Source: Methanoculleus taiwanensis (GTDB taxonomy: Archaea; Halobacteriota; Methanomicrobia; Methanomicrobiales; Methanoculleaceae). Taken from it: a stretch of 64,000 nucleotides of DNA. The stretch is from positions 124,001-188,000 of the forward strand of contig NZ_LHQS01000001.1 of NCBI RefSeq assembly GCF_004102725.1, in the 5' to 3' direction. The first letter of the stretch is position 1; the number at the start of each line of letters is the position of its first letter. A model generated the notes under the pieces. That model had not been told where the DNA came from. It did not search any database and saw only the letters and a program-made list of their open reading frames with translations. Positions 1 through 64,000 of the stretch are shown here, one piece after another. A program made the translations under genes and the position numbers.

Positions 1-694
1 AGACAGCGTTACCCTTGTTCGAGCGGACGAAGACGGTGCTCCATCCGTCGGGGCTTCCGACGGAACCGGTCGAGATGTCGGCGAGATTTGCAACATAGTC
101 GAGGCAGACGTGACACCCGGGCTGCACATACTTGTGGATGTACTTTAAGGGCATCTGGCTGACTGCACCGCGCTCGGTGTAGACCGTGAACTTGCCCTTG
201 CCGATGTCCATCTTCTTGACAGATTCCATCTTCTGGTTGCAGTGATCCTCGACGATCGCCTCGAGTGCCTGGTAGGAGAGATTCTCCATACAGTAGATAC
301 CGAGGACGAGGGCGATCTTGTCGTCGACGTCACGCATGCCGATCGGGTAGAGCTGGCACTTCCGGGTCGCCTGCACCTGGCAGGGCGTCCCGACGATACC
401 AACACGGTCAAGACCGTAGCTGCGGGTTGCCTCCTTGATCAGCTGCAGGTTCGGGCTGATGGTATACCGGGTTCCGGCTGCCGCCAGGAGTTCTTCCTTC
501 GTGGTTACGACCATGGGCTTGGGCTTCCAGGGCTCGTCGCTCGGGCCTGCAACGATGGCACCGTCGATGATGCCTTCTTCGAGTGCATAGGCAAAGAGCG
601 TGGTAACAATACCTCCGTCCTGGGCCTTCTTCTGGATGTCCTTGTCTGCCGACCGTGCGGATATGACAGACTTGTAGTTGCCAAGTACGTCCAT
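1..694 (-). CDS. frhB: Coenzyme F420-reducing hydrogenase, beta subunit (partial)
   Basis: FrhB is the FAD- and iron-sulfur-containing subunit that passes electrons from the [NiFe] core to coenzyme F420. The gene starts at ATG 694 (MDVLGNYKSVISAR) and runs off the left edge, so about 231 residues are visible and the C-terminus is missing. Family features are the N-terminal QDGGIVTTL stretch, GTPCQVQA with its conserved cysteine, and a CHVCLDY segment. It lies 10 nt after the frhG stop, and GAGGTGA overlaps that stop as a clear ribosome binding site, so the two are translationally close and co-transcribed. The call rests on sequence and on the frhADGB order. Confidence 0.95.
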   Translation of the reverse strand, partial: MDVLGNYKSVISARSADKDIQKKAQDGGIVTTLFAYALEEGIIDGAIVAGPSDEPWKPKPMVVTTKEELLAAAGTRYTISPNLQLIKEATRSYGLDRVGIVGTPCQVQATRKCQLYPIGMRDVDDKIALVLGIYCMENLSYQALEAIVEDHCNQKMESVKKMDIGKGKFTVYTERGAVSQMPLKYIHKYVQPGCHVCLDYVANLADISTGSVGSPDGWSTVFVRSNKGNAV

Positions 695-704
695 TTTGGT
701 CACC

Positions 705-1679
705 TCACTTCATAGCTCCATTGATGGCATCGATGATACCCTCATAGTTGTTCATGACGTCGAAGTTGAACCAGCTCCGGGGGCACTGCGAGTAGCAGGC
801 GCCGCACTTGATGCAGAGGTCGCGGTTCACGTTCGGCTTGCCGTACTCCATCGTGATCGCACGAACGGGGCAGGTGCCGGCGCAGGTACCGCATCCCATG
901 CAGAGACCCTGGTTGATGACGTCGTACATCAGGTCGCATCCGCAGGCCTCGTTGCCGCGCTGTGCGAGCTGCATCAGCGGCTTTAAGTATGCGGTTGCGA
1001 GCTGCTTCTGCTCGTCGTTGCCTTTCAGGAGCAGGTAGGCCATGACGGCGATGTTCCTGATCGCCTGGGGGCACGGGGGACAGGACGGCAGGTACAGGTC
1101 GACGTCCACCACTTCGCTGATGGGGACGAAGGCTTCCTGGCCGGGCTGGTTCCACTGGCCACCGCGGCAGAACCGGGTGATGTTGCCGTATGCCGCACAG
1201 GCACCGTAGGCGACCAGGACCGCCGACTTGGCTCTTGCCTCTTTGAGTTCCTCTACCGAGATCTCGTCGTTCAGACAGCACGATCCCTCGACAAGGCACA
1301 CGTCCATCTCAGGGACGTGGCGCACATCGACCAGCGTCAGGGCATAGACCAGTTCCGCATAGTCATCGAGCAGCTTGAAGAGACCCTCGTAGTTGTCTGC
1401 CAACGTCACGAGACATCCCGTACATCCGCTCAGGTGTAATTCACCGATGGTTATCTTATCAGCCACAGGCTTTTCCTCCTTAAGTTCAATATCCACCTTT
1501 TGTTCGACACTCACATCAGAGGGCTTCACTGCGGGTTTCGTCTGCGGCAGGCTCGCTGCAGGCTTTTCCTCCGGCGTCTTTCCCGTCGGCACCGGATCCG
1601 GTTTCACCGGCTCCTTCTGCTCCGGTTCGTCGCGGGGTTCCCCCATGATGATCTTCTTGATGGTTGATAGCAGCCCCAT
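705..1679 (-). CDS. frhG: Coenzyme F420-reducing hydrogenase, gamma subunit; two possible starts
   Basis: FrhG is the small electron-transfer subunit of F420-reducing [NiFe] hydrogenase. It has the proximal-cluster cysteines (SGCTGC, EGSCC, CPPCPQA) and two ferredoxin motifs near the C-terminus (CMGCGTCAGTCP, CIKCGACYSQCP). The frame opens at ATG 1679 (324 aa), which adds 71 residues before the usual family start: an amphipathic-looking MGLLSTIKKIIMG followed by a Pro/Lys/Glu-rich linker. A second start, GTG 1466 (253 aa, the usual family size), is preceded 8 nt upstream by AAGGAGGA, an excellent ribosome binding site. The extension keeps G/C-biased third positions, so it looks translated, yet it overlaps the end of frhD. 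Which start is used cannot be settled from sequence; both may be. Confidence 0.93.
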   Translation of the reverse strand: MGLLSTIKKIIMGEPRDEPEQKEPVKPDPVPTGKTPEEKPAASLPQTKPAVKPSDVSVEQKVDIELKEEKPVADKITIGELHLSGCTGCLVTLADNYEGLFKLLDDYAELVYALTLVDVRHVPEMDVCLVEGSCCLNDEISVEELKEARAKSAVLVAYGACAAYGNITRFCRGGQWNQPGQEAFVPISEVVDVDLYLPSCPPCPQAIRNIAVMAYLLLKGNDEQKQLATAYLKPLMQLAQRGNEACGCDLMYDVINQGLCMGCGTCAGTCPVRAITMEYGKPNVNRDLCIKCGACYSQCPRSWFNFDVMNNYEGIIDAINGAMK

Positions 1680-2142
1680 AATTTACCCCAATCTCTTCGA
1701 GTACAATCTGTACCGTTCTGGGAATGGCCCTTTCAACCTCATCAGTGAGCCCTAACTCATACTCATGGCTAACACGCTTCGGCTGGCATCCGATGATCGT
1801 GATCTCGATCACGTCCTTCAGTCGCTGCAACGGCTCGGAGAGGTCCCACGAATGGGCATCCCGGTAGGAGCCCGGCGGCAGGTCTTCCGGCCGTATTTTT
1901 GCGAGGTCACCGGGATTTCCGCCGAAGTCGGCGATGTCCACGATGATCAGCCTCTTAACCGGAACTTCCCCGTCTTCCATCAGGGTAAAGAGGAAGTGCG
2001 GGGCGCCAAGCCCCGCATCGACCACCTTGACATTGTCGGGCAGTTGCAGTTTCTGAAGTTCCTCCACTACAGCAGGTCCAAATCCGTCGTCTGCGAAGAG
2101 CGGGTTACCACACCCTGCAATCACGATCTCGCGGAATAGCAT
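1516..2142 (-). CDS. frhD: F420-hydrogenase maturation endopeptidase with overlapping tail
   Basis: FrhD is the HyaD/HybD-type endopeptidase that clips the FrhA C-terminal tail after nickel insertion. The N-terminus carries the family motif AGCGNPLFADDGFGP, with acidic metal-contacting positions in it and in IIVDIAD. Recognisable protease sequence ends near residue 155 (VQIVLEEIGVNYG). The open frame then continues for about 52 low-complexity residues (Gly/Ala/Glu/Thr) that overlap the frhG N-terminal extension by 164 nt. Third-codon G/C bias in the overlap favours the frhG frame, so the FrhD tail is probably a passive read-through of frhG coding sequence. The ATG lies 10 nt after the frhA stop, in one operon. 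Confidence 0.9.
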   Translation of the reverse strand: MLFREIVIAGCGNPLFADDGFGPAVVEELQKLQLPDNVKVVDAGLGAPHFLFTLMEDGEVPVKRLIIVDIADFGGNPGDLAKIRPEDLPPGSYRDAHSWDLSEPLQRLKDVIEITIIGCQPKRVSHEYELGLTDEVERAIPRTVQIVLEEIGVNYGAAINHQEDHHGGTPRRTGAEGAGETGSGADGKDAGGKACSEPAADETRSEAL

Positions 2143-2152
2143 GCGTGTACGC

Positions 2153-3520
2153 TCACTGAATGAGTTTCTGGGTCACTATCCTCTTGTCTTCGTCAACCAC
2201 CAGCATGTGCGTCGCACACGACACGCAGGGGTCATAGGCACGCATGATAACTTCCGCGAGCCTCCAGGGGGCACCCTCGAGTGCACGGCTGCAGGTGGGG
2301 AAGTTCCAGGTGGTCGGGACGAGCATCGAGAAGTACTCGACGCGGCCGTCACGGACCTGAGCCATGTGAACGTCCGTTCCGCGGGGCGCTTCGTTTGCCG
2401 CCCAGCCGAGCGAGCCGTCACCCTGGGGGATGTAGTCCGCGACGACGTCGCCGGAGGTGTTCAGTGCATCGAGTGCATTGATGATACCGTAGGCGGTCTC
2501 GGGGTACTCCATCTGCCGGGCGATCTGCAGGCCGATGGCTCCCTTCTCGTCGTAGTTCTTGAACTGAACGAGACGGGCGCGGGGTCCGACCTCGACGGGC
2601 TGGCCGTCGTAGAGCGGAACGCCGGTGCAAGCCTGCATCTGCGGCCAGGTCTTCGTACCTACGGGTGTGGTTCCACCGATCGGGTAGTTCGGGTCGGCCT
2701 CGCTGACCTCCATCTCACCCATGTACCAGTCCCAGGGGCGCACTTCGGTGAAGCGCTCGGGGTACCAGGTGGGGTTCTCGTCGAGGCTCGAGCTGCCGTA
2801 GACGGGGTCGGTGGCCATGTAACCCTGGTTGTGGTAGCCGAGATCCTTCGGGATCGGGACTTCGGTGCCGCCGACCTCAGCAAAGTCACGGTTCTGGTAG
2901 TTGCGCAGGATCGCGATCATGAACTCCATCTGGTCCTGTGCAAGAACGCGTGCTTCCTTGGCAAGGTCGTAGATCTTGGCCTTGGCACGGGGGGTGATAT
3001 TCATGTACATACCGCCGACCCGGGGGTTGCTCGGGTGGATGGCTTCGCCGCCGACCATCTCGCCGATCGTCTGCCCAATCTCACGGAGCCGCTGGATCCG
3101 AAGCGCAACGCTGCGGACGGGCTCTTCTTTGGTGAACGGGTTGATCTTCGTGTCGGTGCCGGGGATGTACATGTCAGGGAGCGTGAGAATATTGTGGATG
3201 GCGTGGCTGTGCATCCTGTTGGCACACTGCAGGATGTATCTGAGCAGCTTCGCGTCCTCCGGGATCTCAACCCCGATCGATGCCTCCATGGCCTCGGTGG
3301 CTGCAAGCGTGTGGGCAATCGGACAGATACCGCAGACCCTCGATGCTATCTTAGGGACCTGCTCCATCGTCTTGCCGATTGCGAGTTTCTCAATGCCCCT
3401 CACGGGCGTGATGCTGAGCCAGTCGCCGCGCTCGATGATGCCTTCATCATTGACCTTCAGGACGAGCTTGGAGTGGCCTTCGTGTCTCGTAGTTGGGGAA
3501 ATCTCTACAACTTTCGACAA
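2153..3520 (-). CDS. frhA: Coenzyme F420-reducing hydrogenase, alpha (large, NiFe) subunit
   Basis: FrhA is the catalytic large subunit that splits H2 at the Ni-Fe centre and feeds electrons through FrhG and FrhB to F420, supplying reduced F420 for CO2 reduction to methane. Both nickel-binding motifs are intact: RVCGICPIAH near residue 61 and DPCVSCATHM near residue 430, leaving a tail of about 17 residues for removal by FrhD. Length (455 aa) is as expected for the family once the start is a TTG at 3520 (TTG TCG AAA GTT), with GAGG 8 nt upstream. It is the first gene of frhADGB, so the AT-rich 3521-3749 region must hold the operon promoter. Confidence 0.96.
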   Translation of the reverse strand: MSKVVEISPTTRHEGHSKLVLKVNDEGIIERGDWLSITPVRGIEKLAIGKTMEQVPKIASRVCGICPIAHTLAATEAMEASIGVEIPEDAKLLRYILQCANRMHSHAIHNILTLPDMYIPGTDTKINPFTKEEPVRSVALRIQRLREIGQTIGEMVGGEAIHPSNPRVGGMYMNITPRAKAKIYDLAKEARVLAQDQMEFMIAILRNYQNRDFAEVGGTEVPIPKDLGYHNQGYMATDPVYGSSSLDENPTWYPERFTEVRPWDWYMGEMEVSEADPNYPIGGTTPVGTKTWPQMQACTGVPLYDGQPVEVGPRARLVQFKNYDEKGAIGLQIARQMEYPETAYGIINALDALNTSGDVVADYIPQGDGSLGWAANEAPRGTDVHMAQVRDGRVEYFSMLVPTTWNFPTCSRALEGAPWRLAEVIMRAYDPCVSCATHMLVVDEDKRIVTQKLIQ

Positions 3521-3749
3521 TTATATCGCCTCATTCCGATATTTTGGTGTTCTCTTTGCTATACCGCGGTTACCACACAAATCTGTACAGTAATACGTAC
3601 TGAGGTACGTCAAAATGCATTATGATGAAAACAGAGTTTATACCTTTCGTTTTAGTACAAAAGATGTTAGCAAAAATTGTTAAATTCGTAACACGAGTTA
3701 GTATTATTCATTGTCTCATTATAAAAATTATTTAATAAAATAGTGGACA
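3521..3749 (-). promoter_or_regulatory. AT-rich intergenic region, probable frh operon promoter
   Basis: This gap separates frhA from the upstream mptA gene, which is read in the same direction. The mptA-proximal half (about 3600-3745) is strongly AT-rich, unlike the rest of the window, and contains several TATA-like tracts on the minus strand. I cannot say which one is used. Because the gap is long and frhA begins a four-gene operon, a dedicated promoter and the mptA terminator are expected here; no clear terminator hairpin was found. Confidence 0.5.
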
Positions 3750-4688
3750 TTAAACATTGTCCCCAAGTTCCCCGATGAGCTCGGCGATCGTGGCCTTGCG
3801 CTCTGCGTACGCATCGTGCTGGTGGATGCTCTCTTCATTCGTCTGTTTTATCGTCACAACCGAGTCGCCTGAGATCTGCCTGAACTGCACGATAACCTTC
3901 TTGGCCATCTCACGCACGCAGTCTTCCACGAATCGGGGGTTTTTGTGTGCTTCCATGACGACGTAACTCTCGTCTCCACGCTTGAGGAGCTCGTAGATAC
4001 GCGCGCTCATCGAGTCCTTCAGGATCTTGATGATCTTCTCGAGACTGACGTGCTGGTCGTCGTCGGTCTCGATGGCGAGGAAACCTTTTCCCCGCTGGTT
4101 GTGCGATGCCATCGGCACCTCGGCGAGGAACCGGTCGATCGTCTCATCGGCGACACCGAGCTCCGAGAGGACGTGCATCGCATGATCCTTCATGATGTTC
4201 TGGGCACAGGGGCAGGCGGTCATTCCGGTCACTTCCGCACCGATGCTCTTCCTGATGATCGGAGAACCGTCGTTCCGCTGAGCGACGGCGTTTGCGTGGA
4301 CGTTCACCACTTCCTGGCAACTCGTCTCGCTCACCGGCGTCTCACGCCGTACCATAAACTGGCTCACCATCCAGACTTCGGTGCGCTCTGCGTACTCGTG
4401 GCGGTCGAGCAGCCGCCGGGCGACGACGCTGCAGAGGTCTTCGATCTCCTTCACTTCACCGTCCGTAGCCTGCTGCAGCACCTCGTCGATGACCTCGAAG
4501 TTCCGCGAGAGGTTCGCACCCTTCAGGCTTCCCGGCAGATCGACGAAGACATCGAATGTGGATATGAATATAACCGGCCTTTTGCCGGGACGTGCAACCT
4601 CGACGAGTTTTTTGACGTTTTTAACGCCTACCCGTGTCAGATTGATGCGAACATCCGGGCAGGTCGATTGAACATCCGGTAATTCCAT
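3750..4688 (-). CDS. mptA: GTP cyclohydrolase MptA (type IB)
   Basis: MptA converts GTP to 7,8-dihydroneopterin 2',3'-cyclic phosphate, the first step of tetrahydromethanopterin synthesis. The 312-residue length and the motif MTACPCAQN, with the metal-binding cysteine of the COG1469/FolE2 family, identify it. Further conserved segments are FISTFDVFVDLP near the N-terminus and MEAHKNPRFVEDCVREM near the C-terminus. ATG 4688 has GAGG 8 nt upstream. The leader before this site can form a two-tier hairpin (separate entry). The gene diverges from ilvC across an AT-rich spacer and stands alone rather than in an operon with frhA. Confidence 0.93.
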   Translation of the reverse strand: MELPDVQSTCPDVRINLTRVGVKNVKKLVEVARPGKRPVIFISTFDVFVDLPGSLKGANLSRNFEVIDEVLQQATDGEVKEIEDLCSVVARRLLDRHEYAERTEVWMVSQFMVRRETPVSETSCQEVVNVHANAVAQRNDGSPIIRKSIGAEVTGMTACPCAQNIMKDHAMHVLSELGVADETIDRFLAEVPMASHNQRGKGFLAIETDDDQHVSLEKIIKILKDSMSARIYELLKRGDESYVVMEAHKNPRFVEDCVREMAKKVIVQFRQISGDSVVTIKQTNEESIHQHDAYAERKATIAELIGELGDNV

Positions 4689-4699
4689 TGCAAATCCTC

Positions 4700-4751
4700 A
4701 ATAGATTATCGATAAACAGGTTCACAATCATGAACCTTAAAATAATCTATT
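4700..4751 (-). promoter_or_regulatory. Two-tier inverted repeat in the mptA leader
   Basis: An outer perfect 10-bp inverted repeat (AATAGATTAT at 4700-4709 with ATAATCTATT at 4742-4751) encloses an inner perfect 7-bp one (AGGTTCA at 4718-4724 with TGAACCT at 4731-4737). In the mptA transcript the outer stem ends directly before the GAGG ribosome binding site. This could be a cis-acting RNA or a DNA operator between divergent mptA and ilvC. TATA-like sequence follows at about 4772-4786. Confidence 0.55.
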
Positions 4752-4811
4752 AAGAAAATCAACCGTCGTCTCATATAATATTTATCAACCTTGGTGCCTA
4801 TATCATTCTGA

Positions 4812-5810
<999 letters not shown>

Positions 5811-5874
5811 CAGAGCACCCCTCCCTTTTTTCCCGGTCGATACCGGTATATACTCTTCCGCCGAACCTCCGGAT

Positions 5875-6363
5875 ATGTCCGTCTGCATCATCTACCATTC
5901 GGAGACCGGAAACACCCGGAGCGTGGCCGAGCGGGTCGCCCGGGAGACGGGAGCCGATCTCGTGGAGGTGAAAGATCTCGCCGGCTATTCGAAGGCGGGG
6001 ATGTACCTCAAAGGCGCCCCGAGGGCCATGCGGGGCGAGAAAGCCGATATACAGCCCGAAAGCATCGACGTCTCGGGCTACGATACGATCGTCCTCGGCA
6101 GCCCCGTCTGGGCGTTCAGCCCGACACCTGCCGTCAACGCCGCCATCGACGCCCTGCAGGGGATCGAGGGCAAAAACGTGGTCGTCTTCTGCACCTCGGG
6201 CGGGATGCCGGGCAGAACCCTCGAGACGATGAAGGCGATGCTTGGAGAGCGGGGCGCCACTGTCCGGGGAGCGGTCGCGCTCGCGGAGCGGGAACTGAAG
6301 AAGGCCGACGCAGTGGATCCCCTGATCGACCTTGTCAGGCCGCGGGCAGTCAGCAGTGCATAA
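5875..6363 (+). CDS. Flavodoxin family protein
   Basis: This is a 162-residue FMN-binding electron carrier. The phosphate-binding loop is HSETGNTRSVAE at residues 8-19. The later loops VLGSPVWAFSPTPAV and FCTSGGMPGRTLETM match flavodoxin/NADPH-dependent FMN reductase folds. A TATA-like GGTATATACTC lies near 5844-5854, about 25 bp before ATG 5875, so the message is probably leaderless; an upstream in-frame ATG inside ilvC is rejected for that reason. Its partner is not evident from the neighbours, although methanogens commonly use such flavodoxins with ferredoxin-linked oxidoreductases. Confidence 0.88.
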   Translation: MSVCIIYHSETGNTRSVAERVARETGADLVEVKDLAGYSKAGMYLKGAPRAMRGEKADIQPESIDVSGYDTIVLGSPVWAFSPTPAVNAAIDALQGIEGKNVVVFCTSGGMPGRTLETMKAMLGERGATVRGAVALAERELKKADAVDPLIDLVRPRAVSSA

Positions 6364-6414
6364 CCTGCCAAAAGCGGCAGAACCATCTTCCTTCAGGACA
6401 GACGAGATGGCACT

Positions 6415-6795
6415 ATGCAGAGCAAACTTGTGATCGAATGGAGGTATCCCGCAGGCGATGCCGGGACGACCACGGTGCGGTGCGGCGAGCACGGCGTGGT
6501 GCTCAGGGGCGTCCTCACCGAGATCGCGACCCTCCTTGAGATGGAGGGGATCGACGTGACCATCACCGAGACGCCCGCCCCCGAGGGGGAGGGGGGAGGC
6601 GTCCTCTTCAACGGCATGCCCCTCAAGGAGCTCGTCGAAGGGATGGAGGTGCCCGCCGCACCCGAATCACCTTGCGCCTCCTGCGCCGGGTGCGAGGACG
6701 AGGGAAGCTGCCCCGGCGGCGAGGAAGGAGCCGTGATGGTTCCACCCGACCTCATCGGCCGGGCCGCGCTCAAAGCACTCGGGCGACAGGAATAA
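6415..6795 (+). CDS. Small Cys-rich protein, DUF2703-like
   Basis: This 126-residue acidic protein starts with a beta-alpha segment (LVIEWRYPAGDAG...VRCGEHG). It ends with a cysteine cluster, CASCAGCEDEGSC, at about residues 84-96, followed by VMVPPDLIGRAALKAL. The layout, with an FNGMPLKELV segment before the cysteine cluster, resembles the DUF2703 family, which is thioredoxin-like, but this is recognised by pattern only. A metal- or disulfide-related role is plausible. It lies 51 bp after the flavodoxin and may be co-transcribed with it; it converges on purL. Confidence 0.6.
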   Translation: MQSKLVIEWRYPAGDAGTTTVRCGEHGVVLRGVLTEIATLLEMEGIDVTITETPAPEGEGGGVLFNGMPLKELVEGMEVPAAPESPCASCAGCEDEGSCPGGEEGAVMVPPDLIGRAALKALGRQE

Positions 6796-6832
6796 CACTC
6801 TTTTTTAAAATCAGAAGAAAAGAAAGAAGCGG

Positions 6833-8908
6833 TCAGTACCGCATGATCCGGGTCGTGGTCGAGAGCGCCGCCTCGAGCTCGTCCGGGGTTATGGCAAAAC
6901 TCGTCCCGTCCCAGGTGACGGTGAGGGCGTCGCCGCCTGCCCGGCCGATGACCCGGTGCTCGATGCCGGCGAGGGCGGATACGTCCCTGCAGGCGACCAG
7001 GAACCGGCCGTAGGTCTCGGAGAAGAGCTCCTCAAGCGGATCGCCGGCGAGCTCCACCGTCGAACGCGGTGCAAGTTTTGCGAGTGCGGCAAGAAGGCCG
7101 CCACGGGAGAGATCGGTGGCGGCGGTCAGGGCACCTGCCCGTACAAGGTTCCGGACGGTAGCCACGACGCCCGGGTCGGCGATTGCAGGCGCCATACCAC
7201 CGCAGCCCGTCACCGCGTCGAGAACCGAGCCGCCGAAGTCGGGCATGGTCGTGCCGATGAGAACGAGCAGATCGCCGTCTCCAGCAGTCGTCCACCGCCG
7301 CACCTCGTCGCTCCGCCCGGCCATTCCGAGGGAGGGCGTGGGCTTGATCTGTGTCTCGAACTCGTCGCTCTCGTTGTAGAGCGAGACATTGCCACCGACG
7401 ATCGGGATCGCCATCCGGCGTGCCATATCACCGAGCCCGAGGACGGACCGTTCGAGCTGCCAGGCGATCTCCGGGTGGACGGGGCTTGCGAAGTTCAAGC
7501 AGTTGACGATGCAGAGCGGATCCGCACCGAGGCAGGCGAGGTTGCTCGCGTTCTCGATGACGGCGTTCGCCATCCCCTCGTAGGGTTTGAGGTAGGTGTG
7601 GTGCGGGTTGCAACCGCAGGAGAGGACGAGCGCCGCCCCTTCGAGCCGGAGGACTGCGGCGTCGCCCCTATGCGAGACCGTCCGGAGCTGGACGTCCTTG
7701 TCGTACTGTTCGCTCACCCAGTCCTTCCGGGCGACCTCGGGGTGGGCGAGCACCCGGAGGGCAAGTTCTCTGACCGGGGTTATCGGGCGGGCGAACGCAG
7801 TCTCCGCCTGATACGGCCGCGTCTCCCACGCACAGAGGGGGGCGCCGGCGACCAGGAGGTCGATCGGAAGGTCGGCAACCGTCTCGCCGTGGAACGTCAC
7901 GATATACCGGGGCTCGGCGATCACCTCGCCGATATCGCTCCACCGGAGGTCGTACTTCTCGGCGATCGCGCCCATGAGGGCGACATCGTCAGCCTCCACC
8001 TCAAGGAGCATCCGCTCCTGCGACTCGGCGAGCATGATCTCGCGGGGCGTCATGCCCGTCTCCCGGAGGTGCACCCGGTCGGCGTGGATGACGGCGCCGA
8101 ACGTGCTCGCCATCTCGCTCGATGCACCGGCAAGCCCCGCCGCCCCGAGGTCACGGCAGGCAAGCACCTTTCCGGTCTCCGCCATCTCGAGGATCGCCTC
8201 GATCAGCAGTTTCTCGGTGAAGGGATCGCCGACCTGCACGCTCGGCCGGTCTTCCGCCTCGGCATCCTCCGCAAGGTCACGGGATGCAAACGAGGCTCCG
8301 CCGAGCCCGTCGCGGCCGGTCGAAGCCCCGACGAGGACGAGGCGGGCACCCGGCTTCTTGACGCGGGCGGTCAGGAACCGGTCGGGGCGGACGGTGCCGA
8401 CACAGACGACGTTGACGAGCGGGTTACCGGCATAGCAGGGATCGAACCCGAGCTCTCCCCGGACGACCGGAACGCCGATACAGTTGCCGTAGTCGCCGAT
8501 ACCGCTGACAATGTGCTCGAAGAGGTAGCGGTTCTTCTCGGCATCGAGCGCTCCGAAGTAGAGCGGATCCATGAGAGCGATCGGGCGGGCACCCATCGAG
8601 AGGACGTCGCGGACGATACCCCCGACACCGGTCGCGGATCCGTCATAGGGGTCGACGTAGCTCGGGTGGTTGTGGCTCTCCATCCCGATGGCAATGGCAC
8701 AGGTCTCGCTGAACCGTACGATGGCGGCGTCGTCCCCCGGCCCGAGCAGTACGTCAGGTCCTTCCGTCGGCAGGGTCTTTAAGAGGGGACGGGTGGATCG
8801 GTAACTGCAGTGTTCGCTCCAGAGGTTCTCGAAGCAGGCAATCTCGACCTCGGTCAGATCGCGCTGAAGGGTTGTTCGCAGCAGTTCTAGGTCCTGGGCC
8901 GGTAACAT
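6833..8908 (-). CDS. purL: Phosphoribosylformylglycinamidine synthase, PurL subunit
   Basis: PurL uses ATP and ammonia, supplied by PurQ with PurS, to convert FGAR to FGAM in purine synthesis. The 691-residue length suits the small, standalone PurL of archaea. The N-terminus has the family features [24 protein letters not shown] and [15 protein letters not shown]. The repeated ATP-binding halves follow, with [10 protein letters not shown] in the second half. purQ and purS are not nearby. The start ATG 8908 faces the aIF2-beta promoter region divergently, and TATA-like sequence is present near 8936-8945 on the minus strand. Confidence 0.96.
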
Positions 8909-9000
8909 AGTGAAAAAAGGTGTGGCTGCTACCTACATAAGCATGTCCACGAGCACCGGCAGGCAACCTTTTATTGAGGTTTCACCGCCCATGTATACGT

Positions 9001-9618
9001 ATGACCGCCTCATACGAGGATCTTCTGAAGAAGGCCTATACCAATATCACCGAGCCGACCGCGACCGAGGAGCGGTTCACCATACCCCCGGCGCGCGTCT
9101 TCATCGAAGGGAAGACGACCGTCCTTGACAACTTCGCCGAGATAGCCGATACGCTCAGGCGCGACCAGGATCACCTCATGAAGCACCTCCTCTCCGAGCT
9201 CGGCACGGCAGGCAAGATCGACGGAACCCGCGCCATATTCAGCGGCAAGTTCGAGCAGGAGCAGATCAGCACGATCATCAAGGGCTACGTGGACGACTAC
9301 GTCATCTGCTCGGAGTGCGGCAAGCCGGACACCCGGCTCGTGAAGGACGCCCGCATTCTCATGCTCCGGTGCGACGCCTGCGGAGGGCACCGCCCGGTGC
9401 GGAAGCGCAGAGCCACCGCCGATGCCTCGGAATCGTCGAAGCTCGCTGAAGGAGCCATTCTCGACGTCACCATCCAGTTCCTTTCGAAGCGCGGCGACGG
9501 CGTCGTCAAGATGGACCGCTACACGATGTACGTGGCGAACGCAAAACCGGGACAGTCCGTCAAGGTCAAGATCACAAGAATAGCAGGTTCGATCGTCTTC
9601 ACCGAGCGGGCCGAGTGA
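9001..9618 (+). CDS. Translation initiation factor aIF2, beta subunit, with C-terminal TRAM domain
   Basis: The beta subunit of the archaeal heterotrimeric aIF2 helps deliver initiator tRNA to the small ribosomal subunit. Residues 1-75 form the alpha/beta core and residues 95-130 the C2C2 zinc ribbon (CSECG...CDACG). The last 60 or so residues ([20 protein letters not shown]...[10 protein letters not shown]) form a TRAM RNA-binding domain, a fusion known in some methanogen aIF2-beta proteins. ATG 9001 is chosen because it gives the standard N-terminus [13 protein letters not shown] and follows TTTTATTG (about 8969-8976) at leaderless spacing. The stop TGA abuts the convergent methyltransferase stop (TGATCA). 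Confidence 0.94.
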
Positions 9619-10236
9619 TCAGGGCTTCCTGATCTCGACCCACCATCCCGCTTCTTCTTTCCGGATGCAGTACTGAGCGACACCGCTCTTTTCAAGGTCC
9701 TCCAGCAGGAGGGACTCCGGCAGGCTGCCGCTCCGGCGCCGTATATCCTCGTCCCAGTGCGGGTTTCGCCTCCGCATCTCTGTGAAGATCTGCTCGCGGA
9801 GCGGCGCGGATCCGAAGCTCCCGCCGATATAGGCGACGCCGCCGGGGGAGAGCAGCCGCTCGATCTCGGCGAATGCGCAGGAACGGTCGTCCCAGAAGAA
9901 GAGTGAGCCCCTGCTGACCGCAAGGGCGATGCTGCCGGACGCTACCGGCATCCGGTGCACGTCGGCGACGATCGGGTCGATGAATGAGCCGACGTGGCTT
10001 TCGGCAGCGTTTTCCCGGGCGAAGAGCGCCATCGCCGGGTCGGCATCGAGCGCGATGCAGGGTCGGCCGGCCTCCCGGGCAAGAGCGATGGCGAGGAGCC
10101 CCGGGCCGCTGCCGATGTCCATACAGCGACCGCTCTGTATCCCCGACCAGTCAAGAAGGCGGCGGGCGATGACGGGGTAGATAGGGGCGAAGACTTCCCG
10201 GGCAATCCGGTTGAAGCCTGCGGCACTCTTCCGCAT
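9619..10236 (-). CDS. Class I SAM-dependent methyltransferase, substrate unknown
   Basis: This 205-residue protein has the SAM-binding motif I MDIGSGPGLLAIAL at about residues 39-52. Motif II is an acidic ALDAD, and motif IV-like IVADVHRMPVASGSIALAVSRGSL follows, as in UbiE/type 11 methyltransferases. It starts 9 nt after the rpoL stop, so the two form a probable operon. The substrate is not predictable; a small-molecule target is more likely than RNA given the absence of an RNA-binding domain. Confidence 0.85.
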   Translation of the reverse strand: MRKSAAGFNRIAREVFAPIYPVIARRLLDWSGIQSGRCMDIGSGPGLLAIALAREAGRPCIALDADPAMALFARENAAESHVGSFIDPIVADVHRMPVASGSIALAVSRGSLFFWDDRSCAFAEIERLLSPGGVAYIGGSFGSAPLREQIFTEMRRRNPHWDEDIRRRSGSLPESLLLEDLEKSGVAQYCIRKEEAGWWVEIRKP

Positions 10237-10245
10237 CGGCCCGGG

Positions 10246-10530
10246 TTACTCGGCGTTGATCCCTGCGAGCTCGCGGAGCAGTCCGGCGGCGTAGCTGGAG
10301 AGCCTCTTTGCAGCATCCTGCACCGCATCGAGCGGAGCGCGGTCGCCCTTTGTAGTGACGATCAGCTCAGGGTCGGAGAACTTGAACGGCTGTTTGTACT
10401 GCGCCACGTCCACGGCGGGGTCTTTCAGCAGCTCGTCGGCAAGAGCATTCATATAGGTGTTGCCTTCGCCTTCGAAGAGAATCCGCGCCTTCTTCTCCTC
10501 AAGCTCCAGGACTTTGATCTTAATGGCCAT
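10246..10530 (-). CDS. rpoL: DNA-directed RNA polymerase subunit L (Rpo11)
   Basis: RpoL dimerises with RpoD to form the alpha-like assembly platform of archaeal RNA polymerase. The 94-residue length and the segments KVLELEEKKARILFEGEGNT and YKQPFKFSDPELIVTTKG are characteristic. ATG 10530 has AGGA 5 nt upstream and a TATA-like box (minus-strand CTTATATGCC, about 10557-10567). It is the first gene of a two-gene unit with the methyltransferase. Confidence 0.94.
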   Translation of the reverse strand: MAIKIKVLELEEKKARILFEGEGNTYMNALADELLKDPAVDVAQYKQPFKFSDPELIVTTKGDRAPLDAVQDAAKRLSSYAAGLLRELAGINAE

Positions 10531-10604
10531 ATCTTCCTAGGTGTGGGAGCAGAAATGGCATATAAGTATGGGTCGCAGAGCCACAGTCCCTGCCGGCCGA
10601 CGCC

Positions 10605-11324
10605 CTACCACCGGAAACATTCCATATCGTACCCCGCCTTCGGCATCCCGAACGGCACCATGTGGCTCATGTGGACGACCCGGTAGTCCCGGGCACCGAC
10701 CGACTCCGCGAGCCCAACGGCATCGGCGTAGTTCATGTGCTTGTGGATCGAGTAGCCAGCAGGGGCGATGCCGTCGATGAGGAGGAGGTCTACGCCGCAG
10801 AGGAGGTCGCGGCTCTTCTCCGGAATATCGAGCCTTGTATCGGAGGTGTAGGCAATCCGGGTGCCATCGTGCTCGAGAAGGATGCCGGCGGTGTAGACCG
10901 GCGGGTGGTTGACGGGAAAAAAGGTGCACGAAACGCCGAAGAGGTCGAAGGGGGTGTACGCCTCGACGGGATGCGGCGGAAGCGGGAGGAAGTGGAAAAA
11001 CTGCAGGCAGTACTCCATCACCGGCGGGGGAGCGTAGACGGGCGGCATCTCCTGCACCCGGTAGAACTCGCCGTAGCCGACGAAGTGATCGTAATGGCCG
11101 TGCGTCCAGAGAACCGCGTCGATGTGAGGGGAGCAGGCACGCAGGAGCTGCTGACGAAGGTCCGGCGACGAATCGATGAGGATATGCCTCCCCCCGGCCT
11201 CGAGAAGCAGCGACGTCCGGAGGCGCGTCCTCCCCGATGCGGCGGCCGCACGGCAGGTTTCGCAGCCACACCCGATCTTCGGTGTCCCGATCGCATCACC
11301 GGTGCCGAGGAGCGTGAGGATCAT
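10605..11324 (-). CDS. MBL-fold metallo-hydrolase, PhnP-like
   Basis: This 239-residue zinc hydrolase begins MILTLLGTGDAIGTP and carries CGCETCR, typical of the PhnP/RNase Z-like branch. The metal-binding motif is THGHYDHF at about residues 94-101, followed by the downstream histidines and SDTRLD. ATG 11324 overlaps the stop of the upstream AAA ATPase by four bases (ATGA), so the two are translationally coupled. PhnP relatives hydrolyse cyclic phosphate diesters, but here the substrate is unknown. Confidence 0.85.
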   Translation of the reverse strand: MILTLLGTGDAIGTPKIGCGCETCRAAAASGRTRLRTSLLLEAGGRHILIDSSPDLRQQLLRACSPHIDAVLWTHGHYDHFVGYGEFYRVQEMPPVYAPPPVMEYCLQFFHFLPLPPHPVEAYTPFDLFGVSCTFFPVNHPPVYTAGILLEHDGTRIAYTSDTRLDIPEKSRDLLCGVDLLLIDGIAPAGYSIHKHMNYADAVGLAESVGARDYRVVHMSHMVPFGMPKAGYDMECFRW

Positions 11325-12619
11325 ACGTACGCCGAGCCGGTGCCCCGGATCACGTTCCGTTCCTCGACCCGGAGCAGCCCCTGCTCGATATCGACAGGCT
11401 CGATCCGGCGGCGGTGCTCCATCAATGCGGAGATGATCGCTTCTTTCATCATCATCCGCAGGTCGGAGCCCGAGAAACCCTCCGTCCGTGCGGCGAGATC
11501 CGAAAAGTCGCAGGTACAGTCGACGGAGGAACCGACCTTCTCGAGGATCTGCCGGCGCATCTCCTCGTCGGGGAGCGGAAACTCGACGATCTCGTCGAAC
11601 CGCCGCCACGCCGCCTCGTCAAGCAGCCGGGGGTGGTTCGTCGCCCCGATCAGGAGAACGCCGTTCTTCACGAAACTGATCTGGTCGATGTTCTTGAGGA
11701 GCATATTGACCGCCCGCTTCATGGCGCCATGGTCGTCGGATACACGGGTCTTTGCAACGAAGTCGAACTCGTCGATGAAGAGGATGCAGGGCGAGAGTTT
11801 CTTTGCGAGTTCGAAGATCCGGTCGATGTTCTTCGAGGTCTCGCCGAGGTACTGGGAGGTGACCATGGCAAGCCTGACCTCGAGGAGGGGCATGTGGAGC
11901 TCGCGGGACATCGCGAGCGCGAGGCTCGTCTTCCCGGTGCCGGGCGGGCCGACGAAGAGGAGCCTGCCGAACTCGTAGATCCCCCGGGCTTTGAGGAAGT
12001 CCCGGTTCTCAAGGGCGATGCCGATCTTCTGGATGGCCTCCTCCTGCCGGGGGGTGCAGACCAATCTGTCGATGGAGAACTCGATCTCGTCGGGGGCGTT
12101 GATGATGATGAGGTCGCGCGCCTCACGCATCTCCTCGCTCTCCCCGACGACCCGGGAGACACGGGCATCCAAGTACTCCTTTGTATCCTCGAACCGGAAG
12201 TTTCTCCCCCGGACGTCCTTGTAGCTGACTGATACCGAGTCTTTTCCCTCAAAGAAGTATGCAAGAACCGGATTCTTCTCGATGAGAGAGGCCCCCCCCT
12301 TCTTGACAAACCAGGCAGCCGCGGGGTCGAGCGAGGTGATGGAGAGACGCTGCCCGAACTCTTCGTACCCGACGAACGGGTTCTTCCGGATCGCCGTGGT
12401 AGCGGCATCGTCGCTGTCAAAGACCTTCCGGATCGCCCCTTCGCTCACGAGCAGGGGGCGCTTGACCTCCGGGCTCCCTCCGCTGCCGGCACCGAAAAAT
12501 TTCCGGCTCCGCGGGTTTAGATCGTTTATGTCGAGATCCTGGTTTTTATTGAAGATCTCCGCCGTGAGCAGAATCTCCATGATACCAAGGACGTCGCTGC
12601 TTCCCTCTTGACTTGACAT
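11321..12619 (-). CDS. AAA-type ATPase, CDC48/proteasome-like
   Basis: This 432-residue protein has one AAA domain after an N-terminal region of about 190 residues without a clear family match. Walker A is GPPGTGKT (about residue 227), Walker B ILFIDEFD, and the sensor/second region of homology GATNHPRLLDEAAWRRFDE. The C-terminus has the helical lid. A TATA-like CCATATATTCG (about 12632-12642) precedes ATG 12619 at leaderless spacing. It is coupled to the metallo-hydrolase. The architecture is common in methanogens; its remodelling target is unknown. Confidence 0.85.
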   Translation of the reverse strand: MSSQEGSSDVLGIMEILLTAEIFNKNQDLDINDLNPRSRKFFGAGSGGSPEVKRPLLVSEGAIRKVFDSDDAATTAIRKNPFVGYEEFGQRLSITSLDPAAAWFVKKGGASLIEKNPVLAYFFEGKDSVSVSYKDVRGRNFRFEDTKEYLDARVSRVVGESEEMREARDLIIINAPDEIEFSIDRLVCTPRQEEAIQKIGIALENRDFLKARGIYEFGRLLFVGPPGTGKTSLALAMSRELHMPLLEVRLAMVTSQYLGETSKNIDRIFELAKKLSPCILFIDEFDFVAKTRVSDDHGAMKRAVNMLLKNIDQISFVKNGVLLIGATNHPRLLDEAAWRRFDEIVEFPLPDEEMRRQILEKVGSSVDCTCDFSDLAARTEGFSGSDLRMMMKEAIISALMEHRRRIEPVDIEQGLLRVEERNVIRGTGSAYV

Positions 12620-12662
12620 AGGTCTGAACGAATATATGGGCGCGCGGGATCGATAAGGGTAG

Positions 12663-13538
12663 CTACCGGGTGGTGACGGTGCATCCGTCTTCGGTGACGA
12701 TCAGGGTATGCTCCGCCTGCGAGACGAACGAACCGGCTACGTCGTGCAGCACCGGGTAGGACTGGAGCGTCTGCGATCGCACAAGGCTCGCAAGGCCGAT
12801 ATCGACCTTATCCACGTGCACCCAGCGACGGGCGAACGGGAGGCCGCGGGACGACCTCGCCACCTCGAGGATGCGTTTTGCCGAGGGGAGACGGGCAGGT
12901 TTCGTCGATGTCTGCCGGAAGATCTCCGCCCGCGCGCGTTCGGTGACCCGGCCGCTCCCGGTCGTGGCGAACGGCTCGATGGCGACGACCATTCCCTCTT
13001 CAAGGACAGGGCCGCCGGTGGTGGCGATGTTCGGGATGTTCGAACCTGCGTGGAGGTCGTAGCGCCCGAGACCGTGGCCGGTGAGGTTTGCAACCGGCTT
13101 ATAGCCAAGCGCCTCGATCTCGCGCTGGATCGCAGCACCGATCTCACCGGCTGTAATGCCTGGCCGTACCGTCGCGATTGCCGCATCGAGAGCGTTTCTG
13201 GACGCGGCAACGAGTGATGCGTGGTCGCCGAGATCGACGGTCATGGCCGTGTCGGCTATGTAACCGTCGAAGTGCACCCCGAGATCGACCTTGACGAGGT
13301 CGCCTCTGGCGAAGACCCGCTCGTCCCCCGGCGCGGCGGTGTCGTGGGCGGCGTCCTCGTTGAAGGAGACGTTCAGGGGGAATGCAAGCGCTCCCCCCTC
13401 CTCGATCACCATCCCCTCGACACGCTCCACCATCTCAAGGAGCCCGGCTCCTTCGCGCACCCGCTCCGCACCGTACCGGAGCGCTCTCGCTGCCAGCGCC
13501 CCCGCCTCTCTGTACAGGTCATATTCCTCGTTCTTCAT
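12663..13538 (-). CDS. map: Methionine aminopeptidase, type II
   Basis: Map removes the initiator methionine from nascent proteins. At 291 residues it is the archaeal type II enzyme. Metal ligands appear in VDLGVHFDGYIADTAMTVD, in LTGHGLGRYDLHAG, in AIEPFATTG and in the C-terminal SQAEHTLIV. Start ATG 13538 overlaps the stop of the M24 peptidase gene by four bases, so the two peptidases are translationally coupled. Confidence 0.94.
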   Translation of the reverse strand: MKNEEYDLYREAGALAARALRYGAERVREGAGLLEMVERVEGMVIEEGGALAFPLNVSFNEDAAHDTAAPGDERVFARGDLVKVDLGVHFDGYIADTAMTVDLGDHASLVAASRNALDAAIATVRPGITAGEIGAAIQREIEALGYKPVANLTGHGLGRYDLHAGSNIPNIATTGGPVLEEGMVVAIEPFATTGSGRVTERARAEIFRQTSTKPARLPSAKRILEVARSSRGLPFARRWVHVDKVDIGLASLVRSQTLQSYPVLHDVAGSFVSQAEHTLIVTEDGCTVTTR

Positions 13539-14662
13539 AGTATAAGCTCCATTGGGTACTGCGTGAACCGGTCAAAGCCATCAGGGCTCACCGCCCCCAT
13601 ATCCTCGAGGCGGACGCCGCCAACCCCTTTGTAGTAGAGGCCGGGTTCGATCGTCACCACGTTGCCGGCGACGAGCGTTTCACCCACAGGCCCGAGAGAG
13701 GGCTGCTCGTGGACGTCGAGCCCGACACCGTGGCCGAGGCTGTGGACGAAACCCTGGGTGTCGGTCGCATACCCGCGTTCGCGGAAAAACTCGACGACCC
13801 GCTGGTAGAGGTCACCGCCACCGGCGCCGGGGCGAACCAGGGACGACGCCATCTCGTGGGCGTCACGCACCGCCTCGTACATCTCGCGGATCTCGACCGA
13901 CGGCTCGCCCCATACCACCGTCCGGGTCATATCGGCGTGGTACCCGCTCTTTTCGTCCTGTGGAAAGATATCGATGACGATCGGCTCGCCGGCAAGGAGC
14001 GGCCCGCTCCCGGTATGGTGGGGGAGGGCGGTGTCGGCGCCGCAGGCGACGATCGTCTCCTTCGCGCTGCACCCGAACCCGAAGAGCAGGCTGTGCATCT
14101 CGCCCCGGACCCGCTCGGAGGTGAGCGGTTCGCCGCCGCGATGGAGGACGCCGTCGACCGGCCGAGCTCCCCGGATGAGCGCGATCGCCCGATCCATCGC
14201 CGCCTCGGTGGCACGCTGCACCGACCGGATCCGCTCAAGCTCCTCCGGCGATTTGACCGCACGCATCGCCTCGACCGTCCCGGCATCGAGGATAACCGGC
14301 ACCGAGACCTCAAGCGCCCGGGCAAGACCGAGCGGGAACCGCTCGGGGACCAGCACCGCCCCGCCCGAGAGACCGGCGATCATGCGGGCGGTCGCCTCCG
14401 TCCGGCTCGCCCCATCCTTGAGATACTCGAAGAATCCCGCGTCGGACCGGGTGAGGACCGCGGCGCCGGATTCGCGCACCGCCCGCTCGTACTCCATCTG
14501 CGGCACGATCAGCATCCCCCGCTCACCGGGCTTTTTGATGAAGACCACCGGGTCGGTCGTCGTAAACCGGGTCAGGTAGCGCATGTTCGCATCCGCCGAA
14601 GGTCCGTACGCGACGTATGCGCACGCCCCCGCGTCTCTGATCGCCGTATCCAGCATAGTCAT
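13535..14662 (-). CDS. M24-family aminopeptidase / Xaa-Pro peptidase
   Basis: This 375-residue 'pita-bread' peptidase probably cleaves Xaa-Pro bonds. The N-terminal creatinase-like domain is followed by the catalytic domain with IDIFPQDEKSGYHADMTRT, HSLGHGVGLDVHE and TIEPGLYYKGVGGVRLED, which contain the dinuclear metal ligands. ATG 14662 (MTMLDTAIRD) is preferred over an upstream ATG at 14734; ATG 14656 is also possible. The upstream neighbour diverges, so the promoter must lie in the short 14663-14718 gap. Confidence 0.88.
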   Translation of the reverse strand: MTMLDTAIRDAGACAYVAYGPSADANMRYLTRFTTTDPVVFIKKPGERGMLIVPQMEYERAVRESGAAVLTRSDAGFFEYLKDGASRTEATARMIAGLSGGAVLVPERFPLGLARALEVSVPVILDAGTVEAMRAVKSPEELERIRSVQRATEAAMDRAIALIRGARPVDGVLHRGGEPLTSERVRGEMHSLLFGFGCSAKETIVACGADTALPHHTGSGPLLAGEPIVIDIFPQDEKSGYHADMTRTVVWGEPSVEIREMYEAVRDAHEMASSLVRPGAGGGDLYQRVVEFFRERGYATDTQGFVHSLGHGVGLDVHEQPSLGPVGETLVAGNVVTIEPGLYYKGVGGVRLEDMGAVSPDGFDRFTQYPMELIL

Positions 14663-14718
14663 CCCATTCTCTCTTCCGGTGAAACCACAAGTACTTTTAC
14701 CATCATGTTCAAGTATGA

Positions 14719-14952
14719 ATGATGGATGAGGCAACCAAACAGGTCTTCAAAGGGAAGTTCATCGTCCTGACGGTGATCCTGAATATTATCATCCTCTGTG
14801 TTGCGATGGGCGCCTTTATACTCTTCCGGTACTCGTCGAGCACCACGGCGATCGCCATTGCCGTCGTACTGCTCGCCATCGCGCTGGTTTCGTCGCTCTC
14901 GTTCCGGAAACGCTACGGGGCAACGAAACTCTGGCTCGACGAGCACGCATAA
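14719..14952 (+). CDS. Small membrane protein, two TM segments
   Basis: This 77-residue protein has two hydrophobic helices: FIVLTVILNIIILCVAMGAF at residues 13-32 and a second from about 43 to 60. A basic and aromatic C-terminus follows. I do not recognise the family. It starts at ATG 14719 (ATG 14722 is an alternative) and is followed 9 nt later by a winged-helix gene, so the pair is likely one transcript. Related small proteins often sit beside such regulators, but no function can be assigned. Confidence 0.65.
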   Translation: MMDEATKQVFKGKFIVLTVILNIIILCVAMGAFILFRYSSSTTAIAIAVVLLAIALVSSLSFRKRYGATKLWLDEHA

Positions 14953-14961
14953 CGGGAAGAC

Positions 14962-15297
14962 ATGAGGGAGAACGACAGCAGCGGGAGTCCGGCAGGCATG
15001 CTTGAGAAACTGAAGTCCGAGATAGAACTCGTAACCCGGCACCTGCAGGTGATACGGGCGGTCGCCGAGCACCAGCCGATCGGGATTATGAAGCTCTCGG
15101 ACATCCTCGATCTCCCGTACCACCGGGTGCGCTACTCACTGCGTATCCTTGAGCAGGAAGGCTACCTCCGCGCGTCGCCGGCAGGAGCGGTGGCGACTCC
15201 ACGCGCCGAAGAGCTGATCCGGGCTCTGGACGGTCAGGTCGACGAGCTCATCGGGCTCCTGCAGACCCTCAAGGAAGATAATTCCCGTAATCTTTAA
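14962..15297 (+). CDS. Winged-helix transcriptional regulator with coiled coil
   Basis: This 111-residue protein begins with a short polar stretch and a probable coiled-coil helix (MLEKLKSEIELVTRHLQVI). A winged helix follows (HQPIGIMKLSDILDLPYHRVRYSLRILEQEGYLR), with the recognition helix at about residues 52-67. The C-terminal helix (LIRALDGQVDELIGLLQTL) suggests dimerisation. It probably regulates its own operon, but no operator is evident. Confidence 0.75.
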   Translation: MRENDSSGSPAGMLEKLKSEIELVTRHLQVIRAVAEHQPIGIMKLSDILDLPYHRVRYSLRILEQEGYLRASPAGAVATPRAEELIRALDGQVDELIGLLQTLKEDNSRNL

Positions 15298-15334
15298 TAG
15301 GATTGCCGCAGACCTTAATAGAGCACTTTGTTGT

Positions 15335-15407
15335 GCCGCCATAACTCAGTTGGTAGAGTGGCTGGCTGTTAACCAGCATGTCACAGGTTCGAGTCCTGTT
15401 GGCGGCG
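15335..15407 (+). tRNA. tRNA-Asn (anticodon GTT)
   Basis: A complete 73-nt cloverleaf is present. The acceptor stem GCCGCCA pairs with TGGCGGC, the D stem is ACTC/GAGT, and the anticodon stem is GCTGG/CCAGC around loop CTGTTAA, which gives anticodon GTT. The T stem is ACAGG/CCTGT with TTCGAGT, and the discriminator is G. CCA is not encoded. TATA-like sequences lie upstream near 15291-15321. Confidence 0.97.
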
Positions 15408-15522
15408 TCCCGGAGTCGGATTCGATTCCTTTGCTTATTTTGTGTATATGTCCCTGACGACCTTCCGTGTCCGGCGTAGCCTGGCCGCACCCGGAAGGCT
15501 ATGAGGAGGCTCTGCTCCCCGG

Positions 15523-16560
15523 TCAGAGTTTCGGGACCGTGCATTCGGAGCAGAGCGGTATGGCCTGCCCGGAGAGCTTCGCTCTGCGGAAAGCCACGTA
15601 CTTTTCACCGTTCCAGATCTCTGAAAAGTTCTCTTTCAGAATATTGCCGAAATTGAACTTCTCAGGGTCCGGATAGCACGAACAGGGCACCACATATCCA
15701 TCGACGGTGATATAGCAGGACCTGAAGGCGTTTCTGCAGAGCCGCACGTCCCCGTGCAGATACGGGGGAATATCAGTACCGATAGCTCCCCCATTCCGCA
15801 GGCCGAACCACTCAAACGGGATTCCATACTCTGTAGCCCGTCGTGCCGCCTCACGCAGAACGGTTCTGGTGCTCTCCGGATTCTCGCTCAACTTCAGGCC
15901 GGTCATGCGCTGATCCAGCGCGTCTTCCCCAAAGATTAAGGCCTCCTGGGCAAAGACGTGACCGATCCCCCACTCGTGCGCCGTCGTAACAACATCCGGG
16001 AGATCGTGAATATTCTCAGTCGTCCCCGTGAACAAAAATGAGAGCCGTGGTTTCCCGGGCTCCCGCCGATGCTCCACCAAAGTCTGCACGCTCCTACGGA
16101 TTGTGTCAAAGCAAGAGCCCCTCCGGATCCTCTCAAAGGTGGAGGGAGAAGATGAATCGAAGGATACCGTCACCGAATCTATCCCGGATGCAACCAGCTG
16201 ACGAGCAACGGATTCATCGATAAGCATGGCATTCGTTGTTGTCCCGACGGCGATGCCGCGGCCTGTACAGTAGTGCACCATTTGCAAGAGATCCCTGCAG
16301 AGGAGCGGTTCCCCGATGCCCTGGAGATGGATTCGCTTCAGATAGGGAAACTGCTCTACAATCTTCACAAAATCTGAAAACAGTAAGTCCATTCCTCCTC
16401 TGCTCCAGACAGAGTGCTCACAGAAGGGGCAGGAGAGATTGCACCGGGTTGTGGGTTCAATCTGAATGGTATCCGGTTGTGAAACCAGTCGTGTAAGCCC
16501 AAGTATCTGTTCGACCCTCCGGAGGAGGAGGTTGGTGAGATATGGTAATCGTCCATACAA
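15523..16560 (-). CDS. Radical SAM protein with SPASM-type C-terminus
   Basis: This 345-residue protein has the radical SAM cluster motif CNLSCPFC near residue 39. HLQGIGEPLLC marks the SAM-contact strand. The cysteine-rich C-terminus (CRNAFRSCYITVDGYVVPCSCYPD ending in CSECTVPKL) resembles a SPASM auxiliary-cluster domain. The frame opens with TTG 16560; the start is uncertain. It lies beside tRNA-Asn and is visibly less GC-rich than its neighbours, which hints at acquisition. No peptide substrate gene is recognisable nearby. Confidence 0.8.
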   Translation of the reverse strand: MYGRLPYLTNLLLRRVEQILGLTRLVSQPDTIQIEPTTRCNLSCPFCEHSVWSRGGMDLLFSDFVKIVEQFPYLKRIHLQGIGEPLLCRDLLQMVHYCTGRGIAVGTTTNAMLIDESVARQLVASGIDSVTVSFDSSSPSTFERIRRGSCFDTIRRSVQTLVEHRREPGKPRLSFLFTGTTENIHDLPDVVTTAHEWGIGHVFAQEALIFGEDALDQRMTGLKLSENPESTRTVLREAARRATEYGIPFEWFGLRNGGAIGTDIPPYLHGDVRLCRNAFRSCYITVDGYVVPCSCYPDPEKFNFGNILKENFSEIWNGEKYVAFRRAKLSGQAIPLCSECTVPKL

Positions 16561-16648
16561 AGCCAGACCCCCGGTGCTCCCAGTAGACCTGGCTAAGAGA
16601 CATATACTTTCCGATCACGCAAGCGGCACCCTGAGGGGGCAGGAGGTG

Positions 16649-17275
16649 CTACCGCCCTGACGCACGCTCTTCGTAGCAGGGGATGCAGACCCGCTCGCCG
16701 TCGAGGGTGCGCATCTTCGCATCGGCGACCGACTCCCCGCAGCAGGCGCAGGCGACTGAGGCGAAGATCCGCGCCGTCTGCGGTGGCTCGACCGATACCT
16801 CCCGGACGGCGACGACGCTCTCCTCGGGCAGGGTGAGGAGCCGCTCTGTCACCACCTGCATCAGTTCGTAGAACCGACGCCGCTCCTCATCGGCCGCACC
16901 GCCGGAGAAGACCTTCCCCCGCAGGTCGTCCATCTCGGACTTCTCCGGGATATCCGGATTGCAGACCAGGACGCGGACAGCCCGGCCGCTCTCCCGACTG
17001 ATGAAGGTGAAGACGTGCTTCCCGTAATCCCTGATAATCAGGTTGCCTTTGCCAGCGGTGCAGCCGGTGACCATCTGAATGCCGTCCACGCCGCAAGCGT
17101 CCGTCTCCGCGATCGCTACCAGTTCCTCATCATACGGCCTTTCGACCCCGAGCGCCTTCATCGCGGCAAGGGATGCCCGGTAGCCGGTGGCAAGGCCGGG
17201 ACAGGCATGGCCGTGGAACCGGATGAGGTCTTCAAACGACGCATATCTGTTTTCGTGTGCATTATCTGCTTCCAT
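16649..17275 (-). CDS. FmdE-like protein with C-terminal zinc finger
   Basis: This 208-residue protein belongs to the family named after formylmethanofuran dehydrogenase subunit E. The FmdE domain has FHGHACPGLATGYRASLAAM at about residues 19-38, and ETDACGVDGIQMVTGCTAGKGNL supplies conserved cysteines. A short zinc finger (CACCGESV...CIPCYEE) closes the protein. FmdE-family proteins are linked to molybdenum or tungsten enzymes, but the standalone form has no settled role. It lies next to a three-gene type II ABC importer with the same orientation, which suggests metal or metal-complex handling (inference). Confidence 0.85.
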   Translation of the reverse strand: MEADNAHENRYASFEDLIRFHGHACPGLATGYRASLAAMKALGVERPYDEELVAIAETDACGVDGIQMVTGCTAGKGNLIIRDYGKHVFTFISRESGRAVRVLVCNPDIPEKSEMDDLRGKVFSGGAADEERRRFYELMQVVTERLLTLPEESVVAVREVSVEPPQTARIFASVACACCGESVADAKMRTLDGERVCIPCYEERASGR

Positions 17276-17313
17276 ACTGAATCATCTCGTTACTACTGGT
17301 ACTATTCTGATAG

Positions 17314-18081
17314 TCAATCAACGCTACACCGCTCGGGCACGACGCACCGCATACCCCCAAGCTCTCCGATGATCACCGGAAGTCCGTAGACCTCGTTGAT
17401 AACCTCCGCAGTGACATCCTCCTGGCCGCCGTGGAGGTGGACTCTGCCATCCTTCATGAAGATGAACCGGTCGGCAAACCGGAGAGCCTGGTTCAAGTCG
17501 TGCATCGTCATCACCGCCGCGATATTGTGCTGCCGGACGATCTGGACGATCGTCGCGAGGATCTCCACCTGATTCTTCATGTCAAGGCTGCTCGTCGGTT
17601 CGTCGAGGAGCAGAACCTTCGGCTCCTGGACGAGCGCCCGGGCGATGGCGACCTTCTGGAGTTCGCCGCCGCTCATCTCATCGATATACGAGAGGCGGAG
17701 ATGCTCCATCGAAAGCCGCTTGAAGGCGGCATCCACGATAGCGAGGTCCTGCTCGGCGAGGTTCCACCCGATATGCGGACGCCTGCCGAGAAGCACCGCA
17801 TCGAACGCGGTCAGTCTGCCGGTCTCGACACGCTGGGGGACGTAACCGACCCGGCGGGCGATCTCCATCGTATCGAGGCCGAGCAGGTTCTCGCCGTCGA
17901 GGAGAACCGACCCGCTCTTCGGGCGGAGGATCCGGTTTAAGCACTTGAGGAGCGTCGTCTTTCCGACGCCGTTCGGGCCGAGGACGGCAACGGTCTGTCC
18001 CGGTTCGATAGTGAACGCGATCTCGTGGAGTACAGCCCGATTCTGATAGAGGAAGCGGAGCTCCTCGACGGAGAGGATCAT
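17314..18081 (-). CDS. ABC transporter ATP-binding protein, FecE/BtuD type
   Basis: This is the 255-residue ATPase of a BtuCD/FecCDE-type importer. It has Walker A GPNGVGKTT near residue 33, the signature MSGGELQKVAIARAL, Walker B VLLLDEPTSSLD and the switch histidine in MTMHDLNQ. ATG 18081 overlaps the permease stop by four bases, so the two are translationally coupled. The cargo may be an iron or cobalamin complex or a molybdate/tungstate-like oxyanion (compare the MolBCA type); sequence alone does not decide. Confidence 0.92.
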   Translation of the reverse strand: MILSVEELRFLYQNRAVLHEIAFTIEPGQTVAVLGPNGVGKTTLLKCLNRILRPKSGSVLLDGENLLGLDTMEIARRVGYVPQRVETGRLTAFDAVLLGRRPHIGWNLAEQDLAIVDAAFKRLSMEHLRLSYIDEMSGGELQKVAIARALVQEPKVLLLDEPTSSLDMKNQVEILATIVQIVRQHNIAAVMTMHDLNQALRFADRFIFMKDGRVHLHGGQEDVTAEVINEVYGLPVIIGELGGMRCVVPERCSVD

Positions 18082-19202
18082 CGCCGGTACCCCCGGAGGA
18101 GCAGGTAGATGAAGACCGGAGCGCCCATAAACGCGGTGAGAACCGCCACGGGGAGGACATACGGCGCCACGATCAGCCGGGCGGCGGTATCCGACGCAAG
18201 GAGCAGGATTCCGCCCATGATGCACGAACCCGGGATCAGAAACCGCTGGTCGTCCCCGATGACCCGGCGAACCATGTGTGGACAGACAAGCCCCACAAAC
18301 CCGATGACGCCGAGGAACGCGACAATCACGGCGGAGACGAGCGCGGCGACGACCATCCCGACGAGCCGGATCCTTTCGACATTGACGCCGAGACCTTTCG
18401 CGGTCTCGTCACCGGCATCGATGGCGTTGTAGTTCCAGCGGTTGGCGGCGAAGAAGAGCGTCGCACCGATTACGACGACGGTCATCAGCCCGAGCTCCTG
18501 CCAGGTCGCCCGCCCGACGTCGCCGAACGTCCAGAAGACGACGGCAGCGAGCTGCGAATCGTCGGCGAAGTACTGGAGGAACATCGTCCCTGCGGTGAAG
18601 AGCGACGAGAGCGCGACGCCCGCGAGCACCATAACCTCCGGCGACGCACCCTTGACCCTCGAGATGCCGAGGATCATCGCCGTCGCGAGGAGGCAGAAGA
18701 GAAACGCCATGATCGTCGTCACGTACGGGTTGTTGATCGTGACGGCGTCCGCAACGCTCGATTGCATGGTACCGGCGCCGAGAATGATCACCGAGAAGGC
18801 GGCACCGAACGCACCGGCATTCGAGATCCCGAGGGTGAACGGCGAGCCGAGCGGGTTTCTGAGGATCGACTGCATCGCGACGCCGGCGACCGAGAGTCCA
18901 ACGCCGGCGACGACCGCCGCGAGTGCCTGGGGAAGCCGGATATTCCAGACAATCGCATCCCACTTGTGGGAGACGATATCGCCGAGATGAGGGATCCCGA
19001 GGTGAAGCGCCCCGTTGACCCTGTCGATGAGGCCGTTCACCAGGGTGAGAAACACATCGTAAGCGGGAATTGCCACCGCACCGACCGATATCGACAGAAC
19101 GAACAGGACGCAGAGGACGAGGACACCGCCGATGAGCCAGATATGTTTTCTCCGGACGTAGGCGAGGTAATCCTGCGGCACCGTCCCGTCAGCGAAGTGC
19201 AT
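18078..19202 (-). CDS. ABC transporter permease, FecCD/BtuC type
   Basis: This 374-residue permease belongs to the ten-helix FecCD family. The first helix is at residues 23-45. Family motifs are GVGLSVAGVAMQSILRNPL and GFVGLVCPHMVRR. ATG 19202 is preferred over GTG 19211 because GGAGGT sits 7 nt before it. It lies between the substrate-binding protein and the ATPase genes, giving the order binding protein, permease, ATPase. Confidence 0.92.
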   Translation of the reverse strand: MHFADGTVPQDYLAYVRRKHIWLIGGVLVLCVLFVLSISVGAVAIPAYDVFLTLVNGLIDRVNGALHLGIPHLGDIVSHKWDAIVWNIRLPQALAAVVAGVGLSVAGVAMQSILRNPLGSPFTLGISNAGAFGAAFSVIILGAGTMQSSVADAVTINNPYVTTIMAFLFCLLATAMILGISRVKGASPEVMVLAGVALSSLFTAGTMFLQYFADDSQLAAVVFWTFGDVGRATWQELGLMTVVVIGATLFFAANRWNYNAIDAGDETAKGLGVNVERIRLVGMVVAALVSAVIVAFLGVIGFVGLVCPHMVRRVIGDDQRFLIPGSCIMGGILLLASDTAARLIVAPYVLPVAVLTAFMGAPVFIYLLLRGYRR

Positions 19203-19253
19203 ACCATTCACCTCCTCTGTTTCCTGCTTCGGGTATCATCGTTCATCATTCCC

Positions 19254-20405
19254 TCATAGGGGAATCTGTGTAAATGCCAGACCACCGTACTGCCGGTTTA
19301 TTCCATCAAAGACCGGTTCCCCGACGAAGAAAGTGTAGATCTCGTCAGCCTTCTCCGCAGGATCGATATCGGCAAAACGGTCGGGATAGAGAACCTTACC
19401 GACGAAGTAGGCGTCTGCGAGCACCGAGCCGTAGTTGATGCTGTAGTAGTTGTAGGGCAGGACGCCGTAGACGTTATCACCCTTCACCGCAGAGAGCCCC
19501 TGCAGCGCGGGATCGTTCTTCAGTTCCCCGATCGCGCCGTCGCTCTCCATCTGGATGGTGCCGATATCGACGAAGATGTAGTCCGGATCCCAGTCGACGA
19601 GCGCTTCCTTGGCAACATCCGCATGCGCCACACCCATGCCCGCCGCGACGTTCTTTGCGTTAACCCAAGAAAACGGCGGGTACGCCGGTTCGGTGGAGAT
19701 GATGCCGTGGGCTCCGGCCGAGCTCACACCGCCGACGTAGACGGTCTTCTGTTCGGACTCGGGGATGTTGGATGTCCGGTTCTCGAGATCGGTCATCGTC
19801 GCCTCGATATAGGCGATAATCTCTTCTGCCCGGTCCTGCTTCCCGATCGCCTCGCCCATGACCCTGAGGCCACTGTAGAATTCAGCCTTCTCCGCGTCAT
19901 TGCGAAGAGAACCATAGGGGAATGCAACCACCGGGATACCGGTCTTGGCCTGGAGTTTTTCGGCGTCATCAGCGCTCGTCGCGTATGCCGTGCCGGTCGA
20001 GCCGGTCTTGAAGACGATCTGCGGGCCGATGCCGATGATCTTCTCCGGGTCGTCCTTGCCCCGGAACTCGCCGATCAGCGGGAGATCCTTAAACTGCGGA
20101 TTTGCATGGACGTAGGCTCTGGCATCCATCGCCCGATCTTCCTTCTCGATGCTGTCGACACCGACCGCGAGATCCTGCCCCTGCAGGTACACGAGATAAC
20201 GCAGGCAGCCTGAACCGGAGCAGACAACGCTCTTTGCAGGCGACGGAATCGTTACTGTTCTCCCGAAGCCGTCGGTGACGGCGATCTCCGTTCCGGACGC
20301 GCTGCCGGCCTCCTGCGACGTCACGGCTTCGCCGGTACAACCTGCAACGGCAACCATGCCGATGAGAAGGAGCCCGATGAGAGTAATACCAATATAGTTT
20401 TTCAT
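19254..20405 (-). CDS. ABC transporter substrate-binding lipoprotein, BtuF/FhuD type
   Basis: This 383-residue protein has an N-terminal membrane segment and lipobox-like AVAGC at about residues 18-22, so it should be anchored outside the cell. The mature part begins like other periplasmic-binding-fold proteins of this class (TDGFGRTVTIPSPAKSVVC) and contains ETSKNID-like helices absent; instead DPEKIIGIGPQIVF and WDPDYIFVDIG mark the two lobes. ATG 20405 has GAGGAAAT upstream. It is the first gene of a three- or four-gene unit ending with the FmdE-like gene. Ligand unknown. Confidence 0.9.
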   Translation of the reverse strand: MKNYIGITLIGLLLIGMVAVAGCTGEAVTSQEAGSASGTEIAVTDGFGRTVTIPSPAKSVVCSGSGCLRYLVYLQGQDLAVGVDSIEKEDRAMDARAYVHANPQFKDLPLIGEFRGKDDPEKIIGIGPQIVFKTGSTGTAYATSADDAEKLQAKTGIPVVAFPYGSLRNDAEKAEFYSGLRVMGEAIGKQDRAEEIIAYIEATMTDLENRTSNIPESEQKTVYVGGVSSAGAHGIISTEPAYPPFSWVNAKNVAAGMGVAHADVAKEALVDWDPDYIFVDIGTIQMESDGAIGELKNDPALQGLSAVKGDNVYGVLPYNYYSINYGSVLADAYFVGKVLYPDRFADIDPAEKADEIYTFFVGEPVFDGINRQYGGLAFTQIPL

Positions 20406-20902
20406 GTTATTTCCTCATGAATATCGGATTAAGGATCTGAATTACGCGCACATGCCTTAAAAATATTAGCAATGAGTGTTGATAATACACCTAATGGTAG
20501 TCGCCCGTCTTAATTTTCCACGGACGGCCCCTGCCGCGGATCACCATGCCGGCATACATTTTAGAGCAACAGTAAAACGAGAACGCTTCAGATCCAGCCC
20601 ACAGCGTGAAGATCGCCGGAGGTGAGTGCGGCGGATTACCAGAACTGCTCCGGTGCGCCGGCCGAAAAATCGGTATTCCGAACTCCGTGAAGGGAAAGAT
20701 GACGATCGGATGAATGAGGAAGCATCCACCTGTCGGCGTCACGAGTTACAGATACTGCCGATGCTCCGGGAGCGACCAGCAGGACGGGATAGGGAATGAG
20801 AAATGCGTTTTCCAGAAAGTAAAAAGGCGTACCTCTGCAGAGAGCAATCACAAGTCAGATACTCACCACACAACGAAAACAGACACTTCAGTGAAGAGGG
20901 AA
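20406..20902. other. Intergenic stretch without a recognisable gene
   Basis: About 500 bp lie between the importer operon and the 5S rRNA. Short open frames here (for example 20491-20742 minus) have no family features and no clear ribosome binding site. The part near 20406-20480 is AT-rich and should hold the importer promoter on the minus strand. Nothing else can be supported. Confidence 0.5.
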
Positions 20903-21029
20903 GGTAATAGCAGCGTATCCAGGTTCCCGAGGACTCGCGTACCTCAGTACAACGGGTTACGTAAGTGGGCTTCACTGCTGGGTTCGGAATGGGTCCAGGT
21001 GTTTCCCCACTGCTATGGCCGCTATTACC
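20903..21029 (-). rRNA. 5S ribosomal RNA, isolated copy
   Basis: On the minus strand the sequence contains the conserved 5S core (GGGGAAACACCTGG, CCCATTCCGAACCC, AGCAGTGAAGCCC). The termini GGTAATAGC and GCTATTACC pair perfectly to form helix I, giving limits of 21029 (5' end) to 20903 (3' end), about 127 nt. No 16S or 23S gene is present in the window, so this copy stands apart from a full rRNA operon. Confidence 0.93.
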
Positions 21030-21430
21030 AGAGCTTTGCAGGAGTCGCATGTAGCGACCTGCCGCGCTACTATACTATTCACCGTCCAGAGATATAAGGA
21101 TCGTGCTCTTCTCCGGCTCCCATGGGTCTATCTACAGAATCGATCCCCCGGCCGCGGGATCATCAGGTCGTGAGACGGTTGTCACCCTGTAGACAACTCC
21201 AGAGTACGGGATGCCTCGCGCTCAAATCCAGGAGGCGAGCGGAGTTCACGCATCCGGGAATCGCCGAACCCCCGCACTTCCCGATAATGGATGATTCGGC
21301 AACTACCCGGCCGCGCATAATTTTTTAAGAGAAGAGAGCGATCTCTATATGCACCGGGGTTCCGGTAATGCCGGGAGATACAGAGATTTTGCCGCATTTC
21401 CCCGAGGTTCTCTACGGCAGGCATCATTTT
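21030..21430. promoter_or_regulatory. 5S rRNA promoter and leader, otherwise empty
   Basis: On the minus strand a TATA-like TCCTTATATC (21091-21100) lies about 65 bp before the mature 5S end. The intervening leader can form a hairpin in which GTAGCG pairs with CGCTAC just upstream of the 5S. The rest of this 400-bp stretch to the tRNA shows no coding potential that I can support. Confidence 0.55.
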
Positions 21431-21505
21431 GGGCCCGTAGCTTAGTCCGGTCAGAGCGCCCGGCTCATAACCGGGCGGTCGTGGGTTCGAATCCCTCCGG
21501 GCCCA
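21431..21505 (+). tRNA. tRNA with CAT anticodon (elongator Met or Ile2)
   Basis: A 75-nt cloverleaf is present. The acceptor stem GGGCCCG pairs with CGGGCCC, the anticodon stem is CCCGG/CCGGG around loop CTCATAA, and the T arm is GTGGG/TTCGAAT/CCCTC-like, with discriminator A. The anticodon stem lacks the three consecutive G:C pairs next to the loop that mark initiator tRNA. It is therefore elongator methionine or the AUA-reading isoleucine tRNA (agmatidine-modified in archaea); I cannot separate these. A small inverted repeat (GGAGAG/CTCTCC) follows near 21513-21535 and may terminate transcription. Confidence 0.9.
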
Positions 21506-21711
21506 CTACTATCCGGAGAGTGAAACCGCTCTCCGCCGCTTCTCTTCGCATGCAGCCTGTTAACCGGGAGGTCAGGCAGCCCGCGTATCCCAAACACCGA
21601 CGAACGGATCGGGCAGGTCGCCTATGCCACGGCATGCACCGGGGAGAGCAGTCCCTGCCTCGCAACGGCAAACCTTACGTGCAGGGAAGGTGTAGTTCAG
21701 TGTGATCGCCA

Positions 21712-22755
21712 GTGACCCCTCCTACCATCTCCCCTCCGGTCAGGCTCCTCGCTATCGGGGCTGGTATCGTCATCCTCTTCGGGGGGATGCGGGCTGCATC
21801 TTCGATCCTCGGCCCCCTCCTCCTCGCCGTCTTCCTCGCCATGGTTACCGTTCCGCTGCTCCGATGGCTCGAACGGCGGGGGCTGCCGACCGCCGCAGCG
21901 TCCGGTGTTCTCATCGCCGGGCTGATCGCGGCCTCTGTCGCACTGGCGGCGTTCGTCGGCGTGGCATTCAACCAGCTCGTCGAGGCGCTGCCGGCCTACC
22001 AGGAACAGGTGCAGGTCCGGCTCTCTGATCTGCAGTCGATGCTGGCGGCATCCGGGGTCGATACGGCGTCACTGCAGCTCTTCGACCTGCTCGACCGGGG
22101 GATGATCATCGGTCAGCTGGCAGCCTTTTTCCGCAGCCTCAGCACCGCCGTCTTCGATCTCGTTCTTATCCTGATAGGAACCGGATTTCTCCTGCTCGAA
22201 GCCTCCCGGCTCTCGACCGGCATAGAACAGCGGCTCGGGCCGAAGAGTCCACTGGTCGGACGGTTCCGGCAGTCCAGCCGGATTCTCATCGACTATGTCG
22301 TGGTCAGGACGAAGGTCAACCTGATCACCGGGATCGGTGTCGGAGCGCTCCTCTACGCGCTCGGTGTGGACTTCGCCCTGTTATGGGGCCTGCTCACCTT
22401 CGTCCTGAGTTACATTCCGTACATCGGCCTCGCCCTCGCTGCCCTTCCCGCTGCAATCCTGGCATGGCTGGAGCTTGGACCCCTCGCCGTCGTGATCATC
22501 CTCGTCGGAGTCACCATCGTCAACTTCATCGCGGAGAGCATCCTGTTCCCGCAGATGGCCGGCGAGGGGCTTGACCTCTCACCCTTCGTCGTGCTGGCCT
22601 CGGTCATCTTCTGGGGATTCATCCTCGGGGCGGCAGGCGTTTTCCTCGCAGTGCCCCTGACGCTCGCCGTGAAGATGCTCCTTGAGAACTGGCATGAAAC
22701 CCGCTGGCTCGCAACGCTGATGAGCGGGGGGGACCGGCAGGAGGAACTGACCTAG
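21712..22755 (+). CDS. AI-2E family transporter (PerM/TqsA-like), copy 1
   Basis: This 347-residue polytopic membrane protein has the layout of the AI-2E/UPF0118 family: two N-terminal helices, a helical cytoplasmic loop (residues about 95-135), and later helices with LSYIPYIGLALAALPAAI and AGVFLAVPLTLAVKMLLE. Members export diverse solutes or act in Na+/H+ exchange, so the name does not prove autoinducer transport. The frame begins with GTG 21712; no strong ribosome binding site is visible, so the start is tentative. A second paralogue lies at 37845. Confidence 0.88.
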   Translation: MTPPTISPPVRLLAIGAGIVILFGGMRAASSILGPLLLAVFLAMVTVPLLRWLERRGLPTAAASGVLIAGLIAASVALAAFVGVAFNQLVEALPAYQEQVQVRLSDLQSMLAASGVDTASLQLFDLLDRGMIIGQLAAFFRSLSTAVFDLVLILIGTGFLLLEASRLSTGIEQRLGPKSPLVGRFRQSSRILIDYVVVRTKVNLITGIGVGALLYALGVDFALLWGLLTFVLSYIPYIGLALAALPAAILAWLELGPLAVVIILVGVTIVNFIAESILFPQMAGEGLDLSPFVVLASVIFWGFILGAAGVFLAVPLTLAVKMLLENWHETRWLATLMSGGDRQEELT

Positions 22756-22840
22756 CACGTACCCGTATGCTGCCCCGGACCGGTTACCCCGCCGACTGCA
22801 CGCCATAAGACTTTTCTCTCCTTCACCCAGAGGGGAGGGC

Positions 22841-23212
22841 ATGTTCCAACGGATGGCCGGAAGTTCAGGCAGGATCATCGGGTTTCGGATCAGCGGCACG
22901 CTCACCGCCGAGGAGGCGAGGGCGATCCTCGTCCCGGAACTGCATCGGGCTATCGAGACATACCACCATATCCATCTGCTGCTGCACCTCGACGGATTCA
23001 AGGGGATGACATCCGGGGCAATCTACGAGGAACTAAAGAGTTCCCCTGAAGTAAAGCATATCAAGCGGATAGCCATCGTCAGCGATGCAGGAACCGGGGT
23101 GCTCGGGGTTCGGCTCTTCGGAGCCGTCCTCCTCCCCACCGATACCAGAGTCGAGTACTTCCGGAGCGATAACCTGCAAGCGGCATGGGACTGGCTGCAG
23201 GAAGGGAAGTAA
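22841..23212 (+). CDS. SpoIIAA-like (STAS-fold) protein, copy 1
   Basis: This 123-residue protein matches the SpoIIAA-like family. It has an N-terminal GRIIGFRISGTLTAEEARAI, a central hydrophobic strand HIHLLLHLDGFKGM, and a C-terminus with RVEYFRSDNLQAAWDWLQEG. AGGGGAGGG just before ATG 22841 is a good ribosome binding site. The serine phosphorylated in true SpoIIAA is not conserved in context, so classical anti-sigma antagonism is unlikely. Two further paralogues lie within 1.5 kb. Confidence 0.82.
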   Translation: MFQRMAGSSGRIIGFRISGTLTAEEARAILVPELHRAIETYHHIHLLLHLDGFKGMTSGAIYEELKSSPEVKHIKRIAIVSDAGTGVLGVRLFGAVLLPTDTRVEYFRSDNLQAAWDWLQEGK

Positions 23213-23288
23213 CGCCCGAAGAGAAGCACCGCAAGAGATATCTACGGGGATACAGGAATACCCCGGCCAGCAGGAGAGGAGGCGAGCC

Positions 23289-23729
23289 GTGCAACCACCG
23301 GACGTGCAGGAGGACGATCGGACGCGAGGTTTTCTGGCAGCAATATGTATTGTCATCGCCCTTCTCTTCACCCTTGCCGGGACATCTGCGGTTCTGGCCG
23401 CATTCTCGCCCGGGAACCCCGGCGACGATCGGTACGGCGAGGCGCTCCGCGAACTCGACCAGACACTCATCGAACTCGAGCATCTCGATGAATCCACTTC
23501 GCGGACGGCAGTCCCGGACGCACGGGAGAAGGTCTCCGCAGCCGTCGGGAGAGTCCGGAAAGCGGGGGGTCCGGATACCGAAGATCTCGCAGCGGCACAC
23601 GAGGATCTCGAGAGAGCGTTCGCAGCGGTTCCGGACGGCACACCGGCATCCGAAACGGCCGGCGCGATCCGCGGCGAGGTAACGGCGCTCAGAGCCGCAT
23701 GGCACCGGTGCTTCACCCACCGGGGCTGA
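23289..23729 (+). CDS. Membrane-anchored helical protein, paralogue of the 28942 lipoprotein
   Basis: This 146-residue protein has a short cytosolic N-terminus (VQPPDVQEDDRTRG) and one TM helix at about residues 16-38. The exported helical domain is rich in Leu/Ala/Glu (LRELDQTLIELEHLDES, VSAAVGRVRKAG, AAHEDLERAFAAVP). GTG 23289 is chosen because GAGGAGG precedes it by about 7 nt. The helical pattern aligns with the lipoprotein at 28942 (leucine spacing, V-x-D-x-R, AA-x-E-x-L, P...E...IR-x-x-V). Family unknown; a structural or scaffolding role outside the cell is possible. Confidence 0.7.
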   Translation: MQPPDVQEDDRTRGFLAAICIVIALLFTLAGTSAVLAAFSPGNPGDDRYGEALRELDQTLIELEHLDESTSRTAVPDAREKVSAAVGRVRKAGGPDTEDLAAAHEDLERAFAAVPDGTPASETAGAIRGEVTALRAAWHRCFTHRG

Positions 23730-23826
23730 GCGAGACGTCTGCTCTGAAGGGCTCTGCAGGCTCTACCGGATCATCATGGATCCCGGCATCCATACTTTTA
23801 TGAACTCCTGGCAGGAGTTCGGATGC

Positions 23827-24237
23827 ATGATCGAACTGCTGCATGCGAGCGTGGGAAACATCATCGGGTTTCGGATCGGCGGAACGCTTACCGGACACGA
23901 TCTGACCGGAATTCTCATCACGGATCTCGAGCGGGTGTTCATAGAGTACGGGGTGATCCGCCTGCTCCTCGAGATCCGGGACTTCGAAGGCGAAGACCCG
24001 GAGATAGCCCTGCAGAAGGCGATACCGGATGAACTGCCCGGGTCTATCGAACGCCTGGCCGTTGTCGTCCCGGAAGAGGAGCATGGTACGTGGACGGAAA
24101 CGGCACTTCAGTCCGCCCTCGCATCGGCCGGCGCCACCGTCCGGTTCTTTCCGCCCGGGCGGCGGGAAGAGGCGTGGGACTGGGTTGCGGCGGGCGGGAA
24201 GCATACGGCAAAGGTGCCGTCGATATCCGGACCTTGA
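23827..24237 (+). CDS. SpoIIAA-like (STAS-fold) protein, copy 2
   Basis: This is a 136-residue paralogue of the proteins at 22841 and 24293. The N-terminus MIELLHASVGNIIGFRIGG aligns with theirs and fixes ATG 23827 over an upstream in-frame ATG at 23776. The middle strand is IRLLLEIRDFEGED and the C-terminus FFPPGRREEAWDWVAAG. Divergence among the three copies is high, so the duplications are old or were acquired separately. The gene starts about 100 bp after the membrane-anchored helical protein. Confidence 0.78.
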   Translation: MIELLHASVGNIIGFRIGGTLTGHDLTGILITDLERVFIEYGVIRLLLEIRDFEGEDPEIALQKAIPDELPGSIERLAVVVPEEEHGTWTETALQSALASAGATVRFFPPGRREEAWDWVAAGGKHTAKVPSISGP

Positions 24238-24292
24238 TCCATCCCGGAACAAAGGGAGAACGCTTATCTGTTCTGACTGCGAAGGGGCATCC

Positions 24293-24706
24293 ATGCTTGA
24301 CCGGATGAAAGAGAGTTCAGGGTGCGTAGTCGGATTCCGATTCGACGGGAAACTGAGCGAGAGCGATTACCGGGCAACACTCCTCCCGGAGATCGAAAAA
24401 GTTCTTGAAACGTGCGATCACGCCAGAATTCTCCTGAAGATCGAGAGGTTCCACAGCTGGAGACCGGGAGGCTACTGGGAGGAACTGAAGACCTGGCCGG
24501 GGATCGCCTCCGTCGACCGGATCGCCATCGTCGGCGGAGAGCAGTGGCGGGAGTGGATGACCCACCTTCCGGGACTCTTCGTCGGCTTCACCAATATCGA
24601 CGTCCGGTACTTCCGGGAAAGCCGGCAGGTGGATGCATGGGGCTGGCTCGGAAGAGACGAGCCCCAGGCTGCCCCACGCGAGGCGATCCCGGTACAGAGC
24701 CGGTGA
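24293..24706 (+). CDS. SpoIIAA-like (STAS-fold) protein, copy 3
   Basis: This is the third 137-residue member of the tandem set (MLDRMKESSGCVVGFRFDGKL...DVRYFRESRQVDAWGWLG). ATG 24293 aligns with the starts of copies 1 and 2, and AAGGGG lies about 5 nt before it. The shared C-terminal [FY]F...AWxW signature is present in all three. Conserved gene spacing suggests each copy has its own promoter. Confidence 0.78.
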   Translation: MLDRMKESSGCVVGFRFDGKLSESDYRATLLPEIEKVLETCDHARILLKIERFHSWRPGGYWEELKTWPGIASVDRIAIVGGEQWREWMTHLPGLFVGFTNIDVRYFRESRQVDAWGWLGRDEPQAAPREAIPVQSR

Positions 24707-24772
24707 TAAACCGGCGAGACCGGGTGCGGGAGAACCTTTTTTGCCCCGGCAGGTGCACACCTCTGCAATCCG

Positions 24773-25660
24773 ATGAACTGCCGAGCCGATGATGGCGGGT
24801 GGATCCGCTTCTCCCGCCCCGAACCGGGGGAGCTCCGCCGCCAGGGCCTGCTGCCCGTGGATCTGCATGTCCACACAAACCATTCGGACTCTCCGACGAG
24901 AGTGAAGGATGCCCTCAAACTCGCCGCCCGACAGGGGATCGGGCTCGCCATCACCGATCACAATCGGATAAGCGGTGTCCTTGAAGCCCTGCGGCTGGAT
25001 TCCGGTGTTCCGGTCGTCCCCGGGATCGAGATCAGTGCAGACGACGGCCCGCATATCCTCCTCTACTTTGCCTCATACGGCGACCTTCGGGAGTTCTACA
25101 CCGGGTACATCGAGAGAAATACACGGTCAGCCCCGTATATCGGGATACGGCTGACCACGGAGGAGATACTCGACGCCCGAGAGGGCTATCCGTGCGTCGC
25201 CGCTGAGGCGCACCCGTGCGGATACGTCTTCCTGAACCGGGGGGTGGAGCGGTGCATCGCCGGGGAATGTATCGGCGAAGATCTCTTCTCCCGCCTCGAC
25301 GCCCTCGAAGTTATCTGCGGCGGGATGGCACGGTCCCACAACCGGAGAGCGGCGGAACTCGCACGGAAGCACCGGCTCGGCAGGACGGGAGGAACTGACG
25401 CCCACCTCCTCCACGAGCTCGGGGGAGTCGTCACCTGCGCCTCTGCCGAGACGGCGGAAGAACTCCTGGAGGCGATTCTCCGGCGCGAGACGATCGTCAT
25501 CGGGGAGGAGCGGACGATCCTCGGCAAAGCGGTGACGGGGACGGCGGCCCTGCCGCACCACCTTCCCTATACGGTGCCGATTCTGCATGCCCGATGGGAG
25601 CAGAACCGCCCCCGCATCGAGCGGTTCATCCAGTCCCGGCGTACCGGGAGAAACGGGTAG
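24773..25660 (+). CDS. PHP-domain phosphoesterase
   Basis: This 295-residue protein carries the four PHP metal-binding motifs in order: DLHVHTNHSD (about residue 30), AITDHNRISG, PGIEIS, and AEAHPCGYVF with GRTGGTDAHLLHELG near residue 200. PHP proteins hydrolyse phosphoester bonds in nucleotides or nucleic acids. No polymerase or nuclease domain is attached, so the substrate is open. The start ATG 24773 is 66 bp past the third SpoIIAA-like gene. Confidence 0.87.
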   Translation: MNCRADDGGWIRFSRPEPGELRRQGLLPVDLHVHTNHSDSPTRVKDALKLAARQGIGLAITDHNRISGVLEALRLDSGVPVVPGIEISADDGPHILLYFASYGDLREFYTGYIERNTRSAPYIGIRLTTEEILDAREGYPCVAAEAHPCGYVFLNRGVERCIAGECIGEDLFSRLDALEVICGGMARSHNRRAAELARKHRLGRTGGTDAHLLHELGGVVTCASAETAEELLEAILRRETIVIGEERTILGKAVTGTAALPHHLPYTVPILHARWEQNRPRIERFIQSRRTGRNG

Positions 25661-25681
25661 CCGGGATGCGCCGGGTACGGC

Positions 25682-27112
25682 TCAGCCAAGCGGAGAGAAG
25701 AGCCGGGAGATCGATTCCTTGATCTTAATCAGGGTCGGCCGTTCTGCGTAGCGCTCCGGCGTTAGCTCGGTGCAGACGGCGAGATCCTCAATAAATCGCC
25801 GTTTCATCTCGCTCCCGACGGCCGAGTCGTAGAAGAAGGCGTTCGCCTCGAAGTTCAGCCGGAAACTGCGGACATCCCAGTTCGCACTGCCGACGGAACC
25901 GGCTTTCCCGTCGACCACGACGGTCTTTGCATGGATGAAGCCGTTGTCGTAAGTGTAGACCTGCACTCCCGCATCGAGCAGGTCGGCGGCGAAGGAGAGG
26001 GACGCCCAGTAGACGAAGGGGTGATCAGGTTTGCAGGGGATCATAAGACGGACGTCGACGCCGGAGAGCGCTGCGAGCCGCAAAGCGTCGGAGATGCTCT
26101 CGTCGGGGATGAAGTAGGGCGTCTGAACATAACAGGACTCCCGGGCGGAGTTGATCAGCTTGATGTACCCCTCCTTTACGGGGTTCCACCGGGTATCGGG
26201 GCCTCCCGAGACGATCTGGACCGGCGTGGTGCCGGACCCTTCAACCCCGGGGAAGTACTGTTCGACCACCTCCATCGACTCTTTCGTCGTGAACTGCCAG
26301 TCTAGGAAAAAACGGAGTTGCAACAGGCTTGCGGCCTGCCCGGTGATCTTCACCGCGGTATCCCGCCAGTAGCCCATCGGCCCTTTGCCCAGGTACTCGT
26401 CCCCGATATTGAAACCGCCGATGAAACCGACAGCTCCGTCGATGACGGCGATTTTTCGGTGGTTCCGGTAGTTCAATCGGTAGATCGAGGGGAAGAATAC
26501 CCCGATCTGTCCGCCGGCATCGGTCAGTTCATGGAAGGCTTTCTTCGATCCTTTCCCCGCCCGGGTTCCCATGGCATCGAAGAGCAGGCGGACCTCAACA
26601 CCCTCGCGTGCCTTTTCTGCGAGCGCGTGGACAACAGCACGCCCGAGTTCGTCATTGTTCACGATGAAGTACTCTAGATGGATATGGTGGCGGGCGTCCC
26701 TGATCGCCTCAAAGAGCGCATCGAACTTCTCTTTCCCGTCGGTATAGACCTCGACCCGATTGTTCTCTGTCAGGAACGCCCGGTTATTCTGAAGAAGTGC
26801 GAAGATAGTATCGCGGTAGGGTTCTGCGTCCGGGTTTGCAAACCGGAAGTGACTGTCGACCAGATCGCGGTGCTGCTCCTCAAATATCTCCTTGAGTCTC
26901 CGGTCACCCGCCTCTTTGACGGTAAACATCTTACGCCGCGTATAGTTCTGCCCGAAGAGCAGGTAGAGCACGAACCCGATCGCGGGCAGGAAGAAGAGGA
27001 CCATCAGCCATGCCAGCGCCGACGTAGGATTCTTCCGCTCGACGAAGACGACAACGATGGCAAAGAAGATGTCGAAGAGCAGGATGATGCCGAGGATGAA
27101 CGACCAATTCAT
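25682..27112 (-). CDS. Cardiolipin synthase-like phospholipase D family protein
   Basis: This 476-residue membrane enzyme has two N-terminal TM helices, NPTSALAWLMVLFFLPAIG being the classical Cls signature. Two catalytic PLD motifs follow (NHRKIAVIDG near residue 215 and HAKTVVVDG near residue 396). In archaea such enzymes form glycerol-bridged dimeric ether lipids (archaeal cardiolipins), which rise under osmotic stress. ATG 27112 has GAGAGG about 8 nt upstream and gives the standard N-terminus MNWSFIL. A TATA box (27201-27210) lies 90 bp upstream, divergent from the DUF1269 gene. Confidence 0.9.
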   Translation of the reverse strand: MNWSFILGIILLFDIFFAIVVVFVERKNPTSALAWLMVLFFLPAIGFVLYLLFGQNYTRRKMFTVKEAGDRRLKEIFEEQHRDLVDSHFRFANPDAEPYRDTIFALLQNNRAFLTENNRVEVYTDGKEKFDALFEAIRDARHHIHLEYFIVNNDELGRAVVHALAEKAREGVEVRLLFDAMGTRAGKGSKKAFHELTDAGGQIGVFFPSIYRLNYRNHRKIAVIDGAVGFIGGFNIGDEYLGKGPMGYWRDTAVKITGQAASLLQLRFFLDWQFTTKESMEVVEQYFPGVEGSGTTPVQIVSGGPDTRWNPVKEGYIKLINSARESCYVQTPYFIPDESISDALRLAALSGVDVRLMIPCKPDHPFVYWASLSFAADLLDAGVQVYTYDNGFIHAKTVVVDGKAGSVGSANWDVRSFRLNFEANAFFYDSAVGSEMKRRFIEDLAVCTELTPERYAERPTLIKIKESISRLFSPLG

Positions 27113-27196
27113 GTTAAGAACCTCTCTCAAGCCATTGTTTTCCCGCACGCGAAAGGGAGAGCCTTTGGCACCGGACTCAAGTAAGCCCTCTCGTCA

Positions 27197-27275
27197 CAGC
27201 AGTATATAAATGGGTACCCAGGCAGGAATGAGTCTCCGGGAACGAGGGGAGAGGAGGAGGTAGTTATATATTCCA
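27197..27275. promoter_or_regulatory. Divergent promoters for cardiolipin synthase and DUF1269 gene
   Basis: AGTATATAAA at 27201-27210 reads as a good TATA box on the minus strand for the cardiolipin synthase gene. GTTATATATTCC at about 27263-27274 serves as a TATA box for the plus-strand DUF1269 gene starting at 27370. The two promoters are only about 60 bp apart, so co-regulation is possible. Confidence 0.6.
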
Positions 27276-27369
27276 GTGCACGGATTGTGCCGGTATGCTT
27301 GCGCGTATCCGCCGTGCACCGGCCCTGCAGGGGATGAACCGGGAGGGCGGGACGCCCGCAGGAGGTACC

Positions 27370-27891
27370 ATGAGCGATCTTGTTGTTATTGCGTATGACG
27401 ATGAATCCACAGCCTATACGGTCCGTGATAAACTGGTGGATCTGACCAAGGAGCACATTATCGAGCTGGAGGATCTGGTCGTCGTCGTCCACCATAAGGA
27501 CGGAAAGACCGAGATCAAGCAGAGCACCGATCTGGTCAGCCTGGGTGCGCTCTCCGGCGCTTTCTGGGGTCTGTTGATCGGGCTTATCTTCTTCATGCCG
27601 ATCTTCGGCCTGGCGATAGGCGCAATTGCAGGCGCCCTCGGCGGGCGTTTCTCCGACTACGGCATCGATGACAAATTCATCAAGGAAGTGGCCGAGAATG
27701 TCCAGCCCGGGAACTCTGCCGTCTTTCTGCTGATCAAGAAGATGACGCCGGACAAGGTAATCGACGCCATCAAGGGATATCACGGCACCGTAATCCAGAC
27801 GTCGCTCTCAAGCGAGGAGGAGGAGCGTCTTCGCGACGCATTCAGCACCGGGCTGCCAGCAAAGGCAGAAGTGCCGCCTCCCTCTCCGTAA
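27370..27891 (+). CDS. DUF1269 membrane-associated protein, copy 1
   Basis: This 173-residue protein has the DUF1269 pattern. An N-terminal alpha/beta part (MSDLVVIAYDDESTAYTVRDKL) leads to LEDLVVVVHHKDGKTEIKQ. A Gly-rich hydrophobic hairpin (LGALSGAFWGLLIGLIFF... AIAGALGG) is followed by NSAVFLLIKKMTPDKVIDAI. ATG 27370 has a perfect GGAGG at 5 nt. DUF1269 proteins are widespread and uncharacterised; this window has three, all in the stress-type region. Confidence 0.88.
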   Translation: MSDLVVIAYDDESTAYTVRDKLVDLTKEHIIELEDLVVVVHHKDGKTEIKQSTDLVSLGALSGAFWGLLIGLIFFMPIFGLAIGAIAGALGGRFSDYGIDDKFIKEVAENVQPGNSAVFLLIKKMTPDKVIDAIKGYHGTVIQTSLSSEEEERLRDAFSTGLPAKAEVPPPSP

Positions 27892-27964
27892 TCATTTTTG
27901 AGAGCGGCAGAGCGGGGCGGCGGGGACATCCATCCCGTACCGGCAACCGCACCAGCAGGAAGTG

Positions 27965-28588
27965 ATGGAGCGTATGCGTGACGTCAGGGTAGCCAGGTTT
28001 GAACGCGCCGGTGTGATGCACGTTGAATTCCGGTTTAAAGCACTCGATCAACTTCTCGATCCAGCGGACTCTTCTCCTCTGCCGGAACGGGAACTCACGG
28101 AGTTCGCCGAGGAGTATATTTTCGGGTATCTCAGAGAGTGCAGGCTGCAGAATCTCGCAGGGCTCAACATCAGCCTCCCACAGGATCAGGTTTCGCCGGA
28201 GATGCAGATGCTCCTGCCCGACACCATCCGCCGGCAGTATCTGTTCCGGTTAAGTGACCTCGACCACGAAACCCGACTTTCACTACGTGAAGGGAGGATT
28301 AGCCTCGCAATTGCGGTCTTCAATGCCACCATCGCGGTGCTGTTCTTCAGCATCTTTGCGAGCTATCTCGAGTCGCTCGTTGTCATCCTCCTCGGCGGCC
28401 TGATCACCATTTTAAACTGGGTGACCATCTGGAACACCTACGAGTATTTCGTGTACGACTACCGGCACCTGATGCACAGACGCAGGATCTATCGGAAGGT
28501 TCCGGCTCTGGAGATCAAGGTTCTGACCTGGCCACTCACCGGTAACCCGGAGGAGACAGTTCATCCCGCCGACCGGGAGATCGGTTGA
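27965..28588 (+). CDS. Membrane protein with two TM helices, family unknown
   Basis: This 207-residue protein has a soluble N-terminal domain of about 110 residues with many acidic and hydrophobic positions (FGYLRECRLQNLAGLNISLP). Two TM helices follow (about 117-136 and 140-160). A basic-aromatic cytosolic C-terminus (YRHLMHRRRIYRKVPALEIKVLTWP) ends the protein. The start is tentative: GTG 27962, ATG 27965 and ATG 27974 are all possible, and AGGA precedes 27965. I do not recognise it. Confidence 0.6.
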   Translation: MERMRDVRVARFERAGVMHVEFRFKALDQLLDPADSSPLPERELTEFAEEYIFGYLRECRLQNLAGLNISLPQDQVSPEMQMLLPDTIRRQYLFRLSDLDHETRLSLREGRISLAIAVFNATIAVLFFSIFASYLESLVVILLGGLITILNWVTIWNTYEYFVYDYRHLMHRRRIYRKVPALEIKVLTWPLTGNPEETVHPADREIG

Positions 28589-28941
28589 GTACAGCTCGGT
28601 TAGGACTGCTGACATCGTCGCCCGGGCTCCACTCGGTCTGCCGCAGCACACTACCGCCTGACCTATGCGTATCTATGCGGGTACTGAATCCCTTCAGGGG
28701 TAATGGTATGGAGAATAAGCATGCACATCCGGGCGACACCGCTGCGGGACGTCGTGATCAAATCCCGGTCGACCGCGATGAAGAGGAGCGAAACCCCGGC
28801 CTGACAGGAGGAGAGAGGACATCGACCCGACGGCGGAGGAACAGCTCTTCGGATCGGGGTTCGGCACTCCACTATTTTTATATACCTTCTGCCGTTATTC
28901 CCGCCGCGAGCAGCAATTGCCATTCTGTTCGGGAGAGGGTT
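28589..28941. other. Gene-free stretch with lipoprotein promoter
   Basis: No gene can be supported across these 350 bp. TTTTTATATACC at about 28874-28885 is a good TATA box for the lipoprotein gene at 28942 and gives a leader of about 35 nt. An open frame continues upstream of that start but has no signal or domain, so the upstream part is not treated as coding. Confidence 0.5.
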
Positions 28942-29319
28942 ATGAAATCAGGGATGTTTTTCGTCGCCGGGATACTCATTCTGGGCTGCGCCGTTGCCGG
29001 GTGCGTCCAACCTGCCCAGGAACGGGCGGAGGCAGAGCTCTGCCGGGACCTTGAAGCACTCGGCGTAGCGCTTCAGAATCTGCAGAGCGTCAATGCAACC
29101 TCTTCGGTGGGAGATATTCGGGACGCACAGGGTGAGGTGCAGTCTGCCAGGGAGAATGTCAGGAGTTCTGCAGGCCGGCTCGCCGACATCCGGGTCAACG
29201 AACTCACTGCGGCGTATGAAGAGCTCAGTCAAGTCGTGCAGAACATCCCCAACAGTGCGAACGTCGTTGAAATCGTCCAGACCATCCGCCCGAAGGTGCA
29301 GGCGGGCACTACGGGCTGA
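28942..29319 (+). CDS. Small helical lipoprotein
   Basis: This 125-residue protein has a signal peptide ending in lipobox-like AVAGC (about residues 17-21), so it is likely lipid-anchored on the outer face of the membrane. The rest is helical with regular Leu/Val spacing (LEALGVALQNLQSVNATSS, DIRDAQGEVQSARENVRSS, LTAAYEELSQVVQNIPN). It aligns by pattern with the membrane-anchored protein at 23289. ATG 28942 has GGAGAGGG close upstream. Function unknown. Confidence 0.78.
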   Translation: MKSGMFFVAGILILGCAVAGCVQPAQERAEAELCRDLEALGVALQNLQSVNATSSVGDIRDAQGEVQSARENVRSSAGRLADIRVNELTAAYEELSQVVQNIPNSANVVEIVQTIRPKVQAGTTG

Positions 29320-29537
29320 GAGGAGACCGGGTTCTCGAAAAGGGGCAGGAAGCAACGGGCGGCGGCCTGTGTTAAAACTTGAGAAATACCCGGGTTCATC
29401 GAGATGCAGAGAAAGAACCCTCACCTTTATGCATCGAGAGAGCAGTAAAGCAGGCGATCATGGATCAAACGAAGGGAGGGGAAAGGAGCTGCAATTCCCG
29501 GGAGCTTCAATCGTCCTTACGGGAACAGAGGTGATCG

Positions 29538-30836
29538 ATGAGCGGATCTGATGGTGAGGTGCCCCCCGCCTTCCACGTCATGGCCAAACCGACCGGTGCA
29601 CGGTGCAATCTTGCCTGTGCCTACTGCTTTTTCCTGAAGAAGGAGGAGCTGTACCCGGATAGCACGTTTCGGATGACCGACGGGGTGATGGAGGAGTATA
29701 TCCGCCAGACCATCGAGGGACATCGCGTGCCCCAGGTGACGATTGCCTGGCAGGGGGGAGAGCCGACCCTGATGGGGCTGGACTTCTTCCAGCGAGCCGT
29801 GGAGGTGCAGAAGAAGTATGCGAAACCCAAAACCCGTATCGAGAACACGTTCCAGACAAACGGCATCCTCCTCGATGACGAATGGTGCCATTTCTTCCAT
29901 GAGAATCAATTTCTCGTTGGCCTCTCCATGGACGGCCCCGCGGAACTGCATGATACCTACCGGAGAGACAGGCGGGGTCGCGGCACGTTTGACCGGGTTC
30001 TCAAAGCCGCCCGCCTGCTCCAGAAACACCAGGTCGAATACAACATCCTCTGCGCAGTCAACAGCACGAACGCCGACTATCCACAGGAGGTATACCGATT
30101 CTTCCGCGACGAACTCTCTGCGCAATATATCCAGTTTATTCCCATCGTGGAGCGAAATAACGAGACCGGATTTCAGGAAGGGAACACGGTCACCGACCGA
30201 TCCGTCCGGCCGGATCAGTGGGGACGGTTCCTGATCGAGATCTTCGACGAGTGGGTCAGGAGAGACGTGGGCCGGATGTTTGTTTTGAACTTCGACGGGG
30301 CGCTCGCGGGCTGGCTCGGGATGGCGGGGACGGTCTGCGTCTTTTCCCCGACCTGCGGCCTTGGCGTGGCGCTCGAGCACAACGGAGACCTCTATTCCTG
30401 CGATCACTTCGTCGAACCGGACCACCTCCTCGGCAACATCCTCACGACACCGCTCGCCGAACTCGTGGGCTCGGAGAAGCAGCGGAGGTTCGGGGCAGTC
30501 AAACGTGATACGCTCCCCCGGTACTGCCGGGAGTGTGCGTTCCTCGCCATCTGCAACGGGGAATGCCCGAAGAACCGGTTCATCGAGACGCCGGACGGCG
30601 AGGCGGGACTCAACTACCTCTGCAAAGGCTACAAGGCTTTCTTCGCCCACGCCGACCGCCCGATGCGGATGATGGCCGACCTGCTCCGACAGGGGCGGTT
30701 TGCGGATGAGGTGATGCCGATGCTCGCCGCAAGGGAGAAAGGGCCTGCTAACCAGGCCAGGGTGGGTCGGAACGATCCCTGCCCATGCGGAAGCGGGCTG
30801 AAATATAAGAAGTGCTGCGGGCTCAGAACCCGTTAA
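29538..30836 (+). CDS. Anaerobic sulfatase-maturating-type radical SAM enzyme with SEC-C tail
   Basis: This 432-residue enzyme has the radical SAM motif [18 protein letters not shown], the signature of anaerobic sulfatase-maturating enzymes (anSME), which convert a Cys or Ser to formylglycine. [10 protein letters not shown] and the SPASM cysteines ([36 protein letters not shown]) are present. An added C-terminal SEC-C motif ([18 protein letters not shown]) should bind zinc. ATG 29538 has AGAGGTGAT about 5 nt upstream. The only sulfatase in the window, 5 kb away, is a decayed pseudogene, so the enzyme may now act elsewhere in the genome. Confidence 0.9.
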
Positions 30837-30987
30837 CGATGCAATGTCGTGGGAGATCGCCACCTCATCAGGCCTGAAAAATTATTTTTGCAAAAATATA
30901 ATAACCATCTATCCTGCATCAGGCATACGTTCCCGGATTCGCGTACAGGGAGACGATAGGCCTGGCGGACGGGGAGTTCGATGATCT

Positions 30988-31880
30988 GTGGCGGATCTGG
31001 AGTCTCTCACGGAAATCGGCGTAAACATCGGTGAAATACTCATAATTCTGCTTCTCACCGGTGCCGCCCTCGTTACCACAAGGGTCATTATGCGGCGCGG
31101 GCTCTGGCCGACAATCCTGAAGGCCGGATTGGCACCCGACAGAAGAATACTCTCCCTCGTTGAGCAGTTTGTCTACATCTTTCTCATCGTCTTCGGACTC
31201 CAACAGGTCGTCCGGTTCATCGTGCCGGAGGCTCCCGATCTTGATGACCTCTTCTTCATCATCTACTGGGTTGTAGGGCTCTACTTCGCCTTCCGCCTGA
31301 TCAGCGCCGCTGCGGACTGGTACTTGGCGATGGCCGCACCCCGGATCGAGGGCACAACGCATGAAAAATCGTCCCGAACGTGAAATACATCGTCATCATC
31401 GTCGTTTTTTCACTGGCGCACATCATCCTCCTCGATTACTTCGATATCAGCAGCTCGGCTCTGACCGCCGCCATCGCTTCCTTCGGCCTGGGCGCCCTGG
31501 TGGTGGGACTCGCCGCAGAGAACATCATCAACGACATCTTCAGCGGGATCGTGATCAGCATCGACCGCCCCGTCTGGGTCGGCGACCGCATCGAGATCCA
31601 GGAGCTGGAGACGCGGGGAGATGTGGTGGAGGTCGGCTGGCGGTCCACCCGCATTCTCACGAGAGACAAGCGGATGGTCGCCGTCCCCAACTCGCTCATC
31701 GGTTCGAATCTCGTAACGAACTACTCGGTGCCGGACAAGGTCTTCAGGGTCGAGACCGATGCGGTGATAGCATATGGGGCAGACATCGAATACGTCAGAG
31801 GCCTGATACTGGAGGCGATAGAGGAGCAGGACTGGGTGATGAAGGACAGACGGACACGGGCACTGACTGATATAACCTGA
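30988..31880 (+). pseudogene. MscS-family mechanosensitive channel, frameshifted and truncated
   Basis: Two abutting frames encode one MscS-type channel. 30988-31383 (GTG start) gives three TM helices and ends EGTTHEKSSRT. 31380-31880 supplies the next helix, the pore helix (ALTAAIASFGLGALVVGLAA), and the beta domain (RPVWVGDRIEIQE, NSLIGSNLVTNYS). Adding one base in the A-run at 31364-31368 would restore a continuous reading (EK-x-VPNVKYIVIIVV), so a single-base deletion is the likely cause. The C-terminal alpha/beta domain also ends early (ALTDIT), about 60 residues short of the usual length. A sequencing error could explain the frameshift but not the truncation. Translational coupling at the GTGA overlap is a weaker alternative. 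Confidence 0.75.
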
Positions 31881-31948
31881 TATTTATAATAATTTCCCAC
31901 TTGGGTTGCGCGGTTCAATGCCGTGCCAGGAGGGAGCCGTTGACCCGT

Positions 31949-32119
31949 CAACCCGTTTTCACCGCAGGAGAAACGCATCGGCGGGTCTTTCCCGTGCGTG
32001 ACCACGTTGTCGCCCCTTTGAGCGGGATGCGGCGTTCGTCCCGCTCAGACCGGTGCAACACATTTCTTGTATCTTCGACCGGGTATACACCATTGGTGCT
32101 GATGGAGGCAGAGAGAACG
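31949..32119 (+). repeat. Diverged dispersed repeat, copy A
   Basis: This stretch is similar to 34362-34534 along its length. Shared blocks include CCCGTTTTCACCGCA at the left end, GTATCTTCGACCGGG towards the right end, and CTGATGGA followed by GCAGAG at the right end. Copy A lies just upstream of the TMEM175-type gene. Its frames have stops and do not conserve a protein shared with copy B, so it looks non-coding. Confidence 0.6.
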
Positions 32120-32208
32120 CAAGGCACCATTTTTACGCTACCAAGGGATGAAGAAACCATACTCTTTTCATATCTCCTTCCATCCATACTCGCGATCAGG
32201 TGATGTTG

Positions 32209-32877
32209 ATGGCTGCCCCTGATGAGAGCACGAAGAGATCCGACCCCGGCCACCCGCCCCACATTCTCCCCACGGACAGGCTGAACGCGTTCGCCGACGG
32301 CGTCTTCGCCATCGTCATCACCCTGCTCGTCCTCGAACTCCCGGTGCCGGAGGTTGCCGACGGCCTGCTATGGGCGCTTCTGGAACAATGGCCCGATTTC
32401 CTCGCTTATATTATCAGTTTCGTGTTCATCGGCGGGTTCTGGATAACGCATGCAGCCATCACCCGGCTCACCGAGCAGGAAGACCAGGTCACCTTCCGGC
32501 TGACGCTGATTACACTCTTCTTCATCTCCCTGATCCCGTTCTCCACGAGCCTGATGGCCACCCACCTCACCGGCTCGGGTTCCCGGCTGTCGGTGCTCCT
32601 CTACGGGCTGAATTTGCTCATCGCCTCGATCATGCTGAGCGGGATCATGCGTTACCTTGCCCGGCGCCGCGAACTGCTCGTGGACGACCTTGCGGAAGAA
32701 GATGTTGATGATATGGAACGAAAGCGGCGATCGGGCATCATCTTCAACGCTATCGGGGTGCTGCTCGCCCTCCTCTTCCCCCCACTGGCGGTCGCCGCGT
32801 ACATCGGGGTGGCGTTCTTCTTCTTCCTCCAGCCCCTGCTCTATAAAAGGATTATACGGCGTTCTTTGAAAACCTGA
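32209..32877 (+). CDS. TMEM175-family (DUF1211) potassium channel-like protein
   Basis: This 222-residue membrane protein contains six TM helices. The first carries RLNAFADGVFAIVITLLVLEL, the position of the FSD motif that lines the pore in TMEM175 channels (here FAD). FIGGFWITHAAITRL and FFISLIPFSTSLMATH are further family segments. ATG 32209 follows AGGTGAT by about 5 nt; GTG 32200 and ATG 32203 are alternatives. Prokaryotic TMEM175 proteins conduct K+, so a role in ion balance fits the surrounding region. Confidence 0.85.
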   Translation: MAAPDESTKRSDPGHPPHILPTDRLNAFADGVFAIVITLLVLELPVPEVADGLLWALLEQWPDFLAYIISFVFIGGFWITHAAITRLTEQEDQVTFRLTLITLFFISLIPFSTSLMATHLTGSGSRLSVLLYGLNLLIASIMLSGIMRYLARRRELLVDDLAEEDVDDMERKRRSGIIFNAIGVLLALLFPPLAVAAYIGVAFFFFLQPLLYKRIIRRSLKT

Positions 32878-33400
32878 TAGAAGAGAGCCACCCTCTCCCC
32901 ACGAGATCCGGGATACCTACGGTGTGGAAGTGGAGCCGGGACATGACGATGCGCTCATACTCGCCGTTACGGCGGCGATCGACCAGATTTCGCACGATTA
33001 GGAGAGGACGGACGGAATCAACTGGAGATCGGGTGGCCAGTCCCGGAGACGGGACTCCTGCCATCTGGATTCCCGGTCATGGCCGTCAACCATGAGCACT
33101 CCGAGAAAGATGCCGAAGGAGAGATATACATCCGAACATCCGGAGGATTGGCAGACCCGGATGAAAGAGAGCCGTTTATCCATTTAATATAACCTAATGC
33201 ATATAATAAAATCTTTATATTATCTTAACTACAGTAGGCCGAGCCCGCCTCCTGCATGCATACACCCGAAGAAGTCAACGAAGATCGCTGATCGACGCCT
33301 TCGGGGCTCTTGATGCCGCATCTTATAACAGCAGTATAAGCGCAGTATACGGCTGGAACGGGCCAACTGAGAACAGATTCAGTAAAGGGGGAATAGAGAA
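32878..33400. other. Intergenic stretch, no supported gene
   Basis: About 520 bp without convincing coding sequence. The segment 33182-33232 is strikingly AT-rich. TCTTATAAC near 33320-33328 is a candidate TATA box for the DUF1269-type gene at 33401. The short open frames here are low-complexity and lack ribosome binding sites. Confidence 0.5.
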
Positions 33401-33958
33401 ATGGCTGAAGTTATGTATGGACCGATGCAGCTCCTGGTCATCGGATTTCCGAACCCGGACTTCCACGGTCAGATTCGCCGTGCGCTCGGGTCGGTCATGG
33501 AGGAGGGCATTATCAGGCTGATCGACCTCCGGTTCGTGTACAAAGACGCAGACGGCAACGCCAGTGCCATGGAGGCTACCCAGCTCGACGATGAGGAGCG
33601 GGAGCGCTTCGGCGCCGCCGTCGGCGCACTCATCGGCCTCGGGGCCGGCGGAGCGGAAGGAGCACGGAAAGGCGCCGAAACCGGCGCCATGGCGGCCGCC
33701 CAGCAGACCTTTGGGATGACCGAGGAGGACGTTCAGAGGATCACCGACGCCATCCCGAACGACAGCGCCGCCGCCGTCTTCCTCATCGAGCACCTCTGGG
33801 CGAAAGACCTCAAGCAGGCACTCCGCGATGCCAACGGATACCTCATCGCCCAGGGCATGGTCACGCCGGAAGCCCTTGTCATGATAGGAGATGCACTGCG
33901 AGAAGCAGCTGAAGGTGCAGAGGAGGAGAAAAAACCAATGGCGGCACCGGCACGCTGA
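33401..33958 (+). CDS. DUF1269/DUF6325-type protein, copy 2
   Basis: This 185-residue protein shares the DUF1269-like plan. The N-terminal MQLLVIGFPNPDFHGQI has a beta-alpha form, and EEGIIRLIDLRFVYKDADGN is the central strand pair. A Gly/Ala-rich segment (AAVGALIGLGAGGAEGARKGAETGAMAA) replaces the hydrophobic hairpin. IPNDSAAAVFLIEHLWAKDL closes the fold. The glycine-rich segment is less hydrophobic than in copies 1 and 3, so this one may be soluble. AAGGGGGAA precedes ATG 33401. Confidence 0.82.
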   Translation: MAEVMYGPMQLLVIGFPNPDFHGQIRRALGSVMEEGIIRLIDLRFVYKDADGNASAMEATQLDDEERERFGAAVGALIGLGAGGAEGARKGAETGAMAAAQQTFGMTEEDVQRITDAIPNDSAAAVFLIEHLWAKDLKQALRDANGYLIAQGMVTPEALVMIGDALREAAEGAEEEKKPMAAPAR

Positions 33959-34071
33959 AGCGATGCCGAGACTGACCCGCTCTCATTTTTCCATTGCCTC
34001 ACCCGATCACTCATCCTGCTGATGCTCATCCCGCCCGCCACCGCTGTCCCAATGTCACCTATCCGGATGTG

Positions 34072-34257
34072 ATGATCATGATCCTCATCGTTGAGCTGGT
34101 CGGTTTCGTGCTGCTGATGTTCGCGAGCGAGGAGATGGATAAGCGGGCGGAGCGGCATCTGCGGTTACTCGGGAGAAGAAGCCCACAAAGGCATCGCAGG
34201 GATGAAGGAGGCAAAAAAAGAGAGCACCATCTTTTTCCCTGCACAATCGGGGGATGA
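34072..34257 (+). CDS. Possible small single-TM protein
   Basis: A short frame from ATG 34072 encodes one strong hydrophobic helix (MIMILIVELVGFVLLMFASEE) followed by a very basic, arginine-rich tail (AERHLRLLGRRSPQRHRRDEGG). No ribosome binding site or family is recognised, and the end runs into low-quality sequence, so it may be spurious. Confidence 0.3.
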   Translation: MIMILIVELVGFVLLMFASEEMDKRAERHLRLLGRRSPQRHRRDEGGKKREHHLFPCTIGG

Positions 34258-34361
34258 AGAAGGGGTCATCATAGATGCCCATGTCTTCGAGCGTATCGAT
34301 CAGGCGTATCACCTGGGCGTCGGTGTGCTCTGCAAAGCCAGGATGCTCCCCATCGGCCCTT

Positions 34362-34534
34362 CAGCCCGTTTTCACCGCATGGGAAAGGTATCGAGGGGGT
34401 CTTCTCCCTACGTGGCCGCGTTCTCGGCCCTCGGGCCGGGTGTGACGTTCGCCCTGCTCAGGCCGGTGTAGCAGTCAGGGGACTGCATTTTTTGTATCTT
34501 CGACCGGGGATACGCTGATGGACGCAGAGGAACG
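34362..34534 (+). repeat. Diverged dispersed repeat, copy B
   Basis: This is the second copy of the repeat at 31949-32119, in the same orientation and of similar length, with a short internal gap relative to copy A near its right end. A shorter similarity also links 34221-34265 to 32117-32158, which lies on the other side of copy A, as though the order of two blocks were permuted. No inverted ends or transposase accompany it. Confidence 0.6.
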
Positions 34535-34604
34535 GGTGAAAAAAGGGAGTCCGGTGCCGGTCACCCGCACCTCCTCAGATCGTATCTCTCAAAGCAGCCT
34601 CTTT

Positions 34605-35141
34605 TCATGTAGCGGGTGGTGCGGCAACCTTGGCTGTATAGGACGCGATCTCACCCGACATCTCGTCGCCCAGCGTGAGCGTCACCACATTGGGATTGTA
34701 GCCGCTCATGCTGTTGACGACATCCTCGGTGTAGGTGTCTTCGAGCAACAGCAGAACAGCCGAGCTGTCGGGTGTCAGGGCATTACCGATATCTTCCAGA
34801 TCGCCTTTCTTGATGGGGCGACCGAGGTATTTGCCGGCGACGCCGCCGACCACAGCACCGCCGACTACCCAAGCCAGAAACCCGGCGGGACCGCCGATGA
34901 GGCTCAGGAGCCCGCCGGCAACCGCGCCAGCTGCCGCCCCGAGGCCACCCCTGCCCGGTTCGTGAAAATGCACTTTGCCCTGTTCGTCCTGCTCGACCAC
35001 GGCCTGGGCAATGATATCAAAGCCTTCCAGCAGGCCGGCGTTTTTGGCTTCGTTCAGGATGTTTCCTGCCGTCTTCTGGCCGTCAAAGACGAGCGCCAGA
35101 ATGTCATAAACTTCCGAAGAACCTGTTTCTGTTTTACCCAT
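34605..35141 (-). CDS. DUF1269 membrane-associated protein, copy 3
   Basis: This 178-residue protein has the family plan: EVYDILALVFDGQKTAGNIL at the N-terminus, a Gly/Ala-rich hydrophobic hairpin (GGLGAAAGAVAGGLLSLIGG, then FLAWVVGGAVVGGVAG) at about residues 70-105, and LTPDSSAVLLLLEDTYTEDV. ATG 35141 is preferred over ATG 35147 because AGGTGA then has normal spacing. A minus-strand TATA-like TTTATAAATTTG (about 35257-35268) is a likely promoter. Confidence 0.87.
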   Translation of the reverse strand: MGKTETGSSEVYDILALVFDGQKTAGNILNEAKNAGLLEGFDIIAQAVVEQDEQGKVHFHEPGRGGLGAAAGAVAGGLLSLIGGPAGFLAWVVGGAVVGGVAGKYLGRPIKKGDLEDIGNALTPDSSAVLLLLEDTYTEDVVNSMSGYNPNVVTLTLGDEMSGEIASYTAKVAAPPAT

Positions 35142-35327
35142 GTTCATTCACCTTTGCGGGGTTGGCCTGATGCACATGGTGGTATCGCACCTTTGAGCAA
35201 CAGATCCCATTTTTTACGGCCTGGATCCGTCGTCCAGAGCAACCTCAACCCACCCCAAATTTATAAAAATGTTTTTATGCTCGTGCCGTGTTGAATAAAT
35301 CCGGTTGATACGACCAGAAGAGAGAAG

Positions 35328-35648
35328 ATGACGGTCGCCCCTGCCGGTCTTCCATACCAAAGAAAAAACACTGGGGACGGCCGTACCCCGATACTCGCGA
35401 CTGGGATATCTAATGAACACCTGGTTCGGTGGGGTGAGTTCTACCTCTCACTTGACTTCCTTGAGCAGTGGGACGAGCTCCTTGGCCGGATGAACGCCGG
35501 CAAGCGCGGCCGGCCGTGTCAGTATCCTGAGCCGTTCATCGAGTGGATGGCCTGCATTCACATCTTCCTGCAGATGCCCTATCGCCAGATGGAAGGGTTT
35601 ACCCGAAAGCTCGCGACCGCCTTGCAACCATCGGAGTCATGGTGGTGA
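35328..35648 (+). mobile_element. Transposase fragment, IS5/DDE type, N-terminal part only
   Basis: The 106-residue frame resembles the N-terminal part of IS5-group transposases: WGEFYLSLDFLEQWDELLG, GKRGRPCQYPEPFIEWM, and LQMPYRQMEGFTRKLA. The DDE catalytic core is missing. The frame runs into opposite-strand sulfatase remnant sequence near 35625-35680. No terminal inverted repeats were found. It is a dead remnant that probably marks the deletion or insertion that damaged the sulfatase gene. Confidence 0.7.
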
Positions 35649-35659
35649 TGAACCGCACC

Positions 35660-36284
35660 GGCGCGGAGATTAACGTCGCACATCCAGGCCGCCACTTCCT
35701 TCTCATGGTCGACATAATGCTCACCGCCTACATCGATCACCACCCGATCGATGGTTCCACCCGTAAAGGCGAAGGGTGCGGAATAATCAGGCGATACCGG
35801 GGATCCGCTGTCCCGGCCGACACAGAGACCGTCGCCGGTGAGGGAGAAGAATCCCGGCTGAGTCTTGATCCGTCCCTCTCCTACCTTCTTCATGTCTATG
35901 TACAATGTGAGGGTGCCTAGAGCGCTCTTCGTCTCCGTATCCTCTCCGTCCCTGGCGAACTCCGCGATGAAGGCGTGCCGACCGGCGGGCACGGTGTCGT
36001 TCGAGGAAATCTTCTGGATCGCGTCGCCAAGCCAATTGTAGACGTAGTGCAGTCGCCCATCGGCAATGTACAGGCTGTGGCCGCCGCCAATCCCTCCCTG
36101 AGCAAACAGCACGCCCTGCGCATCCGGCCCGTCGATACGTCCATAGCCCCGTAGCCCACGTCATCCCAGACGATCATCAGGATGTTGGGGCACTCTCAGG
36201 TGTCTGCGGCTACAGGTAGGAATCCCAATCAGACACCGAATCCCGGATATCGAGATTGACCGTGCCCTTCCATGTATCAGACAT
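35660..36284 (-). pseudogene. Arylsulfatase pseudogene with internal deletion
   Basis: Reading the minus strand from ATG 36284 gives MSDTWKGTVNLDIRDSV, then an in-frame TAG. After a one-base shift in a C-run the N-terminal sulfatase motif PNILMIVWDDVGYGAMD follows (36189-36139). Five bases later, in another frame, comes sequence from the far C-terminus (DGPDAQGVLFAQGGIGGGHS... FTGGTIDRVVIDVGGEHYVDHEKEV). Most of the enzyme is missing, including the formylglycine C/S-x-P-x-R site. The C-terminal end merges with the IS fragment. Stop codon, frameshift, deletion and IS damage together rule out function. The gene was presumably a client of the maturase at 29538. Confidence 0.8.
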
Positions 36285-36349
36285 AGTGCACTCTCCACAC
36301 ACTGCAATTGTGACGCCGCCTAAGGAGGCGTCATGGATTAATTCTTTTG

Positions 36350-36660
36350 GATGCCCGAAAACCGTCGGAGAACCAGGGGCTGTACCAACCCTTCAGGGCA
36401 GGCGGCGGTGCCGGAAGTGCCAGAAGACCCTTCAATTAAAAAGGCTGATAGGCCGGGAACGACATCATGCGGTGGATGGCCGGAAGTGGTATGGGTAGGT
36501 TTACGAGCGCATACCTATCGGATTATGCCGTACGCGGGCAAGGGTAAAACGGCCGGTGTGGAACTCCCAGGGACAATCTCACCAGGGTGGCAGAGAGAAC
36601 AAATACTGTTCACACGGATAATGGTGAAGAAGCGGCTCTATTCGATCAGTTTTGAGATAC
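36350..36660 (+). mobile_element. Degenerate element, possibly IS1-like (InsA zinc ribbon)
   Basis: No intact frame is present. One frame gives GRRRCRKCQKTLQL, like the zinc-ribbon end of IS1-family InsA proteins. A second frame gives GNDIMRWMAGSGMGRFTSAYL, similar in spacing to the helix-turn-helix after that ribbon. A third gives HTDNGEEAALFDQF, of DDE-transposase flavour. Three frames and stops imply decay. The assignment rests on pattern only. Confidence 0.35.
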
Positions 36661-36703
36661 AGATGCAATGGCACCGCTAAAAGAGTAAAAGGTAAAAAAT
36701 TGT

Positions 36704-36925
36704 TCAGGTCTGGTACCCCGGCGCTCCAGTTGCCGCCATCGTCATCATTTCGGTTGGTGTCGTCTCCATCGTCATCGTTTCAGTCGGTGTCACTTCAGTG
36801 GTCATGGGTGTCGTTTCAGTCGGCGTTGCCGTCGGGGTCTCATTACCCACCGGTGAAACGCACCCCGCCGCCAGGACCGCCACGGCCATGATCAGCAGCA
36901 TCAGCAGGATCGATTTTTTCAACAT
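36704..36925 (-). CDS. Small Thr-rich lipoprotein
   Basis: This 73-residue protein has a signal peptide with lipobox LAAGC at about residues 18-22. The mature part is almost wholly Thr, Pro, Met and Glu (PTATPTETTPMTTEVTPTET), a typical archaeal surface stalk that could be O-glycosylated. ATG 36925 has AGGGGG about 8 nt upstream. No functional domain is attached. Confidence 0.72.
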   Translation of the reverse strand: MLKKSILLMLLIMAVAVLAAGCVSPVGNETPTATPTETTPMTTEVTPTETMTMETTPTEMMTMAATGAPGYQT

Positions 36926-37301
36926 CTATAAGCCCCCTGAAGTTAAGGAGGAAGGCACCGACTATTCGGCAAACAATATATAATTAACGGCATAGCCAGA
37001 TGCTCGTGAGAAACCTTTTTTTGAGTCGATTCACCTATTTTCCCATCAGAGAGAGGAATCATCGGGTATCCTCCACCGGTCGGGGCGGTGTTCAAGACCC
37101 CCGCCCTCAACGGCACCGACCGTGGCGACGCGGTCATGATCCCGGCAGACAGGGCAAGGTAAGCGAACAATACTGCCGGTCACGAGGTACGGCCATTATC
37201 TGGAAAGTATTATAAAAACCGGTTCCTATGACTGAACCGGTTGAGGCGGGAGAACGGCGACGTCACCGCACAGTCCACATCACAACCTATGGAGGAAGGA
37301 A
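36926..37301. promoter_or_regulatory. Promoter with perfect palindrome before the SHOCT gene
   Basis: A TATA box (ATTATAAAA, about 37209-37217) is followed immediately by a perfect 9-bp inverted repeat (AACCGGTTC 37217-37225 with GAACCGGTT 37234-37242; 8-nt spacer). The repeat sits between TATA and the expected start site, where a bound repressor would block transcription; it could also form a 5' hairpin. The rest of the 375-bp gap holds nothing I can support. Confidence 0.6.
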
Positions 37302-37775
37302 ATGTTTCGTATGGGAGCCCGGAGGACCGCACGGAGAACCGCCCGCCGTACATCACGCCGCGTCATGCGCCGTACCATACGGCGGACCGTCCTCGTAGGC
37401 GGGATGGTCGCGCTCGCTGTCGGCGGAACCGCCGCCGTCATCAAACTCTCACAGAGGGATGTCGACCGCATCGAGCAGCATACGGGAAAAAAGGCCGAAA
37501 ACCTCTCCGAGCAGGAGCTGAACACGGCGATGGACGACCTCGGCATCGAGGAGCAGGAGATAACCGATCAGGACATGACCACAATCGAAGCCGGTATGGT
37601 AAAAGAACAGGCTCCGCAGCCTTCCAGAGCGCCCCCGGCAGCCCCTCCGCCCGGGGCTGTGCCTGCCGAACCGTCTTACATCGGCGAACTGGAGAAGCTT
37701 GCCGGGCTTCGGGATAAAGGGATCATCACCGAGGAGGAGTTCCAGGCCAAGAAGAAGCAGCTCCTGGGATTGTAG
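37302..37775 (+). CDS. SHOCT-domain protein with Arg-rich N-terminus and TM helix
   Basis: This 157-residue protein starts with a very basic N-terminus (ARRTARRTARRTSRRVMRRT), then one TM helix (VLVGGMVALAVGGTAAVI). An acidic linker and a Pro/Ala-rich hinge lead to a C-terminal SHOCT domain (IGELEKLAGLRDKGIITEEE then FQAKKKQLLGL). SHOCT segments are short protein-interaction or oligomerisation units. ATG 37302 has GGAGGAAGGAA just before it. Function unknown. The Arg repeats could contact nucleic acid or lipid head groups. Confidence 0.8.
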   Translation: MFRMGARRTARRTARRTSRRVMRRTIRRTVLVGGMVALAVGGTAAVIKLSQRDVDRIEQHTGKKAENLSEQELNTAMDDLGIEEQEITDQDMTTIEAGMVKEQAPQPSRAPPAAPPPGAVPAEPSYIGELEKLAGLRDKGIITEEEFQAKKKQLLGL

Positions 37776-37844
37776 ATCCGGAGATTCTGGAATGGGCAGA
37801 CACCCCCGAAAGACGGTCGTTTCTCCTGCGAGAGAGAGGTGACC

Positions 37845-38870
37845 ATGCCCGCCCCGTCCCGCCTTGCATCACTCACCCGGGTTGTCATCATCAGTGCCGT
37901 CGTCGTCACCGGCATGTACCTCGGCGCCGCGATTGTGAGCCCGGTGCTCGCCGGGTTCATCCTGGCGATCGTCGTCACACCGACCGTGCACCGCCTGGAA
38001 GAGCGCGGGTTGCCCGGGTTGGCAGCGGTGCTGGCGATGGTCGGCGCGATCGCATGCGTTGCCCTGCTGCTCGTCGCACTCCTGAGCCTGTCGCTGATCG
38101 AACTCGACAGCGCCCTGCCCGCCTACCAGGACCTCCTACAGGCACAGCTGGAAACACTGCAGGCACGGCTTGCGGACATCGGGATCATGGCCTCTCTCCA
38201 GCTGCCCGATGCAGCTTCAGGGCCTCTGCTCATCCCCTCGCTCGGGGAGATCCTCGCCGGACTCTCCATTCTGGTCGTCGATTTTCTGGTCATCCTGATC
38301 GTGGCCGTCTTCATGCTCCTCGAGGTGGCCTCCATCCGGGGAAAACTCCAGAAAAGTCTGGGGGCGGATGTTGAGGCGGAACTCGGCCGAGCCGCGAACA
38401 ATCTGGTCGAATACGCAGTTCTTCGCACCAAAAGCGGCATTGCAACCGGTATCGTTATCGCGACTCTCCTGCTGCTCCTCGGGATCGACGCCCCGGTGCT
38501 CTGGGCGGTCCTCATCGTCGTGCTCGGCTACATCCCCTACTTCGGGCTGCCCATAGCAGCCGCACCCCCTATCGGGCTTGCCTGGCTCCAGCACGGCCTC
38601 CCTGGGGCGCTCGCCGTCGCGGTCGGCATCTTCGTCGTCGATCTTCTTGCCCGCCGCGTGCTCCTGCCGTACCCTGCCGAGCGGGCGCTCCGAATCTCCC
38701 CACTGGCGATCGTCCTCTCGGTCCTCGCCTGGACGCTGGTGCTCGGTGTCCCGGGACTGTTTCTGGGTGCTCCCCTGGCGCTGCTCATAAAGGCTGTGCT
38801 GTCGAGTTCGGAAGAGACACGGTGGCTGGCGATACTGATGGAGCCGTCCGATACAGATACAGAATCATAA
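37845..38870 (+). CDS. AI-2E family transporter (PerM/TqsA-like), copy 2
   Basis: This 341-residue polytopic protein is a paralogue of 21712-22755. Shared elements are the early helix LAGFILAIVVTPTVHRLEERGLP, the cytoplasmic helical part starting ALPAYQDLLQAQLETLQ, LGYIPYFGLPIAAAPPIGLAWL, and the terminal GAPLALLIKAVL. GAGGTGA precedes ATG 37845; GTG 37839 is an alternative. It lies about 70 bp after the SHOCT gene and may share its transcript. Confidence 0.87.
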   Translation: MPAPSRLASLTRVVIISAVVVTGMYLGAAIVSPVLAGFILAIVVTPTVHRLEERGLPGLAAVLAMVGAIACVALLLVALLSLSLIELDSALPAYQDLLQAQLETLQARLADIGIMASLQLPDAASGPLLIPSLGEILAGLSILVVDFLVILIVAVFMLLEVASIRGKLQKSLGADVEAELGRAANNLVEYAVLRTKSGIATGIVIATLLLLLGIDAPVLWAVLIVVLGYIPYFGLPIAAAPPIGLAWLQHGLPGALAVAVGIFVVDLLARRVLLPYPAERALRISPLAIVLSVLAWTLVLGVPGLFLGAPLALLIKAVLSSSEETRWLAILMEPSDTDTES

Positions 38871-38916
38871 GGCCGGATCGCCACACAGCGGGTGAGGAGA
38901 TTATCCATCCGGCCAC

Positions 38917-38930
38917 AAATATAATATATT
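38917..38930 (+). promoter_or_regulatory. TATA box upstream of the ligand-gated channel gene
   Basis: AAATATAATATATT is a strong TATA-like box about 100 bp before ATG 39032, in the only sizeable gap between the AI-2E gene and the channel gene. It would give a leader of about 75 nt. Confidence 0.55.
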
Positions 38931-39031
38931 GGCAATAGTAATGGAATCCACTGATACTGATGTATACCTCTTACGATCACCCCCTTACGTATCGCCCATG
39001 AGGTGATTGAACTGCTGACGGAGCAGATCTG

Positions 39032-40939
39032 ATGCACACCCCGACCGACACGCCGATACCGTTACTCCGGCCCCGGCGCGCCTATGCCTGGTGGAGAATT
39101 CTCCTCCTGGCGCTTCTCCTGTGCGTACTCACAGGCACGGCCGCTGCCCAGCAGGCACAGAACGCCAGCGTGCAGGAGCTGACCGGGCGAATAGAACCGA
39201 ATCAGGTTATTATTTATGATCTCCCCGGCCTGCAGGCGGGAGAGACCCTCTCCGTCTATGCCAACGGGACAGGGGGAGACCTTGACCCATTCCTGGCTCT
39301 CGCGAATACGAGCCTGACCCGGGGAGAGGCACGCCGGGAGTTTGCCACAGAGGTCAATCGGTCTATCGCCGAAGGGCGTGATCCGCTCCAGGTGATCCCG
39401 GAGATTGCTGACCGATACTTCCTTGCATGGGACGACGACTCCGGAGCGGGCTACGATGCAGCAGTTCAGTATACGATCCCGGCCGATGGTGATTACCTGC
39501 TGATCCTGTTCAGCTCCCCGGCGAAGGAGAATACATTCGGCACCTACCGGCTGCTGGTCGGCATCGACGCGCCGCAAGTCCTGACCGGGCAAGCGGAGCC
39601 GACCGGTGCCGCCATCGCCGTACTGGACAGAGATGCATCCGAGGTGGGCATGGCCGTGCAGGAGGTCGACGGGACGCTGACGGCGAACAGGACGTCGACA
39701 TTCTACACCTTAAACCCCGTCACAGAGGGCGATACCTTCTACGCCTTCATCGAGGCGACGTCCGGGGACCTTATCCCCGTTCTCGTTTTGCGGGACTTTG
39801 GCGGCAAACCCCTGAGCGCAGGCGTTCCGGCCGGAGACGGCATTACTGCCACCCTCGAGTACACCTTCGACGATGACAGCGAGGGCAACGAACTCGAGGT
39901 CTTCAGCCGCACCCGGAACGAAACCAACACGACGGGTGATTACCGGCTGCTGGCAGGGCTCAACGTGCCTGCCGTGCTGACGGGCGAGGCGGCACCGACG
40001 GCCCCCCGGCTCCTCCAGGAGCCTATCCGGGTGATGGTCGGGTTCGAGCTCGACCAGATCACGACGGTTGACCAGCAGGCCGAGAACTTCGGTGTGGTGG
40101 GCAACATCTGGATGCGGTGGACCGATCCGGCGCTGGCGTTCAGCCCGGACGAGTGCAACTGCCAGTTCAAAGTCTACCGAAGCGTCGAAGAGTTCGTGAG
40201 TGCCGAAGGGCAACGGTGGCCTGAGTTCACCCTCTTCAACCAGCAGGAACGGCGCTGGACGCAGAACCAGATCATCGTGGTTCGTCCCGACGGCACGGTC
40301 ACCTACTACGAGCGGTTCTGGACGCTCCTGCAGGCGCCGGACTTCAACTTCAGGCAATACCCGTTCGACACCCAGGACTTCTACGTGAGAATCGACTCCC
40401 TCTACCCCGAAGAGTTCTACGTCTACGTGCCCTGGGAGGAGAAGACCACCGTCGGCGGGCAGCTCGGTGAAGAGGAGTGGTACATCACCGACTACAACGC
40501 CAACGTGACCAGCATCCAGATCAACACACAGAACTCCCGCTACTCTTTTTACTTTGAGGCAGCCCGCCACCTGACCTTCTACGTCCTGCGGATCCTCCTC
40601 CCGATCCTGATAATCATCCTCCTGACCTACGTCACCTTCCTCCTCAAGGATTACGGGAAGCGTGCCGATGTGGCGAGCGCGAACCTCCTCCTCTTCATCG
40701 CCTTCAACTTCACCATCGCCGGCGACCTGCCGCGCCTCGGGTACCTGACGTTCCTCGACTCGATCCTGGTAACGACATTCGTGGTCACCGGCATCACGGT
40801 TGCCTACAATCTCTACCTGAAGTGGCTGGCCACGGAGCGGCAGAAAGAGATCGCGGAAAAGATCGACCGGGTCATGGTCTGGCTCTATCCTGCGACCTAC
40901 ATCGGAGCGCTCATACTGATAGCGCTCTTCTTCCCCTAG
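39032..40939 (+). CDS. Pentameric ligand-gated ion channel homologue with two extra N-terminal domains
   Basis: This 635-residue protein has a signal peptide (about 1-39). Two related beta-rich domains follow at about 45-178 and 183-312; each ends with a DGDYLLIL/TGDYRLL strand, resembling PPC-type sandwiches. The Cys-loop receptor module spans 325-635. Its extracellular part contains VGNIWMRWTD, YERFWTLLQ and the loop YPFDTQ (443-448), the hallmark of the family; prokaryotic members lack the disulfide. Four TM helices follow: M1 516-538 (LRILLPILIIILLTYV), M2 about 545-563, M3 about 577-598, M4 about 614-634. Such channels are rare in archaea. The layout recalls bacterial DeCLIC, which also has N-terminal domains. 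The ligand and ion selectivity are unknown. CNC at 375-377 may form a local disulfide or bind metal. Confidence 0.88.
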   Translation: MHTPTDTPIPLLRPRRAYAWWRILLLALLLCVLTGTAAAQQAQNASVQELTGRIEPNQVIIYDLPGLQAGETLSVYANGTGGDLDPFLALANTSLTRGEARREFATEVNRSIAEGRDPLQVIPEIADRYFLAWDDDSGAGYDAAVQYTIPADGDYLLILFSSPAKENTFGTYRLLVGIDAPQVLTGQAEPTGAAIAVLDRDASEVGMAVQEVDGTLTANRTSTFYTLNPVTEGDTFYAFIEATSGDLIPVLVLRDFGGKPLSAGVPAGDGITATLEYTFDDDSEGNELEVFSRTRNETNTTGDYRLLAGLNVPAVLTGEAAPTAPRLLQEPIRVMVGFELDQITTVDQQAENFGVVGNIWMRWTDPALAFSPDECNCQFKVYRSVEEFVSAEGQRWPEFTLFNQQERRWTQNQIIVVRPDGTVTYYERFWTLLQAPDFNFRQYPFDTQDFYVRIDSLYPEEFYVYVPWEEKTTVGGQLGEEEWYITDYNANVTSIQINTQNSRYSFYFEAARHLTFYVLRILLPILIIILLTYVTFLLKDYGKRADVASANLLLFIAFNFTIAGDLPRLGYLTFLDSILVTTFVVTGITVAYNLYLKWLATERQKEIAEKIDRVMVWLYPATYIGALILIALFFP

Positions 40940-40989
40940 CGGAGGCGCTGCCGCACGCATATTTATGGATCGGCGGCCAACAGAGTGGC

Positions 40990-42021
40990 ATGAACTGCCC
41001 GGTCTGCGGGGGAGACTGCATCGAGGACGCCCCCGCACTCTTTGCACGCCTGCCGCATGCCTTCGCCCCCTGCCCCGACTGCATGGGACTCACCTATGAC
41101 AAGCGCGCCCCGCCCCCCGACCTCGCTCCTGCCGAGCCCTGCCCCTCCTGCGAAAAAAGGTTCATCGATGATGTCTTCGCCCAGATCTGGACGATCATGG
41201 CAGACACCGGGGATCTCTCCCGGGACGACCCGCTCGCCGCCGCCGGGACACCTCTCGTCCATCCGGGCATCGCCCTGCACCGCCCGCCGTACCTCCCGCC
41301 CCGGTCGCTGGTGCTCCTCTCCCGCAGCGTCACAGAAGAAAGCGCACGGAGGCTCGTCGCCGAGGTTCCGGAGATCCGCGGCGTGGTACGGAACGGCGAC
41401 GGCGTCCCCGGCGTCATCGATACCGGGACGGACGGCAACGGACGGCGGCACACCCTCCTTGCAGGCTGCGACGTCCGCGCCGATATCTTCGACACCCCGG
41501 CAGGCCCTATCGCCGTCTACAAACAGCAGTCCGTCATCCACATCGAGTTCCCGCACGGGCAGAACCCCAAGATCCTCGCGACCTATCAGGCGATCCGCAA
41601 GCGGTCTCCCCGCACCTTCGTCGACGCCTGCTCCGGGGCGGGGACGCTCGGTCTTGCGGGAGGCGTCCTCGGCGTCCCCGCCGTGATCTGCAACGACGCA
41701 TGGTATGCCGCCGCTTTCTGGACGGCGTGCAATATCGGCGTGAACCGTGAAGCGCTCGGGGTAGAGGGCGTGCAGATCCTGCATTCGATCGCGGATCTCG
41801 CAGAGCGGCCGGTCGCGACCGAACCGGTGCTGGTTGCCGTCGCAGAGGGAGCGCGGGATATCCGGGTGTATCACGGCGATCTCCGCCTGCTCCCCCCCCT
41901 GCTGCCGGATACCGTCGATCTCACCGCAATCGACCTCTTTGAGAAGGATGACCGCGAGAAGCTAAAGGAGATCACCCAGTTCTGGATCGCTGCCGTAGGC
42001 GGAGATGTTTTTATCCCATAG
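40990..42021 (+). CDS. Zinc-finger protein with SAM-methyltransferase-like domain
   Basis: This 343-residue protein begins with two paired-cysteine motifs (MNCPVCGGDC, CPDC) and CPSC, forming zinc ribbons within residues 1-60. A linker leads to a Rossmann-type segment FVDACSGAGTLGLAGG at about residue 217 that fits SAM motif I, followed by NDAWYAAAFWTACNIGVN. ATG 40990 lies about 25 bp after CATATTTATG (40957-40966), so the message is probably leaderless. An in-frame upstream extension within the channel gene is rejected. It may modify RNA or protein, but the substrate is unknown. Confidence 0.72.
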   Translation: MNCPVCGGDCIEDAPALFARLPHAFAPCPDCMGLTYDKRAPPPDLAPAEPCPSCEKRFIDDVFAQIWTIMADTGDLSRDDPLAAAGTPLVHPGIALHRPPYLPPRSLVLLSRSVTEESARRLVAEVPEIRGVVRNGDGVPGVIDTGTDGNGRRHTLLAGCDVRADIFDTPAGPIAVYKQQSVIHIEFPHGQNPKILATYQAIRKRSPRTFVDACSGAGTLGLAGGVLGVPAVICNDAWYAAAFWTACNIGVNREALGVEGVQILHSIADLAERPVATEPVLVAVAEGARDIRVYHGDLRLLPPLLPDTVDLTAIDLFEKDDREKLKEITQFWIAAVGGDVFIP

Positions 42022-42035
42022 ACACCATCATATAC

Positions 42036-42342
42036 GGGGACTAGCCCGGGTGGCTCGGCGTCACCTGTAACCCGAAACCGCCGTTATGCGGGAGGCGAAG
42101 TCTGAGGAAGGCTGTGGCGGCCTGCCGGAGCCGGTGCGTCCTGACGGAGAAACCTCGTCCTGTGAGGTCGGCGGACAGGCATCAATACTCCGGAGGGAGT
42201 GGCGACCTGTTGCCGCGGGAACCGGTCCAGGCCCGGAAGGGAGCAGACTTACCGTGGACGTTCGGCGCCCACAGGGTTGCGGGGCGGAGGAAGGAGGCCC
42301 CGGTGAACGCAGGTACGAGCTGTCGACCGAGGACGTGTCCCC
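42036..42342 (+). ncRNA. Signal recognition particle RNA (7S RNA)
   Basis: The sequence has archaeal SRP RNA features: 5' GGCTCGGCGTCACCTGTAAC (helix 2-4 region), and the helix 8 signature GGTCCAGGCCCGGAAGGGAG with CAGACTTACCG. The ends GGGGAC (42036-42041) and GTCCCC (42337-42342) pair as helix 1. Length is about 307 nt. TATA-like CATATAC lies just upstream at about 42029-42035, closer than usual, so the exact 5' end may differ by some bases. Malate dehydrogenase begins only 13 nt after the 3' end. Confidence 0.93.
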
Positions 42343-42355
42343 AACGGCGATTTCT

Positions 42356-43309
42356 ATGGCAAAGGTTACGATTATCGGAGCGACAGGCAATGTCGGCTCG
42401 TTTGCAGCACATACCATTTCTGAGATACCCCACGTTACCGATATGCTGCTGATGGGCAGACCCGGACGTGAAGAGTTTCTGGAAGGATGCTGCCGCGATA
42501 TGGCCGACTCGTTTGCTGCGCGGGGCACGCAGATGCGGCTCGCTCACAGCACGCGGGTCGCCGATGTAGAAGGGTCGGATGTTATCATCTGCACGTCCGG
42601 CATGCCGCGCCAGGTCGGGCAGGACAGAAACGATCTGGCTTTCGAGAATGCCAAGATGGTGGCCGAAACCGCCGAGATCGTCGGCGAACGGGCGCCGGAC
42701 GCTCTCCTGTTCATGGTCACGAACCCCGTCGACGTCATGACGGCGGTCGCCCTCAAATATTCGGGGCTCGAACCCCGGCAGGTCTTCGGGCTCGGCACGC
42801 ACCTCGACTCGATGCGCCTTAAAGCACTCATCGCCGAGTATTTCAAAGTGCATGTCAGCGAAGTCCACACGCGTATCATCGGTGAGCACGGCGAGAGCAT
42901 GGTACCGCTCTGGTCGGCGACGACGATAGGCGGCATCCAGATCTGTAATCTGCCGACGTTCTCGGGACTTCCTCACCGCGAGATGATGGATACGGTACGC
43001 TCGAGCGGCCAGTTTATCATCAAGAACAAAGGTGCTACGGTCTACGGACCCGGCGAAGCGATCGCAACCCTGGTTCGGACGATCCTCGGTGACGAAAACC
43101 GCATCCTGACGGTATCGAGTTACATCAGGAGCGAGGTCAACGGTATCGGCGACGTCTGCATCGGTGTGCCCGCGAGGATCAACAGAAAAGGCGTATTTCC
43201 CGTTCCGATAAAACTTGCGGACCGCGAAGTAACCGGTTTCGCCGCGTCTGTCGAGAAGATCCGCACAATCACGGCAGACGTCACGGAAAAGCTGGAGCAG
43301 TGCCGGTAA
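42356..43309 (+). CDS. mdh: Malate dehydrogenase (LDH/MDH family)
   Basis: This 317-residue NAD(P)-dependent oxidoreductase interconverts malate and oxaloacetate. The Rossmann motif is GATGNVGS at residues 8-15, with Ala-Thr in place of the usual second glycine spacing. The substrate loop contains MPRQVGQDRNDL, where arginine selects dicarboxylates. Catalytic His is in IIGEHGESMVPLWS. ATG 42356 sits 13 nt downstream of the SRP RNA, with no room for an independent promoter, so it is either transcribed with the SRP RNA or from a promoter inside it. Confidence 0.92.
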   Translation: MAKVTIIGATGNVGSFAAHTISEIPHVTDMLLMGRPGREEFLEGCCRDMADSFAARGTQMRLAHSTRVADVEGSDVIICTSGMPRQVGQDRNDLAFENAKMVAETAEIVGERAPDALLFMVTNPVDVMTAVALKYSGLEPRQVFGLGTHLDSMRLKALIAEYFKVHVSEVHTRIIGEHGESMVPLWSATTIGGIQICNLPTFSGLPHREMMDTVRSSGQFIIKNKGATVYGPGEAIATLVRTILGDENRILTVSSYIRSEVNGIGDVCIGVPARINRKGVFPVPIKLADREVTGFAASVEKIRTITADVTEKLEQCR

Positions 43310-43354
43310 GCGGCGGAATGCTCCCTCTAAAAAAATGTGAAGATCCGGGTCGGC

Positions 43355-43609
43355 TCACATCAGGGTGAGTTCGACGATCTCGGCACTGCCGACACCGTCA
43401 AGTTCCCGGAGCGATTTTTCGACTTCGTCGGGCGCCCCTTCCTTATCGGGAACGACGACAACCGTCTTTAACGCGACAAGGCCGAAACCGATAGGTTCCT
43501 CTACGAGATCCTTTACCGGCACGGCAGCGGTGATCGCCGCCTTGAGCGCTTCGCGGTCAACCTCGGGCGACTCGGGCATGATCTTTAAGATGATGGCGAC
43601 GTCTCCCAT
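43355..43609 (-). CDS. Elongation factor aEF-1 beta
   Basis: This 84-residue protein is the nucleotide-exchange factor for aEF-1 alpha. It has the small ferredoxin-like fold with DVAIILKIMPESPEVDREAL and IGFGLVALKTVVVVPDKEG. ATG 43609 lies immediately after the stop of the zinc-ribbon gene (2 nt gap), so the two are one transcript. Confidence 0.92.
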   Translation of the reverse strand: MGDVAIILKIMPESPEVDREALKAAITAAVPVKDLVEEPIGFGLVALKTVVVVPDKEGAPDEVEKSLRELDGVGSAEIVELTLM

Positions 43610-43611
43610 CG

Positions 43612-43776
43612 TTATGGCCCCTGGAACCCGCACTTCTGGCATTCGTATGAGACGCTCTGTTCTCTGCAGCGGTAGCACCTGCTGATTGCAGCCGAACACT
43701 CCGGGCACTTGAACTGCGTGGCACCGGTCTCTGCGAGGGTTCCGTTACAGGATGTGCATCGATCTGTTGCTATCAT
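43612..43776 (-). CDS. Small zinc-ribbon protein (HVO_2753-like)
   Basis: This 54-residue protein has four CxxC-type pairs (CTSC, CPEC, CYRC, CQKC), enough for two zinc sites. The family is paired with aEF-1 beta in many archaea, as here. ATG 43776 has GAGGAAG upstream. The haloarchaeal relative is implicated in swarming and biofilm formation, but its biochemical role, possibly near translation, is unknown. Confidence 0.88.
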   Translation of the reverse strand: MIATDRCTSCNGTLAETGATQFKCPECSAAISRCYRCREQSVSYECQKCGFQGP

Positions 43777-43821
43777 TATTACTTCCTCAAGCGGTATCCT
43801 ATCATATCTTCCCCGAACCAA

Positions 43822-44421
43822 TTAAAATCTCGTGTCAATAACGGTTCCATGAGGTGTCACTCCTTCAAGAACCTGCGTTACTCGTTCGTCGAATCTCCCG
43901 TTTATCACCGTCGTCCGGACATTATGTTCGAGGACGAACGGGATCAGGGCGGGATCGACCTCCTCGCAGGGGCAGGGCTGATCGACCCGGGGAAGGAGCG
44001 TCCGGTGGTAGTAGATACCGTCCACCGACTTGAGGAGGACGAGCTCGGTACCGAGATTTGCGGCAACCCATGCCGCTATCGTATCGGAGGTGATGTCCCA
44101 GGAATGCGGCAACGGATCGGACTTCCGGAGGGCACAGTACGGGAGCAGCACCGTCGTCTCCAGAGGAACCGCGAGTTCGGCCGTCGCGGGCACGCTATGC
44201 GACACGATATACCAGCCGTACTGCTCCATTGCGGCGATCGCCATCCAGTGAGCCGCCGTATCCGAGAGGTTAAGCCTGCGGACACGATCCGCGAATCGGC
44301 CGCCGCCCGGCACGATCAGCACGGGCCGCCCCGACGAGCGGATCGTATCGATGACGGCGTCGGTCCGGTCGAAAAGGCTCCCGCCGAGCTTGACAACGAT
44401 AGGGGTGGTCAGCGAGGACAT
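43822..44421 (-). CDS. mfnE: Amino-acid kinase family protein, probable MfnE
   Basis: This 199-residue kinase has an amino-acid-kinase fold: VVKLGGSLFD at the N-terminus, LIVPGGGRFADRVR, and VLLKSVDGIY. The size and motifs fit MfnE, which phosphorylates the aminomethylfuran phosphate intermediate of methanofuran synthesis. Other small amino-acid kinases cannot be excluded without alignment. It lies just downstream of the zinc-ribbon/aEF-1beta unit by gap but runs in the same direction, 45 bp upstream of it. Confidence 0.78.
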   Translation of the reverse strand: MSSLTTPIVVKLGGSLFDRTDAVIDTIRSSGRPVLIVPGGGRFADRVRRLNLSDTAAHWMAIAAMEQYGWYIVSHSVPATAELAVPLETTVLLPYCALRKSDPLPHSWDITSDTIAAWVAANLGTELVLLKSVDGIYYHRTLLPRVDQPCPCEEVDPALIPFVLEHNVRTTVINGRFDERVTQVLEGVTPHGTVIDTRF

Positions 44422-44462
44422 ATCGCCAGCTTATAAAACGGGCAGCCTCATAACCTCTCCGC

Positions 44463-46133
44463 ATGAAGCGGGTTGCCCTCGTCCTGCTCCTCTGCTGTAT
44501 CGTCGCCACCGCAGGAGGCGTCCGGATAGTCGAGTTCTGCCCCGACCCCTACCAGTCGGGCGACCCGGATGAGTACCTGGTGCTCGAAGGGAGCGGCACG
44601 CTCGACGGCATTGTGATCTCCGACGGGGAGGGGGGGTTCCGGTTCCCGCCCGGGGCACGGATCGACGGCAGGCTGACCGTCGCCCGGAGCGCTGCTGCAT
44701 ACGCTAAAAGCCACAGTACTCTCCCCGACTACGAGCTCTTCGACTACTCACCGGCCGTTCCGGACGTCCTGAGGAGTGACGACCTCCGGATGGCGAACAG
44801 CGCTGACGAGCTCTTTGTCTACCACGAAAGCACGCTCCTCCAGACCGTTGCCTGGCCAGCTGACGTCCATCCCCGCGAAGGGCAGATACACTACTTCGAG
44901 AACGGAGTCTGGGATCCGCGGCCGCTTCTCATCGGCCAGTCACGGTTCAGTCCCGCGACCTTCGAGAACGTCCAGGTCACGGCGTTCGTCGCGCCGGACT
45001 CTGCCCGCAGCGTCTTTACGGATGCCGTCGCCGCCGCCGAGTCGGAGATCCTGGTCAACGTCTACGAGTTCACCGATGCGGGGCTCGCCGAGAGCCTCGT
45101 CAATGCCCGGGCGCGCGGGGTGAACGTCATTGTCCTCATCGAAGGAGGACCTGTCGGCGGAATACCAGCAGAAGGCCGCATCGTCGCCGGGATCCTCAAC
45201 AAGGGCGGTGTCCCTGTCCTCCAGATGACCACCACCGATGCCGCGCACGCGAAGTATCGGTACAATCACGCGAAGTACATGGTCATCGATGGGAGGAGCG
45301 TCGTCATCGGGAGCGAAAACTACGGATGGAGCGGGTTTCCGGCGGCAGGAACGAAAGGCAACCGTGGATGGGGCGTCTGTCTCGACAATGCCGCGCTCGC
45401 CGGATACTTCCGGACGGTCTTTCTCTGCGACAGCAGCGGCGGCGATATCATCCCGCTTGAGGGCAGACACGGAGAGGGAGAGCCCGGGGGAGCGGTTCCG
45501 TATACCCCCGAGTTCGCTCCGTTCCGGACGGACGGGGCGCGGGTGACGCCGGTACTCTCCCCGGATACGAGCTTTTTGATCACCGCGATGCTGGAGGGTG
45601 CCGAACGGACAATCGCCATCGAGCAGGCGTACATCACGAACGAGACGCGTTACGAACTCAATCCCTTCCTCGCGGCGGCGATCAACGCCTCGCGGCGGGG
45701 AGTCGAGGTGCGGGTGATCCTCGATGCGGCCTGGTTCAATACGGAGGGCGACGCCGACAACGACGAGATGGTCGCGATAATCAACCGGATAGCGGCCGCT
45801 GAAGGGCTGCCGCTCGAGGCGCGCCTCGCCGATCTCCACGGGAGCAACCTTGAGAAGATCCACACCAAAGGTGTCGTCGTCGACGGCCGCCGTGTGCTCG
45901 TTTCCAGCATCAACTGGAACCAAAACTCTCCGAACTTCAACCGGGAGGCAGGGGTGATCATCGAGGATACGGCCGTTGCCGCGTACTTCCTGGAGGTCAT
46001 GCGGGACGACTGGTACGGATCGTCACCGGAGAAAAAAGGGGGCGGGGAAGATATCGATTATGCAAAAGCCGGTGGTGCCGCCATTATCATCGTCGCAATC
46101 CTGGCTCTCTACCGGCACCGTCACCGGGGGTGA
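44463..46133 (+). CDS. Secreted phospholipase D-like protein with C-terminal anchor
   Basis: This 556-residue protein has a signal peptide (1-18) and an N-terminal domain (20-165) resembling a lamin-tail-like sandwich (GVRIVEFCPDPYQSGDPDEY). Two PLD modules follow, with HKD-type motifs NHAKYMVIDG and KIHTKGVVVDG near residues 266 and 462. A C-terminal TM helix (GGAAIIIVAILALY) and basic tail anchor it, with catalytic domains outside. GCTTATAAAACG (44427-44438) precedes ATG 44463 at leaderless spacing. It may act on lipids or extracellular nucleic acid. Confidence 0.85.
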   Translation: MKRVALVLLLCCIVATAGGVRIVEFCPDPYQSGDPDEYLVLEGSGTLDGIVISDGEGGFRFPPGARIDGRLTVARSAAAYAKSHSTLPDYELFDYSPAVPDVLRSDDLRMANSADELFVYHESTLLQTVAWPADVHPREGQIHYFENGVWDPRPLLIGQSRFSPATFENVQVTAFVAPDSARSVFTDAVAAAESEILVNVYEFTDAGLAESLVNARARGVNVIVLIEGGPVGGIPAEGRIVAGILNKGGVPVLQMTTTDAAHAKYRYNHAKYMVIDGRSVVIGSENYGWSGFPAAGTKGNRGWGVCLDNAALAGYFRTVFLCDSSGGDIIPLEGRHGEGEPGGAVPYTPEFAPFRTDGARVTPVLSPDTSFLITAMLEGAERTIAIEQAYITNETRYELNPFLAAAINASRRGVEVRVILDAAWFNTEGDADNDEMVAIINRIAAAEGLPLEARLADLHGSNLEKIHTKGVVVDGRRVLVSSINWNQNSPNFNREAGVIIEDTAVAAYFLEVMRDDWYGSSPEKKGGGEDIDYAKAGGAAIIIVAILALYRHRHRG

Positions 46134-46429
46134 ACGGCAGACCGGCAGACATCACAGATGGTGATCGTCCCGGTTCCGGAAGCTACGGCGGTCACCCACT
46201 TCTCGATGATCTCGTCGAGATCTCCGGAGAGGCCGGCATCGGTGTATCTGCGCTTCCTGCTCATATATTGCGATATTGCCGCCCTGCTGATCCCGAGGCG
46301 TTTTGAGACTTCACTCTGGCTGATACCCCGCTCGTTGACGAGGCGGTAGACCATCTCGGCCCGCATCCGCGGCAGCAGCCTCCGGGCGAGGCTGTCGCAG
46401 CGCATAATATCACAGGACTGCTCACTCAT
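46121..46429 (-). CDS. XRE-like HTH regulator
   Basis: This 102-residue protein has a central helix-turn-helix, MVYRLVNERGISQSEVSKRL followed by GISRAAISQYMSRKRRY, and a small C-terminal part with two cysteines (ICDVCRSAVHP). Start ATG 46429 overlaps the stop of the upstream winged-helix gene by four bases. Its 3' end overlaps the convergent phospholipase gene by 13 bp. The recognition helix is SRAAISQYMS. Target unknown. Confidence 0.83.
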   Translation of the reverse strand: MSEQSCDIMRCDSLARRLLPRMRAEMVYRLVNERGISQSEVSKRLGISRAAISQYMSRKRRYTDAGLSGDLDEIIEKWVTAVASGTGTITICDVCRSAVHPR

Positions 46430-46659
46430 GCCGTCTGCACCATCCGCGACTGTTTATACTCGTAGAGGATCTGGCGCGCATCCCGGAAGTTGAACTTCTC
46501 GATGATCATCCCGTTATCCTTCAGTTTCTTCAGTGCATAGCGGACAGTCCGGGGAGCCAGGTTGCTCAGCCTGACCAGTTCCTTGTGGGTCAGGGCACCT
46601 CCATCCTCAAGCAGGACGAGAATCTTCTGTGATGAGGGCGGAAGGTTCACTTCATCCAT
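46426..46659 (-). CDS. Winged-helix DNA-binding protein
   Basis: This 77-residue protein is nearly all winged helix: SSQKILVLLEDGGALTHKEL, then RLSNLAPRTVRYALKKLKDN as recognition helix and GMIIEKFNFRDARQILYEY as wing. It is coupled with the XRE-like gene, giving a two-regulator unit. Paired MarR/ArsR-like and XRE proteins of this size occur in methanogens; their regulon is unknown. Confidence 0.83.
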   Translation of the reverse strand: MDEVNLPPSSQKILVLLEDGGALTHKELVRLSNLAPRTVRYALKKLKDNGMIIEKFNFRDARQILYEYKQSRMVQTA

Positions 46660-46729
46660 AGGTAGTAGTTAACAGCGTTAACTTATCAAACTGCCGATAC
46701 TATATCTCCGTGCTGCCATACGCTATCGT

Positions 46730-47095
46730 ATGCTTGAGCGACAGGAGCGGACGGCGTTGATTCTGCTTGTCCTGGTGGTCACGATCGTGCTGGCGGCGCA
46801 CCTGCTCCTCGACACCGTTGCAAAGCCCCTGGTCGCAGCACCTTACTCGGAAACGGTGGAGGACGGCACGCTGGTCATGCTCGAAGGTTCGGTCGATGCC
46901 GTGAGCGTTACCCGGACGGGCGGCCACCTCCTCCTTTCTGTAGCGGGCGTGCCGGTCTTCGTTCCAGCGGGCTCTGCGACCGGGCTCGACCTCCACGAGG
47001 GCGATCCGGTCTTTATCTACGGAACCGTGCAGACGTACCGCGGCGAGAAAGAGGTCGTCGTGAACTCGCCAGGCGACATCCGTATCCTCCGGTGA
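46730..47095 (+). CDS. OB-fold protein with N-terminal TM helix
   Basis: This 121-residue protein has one TM helix (LILLVLVVTIVLAAHLLL) at about residues 10-27. An OB-fold-like domain follows (LVMLEGSVDAVSVTRTGGHL, FVPAGSATGLDLHEGDPVFI, YGTVQTYRGEKEVVV), the pattern of NfeD-like or tOB domains. It is likely anchored with the domain outside the cell. No neighbour suggests a partner. Confidence 0.75.
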   Translation: MLERQERTALILLVLVVTIVLAAHLLLDTVAKPLVAAPYSETVEDGTLVMLEGSVDAVSVTRTGGHLLLSVAGVPVFVPAGSATGLDLHEGDPVFIYGTVQTYRGEKEVVVNSPGDIRILR

Positions 47096-47096
47096 G

Positions 47097-47303
47097 TCAC
47101 TTCTGATCGGAGTAGAAGATATCGGCTCCGCTGCCCGCCCGGAACCGCGGCCTTGCAGACGACGCTCTCTTCGTCTCCTGCTCGATCCGCTGCGGCTCGT
47201 TCACCTCTTCCGGCGGAGGGGCGGGTCTCTTCTGCCCGAACCTGCGCCCCTCAACGCCGCTGCCCCCGGCGAGATCGCTATCGATTATCTTTTCACGCGG
47301 CAT
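47097..47303 (-). CDS. Small basic hypothetical protein
   Basis: This 68-residue frame has no hydrophobic segment and is rich in Arg, Pro, Ser and Gly (FGQKRPAPPPEEVNEPQRIE). Minus-strand TTTATACT (about 47321-47329) lies about 22 bp before ATG 47303, the usual leaderless distance, which supports a real gene despite its plain composition. Family unknown. Confidence 0.5.
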   Translation of the reverse strand: MPREKIIDSDLAGGSGVEGRRFGQKRPAPPPEEVNEPQRIEQETKRASSARPRFRAGSGADIFYSDQK

Positions 47304-47385
47304 ACAGGGTCATCGTCGGCTCGAGTATAAATGCATGCGCAAACGCTCTTCCGGGAATTTCCGCCCCGCAGATAGAAACGGAAAC

Positions 47386-47973
47386 ATGATAGGAAGCAGC
47401 ACCGAAACTGATGAATCGGGTGAACGGCGAATGGATATGACCTTCGGGAGCGGGGAGAGCGACGAGCGGATATTTCTTATTCTTGCGGCGGCAGAGCGGC
47501 TGAAACAGAAGAATGCGGATATCATCCGGGAGGTCACCGGGCAGGGGTACATGGTCATCGTCATCACCACCAACCAGCCGTCGGCCATCCTCCGCCGGAC
47601 GTACATGCAGAACGGGATCGATCTTACGAAGATCTACTGCATCGACGCCATCACGAAGTACGCACTCGGGTCGGTGCCGGAAGGTGTCGAGCAGACCACC
47701 TTTATCAGCAACCCTGCAAACCTCACCGATATGGGCATCGCGGTAACTGAGGTGCTCCACGCCCGCCGGGACGAGAAGACCTGTATCCTCTTCGACTCGA
47801 TAAGCACGATGCTCATTTACCTCCCTTCGGTGAACATCTCCAAGTTTATCCACTTCGTCACGAACAAGCTCCGCCTGCTGGACGTTTCCGGTATCTTTCT
47901 CGCCGTCGAGGAGGGGCTCGACCCTATGATGCTCTCCCAGCTCACCACGTTCGTGGACAGAGTTATCCGGTGA
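47386..47973 (+). CDS. RecA/KaiC-like fold protein without Walker A
   Basis: This 195-residue protein resembles the regulatory RecA-like proteins found in archaeal signalling. SDERIFLILAAAERLKQKNA begins the domain, VIVITTNQPSAILRRTYMQ occupies the place of strand 1/helix, and TCILFDSISTMLIYLPS fits a Walker-B-like strand. No GxxxxGK[ST] is present, so ATP hydrolysis is unlikely. Start is tentative: ATG 47386 or ATG 47431. TATA-like AGTATAAATG (about 47322-47331) serves plus-strand transcription. It lies about 125 bp before the PAS/GAF sensor and may work with it. Confidence 0.7.
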   Translation: MIGSSTETDESGERRMDMTFGSGESDERIFLILAAAERLKQKNADIIREVTGQGYMVIVITTNQPSAILRRTYMQNGIDLTKIYCIDAITKYALGSVPEGVEQTTFISNPANLTDMGIAVTEVLHARRDEKTCILFDSISTMLIYLPSVNISKFIHFVTNKLRLLDVSGIFLAVEEGLDPMMLSQLTTFVDRVIR

Positions 47974-48099
47974 CAAAAAATCCGGTGCGGGGCTGCATAT
48001 TCCAGCGCAGATACACCGGATACACCCGCTATCTACGTTTTTTTGGATTTGGGAACGCATTTATACGAGGGCATGCAACTGCATGATGTGAGGACAGAG

Positions 48100-49206
48100 A
48101 TGGACAGATTACCGGATCCGCACCGGATCCTCGAGGCTATCCAGAGCCCCCTGCTTCTCCTCGACGCGGACGGGACGATATGCTATGCGAACAGGGCGTT
48201 CCGGTCGGGAATCGCCGCAGGTCCGGTCGAGGGCCGATCCGTCTTCACCGTCGCAGCCGATCTCCCTGCAGAGGAGGCTCTCCGCGACCTCCTCACGAGA
48301 GCGGAAGGGGCAGGGAATCCCGAACATACATTTCCAGCGGCGGACGGCCGGATGATCCGGGCAACCTGCAGCCTGCTCGAAGGGGACGGGGGAAAACGGC
48401 TCCTGATGCTGCAGAAGGACAAAACGATGGAATCCTGCCGGAACCAGCAGCTCCGGATCATCAACCGGATCATCGCGACCGCCACGTCGTCGATGACGCT
48501 TGACGAGATCCTGGTCTCGAGCCTTGAGGAGATCTTAACGATGCTCGACTTCGACGCAGGAGCCGTCTACCTGATCAACCCCGGGACCGGGATGGCGGAT
48601 CTCCACGCTGTCGCCGGGATCAAGAACCTCTACTTCCCGCAGGTCAGGGTGCTCGATCCCGCCGTACCGCTGATCCACGACGTCATCGCGGGCGGAACGG
48701 CACGGTACTGCGAACAGTACCTGGACGTCGACCACGAGGCGGGTGAGAGCGGCATCTTCTCGCTTGCCAAAATACCGATAACCTTCTCCGAAGAGGTGCT
48801 CGGCGTCATCTGCATCGCGAGCAGCAACCGGCATCGCTTCTCGGACTCCGAGAAAGAGACGCTTGAAGCGGTCGGCAAGAAGATGGGCGGTGCGGTGAGA
48901 AGGGGACTTCTCCAGAGCAGGGTCGAAGAGAAACACTGCGCGCTCGTCGGATACATCACCGAAGCGACGAACCGGGTGATCGTCCCGGCCGAGATCCTCA
49001 GGGAGAACCTCGCCGGGATCCTCGCCGATCTCGACGGGAGAGAGGATATCCCCGAAGACCTGCCGGTGCACCTCTCCGTCCAGGTTAAAACCGCCGGGCA
49101 GATCCTCGCCAACCTGCGCGAACTCAACAGGGCAATCGTCACAGAGGATACCGAGATCCCAGACGCGTTCAGGGAGTTTCTCCAGCGCCAGGGGCGGCCT
49201 GAGTAA
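48100..49206 (+). CDS. PAS-GAF sensor protein lacking a kinase domain
   Basis: This 368-residue protein has an N-terminal PAS domain (residues about 8-110: HRILEAIQSPLLLLDADGTI) and a GAF domain (about 130-280: TLDEILVSSLEEILTMLDFD). A helical C-terminus (CALVGYITEATNRVIVPAEI) resembles a dimerisation helix pair, with no HATPase domain after it. ATG 48100 is favoured because GAGG precedes it and CATTTATAC (48057-48065) fits a TATA box. Upstream in-frame starts TTG 48043 and ATG 48073 are possible. It probably senses a small molecule and signals through protein contact. Confidence 0.8.
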   Translation: MDRLPDPHRILEAIQSPLLLLDADGTICYANRAFRSGIAAGPVEGRSVFTVAADLPAEEALRDLLTRAEGAGNPEHTFPAADGRMIRATCSLLEGDGGKRLLMLQKDKTMESCRNQQLRIINRIIATATSSMTLDEILVSSLEEILTMLDFDAGAVYLINPGTGMADLHAVAGIKNLYFPQVRVLDPAVPLIHDVIAGGTARYCEQYLDVDHEAGESGIFSLAKIPITFSEEVLGVICIASSNRHRFSDSEKETLEAVGKKMGGAVRRGLLQSRVEEKHCALVGYITEATNRVIVPAEILRENLAGILADLDGREDIPEDLPVHLSVQVKTAGQILANLRELNRAIVTEDTEIPDAFREFLQRQGRPE

Positions 49207-49591
49207 GCCGGTCGCAGGGGATCGAAACCAGTTCCTCGTCTTCCTCCCGCCACCGGGGATCGACGATGCAGAGGAAAACCAGATCGGACGAGCTCGTGCT
49301 CTCGATCCACTGCACCGCGCCGGGTGGGATATAGACCGCCTGTCCCGGCCGGACAGGAGCGCTCTTTGTATCGATGTGCATGACACCCTCTCCCTCAAGA
49401 ATGCAGTAGACCTCTGAGGCGGCAGACAGGCGGTGCGGGAGGGTCGCCTCCCCGGCAGGCACCACGGCGTGGGCGATACTGTATCCCATGGCAAGCTCTG
49501 CCGTTTCCCGGTCAGGGTGCAACAGTTCGCAGAGGAGAGAGTTGTCCATGACCCTCGCGTGTGGCGCGTCTCGGATATCGCGAATAAGCAT
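49169..49591 (-). CDS. Cupin-domain protein
   Basis: This 140-residue protein is a single cupin. Motif 1 includes EATLPHRLSAASEVYCILEGEG and motif 2 is VRPGQAVYIPPGAVQWIES. The histidine/glutamate metal ligands are partly present. ATG 49591 lies about 25 bp after TTATTTTTGG (minus strand, about 49615-49624), so the transcript is probably leaderless. Its 3' end overlaps the convergent sensor gene by 38 bp. Cupins of this kind act as isomerases or ligand sensors; substrate unknown. Confidence 0.84.
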   Translation of the reverse strand: MLIRDIRDAPHARVMDNSLLCELLHPDRETAELAMGYSIAHAVVPAGEATLPHRLSAASEVYCILEGEGVMHIDTKSAPVRPGQAVYIPPGAVQWIESTSSSDLVFLCIVDPRWREEDEELVSIPCDRLTQAAPGAGETP

Positions 49592-49893
49592 ATACCAGAT
49601 CTGCTGCAGAGACCAAAAATAACCCGCTCCCGAAGAGCGGTGGCAAGGCGCGGAAACGGACGCGACCACAAACAGGAGGACAGCATCCCGCGAAGACCAC
49701 CCCATCGCACCGGTACCGGCGGATACACGGAGAGAGGTTCTCTCCATCACCATCATCCTGCTCGGATGCACCATTTTCAGTGCAACGATCTGAGCCGGTG
49801 GATCACAGGCGGTGCATTCCGCTTCTGAACCGACCTCATCTTCGGGCATATCGGCTACAGGAGCGGTCTTTCGACCGGGCTGTCAGGCACCGG

Positions 49894-50406
49894 TCACATG
49901 AACCGTTCGAACCGTTCCCGGGGCACGCGGCAGATCGGGCAGATCTCCGGAGGGGCGTTCCGGGCGCAGAGGTAGCCGCAGACCCGGCACCGCCAGACCG
50001 GGTAGGCGAGAGCAGGTGCGACCGCTGAAGATGCCTCCCGCTCTTCGCGTATCTTCTTCCGCTCGGTACGGGGCGGCCGCCGTTCGGGGACCGGTTCGGG
50101 TTTCTGCTCGCCGGCTCTGATATCGGCCGAGACATAGAGGGCGCAGTAGCAGGTACCGTAGTCGTGGAGGTCGGGGTCGCGGTAGTCGCAGGGGCAGATG
50201 ATATCGAGGTCGTCTTCCCGCCTGCCTGCGGCGAGCCGGCACGGACAGGCGATGTAACCGTAGCGGTTCCGATTGACGAGCAGACCCCGCACGAGCTCGC
50301 GGGTGAACGCCCGATCAGGATTCAGATGGTAGCCGCCCGCCTCCGCTTCGGTGTCGAGTTCCCCATGGAAGTGCTCGACCTCCGCGTCGGTCACGTCATC
50401 CGGCAT
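49894..50406 (-). CDS. Ferredoxin-dependent disulfide reductase with rubredoxin-like domain
   Basis: This 170-residue protein fuses the catalytic beta subunit of ferredoxin:thioredoxin reductase to a rubredoxin-like module. The [4Fe-4S]/disulfide cysteines are in [25 protein letters not shown] and [10 protein letters not shown] (residues 50-90). The C-terminal module has WRCRVCGY and [10 protein letters not shown] linker of charged residues separates them. It overlaps the glutaredoxin-like gene by 11 bp. A similar pair in Methanosarcina supplies electrons to the class III ribonucleotide reductase, so the same chain is likely here. Confidence 0.9.
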
Positions 50407-50680
50407 GAAGAGCCCCCCGGATCTCGTCCTCGCGGAACCCCACGATCACTGTCTCGTCGTTGATGACGAGGGTCGGGAACGAACCACGCGGATTCCACCG
50501 CTCCACCTCCGAAAGTGCAGAATCAATCTCATCCGGGTTGACCTTATCGACATACAGGTAGGAGAATTCTACGCCGAGGTCGGTGAGGAGCTGCTTGGTC
50601 TTTGCGCACCATCCGCAGGTGCTGAGCGCGTAGAGCATGACCTTCCCGTGGTCTTCTCCGGACACGTGAACGACGTCCAT
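50396..50680 (-). CDS. Glutaredoxin/NrdH-like redox protein
   Basis: This 94-residue protein has the active site [17 protein letters not shown] at about residues 20-36 and the cis-proline region [11 protein letters not shown]. It should be reduced by the overlapping ferredoxin-dependent reductase. ATG 50680 gives the usual glutaredoxin length with a short N-terminal strand ([20 protein letters not shown]); starts further upstream add unconserved sequence. Confidence 0.88.
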
Positions 50681-50755
50681 GGCAGACCACCGTATCCGGA
50701 AGTGCATTAAGCTTTCTCCCCGGCAGGGCGGACCGGCCTTCACTCCCGGCCGTCA

Positions 50756-52489
50756 TTAGCACCGCGGTGTGGCATGGGAACTGTCGGCCGGCCGGAAGGT
50801 CAGGACGAACTCCGACATATCCTCACCCTCCCGGCACGCAAGGCTCGCGCCACAGAGCGTAAATCCCCGCCTGAAGAGGCGGATCGCACCCTCCGTCTCC
50901 GGGGCGGGGAGCCGGCATCCGGCGTAGGCGATACCGAGCCGGACACCGGTATCGTCAGGCCAGGTCGCAACCCGGATATCCCTGACGCCTCCCGAGGCAA
51001 GGTGCTCGAGCAGAGCGGCGACGGTGTCAAAGAACCGCTCCGGCTCCACCAGGACGGGGGGAAGGGGCTCATACAGGGCGAGTTCGAGCCGGACATCCTC
51101 GAAGAGCGGGAGATAAGCGAGCCTTGATACCAGCGCCTCCCGGTATGCCGCTTCGTCGTCGGCGGCTTCGATGAAAGCCTCATCCGGAACCGGCGGACGG
51201 CAGAGGTGCACAACCAGCTCCTCGAGCAGTGGATTGAGAGCGACCCGGCCGGGGCTCTCGTCCGTCCCGTACCCGAAGACCGTATTCATAAAATCAGAAA
51301 GGAGGCGCTCGGTCCTCCGGAGGAGTGAAGCGTCGACGATATGGTCGAGCCGGTCCTGGGCGAAGAGACCTCCTATCCGCTGGGTGATCTGCACCGCCTT
51401 GAGCACGAGCTGAAGTTCTATCTTGCTGCCTTCGGCAAACTCCGTGACGAACTCGTTGAAGTCGGTCAGGAACTCGTCGATCCGGTCGGCCTCGATGAGA
51501 TTCTGGTACTTCTGCGCCTCTTCCTCCTCCCCGAGCTCTTCGAGGGTGTAGGCGAGCAGGTAGAGCCTGCCCGCGATGACGGAGAAGAGTCTGCCCGCTT
51601 CGCCGAGGAGGTCGATCGCGTGCTCCCGGGAGGCACGGAGGCGACCCGGAGTGAAGGCTCCGATATCCGCCATACCGGCCGCTTCCCGCCGCAGGTTCTC
51701 GCAGAGCCGGATAACTGTTGCCGGTGCGACCGCCCTGCCGTGGCCTGAACAGCAGAGGGTGACCGCCCTGTTCTCAAGGAGCCAGCAGAGGCGCTCTATC
51801 GAGGCGGCGAGCCCGGCAGGGTCCCACCCGGCACAACCCGCTATCCCGGGCCCGGTCGAGAAGAGGAGGTCGCTCGTAAAGAGGAACTCACCGATACCGA
51901 TACAGATGCTGTCGGGCGTGTGCCCGGGGGTGTGATAGACCTCGAGCAGTTCGCCGCTTTCGAGCGTGAGGGTCTGCCGGTCGAGGGAGATCCCGCCGCC
52001 GATCGGAACCGTCTCCGTCGAAAGCGAGATCCCGGGAGCGATCGTCCGTCTGCCCCCGACCGTCCGGTCGCTGGCGGCGAGCAGGTGGATCTCAACGGCA
52101 CGCGGGAGGATCTCCCAGTGAAACATCTCCGCAAGAGTTCTGACCGTATCGCCGCGTTCGAGCGCCAGAGCACCCTCTTCGTGAGCGGCAACCAGCAGGG
52201 GAGCGATCGAGCAGAGCTCCGTATCCCGGATGAGAGCCAGGCAGTGGTCAAGGTGGCAGTGCGTCAGCAGGAGGATTACCGGACGCGGCCGTGCCGCCAC
52301 CTCCACCCGCACCGTCGCGACGATCTCCGCCATCTGCACAGGGTCGGCACCGGTGTCTACCAGCAGGATCTCGGAAGCAGTCCGGATGATATAGGCATTC
52401 GAACAGCAGACATCGGGTTTCCGTGTCAGGGGATAGATCTCGGCGCCGAGGCTCCCCGGGATCGGCTGCCACCGCTGGTTTTCAAGCAC
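50756..52489 (-). CDS. MBL-fold hydrolase fused to histidine-kinase-like module
   Basis: This 577-residue protein has a metallo-beta-lactamase domain at residues 1-265 (THCHLDHCLAL, VYHTPGHTPDSICI, LFTSDLLF, CCSGHGRAV). A coiled helical region follows (about 290-375, ELGEEEEAQKYQNLIEADRI), then a segment whose layout recalls a DHp helix pair and a worn HATPase fold (about 400-577). That part lacks clear N and G boxes, so kinase activity is doubtful. The MBL metal ligands are intact. It sits upstream of nrdH/ferredoxin reductase in the same direction, about 75 bp away. Confidence 0.78.
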   Translation of the reverse strand: MLENQRWQPIPGSLGAEIYPLTRKPDVCCSNAYIIRTASEILLVDTGADPVQMAEIVATVRVEVAARPRPVILLLTHCHLDHCLALIRDTELCSIAPLLVAAHEEGALALERGDTVRTLAEMFHWEILPRAVEIHLLAASDRTVGGRRTIAPGISLSTETVPIGGGISLDRQTLTLESGELLEVYHTPGHTPDSICIGIGEFLFTSDLLFSTGPGIAGCAGWDPAGLAASIERLCWLLENRAVTLCCSGHGRAVAPATVIRLCENLRREAAGMADIGAFTPGRLRASREHAIDLLGEAGRLFSVIAGRLYLLAYTLEELGEEEEAQKYQNLIEADRIDEFLTDFNEFVTEFAEGSKIELQLVLKAVQITQRIGGLFAQDRLDHIVDASLLRRTERLLSDFMNTVFGYGTDESPGRVALNPLLEELVVHLCRPPVPDEAFIEAADDEAAYREALVSRLAYLPLFEDVRLELALYEPLPPVLVEPERFFDTVAALLEHLASGGVRDIRVATWPDDTGVRLGIAYAGCRLPAPETEGAIRLFRRGFTLCGASLACREGEDMSEFVLTFRPADSSHATPRC

Positions 52490-52729
52490 TTCTTCTCCTC
52501 TCCATGCCCTGCCGAAGAACAGATCGTAACTAGACTGTTCGGCGTGGCTTCTTAAAAAGTATGACGAAACGCGTAAGAGAGGTACAAAACGAGCGAGGGA
52601 ACGGATATCAATACTGCGGTGCCCGGGAGCGGAAAAGAGATCCGGGGCAGCCGGCCGGTCGGTGGCGGGCAGACAGTCGGATTTATATCCGGGCAGGCGA
52701 AACGCGGCGGCGTTGCATGGAGTGAAAAT

Positions 52730-53272
52730 ATGAAAACATACGGCATCGCATCACTAGTCGCTCTCCTCATCCTCTGTTCCGGGGCATGCGGCATCGCCAC
52801 GGCGCAGACGCTCTCCGTCGAAGATCTCGGAACCGTCACCGCAGGAGAGACGGTCGTCATCAACGGGACGACGAATCTCGCACCGGGAAATCAGCTGCTC
52901 GTCACGGTAACACCGACGGCGTTCCTCCCGCTGGAACGGAACCAGACGACCGAACCGACCGGCGTCTCCGGCACGGTGACGGTGGAGCCGGGCGACCCCC
53001 GCAACACCTGGTCGTTTACCGTAAACACCGGAGAACTTGAGCCGGGCAACTATCTCGTGACGGTCGAGTGGATCGAAGGCGACGCCACCGCCACGACGAC
53101 ACTGACGGTGGCGGCGGCCACGCCATCGCCGACGACCGTGGCGACCACTGCACCGACAACGGCCCCCACGACAACCACACCATCCCCGACGCCCACACAG
53201 GCCGCCCCGGTCGTACCGGTGCTCCCCGTCCTGGTGGCCTCTCTTGCGGCGGCACTTCTGCTGCGCCGGTAG
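52730..53272 (+). CDS. Secreted surface protein with Thr/Pro stalk
   Basis: This 180-residue protein has a signal peptide (1-25, ending TAQ). One beta-sandwich-like domain (LSVEDLGTVTAGETVVINGT, NTGELEPGNYLVTVEWIEG) is followed by a threonine/proline-rich stalk (TTAPTTAPTTTTPSPTPT). The C-terminal hydrophobic segment (VPVLPVLVASLAAALLLRR) resembles archaeal sorting anchors. ATG 52730 has GGAGTGA nearby and a TATA-like TTTATATCC (52682-52690). It belongs with the similar protein at 56600. Confidence 0.82.
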   Translation: MKTYGIASLVALLILCSGACGIATAQTLSVEDLGTVTAGETVVINGTTNLAPGNQLLVTVTPTAFLPLERNQTTEPTGVSGTVTVEPGDPRNTWSFTVNTGELEPGNYLVTVEWIEGDATATTTLTVAAATPSPTTVATTAPTTAPTTTTPSPTPTQAAPVVPVLPVLVASLAAALLLRR

Positions 53273-53287
53273 GAGACGCTCTCCCCG

Positions 53288-54652
53288 TTACCGGCGGTCG
53301 ACGACCCGTTTCGGCCTTCCGACCACCCGGTGCAGCTCGAGCCCGCCGGGCGGTGTGAAGTGGAAGGGGATTGTCAGCACCCCGTCGGCATAGGCCTCGG
53401 CGAGCCCGGGCGCCCGGGAGAGGAAAGCGGCCAGAAACCGCTCTTCAATCCCTCTCCGGTCGCAGGTCTCCGGGTCGGTGCACTCGAGGCTCACCCGGAG
53501 AACGGTCTCACCGGCGTCCTCGCCCCCATAGATGAAGGCCTCGTACTCCCCGGTCAGTTCATCCATGTTCTCCCGCTGAAAGACGGCGCCCTCCACATCC
53601 ACCCGGTTAAAGGGCGTTCCGGCGATCCGGAACGTCTCTGCCTCACGCCGCGGGTAGAAGATCCGCATCGCCGTTCTGCCGCAGGAGCACCGTTCCCGTG
53701 AGAGGACGACGGAAGTATCCTCGGTGTCGTAGTTGATGAGGAGCGTTCCCGCCCTCTCCCCGACGGGAATGAGCGTCGAGAAGACGAGCCGTCCCCACTC
53801 TCCGTCGGGGACGAACCGTTCCATCCGGGGATCGTACAGATCGAAGTGCACCAGATCCTCGGGAACGTGGAGACCATCCTGCGCGGCGCACTCCCCGCAG
53901 ATCGTCCCTTCGGTGCTCCCGTAGGTGTTGTAGACGGGAGAGGCCCAGACCTCGGCGAGGTATGCCCGCGACTCCGCCGCGAACCCCTCCCCCCCGATCA
54001 CCAGGCGATCGATCCCCGACTCCCGGGGATCGAGACCGTCCACCTCCAGCCGCCGGGCGAGCCGGAGAAGTTTGAAGATGCTCCCGACGATGGCCGTCGG
54101 CCGGTAGTTCCTGATCACCCTGACCGGGAAGGTGCACTTCCCCTCCGGGACGACGGTGATACCGAGGTTTCGGGCTGCAAGGGTCATGGTGTTCGCCCCG
54201 ACGTTCATACCGTAGGTGCTGCAGATCACCACCCGGTCACCGGCGGTAAACCCCTGCGCCACGAAGAACCGCCCGTACTTTTCAGCGTAGCGTTCCCAGT
54301 CCTCCCAGGTGAGGAAGAAGGATTTGGGTATCCCGCTCGTCCCGCTCGTCTCGTTGATGGTGTAGACATCACTGCAGGCGACGCTTCGGAACCGGAACTC
54401 CGGCGTTGCAGGAGGCTGGTTCTGCCGGATCGTCTCGCCGGAGATGACCGGCAGCTCGAGGAGGTCTTCATGCGTCCTGACATCGGCCGGACGGATCCGG
54501 TGTTCACGGAACCACCGGCGGTAGAAGGGAGAGTGTTCGACCGCGTATCCGACGGTATAGCGCACCCGTTCGTCGATGAGGGCGTCAAGATCGGCGCGAT
54601 CCAGCATCTCGACCGCGGGGTTGTAATAGCGGTGCTCGGGCATCGTGCTCAT
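53288..54652 (-). CDS. Coenzyme F390 synthetase-like adenylate-forming enzyme
   Basis: This 454-residue ANL-superfamily enzyme has the AMP-binding motif NETSGTSGIPKSF at about residue 99. YNTYGSTEGTICGECA and GRLVFSTLIPVG are later core motifs, and the C-terminal lid includes RVDVEGAVFQREN. F390 synthetase joins AMP or GMP to coenzyme F420 in methanogens when oxygen or hydrogen limitation raises oxidised F420. Phenylacetate-CoA-ligase relatives look similar, so the substrate is inferred. ATG 54652 or 54643 is the start. Confidence 0.8.
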   Translation of the reverse strand: MSTMPEHRYYNPAVEMLDRADLDALIDERVRYTVGYAVEHSPFYRRWFREHRIRPADVRTHEDLLELPVISGETIRQNQPPATPEFRFRSVACSDVYTINETSGTSGIPKSFFLTWEDWERYAEKYGRFFVAQGFTAGDRVVICSTYGMNVGANTMTLAARNLGITVVPEGKCTFPVRVIRNYRPTAIVGSIFKLLRLARRLEVDGLDPRESGIDRLVIGGEGFAAESRAYLAEVWASPVYNTYGSTEGTICGECAAQDGLHVPEDLVHFDLYDPRMERFVPDGEWGRLVFSTLIPVGERAGTLLINYDTEDTSVVLSRERCSCGRTAMRIFYPRREAETFRIAGTPFNRVDVEGAVFQRENMDELTGEYEAFIYGGEDAGETVLRVSLECTDPETCDRRGIEERFLAAFLSRAPGLAEAYADGVLTIPFHFTPPGGLELHRVVGRPKRVVDRR

Positions 54653-54856
54653 CCCGTATCTCCGGCACGATCGGAGAATAAGGTGACGGGTGCCTTCAGC
54701 ACCGATCAGGCACCCGCACCAGATACGAGCAGACTACAGGCGAGCAGCCGCCAGGCAACGTTCCGCACACACCGCCGCTCTACCGCCGGATCCGCATCGT
54801 CCAGATGCATGCCGTTTCCTCTCGGAGTGGCGGAGCAGGGCTCAGATAAAAAGAGA

Positions 54857-56371
54857 TCAGGGGGTGAGCGCCCAGGCGGGCAGGTCGGTCGAGATGCCGA
54901 GCGCCCACATGAGCACGGTGAAGAGGAAGAACGTCCAGATCGCGACTCCGATGATATCGAGCACCCAGCCCGAGCGGAGGAGGTCGCGCGACCCGAGGTA
55001 GCCGCTCCCGTAGGCGATGGCGTTCGGCGGGGTTGCCACCGGGAGCATGAACGCGAGCGACGAACAGACCGCAGCGGTGATCATCAGCAAGTAGGGATTC
55101 ACCCCCATACTGACGGCGGTCACCGCCATGATCGGCATCAGAACGGCAGCCATTGCGGTATTCGATGCGATCTCCGTCGCGAACGAGACGCCGAGCGCCA
55201 CGATCAGGATCACGGCGATCAGCGGGAGGCCATGGAAGAGGGTGAGCCATCCCACGATCTCGGCAGCAAGCCCGCTCCTGACGAATGCATTCGAGAGCGC
55301 GATGCCGCCGCCGAAGAGTATGAGAATGCCCCACGGGATCTTCACCGCCCACTTCCAGTCCATCGTGAAGATCCCCTTCTTCGCATTGACGGGGAGGACG
55401 AAGAGGAGGAATGCTCCTGCGATCGCTATCGTCGAGTCGTGGATACCGGGGAAGAGCATGTCGAGCCCCGGGATGGTGATATCCCCGATATGTTTCGTCG
55501 TTTCGAAGATCCATGCAAGCGCGGTCAGGACGAAGATGATGAGCGTCCAGACCTCGCCCGTCGACATCGCCCCCATCTTCTCAAGTTCGGTCGCGATGAT
55601 CCCCTTCGCCTCCGGAAGGGTTTTGGTCATGCCCCGGTACGGGACGTAGGTGAGCCAGAGCCAGGCCAGGATGAGGAATACGGCGGCGAAGGGAACGCCG
55701 AACTTCATCCAGGTGAAGAAGTCGACCGTCGGGGCATCGGGAAAGAGCGTCTCGACCTGGGCGAGGAAGATGCCGTTCGGCGGTGTCCCGATGAGCGTGG
55801 CGATGCCCCCGATACTCGCCGCATAGGGGATCGAGATGATGAGGCACTTGGCAAGAGACCCCTGCTCTTCGGTGAGGTTCTCGAGTTCCTTGTTCGTCTC
55901 GGGGATAATGGTCAGGATAATGGCGACGGCGATCGGGATCATCATCATGGCGGTGGCGGTATTCGAGATCCACATCGAGAGGAACGCCGTGGCGAGCATA
56001 AATCCAAGGATCAGCCGTTTCGGGCTCGTTCCGACAAGCTTGATGATGTGCAGGGCCATGCGCCGGTGCAAACCCCAGCGCTGCATGGACATGGCGATGA
56101 TAAAGCCGCCGAGGAAGAGGAAGATGACCTTATCGCCGTACGACGTCGCCGCCTCCGTCGGCGTGAGGACGCCGAGCAGTGGAAAGAGTGCCAGCGGCAG
56201 GAGGGCGGTCGCCTCGAGCGGAATGACGGCGGTGACCCAGAGCAGCACCATCAGGACGGTCACTGCGGTCACGTAACGCGCCTCCACCGGCATCACCGAC
56301 GGATCGATCGGCGCAAAGAGGAGTGCAAAAAAGACCAACAGTGACGCAGCAAGGAGAGCGACTTTGTTCAT
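54857..56371 (-). CDS. SLC13/DASS-family anion transporter
   Basis: This 504-residue membrane protein has about 11-12 TM helices and the DASS family motifs SNTATAMMMIPIAVAI near residue 145 and SNTAMAAVLMPIMAV near residue 413, the repeated SNT sites that bind sodium and the carboxylate or sulfate substrate. GTPPNGIF and ATPPNAIAYGSG are the paired hairpin segments. ATG 56371 lies about 25 bp after a minus-strand TATA-like TTAAATAATT (56392-56401), so the message is probably leaderless. It may import a C4 dicarboxylate or sulfate. Confidence 0.92.
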   Translation of the reverse strand: MNKVALLAASLLVFFALLFAPIDPSVMPVEARYVTAVTVLMVLLWVTAVIPLEATALLPLALFPLLGVLTPTEAATSYGDKVIFLFLGGFIIAMSMQRWGLHRRMALHIIKLVGTSPKRLILGFMLATAFLSMWISNTATAMMMIPIAVAIILTIIPETNKELENLTEEQGSLAKCLIISIPYAASIGGIATLIGTPPNGIFLAQVETLFPDAPTVDFFTWMKFGVPFAAVFLILAWLWLTYVPYRGMTKTLPEAKGIIATELEKMGAMSTGEVWTLIIFVLTALAWIFETTKHIGDITIPGLDMLFPGIHDSTIAIAGAFLLFVLPVNAKKGIFTMDWKWAVKIPWGILILFGGGIALSNAFVRSGLAAEIVGWLTLFHGLPLIAVILIVALGVSFATEIASNTAMAAVLMPIMAVTAVSMGVNPYLLMITAAVCSSLAFMLPVATPPNAIAYGSGYLGSRDLLRSGWVLDIIGVAIWTFFLFTVLMWALGISTDLPAWALTP

Positions 56372-56599
56372 CCGGAAAAACTGGGCGGGAGAATTATTTA
56401 AGCGTACGGAAATGCAGCAGAGCCCGGCATCCCGAAAAGAATGAAAGAGAATCGGGAATTTTCCGAAAACCGGATCGCACGGAGATGGAAGAGGCGCCTC
56501 CCGTATCGGCGGCACGGCGGCGTCGGCTCTGTAGCTTCACAAGCAGAAACGGCCGGGATTCGATGCATATATACCGGTTAAGAGGGGAATACGTCCATT

Positions 56600-57634
56600 A
56601 TGTCTGCAGATATCATACACAGGATCCCGGCCGCCCTGCCGCGGGGGGGAGCGGTGCTGACCGTGCTTCTTCTCTGCACGCTCGCGCTCTCCCTCTGTAT
56701 TACCCCGGCAGGGGCCAGGAGTCCGACCATCAACGATATCCAGCCTTACGACACGATCTTCGTCTACGAAGAAGACCTCGATCTTACGGCGCTCCGGAAC
56801 CAGACGACCGACAACCCGATCACGGCGCTCCGGAAGTACCAGGATGACAACCCCGCCCGGTCGCTCGTCAACGACATCGATGTTCCCGACGATACGGACT
56901 TCACCCTCCTCCCCATCGAGGTCGGTGACGAGTACGGCGTTTACTACGCCTTCAACCCGACAGACGGGGTCACCCGGCAGATCCTGATCAGGGAACCGAT
57001 GGTCTTCCTCGACGTCGTGCTGGCAAACCCGTACCACACGGAGTCGGTGAGCGGCCTTACCATCTCCGAGAATACGCCGCTCGCGTTCAAGATCATCTCG
57101 CCCGACGTCGGGGCGTTCTACCACGCCGGCACCACCTATCCGGCGACGGTCGATCTCGTGATAACCTCGCCGGGCGGCGCAGAGAGCACCATCATCGGCG
57201 GTCGGGACATGAGCGGCATCAACCTGACCGCCTCGCAGGTCTACACCGACGATCCGGGACAACCGGGGGCGTTTTCCCTCTCCCAGCTCGAACAGGGAAC
57301 CTACTCGGTGCAGGCACGCTGGAGCGAGCCGCAGTCCTTCGCCGATTCGGCAGAGGACTCCGAGCCGGTGACCTTCACCGTCGGGAACCGTGTCGGCGTC
57401 AATACAGGAACACCGACACCTGCCCCGACGACGGTGCCGGCGACCGGGACACCGACACCCGTCCCGACCGTGACGACACCGGCCACCACCGCCCCGACGA
57501 CGCCCGCAACCACGGCGACGACCGCCGCACCGGCGACGACGGAACCGACACCGACAGCAACCCCGGTCTCGCTCGCCACCGTGATCGGTGCACTCGGGGC
57601 TGCTCTCGCGTTCGCCGCCGTCAGGCGACGGTAA
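56600..57634 (+). CDS. DUF3821-type surface protein with Thr/Pro stalk
   Basis: This 344-residue protein has a signal peptide ending near residue 39 (TPAGA). An extracellular beta domain contains INDIQPYDTIFVYEEDLDLT, as in DUF3821 surface proteins of Methanomicrobiales. A threonine/proline-rich stalk (about 270-320) leads to a C-terminal TM anchor (TVIGALGAALAFAAVRRR). Such proteins are probably S-layer-associated and glycosylated. It starts at ATG 56600, 228 bp from the divergent transporter. Confidence 0.85.
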   Translation: MSADIIHRIPAALPRGGAVLTVLLLCTLALSLCITPAGARSPTINDIQPYDTIFVYEEDLDLTALRNQTTDNPITALRKYQDDNPARSLVNDIDVPDDTDFTLLPIEVGDEYGVYYAFNPTDGVTRQILIREPMVFLDVVLANPYHTESVSGLTISENTPLAFKIISPDVGAFYHAGTTYPATVDLVITSPGGAESTIIGGRDMSGINLTASQVYTDDPGQPGAFSLSQLEQGTYSVQARWSEPQSFADSAEDSEPVTFTVGNRVGVNTGTPTPAPTTVPATGTPTPVPTVTTPATTAPTTPATTATTAAPATTEPTPTATPVSLATVIGALGAALAFAAVRRR

Positions 57635-57662
57635 CAGAAACCACTCTTTTTAAAAAAAAGAT

Positions 57663-57983
57663 TTACCGGCAGCAGCCGCTTTCACAGGAACTGCCTGCTG
57701 CACAGTCTTCTATCGCCTCGAGCGCCGCGAGCGCCCACTTCCGAACTCCGGGATCGTCATCGGCCGCGGCGGCGGCGAGCAGGCCGACGGTGGCCGGATC
57801 GCCGATCAGTCCGAGCGTATATGCCGCCCACATCCGAAGGCGGGGGTTGCTGTCGACGAGTGCCGAAGCCAGGTCTTCGATCACCGGACTTCCCATACGC
57901 GCAAGGGTCGATGCCGCGGCCATCCGGTCGGCGCTCGTCCCGTCTCGCAGAACTGCGATCAGGTTCCGGGTATCTCCCGTCAT
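57663..57983 (-). CDS. HEAT-repeat protein with Cys-rich tail
   Basis: This 106-residue protein has two to three HEAT-like helical pairs (IAVLRDGTSADRMAAASTLA, LASALVDSNPRLRMWAAYTL, LLAAAAADDDPGVRKWALAA). The C-terminal tail CAAGSSCESGCC is rich in cysteine and could bind a metal. It begins 7 nt after the STAS gene, in the same direction, so the two form a unit, and it probably mediates a protein contact. Confidence 0.8.
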   Translation of the reverse strand: MTGDTRNLIAVLRDGTSADRMAAASTLARMGSPVIEDLASALVDSNPRLRMWAAYTLGLIGDPATVGLLAAAAADDDPGVRKWALAALEAIEDCAAGSSCESGCCR

Positions 57984-57990
57984 GATGCGC

Positions 57991-58365
57991 TCAGTCGGCC
58001 TCGTCGAAACGGATCGTCCTTCCCCTGCCGGGCGAAGTCTCGACGAAGACCTCGTCCATACTCATGTAGATCGGAAAGACCTCATGAACTCCGGCAAGCG
58101 TGAAAACCTTGTAAACGTCGGCGTTCGGCGCACAAAGAGCCATCTCACCCTCTTCGCGTTTGAGTCCCTTGAACTTGGCCAGCAGTACCCGTAGACCGCT
58201 GCTGCTCATATAGACCGCCTTTTCAAGGTTGATCAACACCTTCTTCGTTCCCCGACCGATGACACCGGTCAGCGCTTCGTCAAGCCCTTCGGCCGATGCA
58301 GCGTCGATCCTTCCTTCGACCGTAACGATCGCAGCACCATCCTGCTCGCGAACCTCTACATCCAT
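57991..58365 (-). CDS. STAS-domain protein, anti-sigma-antagonist-like
   Basis: This 124-residue single STAS domain has VREQDGAAIVTVEGRIDAAS and VINLEKAVYMSSSGLRVLL-like core (written in the protein as LINLEKAVYMSSSGLRVLLA), where the serine after Met-Ser is the position phosphorylated in RsbV/SpoIIAA. Archaea lack sigma factors, so the partner must differ; the HEAT protein downstream is a candidate. GAGGAG precedes ATG 58365 by about 11 nt. Confidence 0.87.
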   Translation of the reverse strand: MDVEVREQDGAAIVTVEGRIDAASAEGLDEALTGVIGRGTKKVLINLEKAVYMSSSGLRVLLAKFKGLKREEGEMALCAPNADVYKVFTLAGVHEVFPIYMSMDEVFVETSPGRGRTIRFDEAD

Positions 58366-58546
58366 AACTACCGGATCTCCTCACGCGGGAGACGGAAAGA
58401 CGTCCCCGCGATGTATACCATCACGTGTGCGCCGCTGCAATAAAACCGTGTGCCTTTCGGAAGGAGCGCCGCGCCGCCGCACCACTGCCGCCGATGAGTT
58501 CGGAAATCTTCGAAGTTAAAGGAATATACTTACCTGCAGAACGATA

Positions 58547-59305
58547 ATGTCTCTTCTGTCGATGCGTATGACAGATCGAACTACCCTCTCCCTGATCGCA
58601 GGACTGCTGGTCGCCGGTGCCGTACTGGCGTGCGGCTGCCTCGGCCAGGATGCAGCAAACCAGGAGCAGGAGATCGTCGCGAAGAACGGAACGATAACCT
58701 ACGTCGATCTCGAAGGCGGATTCTACGGCATCGTCGCCGAAGACGGAACTCGGTACCTCCCCCTGAACCTCTCCGAAGAGTACAGGGTCGACGGCATGAA
58801 CGTCACCTTCACAGGCAGCGTCCGTGAGGATACCGTCACTATCCAGCAGTGGGGAACGCCGATCGAGATCGCCGCCATCGAACAGACAGACGGAGGTGAG
58901 ATCGTCACCGGAAACGGCACGGTCACCTACGTCGACCTTGAAGGAGGATTTTATGGTATTGTCGCGGATGACGGCAGGCAGTACCTTCCGGCTAACCTTT
59001 CGGAGGAGTTTGCCGTCGACGGAAAGCGGGTCTCCTTCACCGCGGCGGTGCAACAGGACGTCGTGACCATCCAGATGTGGGGAACCCCGGTCGAGATCCT
59101 CTCGATCGAGGAGACGAGCGCCATCGCCCCGGCGGAGCCGGCCGGAGGGATGGTAGGCCTAGCAAACCCCGCCGCGGTCTACTGCCTGGAACAGGGCTAT
59201 GCCTACGAGATCCGGAAGAAACCCGACGGCAGCGAGTACGGTGTCTGCATCCTTGAAAACGGCACCGAAGTGGACGCCTGGGAACTCTACTACCGGAACC
59301 ACTGA
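58547..59305 (+). CDS. Lipoprotein with tandem repeat and DUF333-like C-terminus
   Basis: This 252-residue protein has a signal peptide with lipobox-like ACGC near residues 28-31. Two tandem repeats of about 66 residues follow, each with NGT[IV]TYVDLEGGFYGIVA, YLP.NLSEE and QxWGTPxEI. The end matches the DUF333 pattern (LANPAAVYCLEQGYAYEIRK, YGVCILENGTEVDAWELYYR). AATATACTT (58519-58527) precedes ATG 58547 at leaderless spacing. The duplication is recent enough to be plain at the protein level. Function unknown. Confidence 0.85.
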   Translation: MSLLSMRMTDRTTLSLIAGLLVAGAVLACGCLGQDAANQEQEIVAKNGTITYVDLEGGFYGIVAEDGTRYLPLNLSEEYRVDGMNVTFTGSVREDTVTIQQWGTPIEIAAIEQTDGGEIVTGNGTVTYVDLEGGFYGIVADDGRQYLPANLSEEFAVDGKRVSFTAAVQQDVVTIQMWGTPVEILSIEETSAIAPAEPAGGMVGLANPAAVYCLEQGYAYEIRKKPDGSEYGVCILENGTEVDAWELYYRNH

Positions 59306-59326
59306 CCTTTTTTAAAAAAGAGAGTA

Positions 59327-61141
59327 TTAGCGGCCGCCGACGCCGCCGCCACCGAAACCGCCGCCACCGCCGAAACCGCCGCCACCGAAACCGCCACCCC
59401 CGCCGCCGCTGCTCGGCGGCGAGAAGGCAACGATCGGGACGAAGATGAACGGCATCCGTGAGTAGAGCGGCACCCCGGCATCGGGGAGGGAAACGTTCAG
59501 GTCGCGCATCGCCGCTTCCACCTTATCGCCGACACCGAGAGCGGTGCCGTAGACCAGCCACTCGCCCCACTGGGATAGGTCGTCCGGCGAGTACTTCCGC
59601 ATCAGCGCAAGATCGGAGAGGAAGTAGGCAAAGGCGTCCCACTGGAGTTTCTCCCGGTACCGGTCGTCCTTCCAGTGCCCGAAGAGCGTCGCGGGAAAGA
59701 GCGCCGCGATGCCGACCTGCACGCCCACGATGAAGAAGAGGACGGCCGCCGGGATCAGCAGGTACGCCGCCCCCGGTGCTAAGATGAGATTCAGCAGTGC
59801 AAGACCGCAGGGGATGGCGCCAAGGAATATCAACGGAAGGACGGTATCCCGGCCGTCAACGATGTAGCGCCGGGAGATGGTCGCATCGACATCCCTTCGG
59901 AGGGCCGAGAGTGTCTGCTGGTAGGCCATGATCCGGTGCTGCGAACCCGGGCTCCGCCGGGCGACTTCCGCGAGGTTCTGAAGCTCGTCGGTATCGACGA
60001 TGTGGTCGTCGGCGATATTGGCAAGGAAGGTGAGCACCCGCTGCTCATACCGGTCATCCGAGCTCGTTTTCAGGAGCCGGATGGTAACGCCGCCGCCCTG
60101 TTTCTCCTCCACCCGGACGAGTTCCCGGCGATGCAGGTCGAGCAGGGTCGCATAGAGCCCGTTCTCATCAAACTCGACCGCATCCCCCTTGAAGAGGAGG
60201 TTTACCTGCCAGGGCTTGAGTGCGGGGTCGGGGACGAAACTTACGTATTCAGGGACGACGAAGGGCTGCTCCCGCCCGTAACGGTAGTAGACGGCGAGGA
60301 GCAGGAAGGGCGTTATCAGCACCAGCGCAAATGCCGCTGCGTTCAGGGCGGCTGCTGATGCATACAGGAGCCCTGCCCAGCGGTTTGCGTCCTCCGTCTG
60401 CTGCCGCACGTTCTCGACGAAGACGGGGAACCCGTCAAGTCCCTCGAGGAACACCTTATCCGCAAGGATCTCGACGTTCAGCGGTTCGTCCGCCGGTACG
60501 CTCCCGGTGATGACGATCGAGCTGCCGATACGCTCCGCTTCAAGCGTCGGCGGATGGAGGAAGACCTCTTCGACGAACGTAGCCGGGATAGTAATCCGCA
60601 CGTTCTCGTAGGGGACATGCTCGTCCACGAGCCGCAGGTTCAGGTGTGCCCAGTCGTCGTCGTACTCGATCGGCGGGTGGACGACGAAACGGTACTCCAA
60701 GGGATATGAGCCTGCCGGGAAGTAGCCGGGGTTGTAGGCGCCGACCTCGTTTTCGAAAGCAAGATCTCTGATAACCGCTACCTCACCAGGATCGGCGCTC
60801 CCGACGATCCGTACCTGGCCGGTATGATCTTTTACGTAGCCGGTCGTCCCCTCGGGCGCAGTGAGCCCGAGAAACGAGATATACGGCCGGTTTAGCGGCT
60901 CAAACGTAAGGGGCGCATCCCAGAACCGAAAGAGCATCCGGTACTCACCCGACTGCCGTACGTCATAGGTGTACTCCTCGACAAGGGTGCCGTTTGCGGA
61001 GAAGGCCGCCTCGTACTCCCGGACAACAAGGTCGCCTTCGAGGAACCCGGGCAGAGCGCTCGCTCCGGTGAACGCCAGCACCCCGATCGCCAGGGTTATC
61101 GCAACGAGCGCTGCGACCTGCTGCTTCTCACTGAGTGCCAT
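59327..61141 (-). CDS. DUF2207 membrane protein with Gly-rich C-terminus
   Basis: This 604-residue protein has a signal/TM segment (11-31), an extracytoplasmic beta-rich domain to about residue 245 and a TM helix near 262-286. A cytosolic helical part follows, then paired TM helices near 440-485. Near residue 575 begins an unusual tail made almost only of glycine and phenylalanine in short repeats (GGGGGGFGGGGFGG). It is coupled with the LemA gene (6 nt gap), the standard LemA/DUF2207 pair of prokaryotes. Envelope-related role, mechanism unknown. Confidence 0.88.
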   Translation of the reverse strand: MALSEKQQVAALVAITLAIGVLAFTGASALPGFLEGDLVVREYEAAFSANGTLVEEYTYDVRQSGEYRMLFRFWDAPLTFEPLNRPYISFLGLTAPEGTTGYVKDHTGQVRIVGSADPGEVAVIRDLAFENEVGAYNPGYFPAGSYPLEYRFVVHPPIEYDDDWAHLNLRLVDEHVPYENVRITIPATFVEEVFLHPPTLEAERIGSSIVITGSVPADEPLNVEILADKVFLEGLDGFPVFVENVRQQTEDANRWAGLLYASAAALNAAAFALVLITPFLLLAVYYRYGREQPFVVPEYVSFVPDPALKPWQVNLLFKGDAVEFDENGLYATLLDLHRRELVRVEEKQGGGVTIRLLKTSSDDRYEQRVLTFLANIADDHIVDTDELQNLAEVARRSPGSQHRIMAYQQTLSALRRDVDATISRRYIVDGRDTVLPLIFLGAIPCGLALLNLILAPGAAYLLIPAAVLFFIVGVQVGIAALFPATLFGHWKDDRYREKLQWDAFAYFLSDLALMRKYSPDDLSQWGEWLVYGTALGVGDKVEAAMRDLNVSLPDAGVPLYSRMPFIFVPIVAFSPPSSGGGGGGFGGGGFGGGGGFGGGGVGGR

Positions 61142-61147
61142 GGCTGG

Positions 61148-61714
61148 TTAGAACTCTATCTTCGGGGGTCTTCGGATCTCCTCCTCAAACTCGAGGTACT
61201 GCAGTTTCTGGAAACCAAAAACATTTGCAATGATGTTTGAGGGGATGGTATCAGTCATGGTGTTGTACTGCTGGGCGATGTTATTGTAGGTATACCGCTG
61301 CCGTCCGATCTCATCTTCGATGTTCCGGACGGAACCCATCAGGTTCTGCACCGTCTGCGATGTCTTGAGATCAGGATAGTTCTCGGCGACGGCGATGAGC
61401 CGGCCAAGGATAGACCGGGACTCCTGCTCCACCTCGTTAAGATCTCCCGGGCCTGCGGCCGCAACGCCGCTCCGCATCGCCGTAACCTTCGTGAGTGTCT
61501 CTTTCTCAAAAGCGGCGTAGCTCTTCACCGCCCCGAGGAGCTGCTCTATCATGTCGAGCCGCTTCTTCATCGCGACCTTGACCTGCCCGAGAGTCGCCTC
61601 TGCGGAGTTCTTAAGCGAGAAGAAACGATTATAGATGCCCACAAACGACGCGGCGATGATGATGACGATCAACACCACGACGATGAGAATGATCAGGGAC
61701 AGAAAGTCAACCAA
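61148..61714 (-). CDS. LemA family protein
   Basis: This 188-residue protein has one N-terminal TM helix ([20 protein letters not shown]) and a long helical bundle with family segments [40 protein letters not shown] and [20 protein letters not shown]. It starts at TTG 61714, with GGTGAAG about 7 nt upstream. Partner of the DUF2207 gene immediately downstream. Confidence 0.93.
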
Positions 61715-61830
61715 AGATCTTCACCGTACCAGTATGTGCTCTTGACCGTATTTAAGGGGTCACCCTGCCGCAGTGATATCAGAGTCGGGAAAAAAGGGCA
61801 ATTCAGGGATTAAAGGCGCATTCCCTGTGG

Positions 61831-63495
61831 CTATTCGCCAACCTCTTCACCAGAGCTGACCATCGCCACGACCTTTCCGGCAGCGTCGCGGAGCAGGGTG
61901 TTGTGCCACAGGATCTGCCGCTCGTCGCCGCCCTTCGTCAGCACCGGGCTCACTTCGGACGCCGGCGGTTCGGCATCCCCCGCCATCAGCCGGAGGAAGT
62001 TGGCGCCGAGTCGCTCGCGGAGCCGCTCGGGGACGATAGCTCCAAACCAGTCCTTCCCGACGAGTTCCGCTTCGGTATACCCAAGGATCCGGCAGCCTTT
62101 CCGATTCATCAGCTCGATCCGGGCGTCGGCGCCGACCACGGCGATCATCACCCCCGCAACGTCGAGATAACTCTGCGCACGGTCGCGCTGGGCGACGAGG
62201 AGATCTTCGGCGATCTTCCGGTCGGTGACGTCCTCGGCGATCCCGAGTATATACTTCGCTTCGCCCCGGGAGTCAGAGATCGGCACCTTCTTGACCCGGA
62301 GGATCCGTCCACTCCCATTCCCGACCTGGAACGTCTTCTCCGACAGGCTGTGGGCGTCATCCCCGAGGAACGCCGCCATATCTTCGGGGAAGAGTTCTGC
62401 CGCCCGCTTGCCCGCCATATCCTCGCTCGTCCTTCCCAGGAGTTCTACGGCGGCGTGGTTGAAGAAGACGAACGTCTGTTCTTTGACCTCTTTGACGAAG
62501 ACCATGCTCGGGATATTGTTCACGACGGAGTACAGGAACGATTTCCACTTCTTCACCCGCCGGATGGCATGCCTCCGGTCGGTGATATCACGGCAGACGA
62601 ACCGGTATCCGGTGAACTCGCCGATGATATCGAAGACCGCCGTTCCGTTGGCCTCGAGGAATACCAGATGGCCGTCTTTATGGAGCATGGTGCATTCAAA
62701 AAGGGTCGAGGCCGGCGTCCCGGCGCTCAGCGACCGAAGCCAGTCCCGTGCCCGATCCGCATCGGCGGGCGCCATGAAATCGCACGGGGTCTTCCCGACC
62801 ATCTCCTCGGGGGCATAACCAAGAAGATCGCTGCTCTTCGGACTGACGTAGGTGAAGGTGCCGCCCTCATTCAGGTTCCAGATAAGATCGTTGATATTCT
62901 CGACGAGGGCACGGAACATATTCTCGCTCTCCAGAAGCGCCTCCTCGGCCTGCTTCTTCTCGGAGATATCCTCGAGAATGATCGTCACCCCGGGCGAACC
63001 GTCGTTGAAGACGGTCGGGAGGATCTTGATCCTGAAGAAGAAGACCTCGGTCTGCCGGACGAACCGGAGCTCCTCGACGAAATCGGTGCCGCCCAGCGCC
63101 TGTGCGATCCTCGTCCGGATCAGCGGGTGATCGAAGGCGGCGAGCGGCGAGCGGGCCATCTCTTTCCCGAGGAGGTCGTCGCGGTCTCCCCCGGCAAACG
63201 AGCAGGCCGCATCGTTCGCCTGCATGATCCGGGTTTCACGATCAAGTACCACGACGATATCGGACGAGAAATTCAGCATGGCGGAGATGGGTACCCGCTG
63301 GGAGAGGAAGAAGACTTTCGCCTTCCCGTAGGTTCTCATCTCCGCCTGACCGGAGATGAGCAGGATATCGAGGTAGCGGGATACGGTATTTCTATTGATG
63401 CCAACGGCTGCGGCGATGTCGGTCACCGACATTCCTCGCGGATTCGCCTTCAGCAGACCGATTATCGGAGAGAGTTCGTCAGAATACGGATCCAT
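61831..63495 (-). CDS. HTH-PAS one-component regulator
   Basis: This 554-residue protein has an N-terminal HTH (ANPRGMSVTDIAAAVGINRN then TVSRYLDILLISGQAE) and four PAS domains at about 70-180, 190-310, 320-430 and 440-554. The PAS cores are LVENINDLIWNLNEGGTF and similar. There is no kinase or output domain, so it is a DNA-binding one-component sensor. The repeat-bearing region upstream may hold its operator. Its own ligand, perhaps heme, flavin or small molecule, cannot be told. Confidence 0.87.
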   Translation of the reverse strand: MDPYSDELSPIIGLLKANPRGMSVTDIAAAVGINRNTVSRYLDILLISGQAEMRTYGKAKVFFLSQRVPISAMLNFSSDIVVVLDRETRIMQANDAACSFAGGDRDDLLGKEMARSPLAAFDHPLIRTRIAQALGGTDFVEELRFVRQTEVFFFRIKILPTVFNDGSPGVTIILEDISEKKQAEEALLESENMFRALVENINDLIWNLNEGGTFTYVSPKSSDLLGYAPEEMVGKTPCDFMAPADADRARDWLRSLSAGTPASTLFECTMLHKDGHLVFLEANGTAVFDIIGEFTGYRFVCRDITDRRHAIRRVKKWKSFLYSVVNNIPSMVFVKEVKEQTFVFFNHAAVELLGRTSEDMAGKRAAELFPEDMAAFLGDDAHSLSEKTFQVGNGSGRILRVKKVPISDSRGEAKYILGIAEDVTDRKIAEDLLVAQRDRAQSYLDVAGVMIAVVGADARIELMNRKGCRILGYTEAELVGKDWFGAIVPERLRERLGANFLRLMAGDAEPPASEVSPVLTKGGDERQILWHNTLLRDAAGKVVAMVSSGEEVGE

Positions 63496-63534
63496 GCCAT
63501 ACTATCATTCGCCGGGATGGGTATTAGTGCTTTG

Positions 63535-63600
63535 TTTGTTGCACACCATAACGCAAGCCATAACGAATGCGCTAATGCTTCAGTTAATGCAATGCAATAA
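63535..63600. promoter_or_regulatory. Repeat-bearing region upstream of the PAS regulator
   Basis: On the plus strand CCATAACG occurs twice (CACCATAACGCAAGCCATAACGAA, given as two adjacent units at about 63543-63566), followed by repeated TAATGC-type units (GCTAATGCTTC, TTAATGCAATGCAAT). These short direct repeats directly precede the regulator gene and could be operator sites for its HTH domain. Confidence 0.4.
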
Positions 63601-63603
63601 AGG

Positions 63604-63960
63604 AAATATTTATATAAGTATCCCACCAACACTTGATCCCCAGAGTCAGAAGAGATACGGGGAATCTCTCCGGACATGTGGCATGACCACATGTCTGATC
63701 TGGCATGTTCGGCCGGAGTCGGCACAACTCCGGTCAAACGGGCACCATTACCACCAAACGTCAGGGCTCCCGCACCACCTCCCGAATCAGGGGGGTTAGC
63801 GGACCCACACCTCTCTACCGAAACAACAGCATCCAAAGCACGGGAGGGCGGTCGGCACAGCCGCCCTCCCCGTAACGTCCCATGGTTATCACACACCTCA
63901 TCACCCCCCTCGGAGAATATCTGTCCGGCACTATGCCGGCAATCCATTCTTTTTCTAACC
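63604..63960 (+). ncRNA. Candidate structured non-coding RNA with serial hairpins
   Basis: A strong TATA-like box (AATATTTATATAAG, 63605-63618) is followed by no convincing gene but by perfect inverted repeats. These are AGAGAT/ATCTCT (63651-63669), GACATGTGG/CCACATGTC (63673-63695), CCGGAGT/ACTCCGG (63713-63733), GGGAGGGCGG/CCGCCCTCCC (63842-63870) and CCGGCA/TGCCGG (63925-63939, followed by T-rich sequence). The third and fourth share loop sequence TCGGCACA, which occurs again unpaired near 63988-63996. The pattern suggests a structured transcript; limits are approximate. Confidence 0.5.
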
Positions 63961-64000
63961 GCATTCTCAAAGAGGGCGAGCACCGGATCGGCACATTTCC

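Follow-up and report, generated by a model that had tools for sequence, protein, structure and literature searches.

The arylsulfatase AtsA of Pseudomonas aeruginosa (PDB 1HDH; SulfAtlas S1_4) carries a C-x-P-x-R nucleophile motif, and the typical anaerobic sulfatase maturase of family TIGR03942 has radical SAM and SPASM domains. Passages of the SulfAtlas paper place the FGly-sulfatases of archaea only in Methanomicrobia and Halobacteria, and describe them as probably of bacterial origin by acquisition (PMC5066984). A literature search on Methanoculleus together with arylsulfatase found nothing; the 'sulfatases' of one Methanoculleus paper are, in the portion that mentions them, sulfate-assimilation genes (PMC5985405).

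The stretch of DNA analysed here, termed the window, consists of 64,000 nucleotides from Methanoculleus taiwanensis (contig NZ_LHQS01000001.1, positions 124,001–188,000). On its minus strand, positions 36284–35670 hold both ends of one arylsulfatase gene of the Pseudomonas AtsA type. With a probability of about 0.96, an FGly-dependent arylsulfatase gene of the PAS/AtsA type (the 'A-type' copy) was inactivated in place in this lineage and is left as a pseudogene. The case fits the SulfAtlas picture and adds one lineage-specific loss. The features of the locus are as follows.

36135..36284, minus strand: 5′ part of the sulfatase pseudogene (about codons 1–50), with start ATG at 36284 and the conserved NILMIVWDDVGYGAMDV
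36134..36137, minus strand: deletion junction, with the two retained parts joined at about 36135 over a 2-bp exact overlap (AT)
35670..36134, minus strand: 3′ part of the sulfatase pseudogene (last ~155 codons), a C-terminal extension past the PAS-like domain
35284..35617, plus strand: left third (~334 of ~1,067 bp) of an IS5-type element with a truncated transposase (PF13737, E 4e-9)
29538..30836, plus strand: intact anaerobic sulfatase maturase of 432 aa, radical SAM/SPASM, with a C-terminal SEC-C motif

The sulfatase remnant and its intact orthologues

The closest orthologue is in genome G001, apparently Methanoculleus sp. FWC-SCC1 (contig 5, apparently NZ_VCYH01000005.1), with 88–91% DNA identity over the retained parts. 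The intact G001 protein (L100:3727-6072) aligns with AtsA over residues 32–567 and shares the C-x-P-x-R motif with it, but the archaeal A-type protein has ~215 more C-terminal residues. The remnant, unlike AtsA, is without codons ~51–628, and its active site is gone. When the G001 protein is used as a tblastn query, residues 1–34 are found at 36284–36183, residues 32–53 at 36192–36127 and residues 628–780 at 36136–35678, each in a different frame of the minus strand. The retained 3′ extension matches no listed Pfam family (E up to 0.001).

Orthologues were fetched from 11 related genomes. All 11 are intact, each has 783 codons including the stop, and CSPTR is present in every one. BLASTN comparison of the remnant with these genes gives E values of 0 to 1e-129, which are far beyond chance, with 82–91% DNA identity for the 3′ part (450–461 bp) and 76–89% for the 5′ part (146–175 bp). 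A pseudogene inherited from a distant common ancestor is ruled out for the 11 relatives that match most of the remnant; in these the two parts lie ~1.73 kb apart and the gene is intact.

The remnant is orthologous to the intact G001 copy, and the locus is syntenic. Window positions 36126–40232 (with a gap at 36468–36680) and 22057–28182 are collinear with G001 on either side, and the G001 equivalent of 22057–28182 adjoins the 3′ end of its sulfatase gene. The 7.5-kb segment at window positions 28183–35676, to which both the maturase gene and the IS fragment belong, is missing from that place in G001. The gap upstream of the start was considered as a 213-bp insertion relative to G001 and rejected: genome G024 has homologous sequence in part of 36468–36680, and thus G001 probably lost this segment rather than that it was gained here.

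The 1,732-bp core of the G001 gene has a sole real match in the M. taiwanensis genome, an intact paralogue on contig 2 (C2:945870-947593, 67%). A search with E up to 10 gives nothing else for the core in this genome but short, weak matches (best E 0.03). The core is therefore absent elsewhere except for the paralogue, and a programmed rearrangement, or a gene in pieces, is ruled out.

Lesions that inactivate the gene

Four inactivating lesions distinguish the remnant from all, or from the nearest, of its 11 intact orthologues. Codon 25 is changed from CAG to TAG; the first base of this codon is C in G001 and in 10 of 10 further orthologues. One base is gone from a C-run at codon 33 (GCCCCC to GCCCC). 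A deletion of 1,732 bp relative to G001 covers codons ~51–628 and leaves a frame change. Lastly, a single base is missing a few codons 5′ of the probable original stop, TAA at 35672–35670. With these codons went the CSPTR active site and most of the catalytic domain; almost the whole stretch aligning with AtsA (orthologue residues 32–567) and almost the whole PF00884 match (residues 33–464) are gone. The C/S-x-P-x-R nucleophile motif was removed with them, and the stop, the frame shifts and the deletion leave no continuous open reading frame across the catalytic domain.

A preliminary description of the window had proposed a decayed sulfatase at 35660–36284 with function-abolishing lesions. 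This is borne out by the intact state of all orthologues, the syntenic flanks and the absence of the core save for the 67% paralogue. The coordinates agree with the start codon and the probable stop, and the N-terminal PNILMIVWDDVGYGAMD stretch that it cited is present. Its list of a stop codon, a one-base shift in the C-run and a frame change at the junction is correct as far as it goes, but the base loss near the original stop was missed. The description 'extreme' for the C-terminal end needs to be amended, as the retained 3′ part is really ~155 codons.

Both breakpoints of the deletion fall in an imperfect 15-mer direct repeat, with 11 of 15 positions identical. A resemblance as close as that of the junction pair was seen in 52 of 183,215 random 15-mer pairs from the gene; this statistic is suggestive only, since the 15-mer was picked after the junction was seen. 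Slippage or microhomology might perhaps account for the deletion, with only tentative grounds for either because the repeat is imperfect and the exact overlap is just 2 bp. The internal deletion, between these short imperfect repeats, took away the catalytic domain; the frame was broken by one nonsense mutation and by the loss of a single base at two places.

Timing of the loss and other explanations

Changes on the remnant branch were polarised by the 10 other orthologues, and sites at which these disagree were set aside (four in the 3′ part, three in the 5′ part). Over 149 codons of the 3′ part, 8 changes are nonsynonymous and 20 are synonymous, a ratio far from neutral (p = 2e-7). The first 50 codons of the 5′ part have 5 nonsynonymous changes, one of which is the stop, and 2 synonymous changes; all five nonsynonymous changes are C>T or G>A. 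The 8:20 ratio indicates that the gene still worked for most of the branch, and by a crude estimate the neutral share of the branch is 1–8%. Thus the pattern of substitutions points to a recent death of the sulfatase. The ratio in the 3′ part fits recent death, although taken alone it is no proof that the 3′ part is decaying.

The same figures might be viewed as domain salvage, whereby the C-terminal ~150 residues were freed and selected as an independent small protein, encoded by a 177-aa open reading frame (GTG at 36112 to 35579). The 3′ part is indeed open over 177 codons, and its departure from neutrality stands next to the 5:2 ratio of the 5′ part; scaling from the 5′ part predicts ~15 nonsynonymous changes in the 3′ part, and eight or fewer has p = 0.04. 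However, a recent death of the whole gene, with its small neutral share, gives the same pattern. The direct contrast between the two parts is not significant (Fisher p = 0.075), and the 5′ parts of the orthologues likewise have a nonsynonymous share above that of their 3′ parts, so that separate upkeep of the 3′ part is possible but not needed. In addition, the base loss before the stop sends the open reading frame on into unrelated sequence. Salvage is therefore very unlikely. That the gene is intact and looks broken only through a sequencing or assembly artefact has a probability close to negligible. Single-base losses do make up half of the four lesions, and one falls in a C-run, but read errors do not typically produce a clean 1,732-bp deletion or a C>T nonsense change. 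Four separate lesions make a local assembly error unlikely; the assembly has 12 contigs with an estimated completeness of 99.98%, and the core is at no other place in the genome.

The adjacent mobile element deserves attention as a possible cause of the loss, by insertion or by adjacent deletion. Its transposase belongs to PF13737 (DDE_Tnp_1_5), a family linked to IS5. A complete version of ~1,067 bp is present in G024; the fragment here is without the right end, and no second copy of the transposase piece was found in this genome. The truncated end lies 53 bp from the sulfatase stop, and the fragment sits at the edge of the 7.5-kb segment that is missing from the G001 locus, both of which favour involvement. 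The preliminary description had the fragment abutting the C-terminal end; it is present, but outside the gene, separated from the stop by ~53 bp. The internal deletion does not touch it, and both edges of that deletion are sulfatase sequence. A causal role, if the preliminary description meant to imply one, is for these reasons not supported, and the IS element is a very unlikely agent of the loss. Inactivation in place by the four lesions accounts for the remnant; it is, on the evidence of the sequence comparisons, ordinary gene decay that is unusually well documented through close relatives.

The surviving sulfatases and the maturase

The preliminary description had suggested a search of the genome for intact sulfatases with C/S-x-P-x-R. 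A PF00884 search finds two intact sulfatases, one with CSPTR and one with CTAGR. The former, the B-type paralogue (G000:C2, L112), has 59% protein identity to the G001 A-type protein over its full length; thus the same genome has a broken A-type gene and an intact B-type gene on a separate contig. The other is a protein of 496 residues (G000:C2:888870-889859; L111:1888-3375, minus strand), in which CTAGR replaces C-x-P-x-R. It is a sulfatase-family protein, and G040 has a match comparable in score and length.

The survival of a maturase gene ~5 kb from the remnant had also been pointed out, and the gene is indeed there, 4.8 kb away at 29538–30836. The protein scores 503 bits against TIGR03942, which has a cutoff of 349, and contains PF04055 and PF13186. 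There are four TIGR03942 matches in this genome, and this is the only one above the curated cutoff. Its dN/dS is lowest (0.14) against G001 and ranges from 0.14 to 0.21 over the nine relatives, of 12 given, that yielded sequence under the start pattern used; this indicates purifying selection. In G001 the maturase gene is on a different contig from the A-type sulfatase gene.

The radical SAM and SPASM domains are those of a typical TIGR03942 maturase, but there is an extra C-terminal SEC-C metal-binding motif (window 30768–30833, plus strand), which is common to most relatives examined. Eight of the 10 maturases compared have it under a strict pattern. The L093 maturase has the motif with one change, and the L082 maturase appears to lose it.

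Of 41 genomes, 16 encode a maturase above the TIGR03942 cutoff, and each of these also has an A- or B-type sulfatase. A or B is present in a seventeenth genome, G021, which has just a maturase piece at a contig edge. The two types were called from how closely the C-terminal part matches the remnant (83–93% identity for A, 47–54% for B), and these calls cover 19 loci, a subset of the PF00884 matches. A-type genes are found in 11 genomes and B-type genes in eight, with both in G001 and G024. From this distribution either type alone seems to suffice, which fits the loss of A here. Loss of the A-type gene would have been tolerated through redundancy, because the B-type CSPTR paralogue remains on contig 2. 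The predicted radical-SAM maturase beside the dead gene most likely persists because it is needed to activate this paralogue, its putative present client. The apparently redundant sulfatase died while its dedicated activating enzyme stayed, and if it stayed for the paralogue, as is most likely, a maturase beside a dead sulfatase should not be taken as a sign of pathway loss. The case changes no general principle.

Remnants in other genomes and neighbouring sequences

Pieces of sulfatase and maturase genes are found in other relatives. In G014, the region C3:615500-626500 (L156) contains an N-terminal piece of a B-type gene (90 codons, 84%) and stretches that are syntenic to the window; this genome also has an intact B-type sulfatase. 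G017 has only maturase and sulfatase pieces (C3 and C2; L158 and L118), with no PF00884 match. These independent remnants are pointing to repeated loss of the sulfatase–maturase module, which is turning over among Methanoculleus relatives.

A second decayed gene is situated 2.7 kb from the sulfatase remnant. Window positions 32903–32998 (plus strand) carry the final 32 codons of a LURP-one-related gene (PF04525); contig 2 has an intact copy close to the B-type sulfatase. Intergenic sequence conserved over ~96 bp at 32905–33003 was considered as an RNA and rejected, as it corresponds to this gene end; an Rfam search of 27000–41000 found no family.

On the other side of the remnant, window positions 39032–40936 (plus strand) encode a protein of 635 aa with a neurotransmitter-gated ion-channel ligand-binding domain (PF02931) at residues 329–507. 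The domain is preceded by an N-terminal region of ~320 residues, and the DNA is conserved in related genomes.

Follow-up and report, generated by a model that had tools for sequence, protein, structure and literature searches.

A gene for a DeCLIC-type pentameric ligand-gated channel with conserved calcium-site positions in the methanogen Methanoculleus taiwanensis

We analysed a 64-kb stretch of DNA from Methanoculleus taiwanensis (the window, by which we mean the whole stretch) and found in it an intact gene for a pentameric ligand-gated ion channel (pLGIC) of the DeCLIC type, with a product of 635 amino acids. All Ca2+-contact positions published for DeCLIC are kept in the encoded protein, and we therefore see in it a new branch, found in archaea, of an already known calcium-regulated type, not a new kind of channel. 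By homology, the protein is probably a homopentameric cation channel that external Ca2+ keeps shut and that opens when Ca2+ is depleted.

A study of 2004 described pLGICs with MCP-N and Cache domains in the archaeal genus Methanosarcina (PMC549065), and in 2016 pLGICs were reported from a wider range of archaea (PMC4795631). DeCLIC is so far the sole pLGIC bearing an N-terminal domain to have been characterised structurally (PMC12664993). Among open-licence PMC papers we found none on a DeCLIC type with N-terminal domains (NTDs) in archaea, nor on a pLGIC from Methanoculleus. That an archaeal branch under purifying selection has kept every Ca2+-contact position, with an overall identity of 38%, speaks for the combination of NTDs and calcium as a lasting design, as opposed to a peculiarity of a single bacterium. 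The branch also offers homologues for asking what role a channel resembling neurotransmitter receptors has in a methanogen.

Domain layout and predicted structure

The open reading frame (635 codons, ATG start) lies exactly at positions 39032-40939 of the window, on the forward (+) strand, to which all coordinates within the channel gene refer. Its identity is supported by both sequence and fold matches, and its translation holds the YPFDTQ (residues 443-448) and CNC (375-377) motifs where the original prediction had placed them. A hydrophobic helix in the model at residues ~16-43 (39077-39160) is the putative signal peptide or leader; DeCLIC also has a leader, which is aligned from its residue 7. 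Two NTDs follow, both assigned from the model and from their matches to DeCLIC: NTD1 (residues ~45-185; 39164-39586), a jelly roll that holds two inserted helices (99-113 and 118-129) in the model, and NTD2 (~186-322; 39587-39997), a second jelly roll. A signal peptide followed by two mutually similar beta-domains had been predicted, and NTD1 and NTD2 do resemble each other (BLASTP E 2e-11, 30% identity). MCP-N or Cache domains gave no Pfam match in the window protein at E up to 1.

The remainder of the protein is the pLGIC core that had been recognized in the original reading. The canonical extracellular domain (ECD; residues ~328-511; 40013-40564) contains a complete pLGIC ligand-binding domain at residues 329-507, matched by Pfam Neur_chan_LBD (PF02931) with 50.8 bits (cut-off 26 bits). 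In the transmembrane domain (TMD; residues 512-635; 40565-40936), which is ~46% (45.5%) identical to that of DeCLIC, the monomer model has four helices, M1-M4, at residues 514-537, 541-565, 574-601 and 605-633. The YPFDTQ Pro-loop (40358-40375) is evident from the translation and the alignment, and the M1 proline, P524, is conserved in the alignment. The disulfide that flanks this loop in animal Cys-loop receptors is absent, the only cysteines being residues 31, 375 and 377, none of which flanks residues 443-448.

The monomer was modelled by AlphaFold2 with 30 sequences. The model of the whole protein (mean pLDDT 84.3) shows the leader helix, two beta-domains, an extracellular beta-sandwich and four transmembrane helices. 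DeCLIC, which had been named as the nearest described type, is indeed the top match by sequence as well as by fold. In the PDB it is matched over residues 12-632 (phmmer E 4e-129), and the runners-up match the channel core only (sTeLIC, E 1e-80; GLIC, ~1e-26). Identity to DeCLIC is 38% over residues 45-635, with 34% in NTD1, 30% in NTD2, 42% in the ECD and 46% in the TMD. The predicted fold matches DeCLIC best (Z 33.0, 571 residues aligned, 3.5 Å), and a Foldseek comparison of the two gave E 4e-64 and a TM score of 0.81. The layout had been proposed to be distinct from known types; this claim is rejected, as DeCLIC matches end to end, both NTDs included.

For the N-terminal region alone, DeCLIC is the only significant PDB match, and a profile search retrieves it too (E 1.6e-64). 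The NTD pair modelled by itself has a pLDDT of 90.9 and matches DeCLIC with Z 23.8, and the isolated NTD1 of DeCLIC (6v4b) matches the NTD model with Z 21.5 and 1.9 Å over 149 residues. The next fold matches are Tk-SP (Z 11.8) and the collagen-binding/PPC domains of collagenases (Z 10.6-11.7). The earlier suggestion of PPC-type domains is borne out at the level of the fold (Z 10.6-11.8), a relation that the DeCLIC authors have reported too (PMC12664993). The Pfam PPC model (PF04151) has no match in the window protein itself; of 30 relatives, 6 have a weak one, the best with E 6e-4.

Calcium-site, pore and cysteine positions

Four ion sites per DeCLIC subunit were assigned in a cryo-EM study in 2025, with Sites 1 and 3 as the firm ones (PMC12664993). 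We mapped them by residue number in an alignment of DeCLIC, the window protein and 29 relatives, and all the coordinating residues proved identical between the two channels. Site 1 of DeCLIC (D76, P77, D123, D124 and Y129) corresponds to D85, P86, D135, D136 and Y141, and Site 2 (G126 and G128) to G138 and G140. The D85-P86 pair (39284-39289) is the same in all 30 aligned sequences (sites as in PMC12664993). Within the stretch D135-D136...G138...G140-Y141 (39434-39454), which contributes to Sites 1 and 2, the two aspartates are likewise invariant (30/30) and the tyrosine is present in 25 of 30. Only 10 of the 141 columns of NTD1 are invariant, and the four Site 1 positions D85, P86, D135 and D136 are among them (chance ~1e-5). 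Structural constraint alone could contribute to this invariance.

Site 3 (E347, P434, F436 and L477 in DeCLIC) corresponds to E351, P436, F438 and L478, and Site 4 (Q476, G478 and E480) to Q477, G479 and E481. E351, in the beta1-beta2 loop (40082-40084), is kept as glutamate in 29 of 30 aligned sequences; P436 and F438 (40337-40345) align with the residues that provide the backbone ligands in DeCLIC. Loop F, Q477-L478-G479-E480-E481-E482 (40460-40477), which carries residues of Sites 3 and 4, is identical to Q476-E481 of DeCLIC. The glutamate triplet of this loop, for which a role in guiding Na+ through a side path of DeCLIC has been proposed (PMC9897478), is thereby kept as residues 480-482. 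Some Chloroflexota types (L014, L015, L018, L019 and L025) keep the acids of Site 1 and have a GEDEF loop F and no PDF motif; Sites 3 and 4 are partly changed in them, so their calcium response may differ.

The pore face of M2 (40667-40711) is formed by D546 (2'), A550 (6'), L553 (9'), A557 (13') and F560 (16'), as deduced from an ungapped alignment of M2 with DeCLIC, sTeLIC and GLIC, with prime numbering by the GLIC convention. Position 2' is D or E in all relatives that have an M2, whereas GLIC has T there and its acid at -2'. Strong conservation of M2 is seen throughout the archaeal and Chloroflexota sequences. From the acidic 2' residue and from DeCLIC we infer that the pore is selective for cations.

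The CxC pair C375-N376-C377 (40154-40162), which aligns with CGC in DeCLIC, had been singled out in the original prediction as a possible metal or redox site. Its cysteines are the only ones outside the leader in the window protein, as in most family members. Both are present in 27 of the 30 aligned sequences and neither in 3, and both are missing from a relative outside that alignment (L051). In a subclade of family f4 (L046, L048, L049 and L051) the pair is replaced by E-G-S or E-G-V. Since the cysteines lie one residue apart and are gained or lost together, a joint role is suggested, for example in metal binding, in redox chemistry or as a strained disulfide.

Distribution, selection and gene neighbourhood

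pLGICs occur in 52 of 232 genomes of the order Methanomicrobiales, and fall into two kinds that are far apart in the tree. The view that such channels are uncommon in archaea holds only loosely given this number and the archaeal examples already published (PMC549065, PMC4795631). NTD-bearing DeCLIC types are present in 27 of 231 genomes of the order, in 6 of 40 genera; one of the relatives (L010) is from Methanoculleus strain FWC-SCC1. The second kind are short pLGICs without NTDs, mostly of 300-370 amino acids and nearly all in family f6 (L052-L054, L058-L066 and L068). Outside the order, DeCLIC types were found in one Methanotrichaceae and two Methanophagales genomes, and in Chloroflexota.

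In a tree of the channel core, the Methanomicrobiales sequences and the one from Methanotrichaceae form one group (22 rows, support 100/99). The Methanophagales copies group with DeCLIC and sTeLIC (94/91), with Chloroflexota nearby. The short archaeal forms make up a separate group (100/99), and orthology with them is rejected. A single archaeal origin was not found in this tree, which has two changes of archaeal label where long branches meet; as such branches meet around DeCLIC/sTeLIC and GLIC, we make no claim about the deep branching order. If sTeLIC truly nests among NTD-bearing forms, for which the support is weak, the missing NTDs of its solved chain could reflect a loss.

Comparison of the window gene with three near relatives gave omega values of 0.11-0.28 in each domain (0.11-0.16 in the TMD), and the NTDs are therefore maintained too. 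Beyond the channel genes, an NTD profile found no stand-alone NTD module in 231 genomes, save one decayed NTD1 fragment (L067:1504-1707); the genome concerned (G011) has an intact copy as well (L032). In another genome (G097; L017:5887-7721, which is the same as L050) the NTD and channel halves are in different, overlapping frames, the frameshift sitting at the NTD/ECD junction; this is either a real split or an assembly error. A third genome (G064) has two DeCLIC-type copies (L016 and L020), 80% and 70% identical to the window protein, and the nearer one sits outside the conserved gene order.

Directly upstream of the channel gene is a gene for an AI-2E-family permease (PF01594; 37839-38870), which was absent from the original prediction. 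Downstream follow genes for a methyltransferase-like protein, malate dehydrogenase, EF-1 beta, an amino-acid-kinase protein and a PLD-domain protein; the methyltransferase-like protein (no Pfam match), malate dehydrogenase and EF-1 beta were named by eye. The TMEM175 gene (PF06736, 91.8 bits) lies ~6 kb upstream of the channel gene, and a fragment with an MscS core (31380-31880, +; ~166 amino acids; PF00924 match at 31521-31727) ~7 kb upstream. These two and the PLD-domain protein are the neighbours that had been described. The MscS fragment lacks most N-terminal transmembrane helices and ends early, and the genome has five other PF00924 matches elsewhere. Near the TMEM175 gene are two small proteins of the DUF1269 type (33401-33958, +, and 34605-35147, -), one of which is also matched by DUF6325. 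A fragment of a transposase DDE domain (PF13737) lies at 35328-35648 (+).

The order of permease, methyltransferase-like gene and malate dehydrogenase recurs in close relatives only; in other families the channel gene has none of these neighbours. In two genomes without the channel (G046 and G050), the permease and methyltransferase-like genes are only 53-67 bases apart, so that the channel occupies a presence/absence slot. A functional operon with the neighbours is not supported by this pattern. Since this gene order does not extend beyond close relatives, little about function can be read from the neighbours, and the role in ion or osmotic response that had been suggested from them finds no support here.

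Proposed mechanism and relation to known channels

We infer pentamer formation, cation conduction, Ca2+ inhibition and the physiological trigger by homology to DeCLIC, for which closure held by Ca2+ and opening on Ca2+ depletion have been reported (PMC9897478, PMC12664993). The gene product would be the subunit of an archaeal homopentamer, with two jelly-roll NTDs lying outside the membrane, a canonical extracellular domain and a four-helix pore domain. External Ca2+, bound at NTD1 and at the subunit interface of the beta1-beta2 loop and loop F, would stabilise the closed state. A drop in external Ca2+ would loosen the NTDs and loop F, and in the loosened state the pore, with its 9' Leu and 16' Phe gates and acidic 2' ring, would conduct monovalent cations. 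With identities of 38% overall and 30-34% in the NTDs, the modulators could differ from those of DeCLIC. As methanogens of this group lack an outer membrane, the surroundings of the NTDs differ from the periplasm of DeCLIC.

The gating of DeCLIC is itself unsettled, in that most cryo-EM structures stay closed without Ca2+ (PMC12664993). The PDB contains open structures at pH 5, some with EDTA and some without it, and protons may therefore matter. This observation lends some weight to the main alternative, which we consider unlikely: a channel with the DeCLIC fold in which Ca2+ is merely structural, and which is triggered by protons, by an amine or organic ligand in the extracellular domain, or by a surface partner bound to the NTDs. 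The fold match of the NTDs to Ca2+-binding PPC/collagen-binding domains fits such a channel, as does sTeLIC, related in its core, which is 'gated by alkaline pH' and binds 4-bromophenethylamine (PDB entry titles). However, conservation is not limited to the structural Site 1; the interface residues of Site 3, which are tied to Ca2+ inhibition in DeCLIC, are kept too. Control by redox state or metal, with C375-x-C377 tuning the gating alongside Ca2+ in anaerobic methanogens, seems doubtful to us; on this reading, acidic or small residues have taken the place of the pair in one archaeal subclade.

It is very improbable that the protein is a pLGIC-like sensor that has stopped conducting, or the product of a decaying gene. 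The patchy occurrence of the gene, together with the decayed fragment and the frame-shifted copy in relatives, would be in line with decay, but the window copy is intact, its TMD has low omega, and the conservation of M2 extends from archaea to Chloroflexota. We attach practically no credence to the idea that the N-terminal region merely belongs to the standard ligand-binding domain. That domain is already complete at residues 329-507, the NTDs match NTD1 and NTD2 of DeCLIC and fold separately when modelled, and no support for the idea was found in the analysis; residues 45-312 are extra to the domain, as originally proposed. A calcium-regulated cation channel of the DeCLIC type thus remains our preferred reading.

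The window protein can be placed among known systems as follows. With the PPC/collagen-binding domains (Tk-SP, 3afg; ColG, 1nqj) it shares the jelly-roll fold of the NTD lobes, but at 13-18% identity, and those domains belong to secreted proteases and not to a channel. The Methanosarcina pLGICs (Tasneem et al., PMC549065) are also archaeal and also have extra N-terminal domains; theirs are MCP-N and Cache, whereas those of the window protein match DeCLIC. GLIC from Gloeobacter (PDB 3eam) has the same pLGIC core fold (Z ~26 over 300 residues), but is 28% identical, lacks NTDs and the EEE of loop F, and has its acid at -2' instead of 2'. sTeLIC (PDB 6fl9) shares the channel core (42% identity), the loop-F sequence QLGEEEW and the acidic 2' residue, but its solved chain is without NTDs and without the CxC pair. 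DeCLIC, from a Desulfofustis deltaproteobacterium (PDB 6v4a, 6v4s, 7q3g and 9eva), has in common with the window protein the leader, NTD1, NTD2, the extracellular domain and M1-M4, as well as the fold, the coordinating residues of the four sites, the loop-F EEE, the CxC pair, the acidic 2' residue, 9' Leu and 16' Phe. The window protein differs from it in its archaeal host, in having D and not E at 2', and in lacking an 8-residue insertion that DeCLIC has in NTD1.
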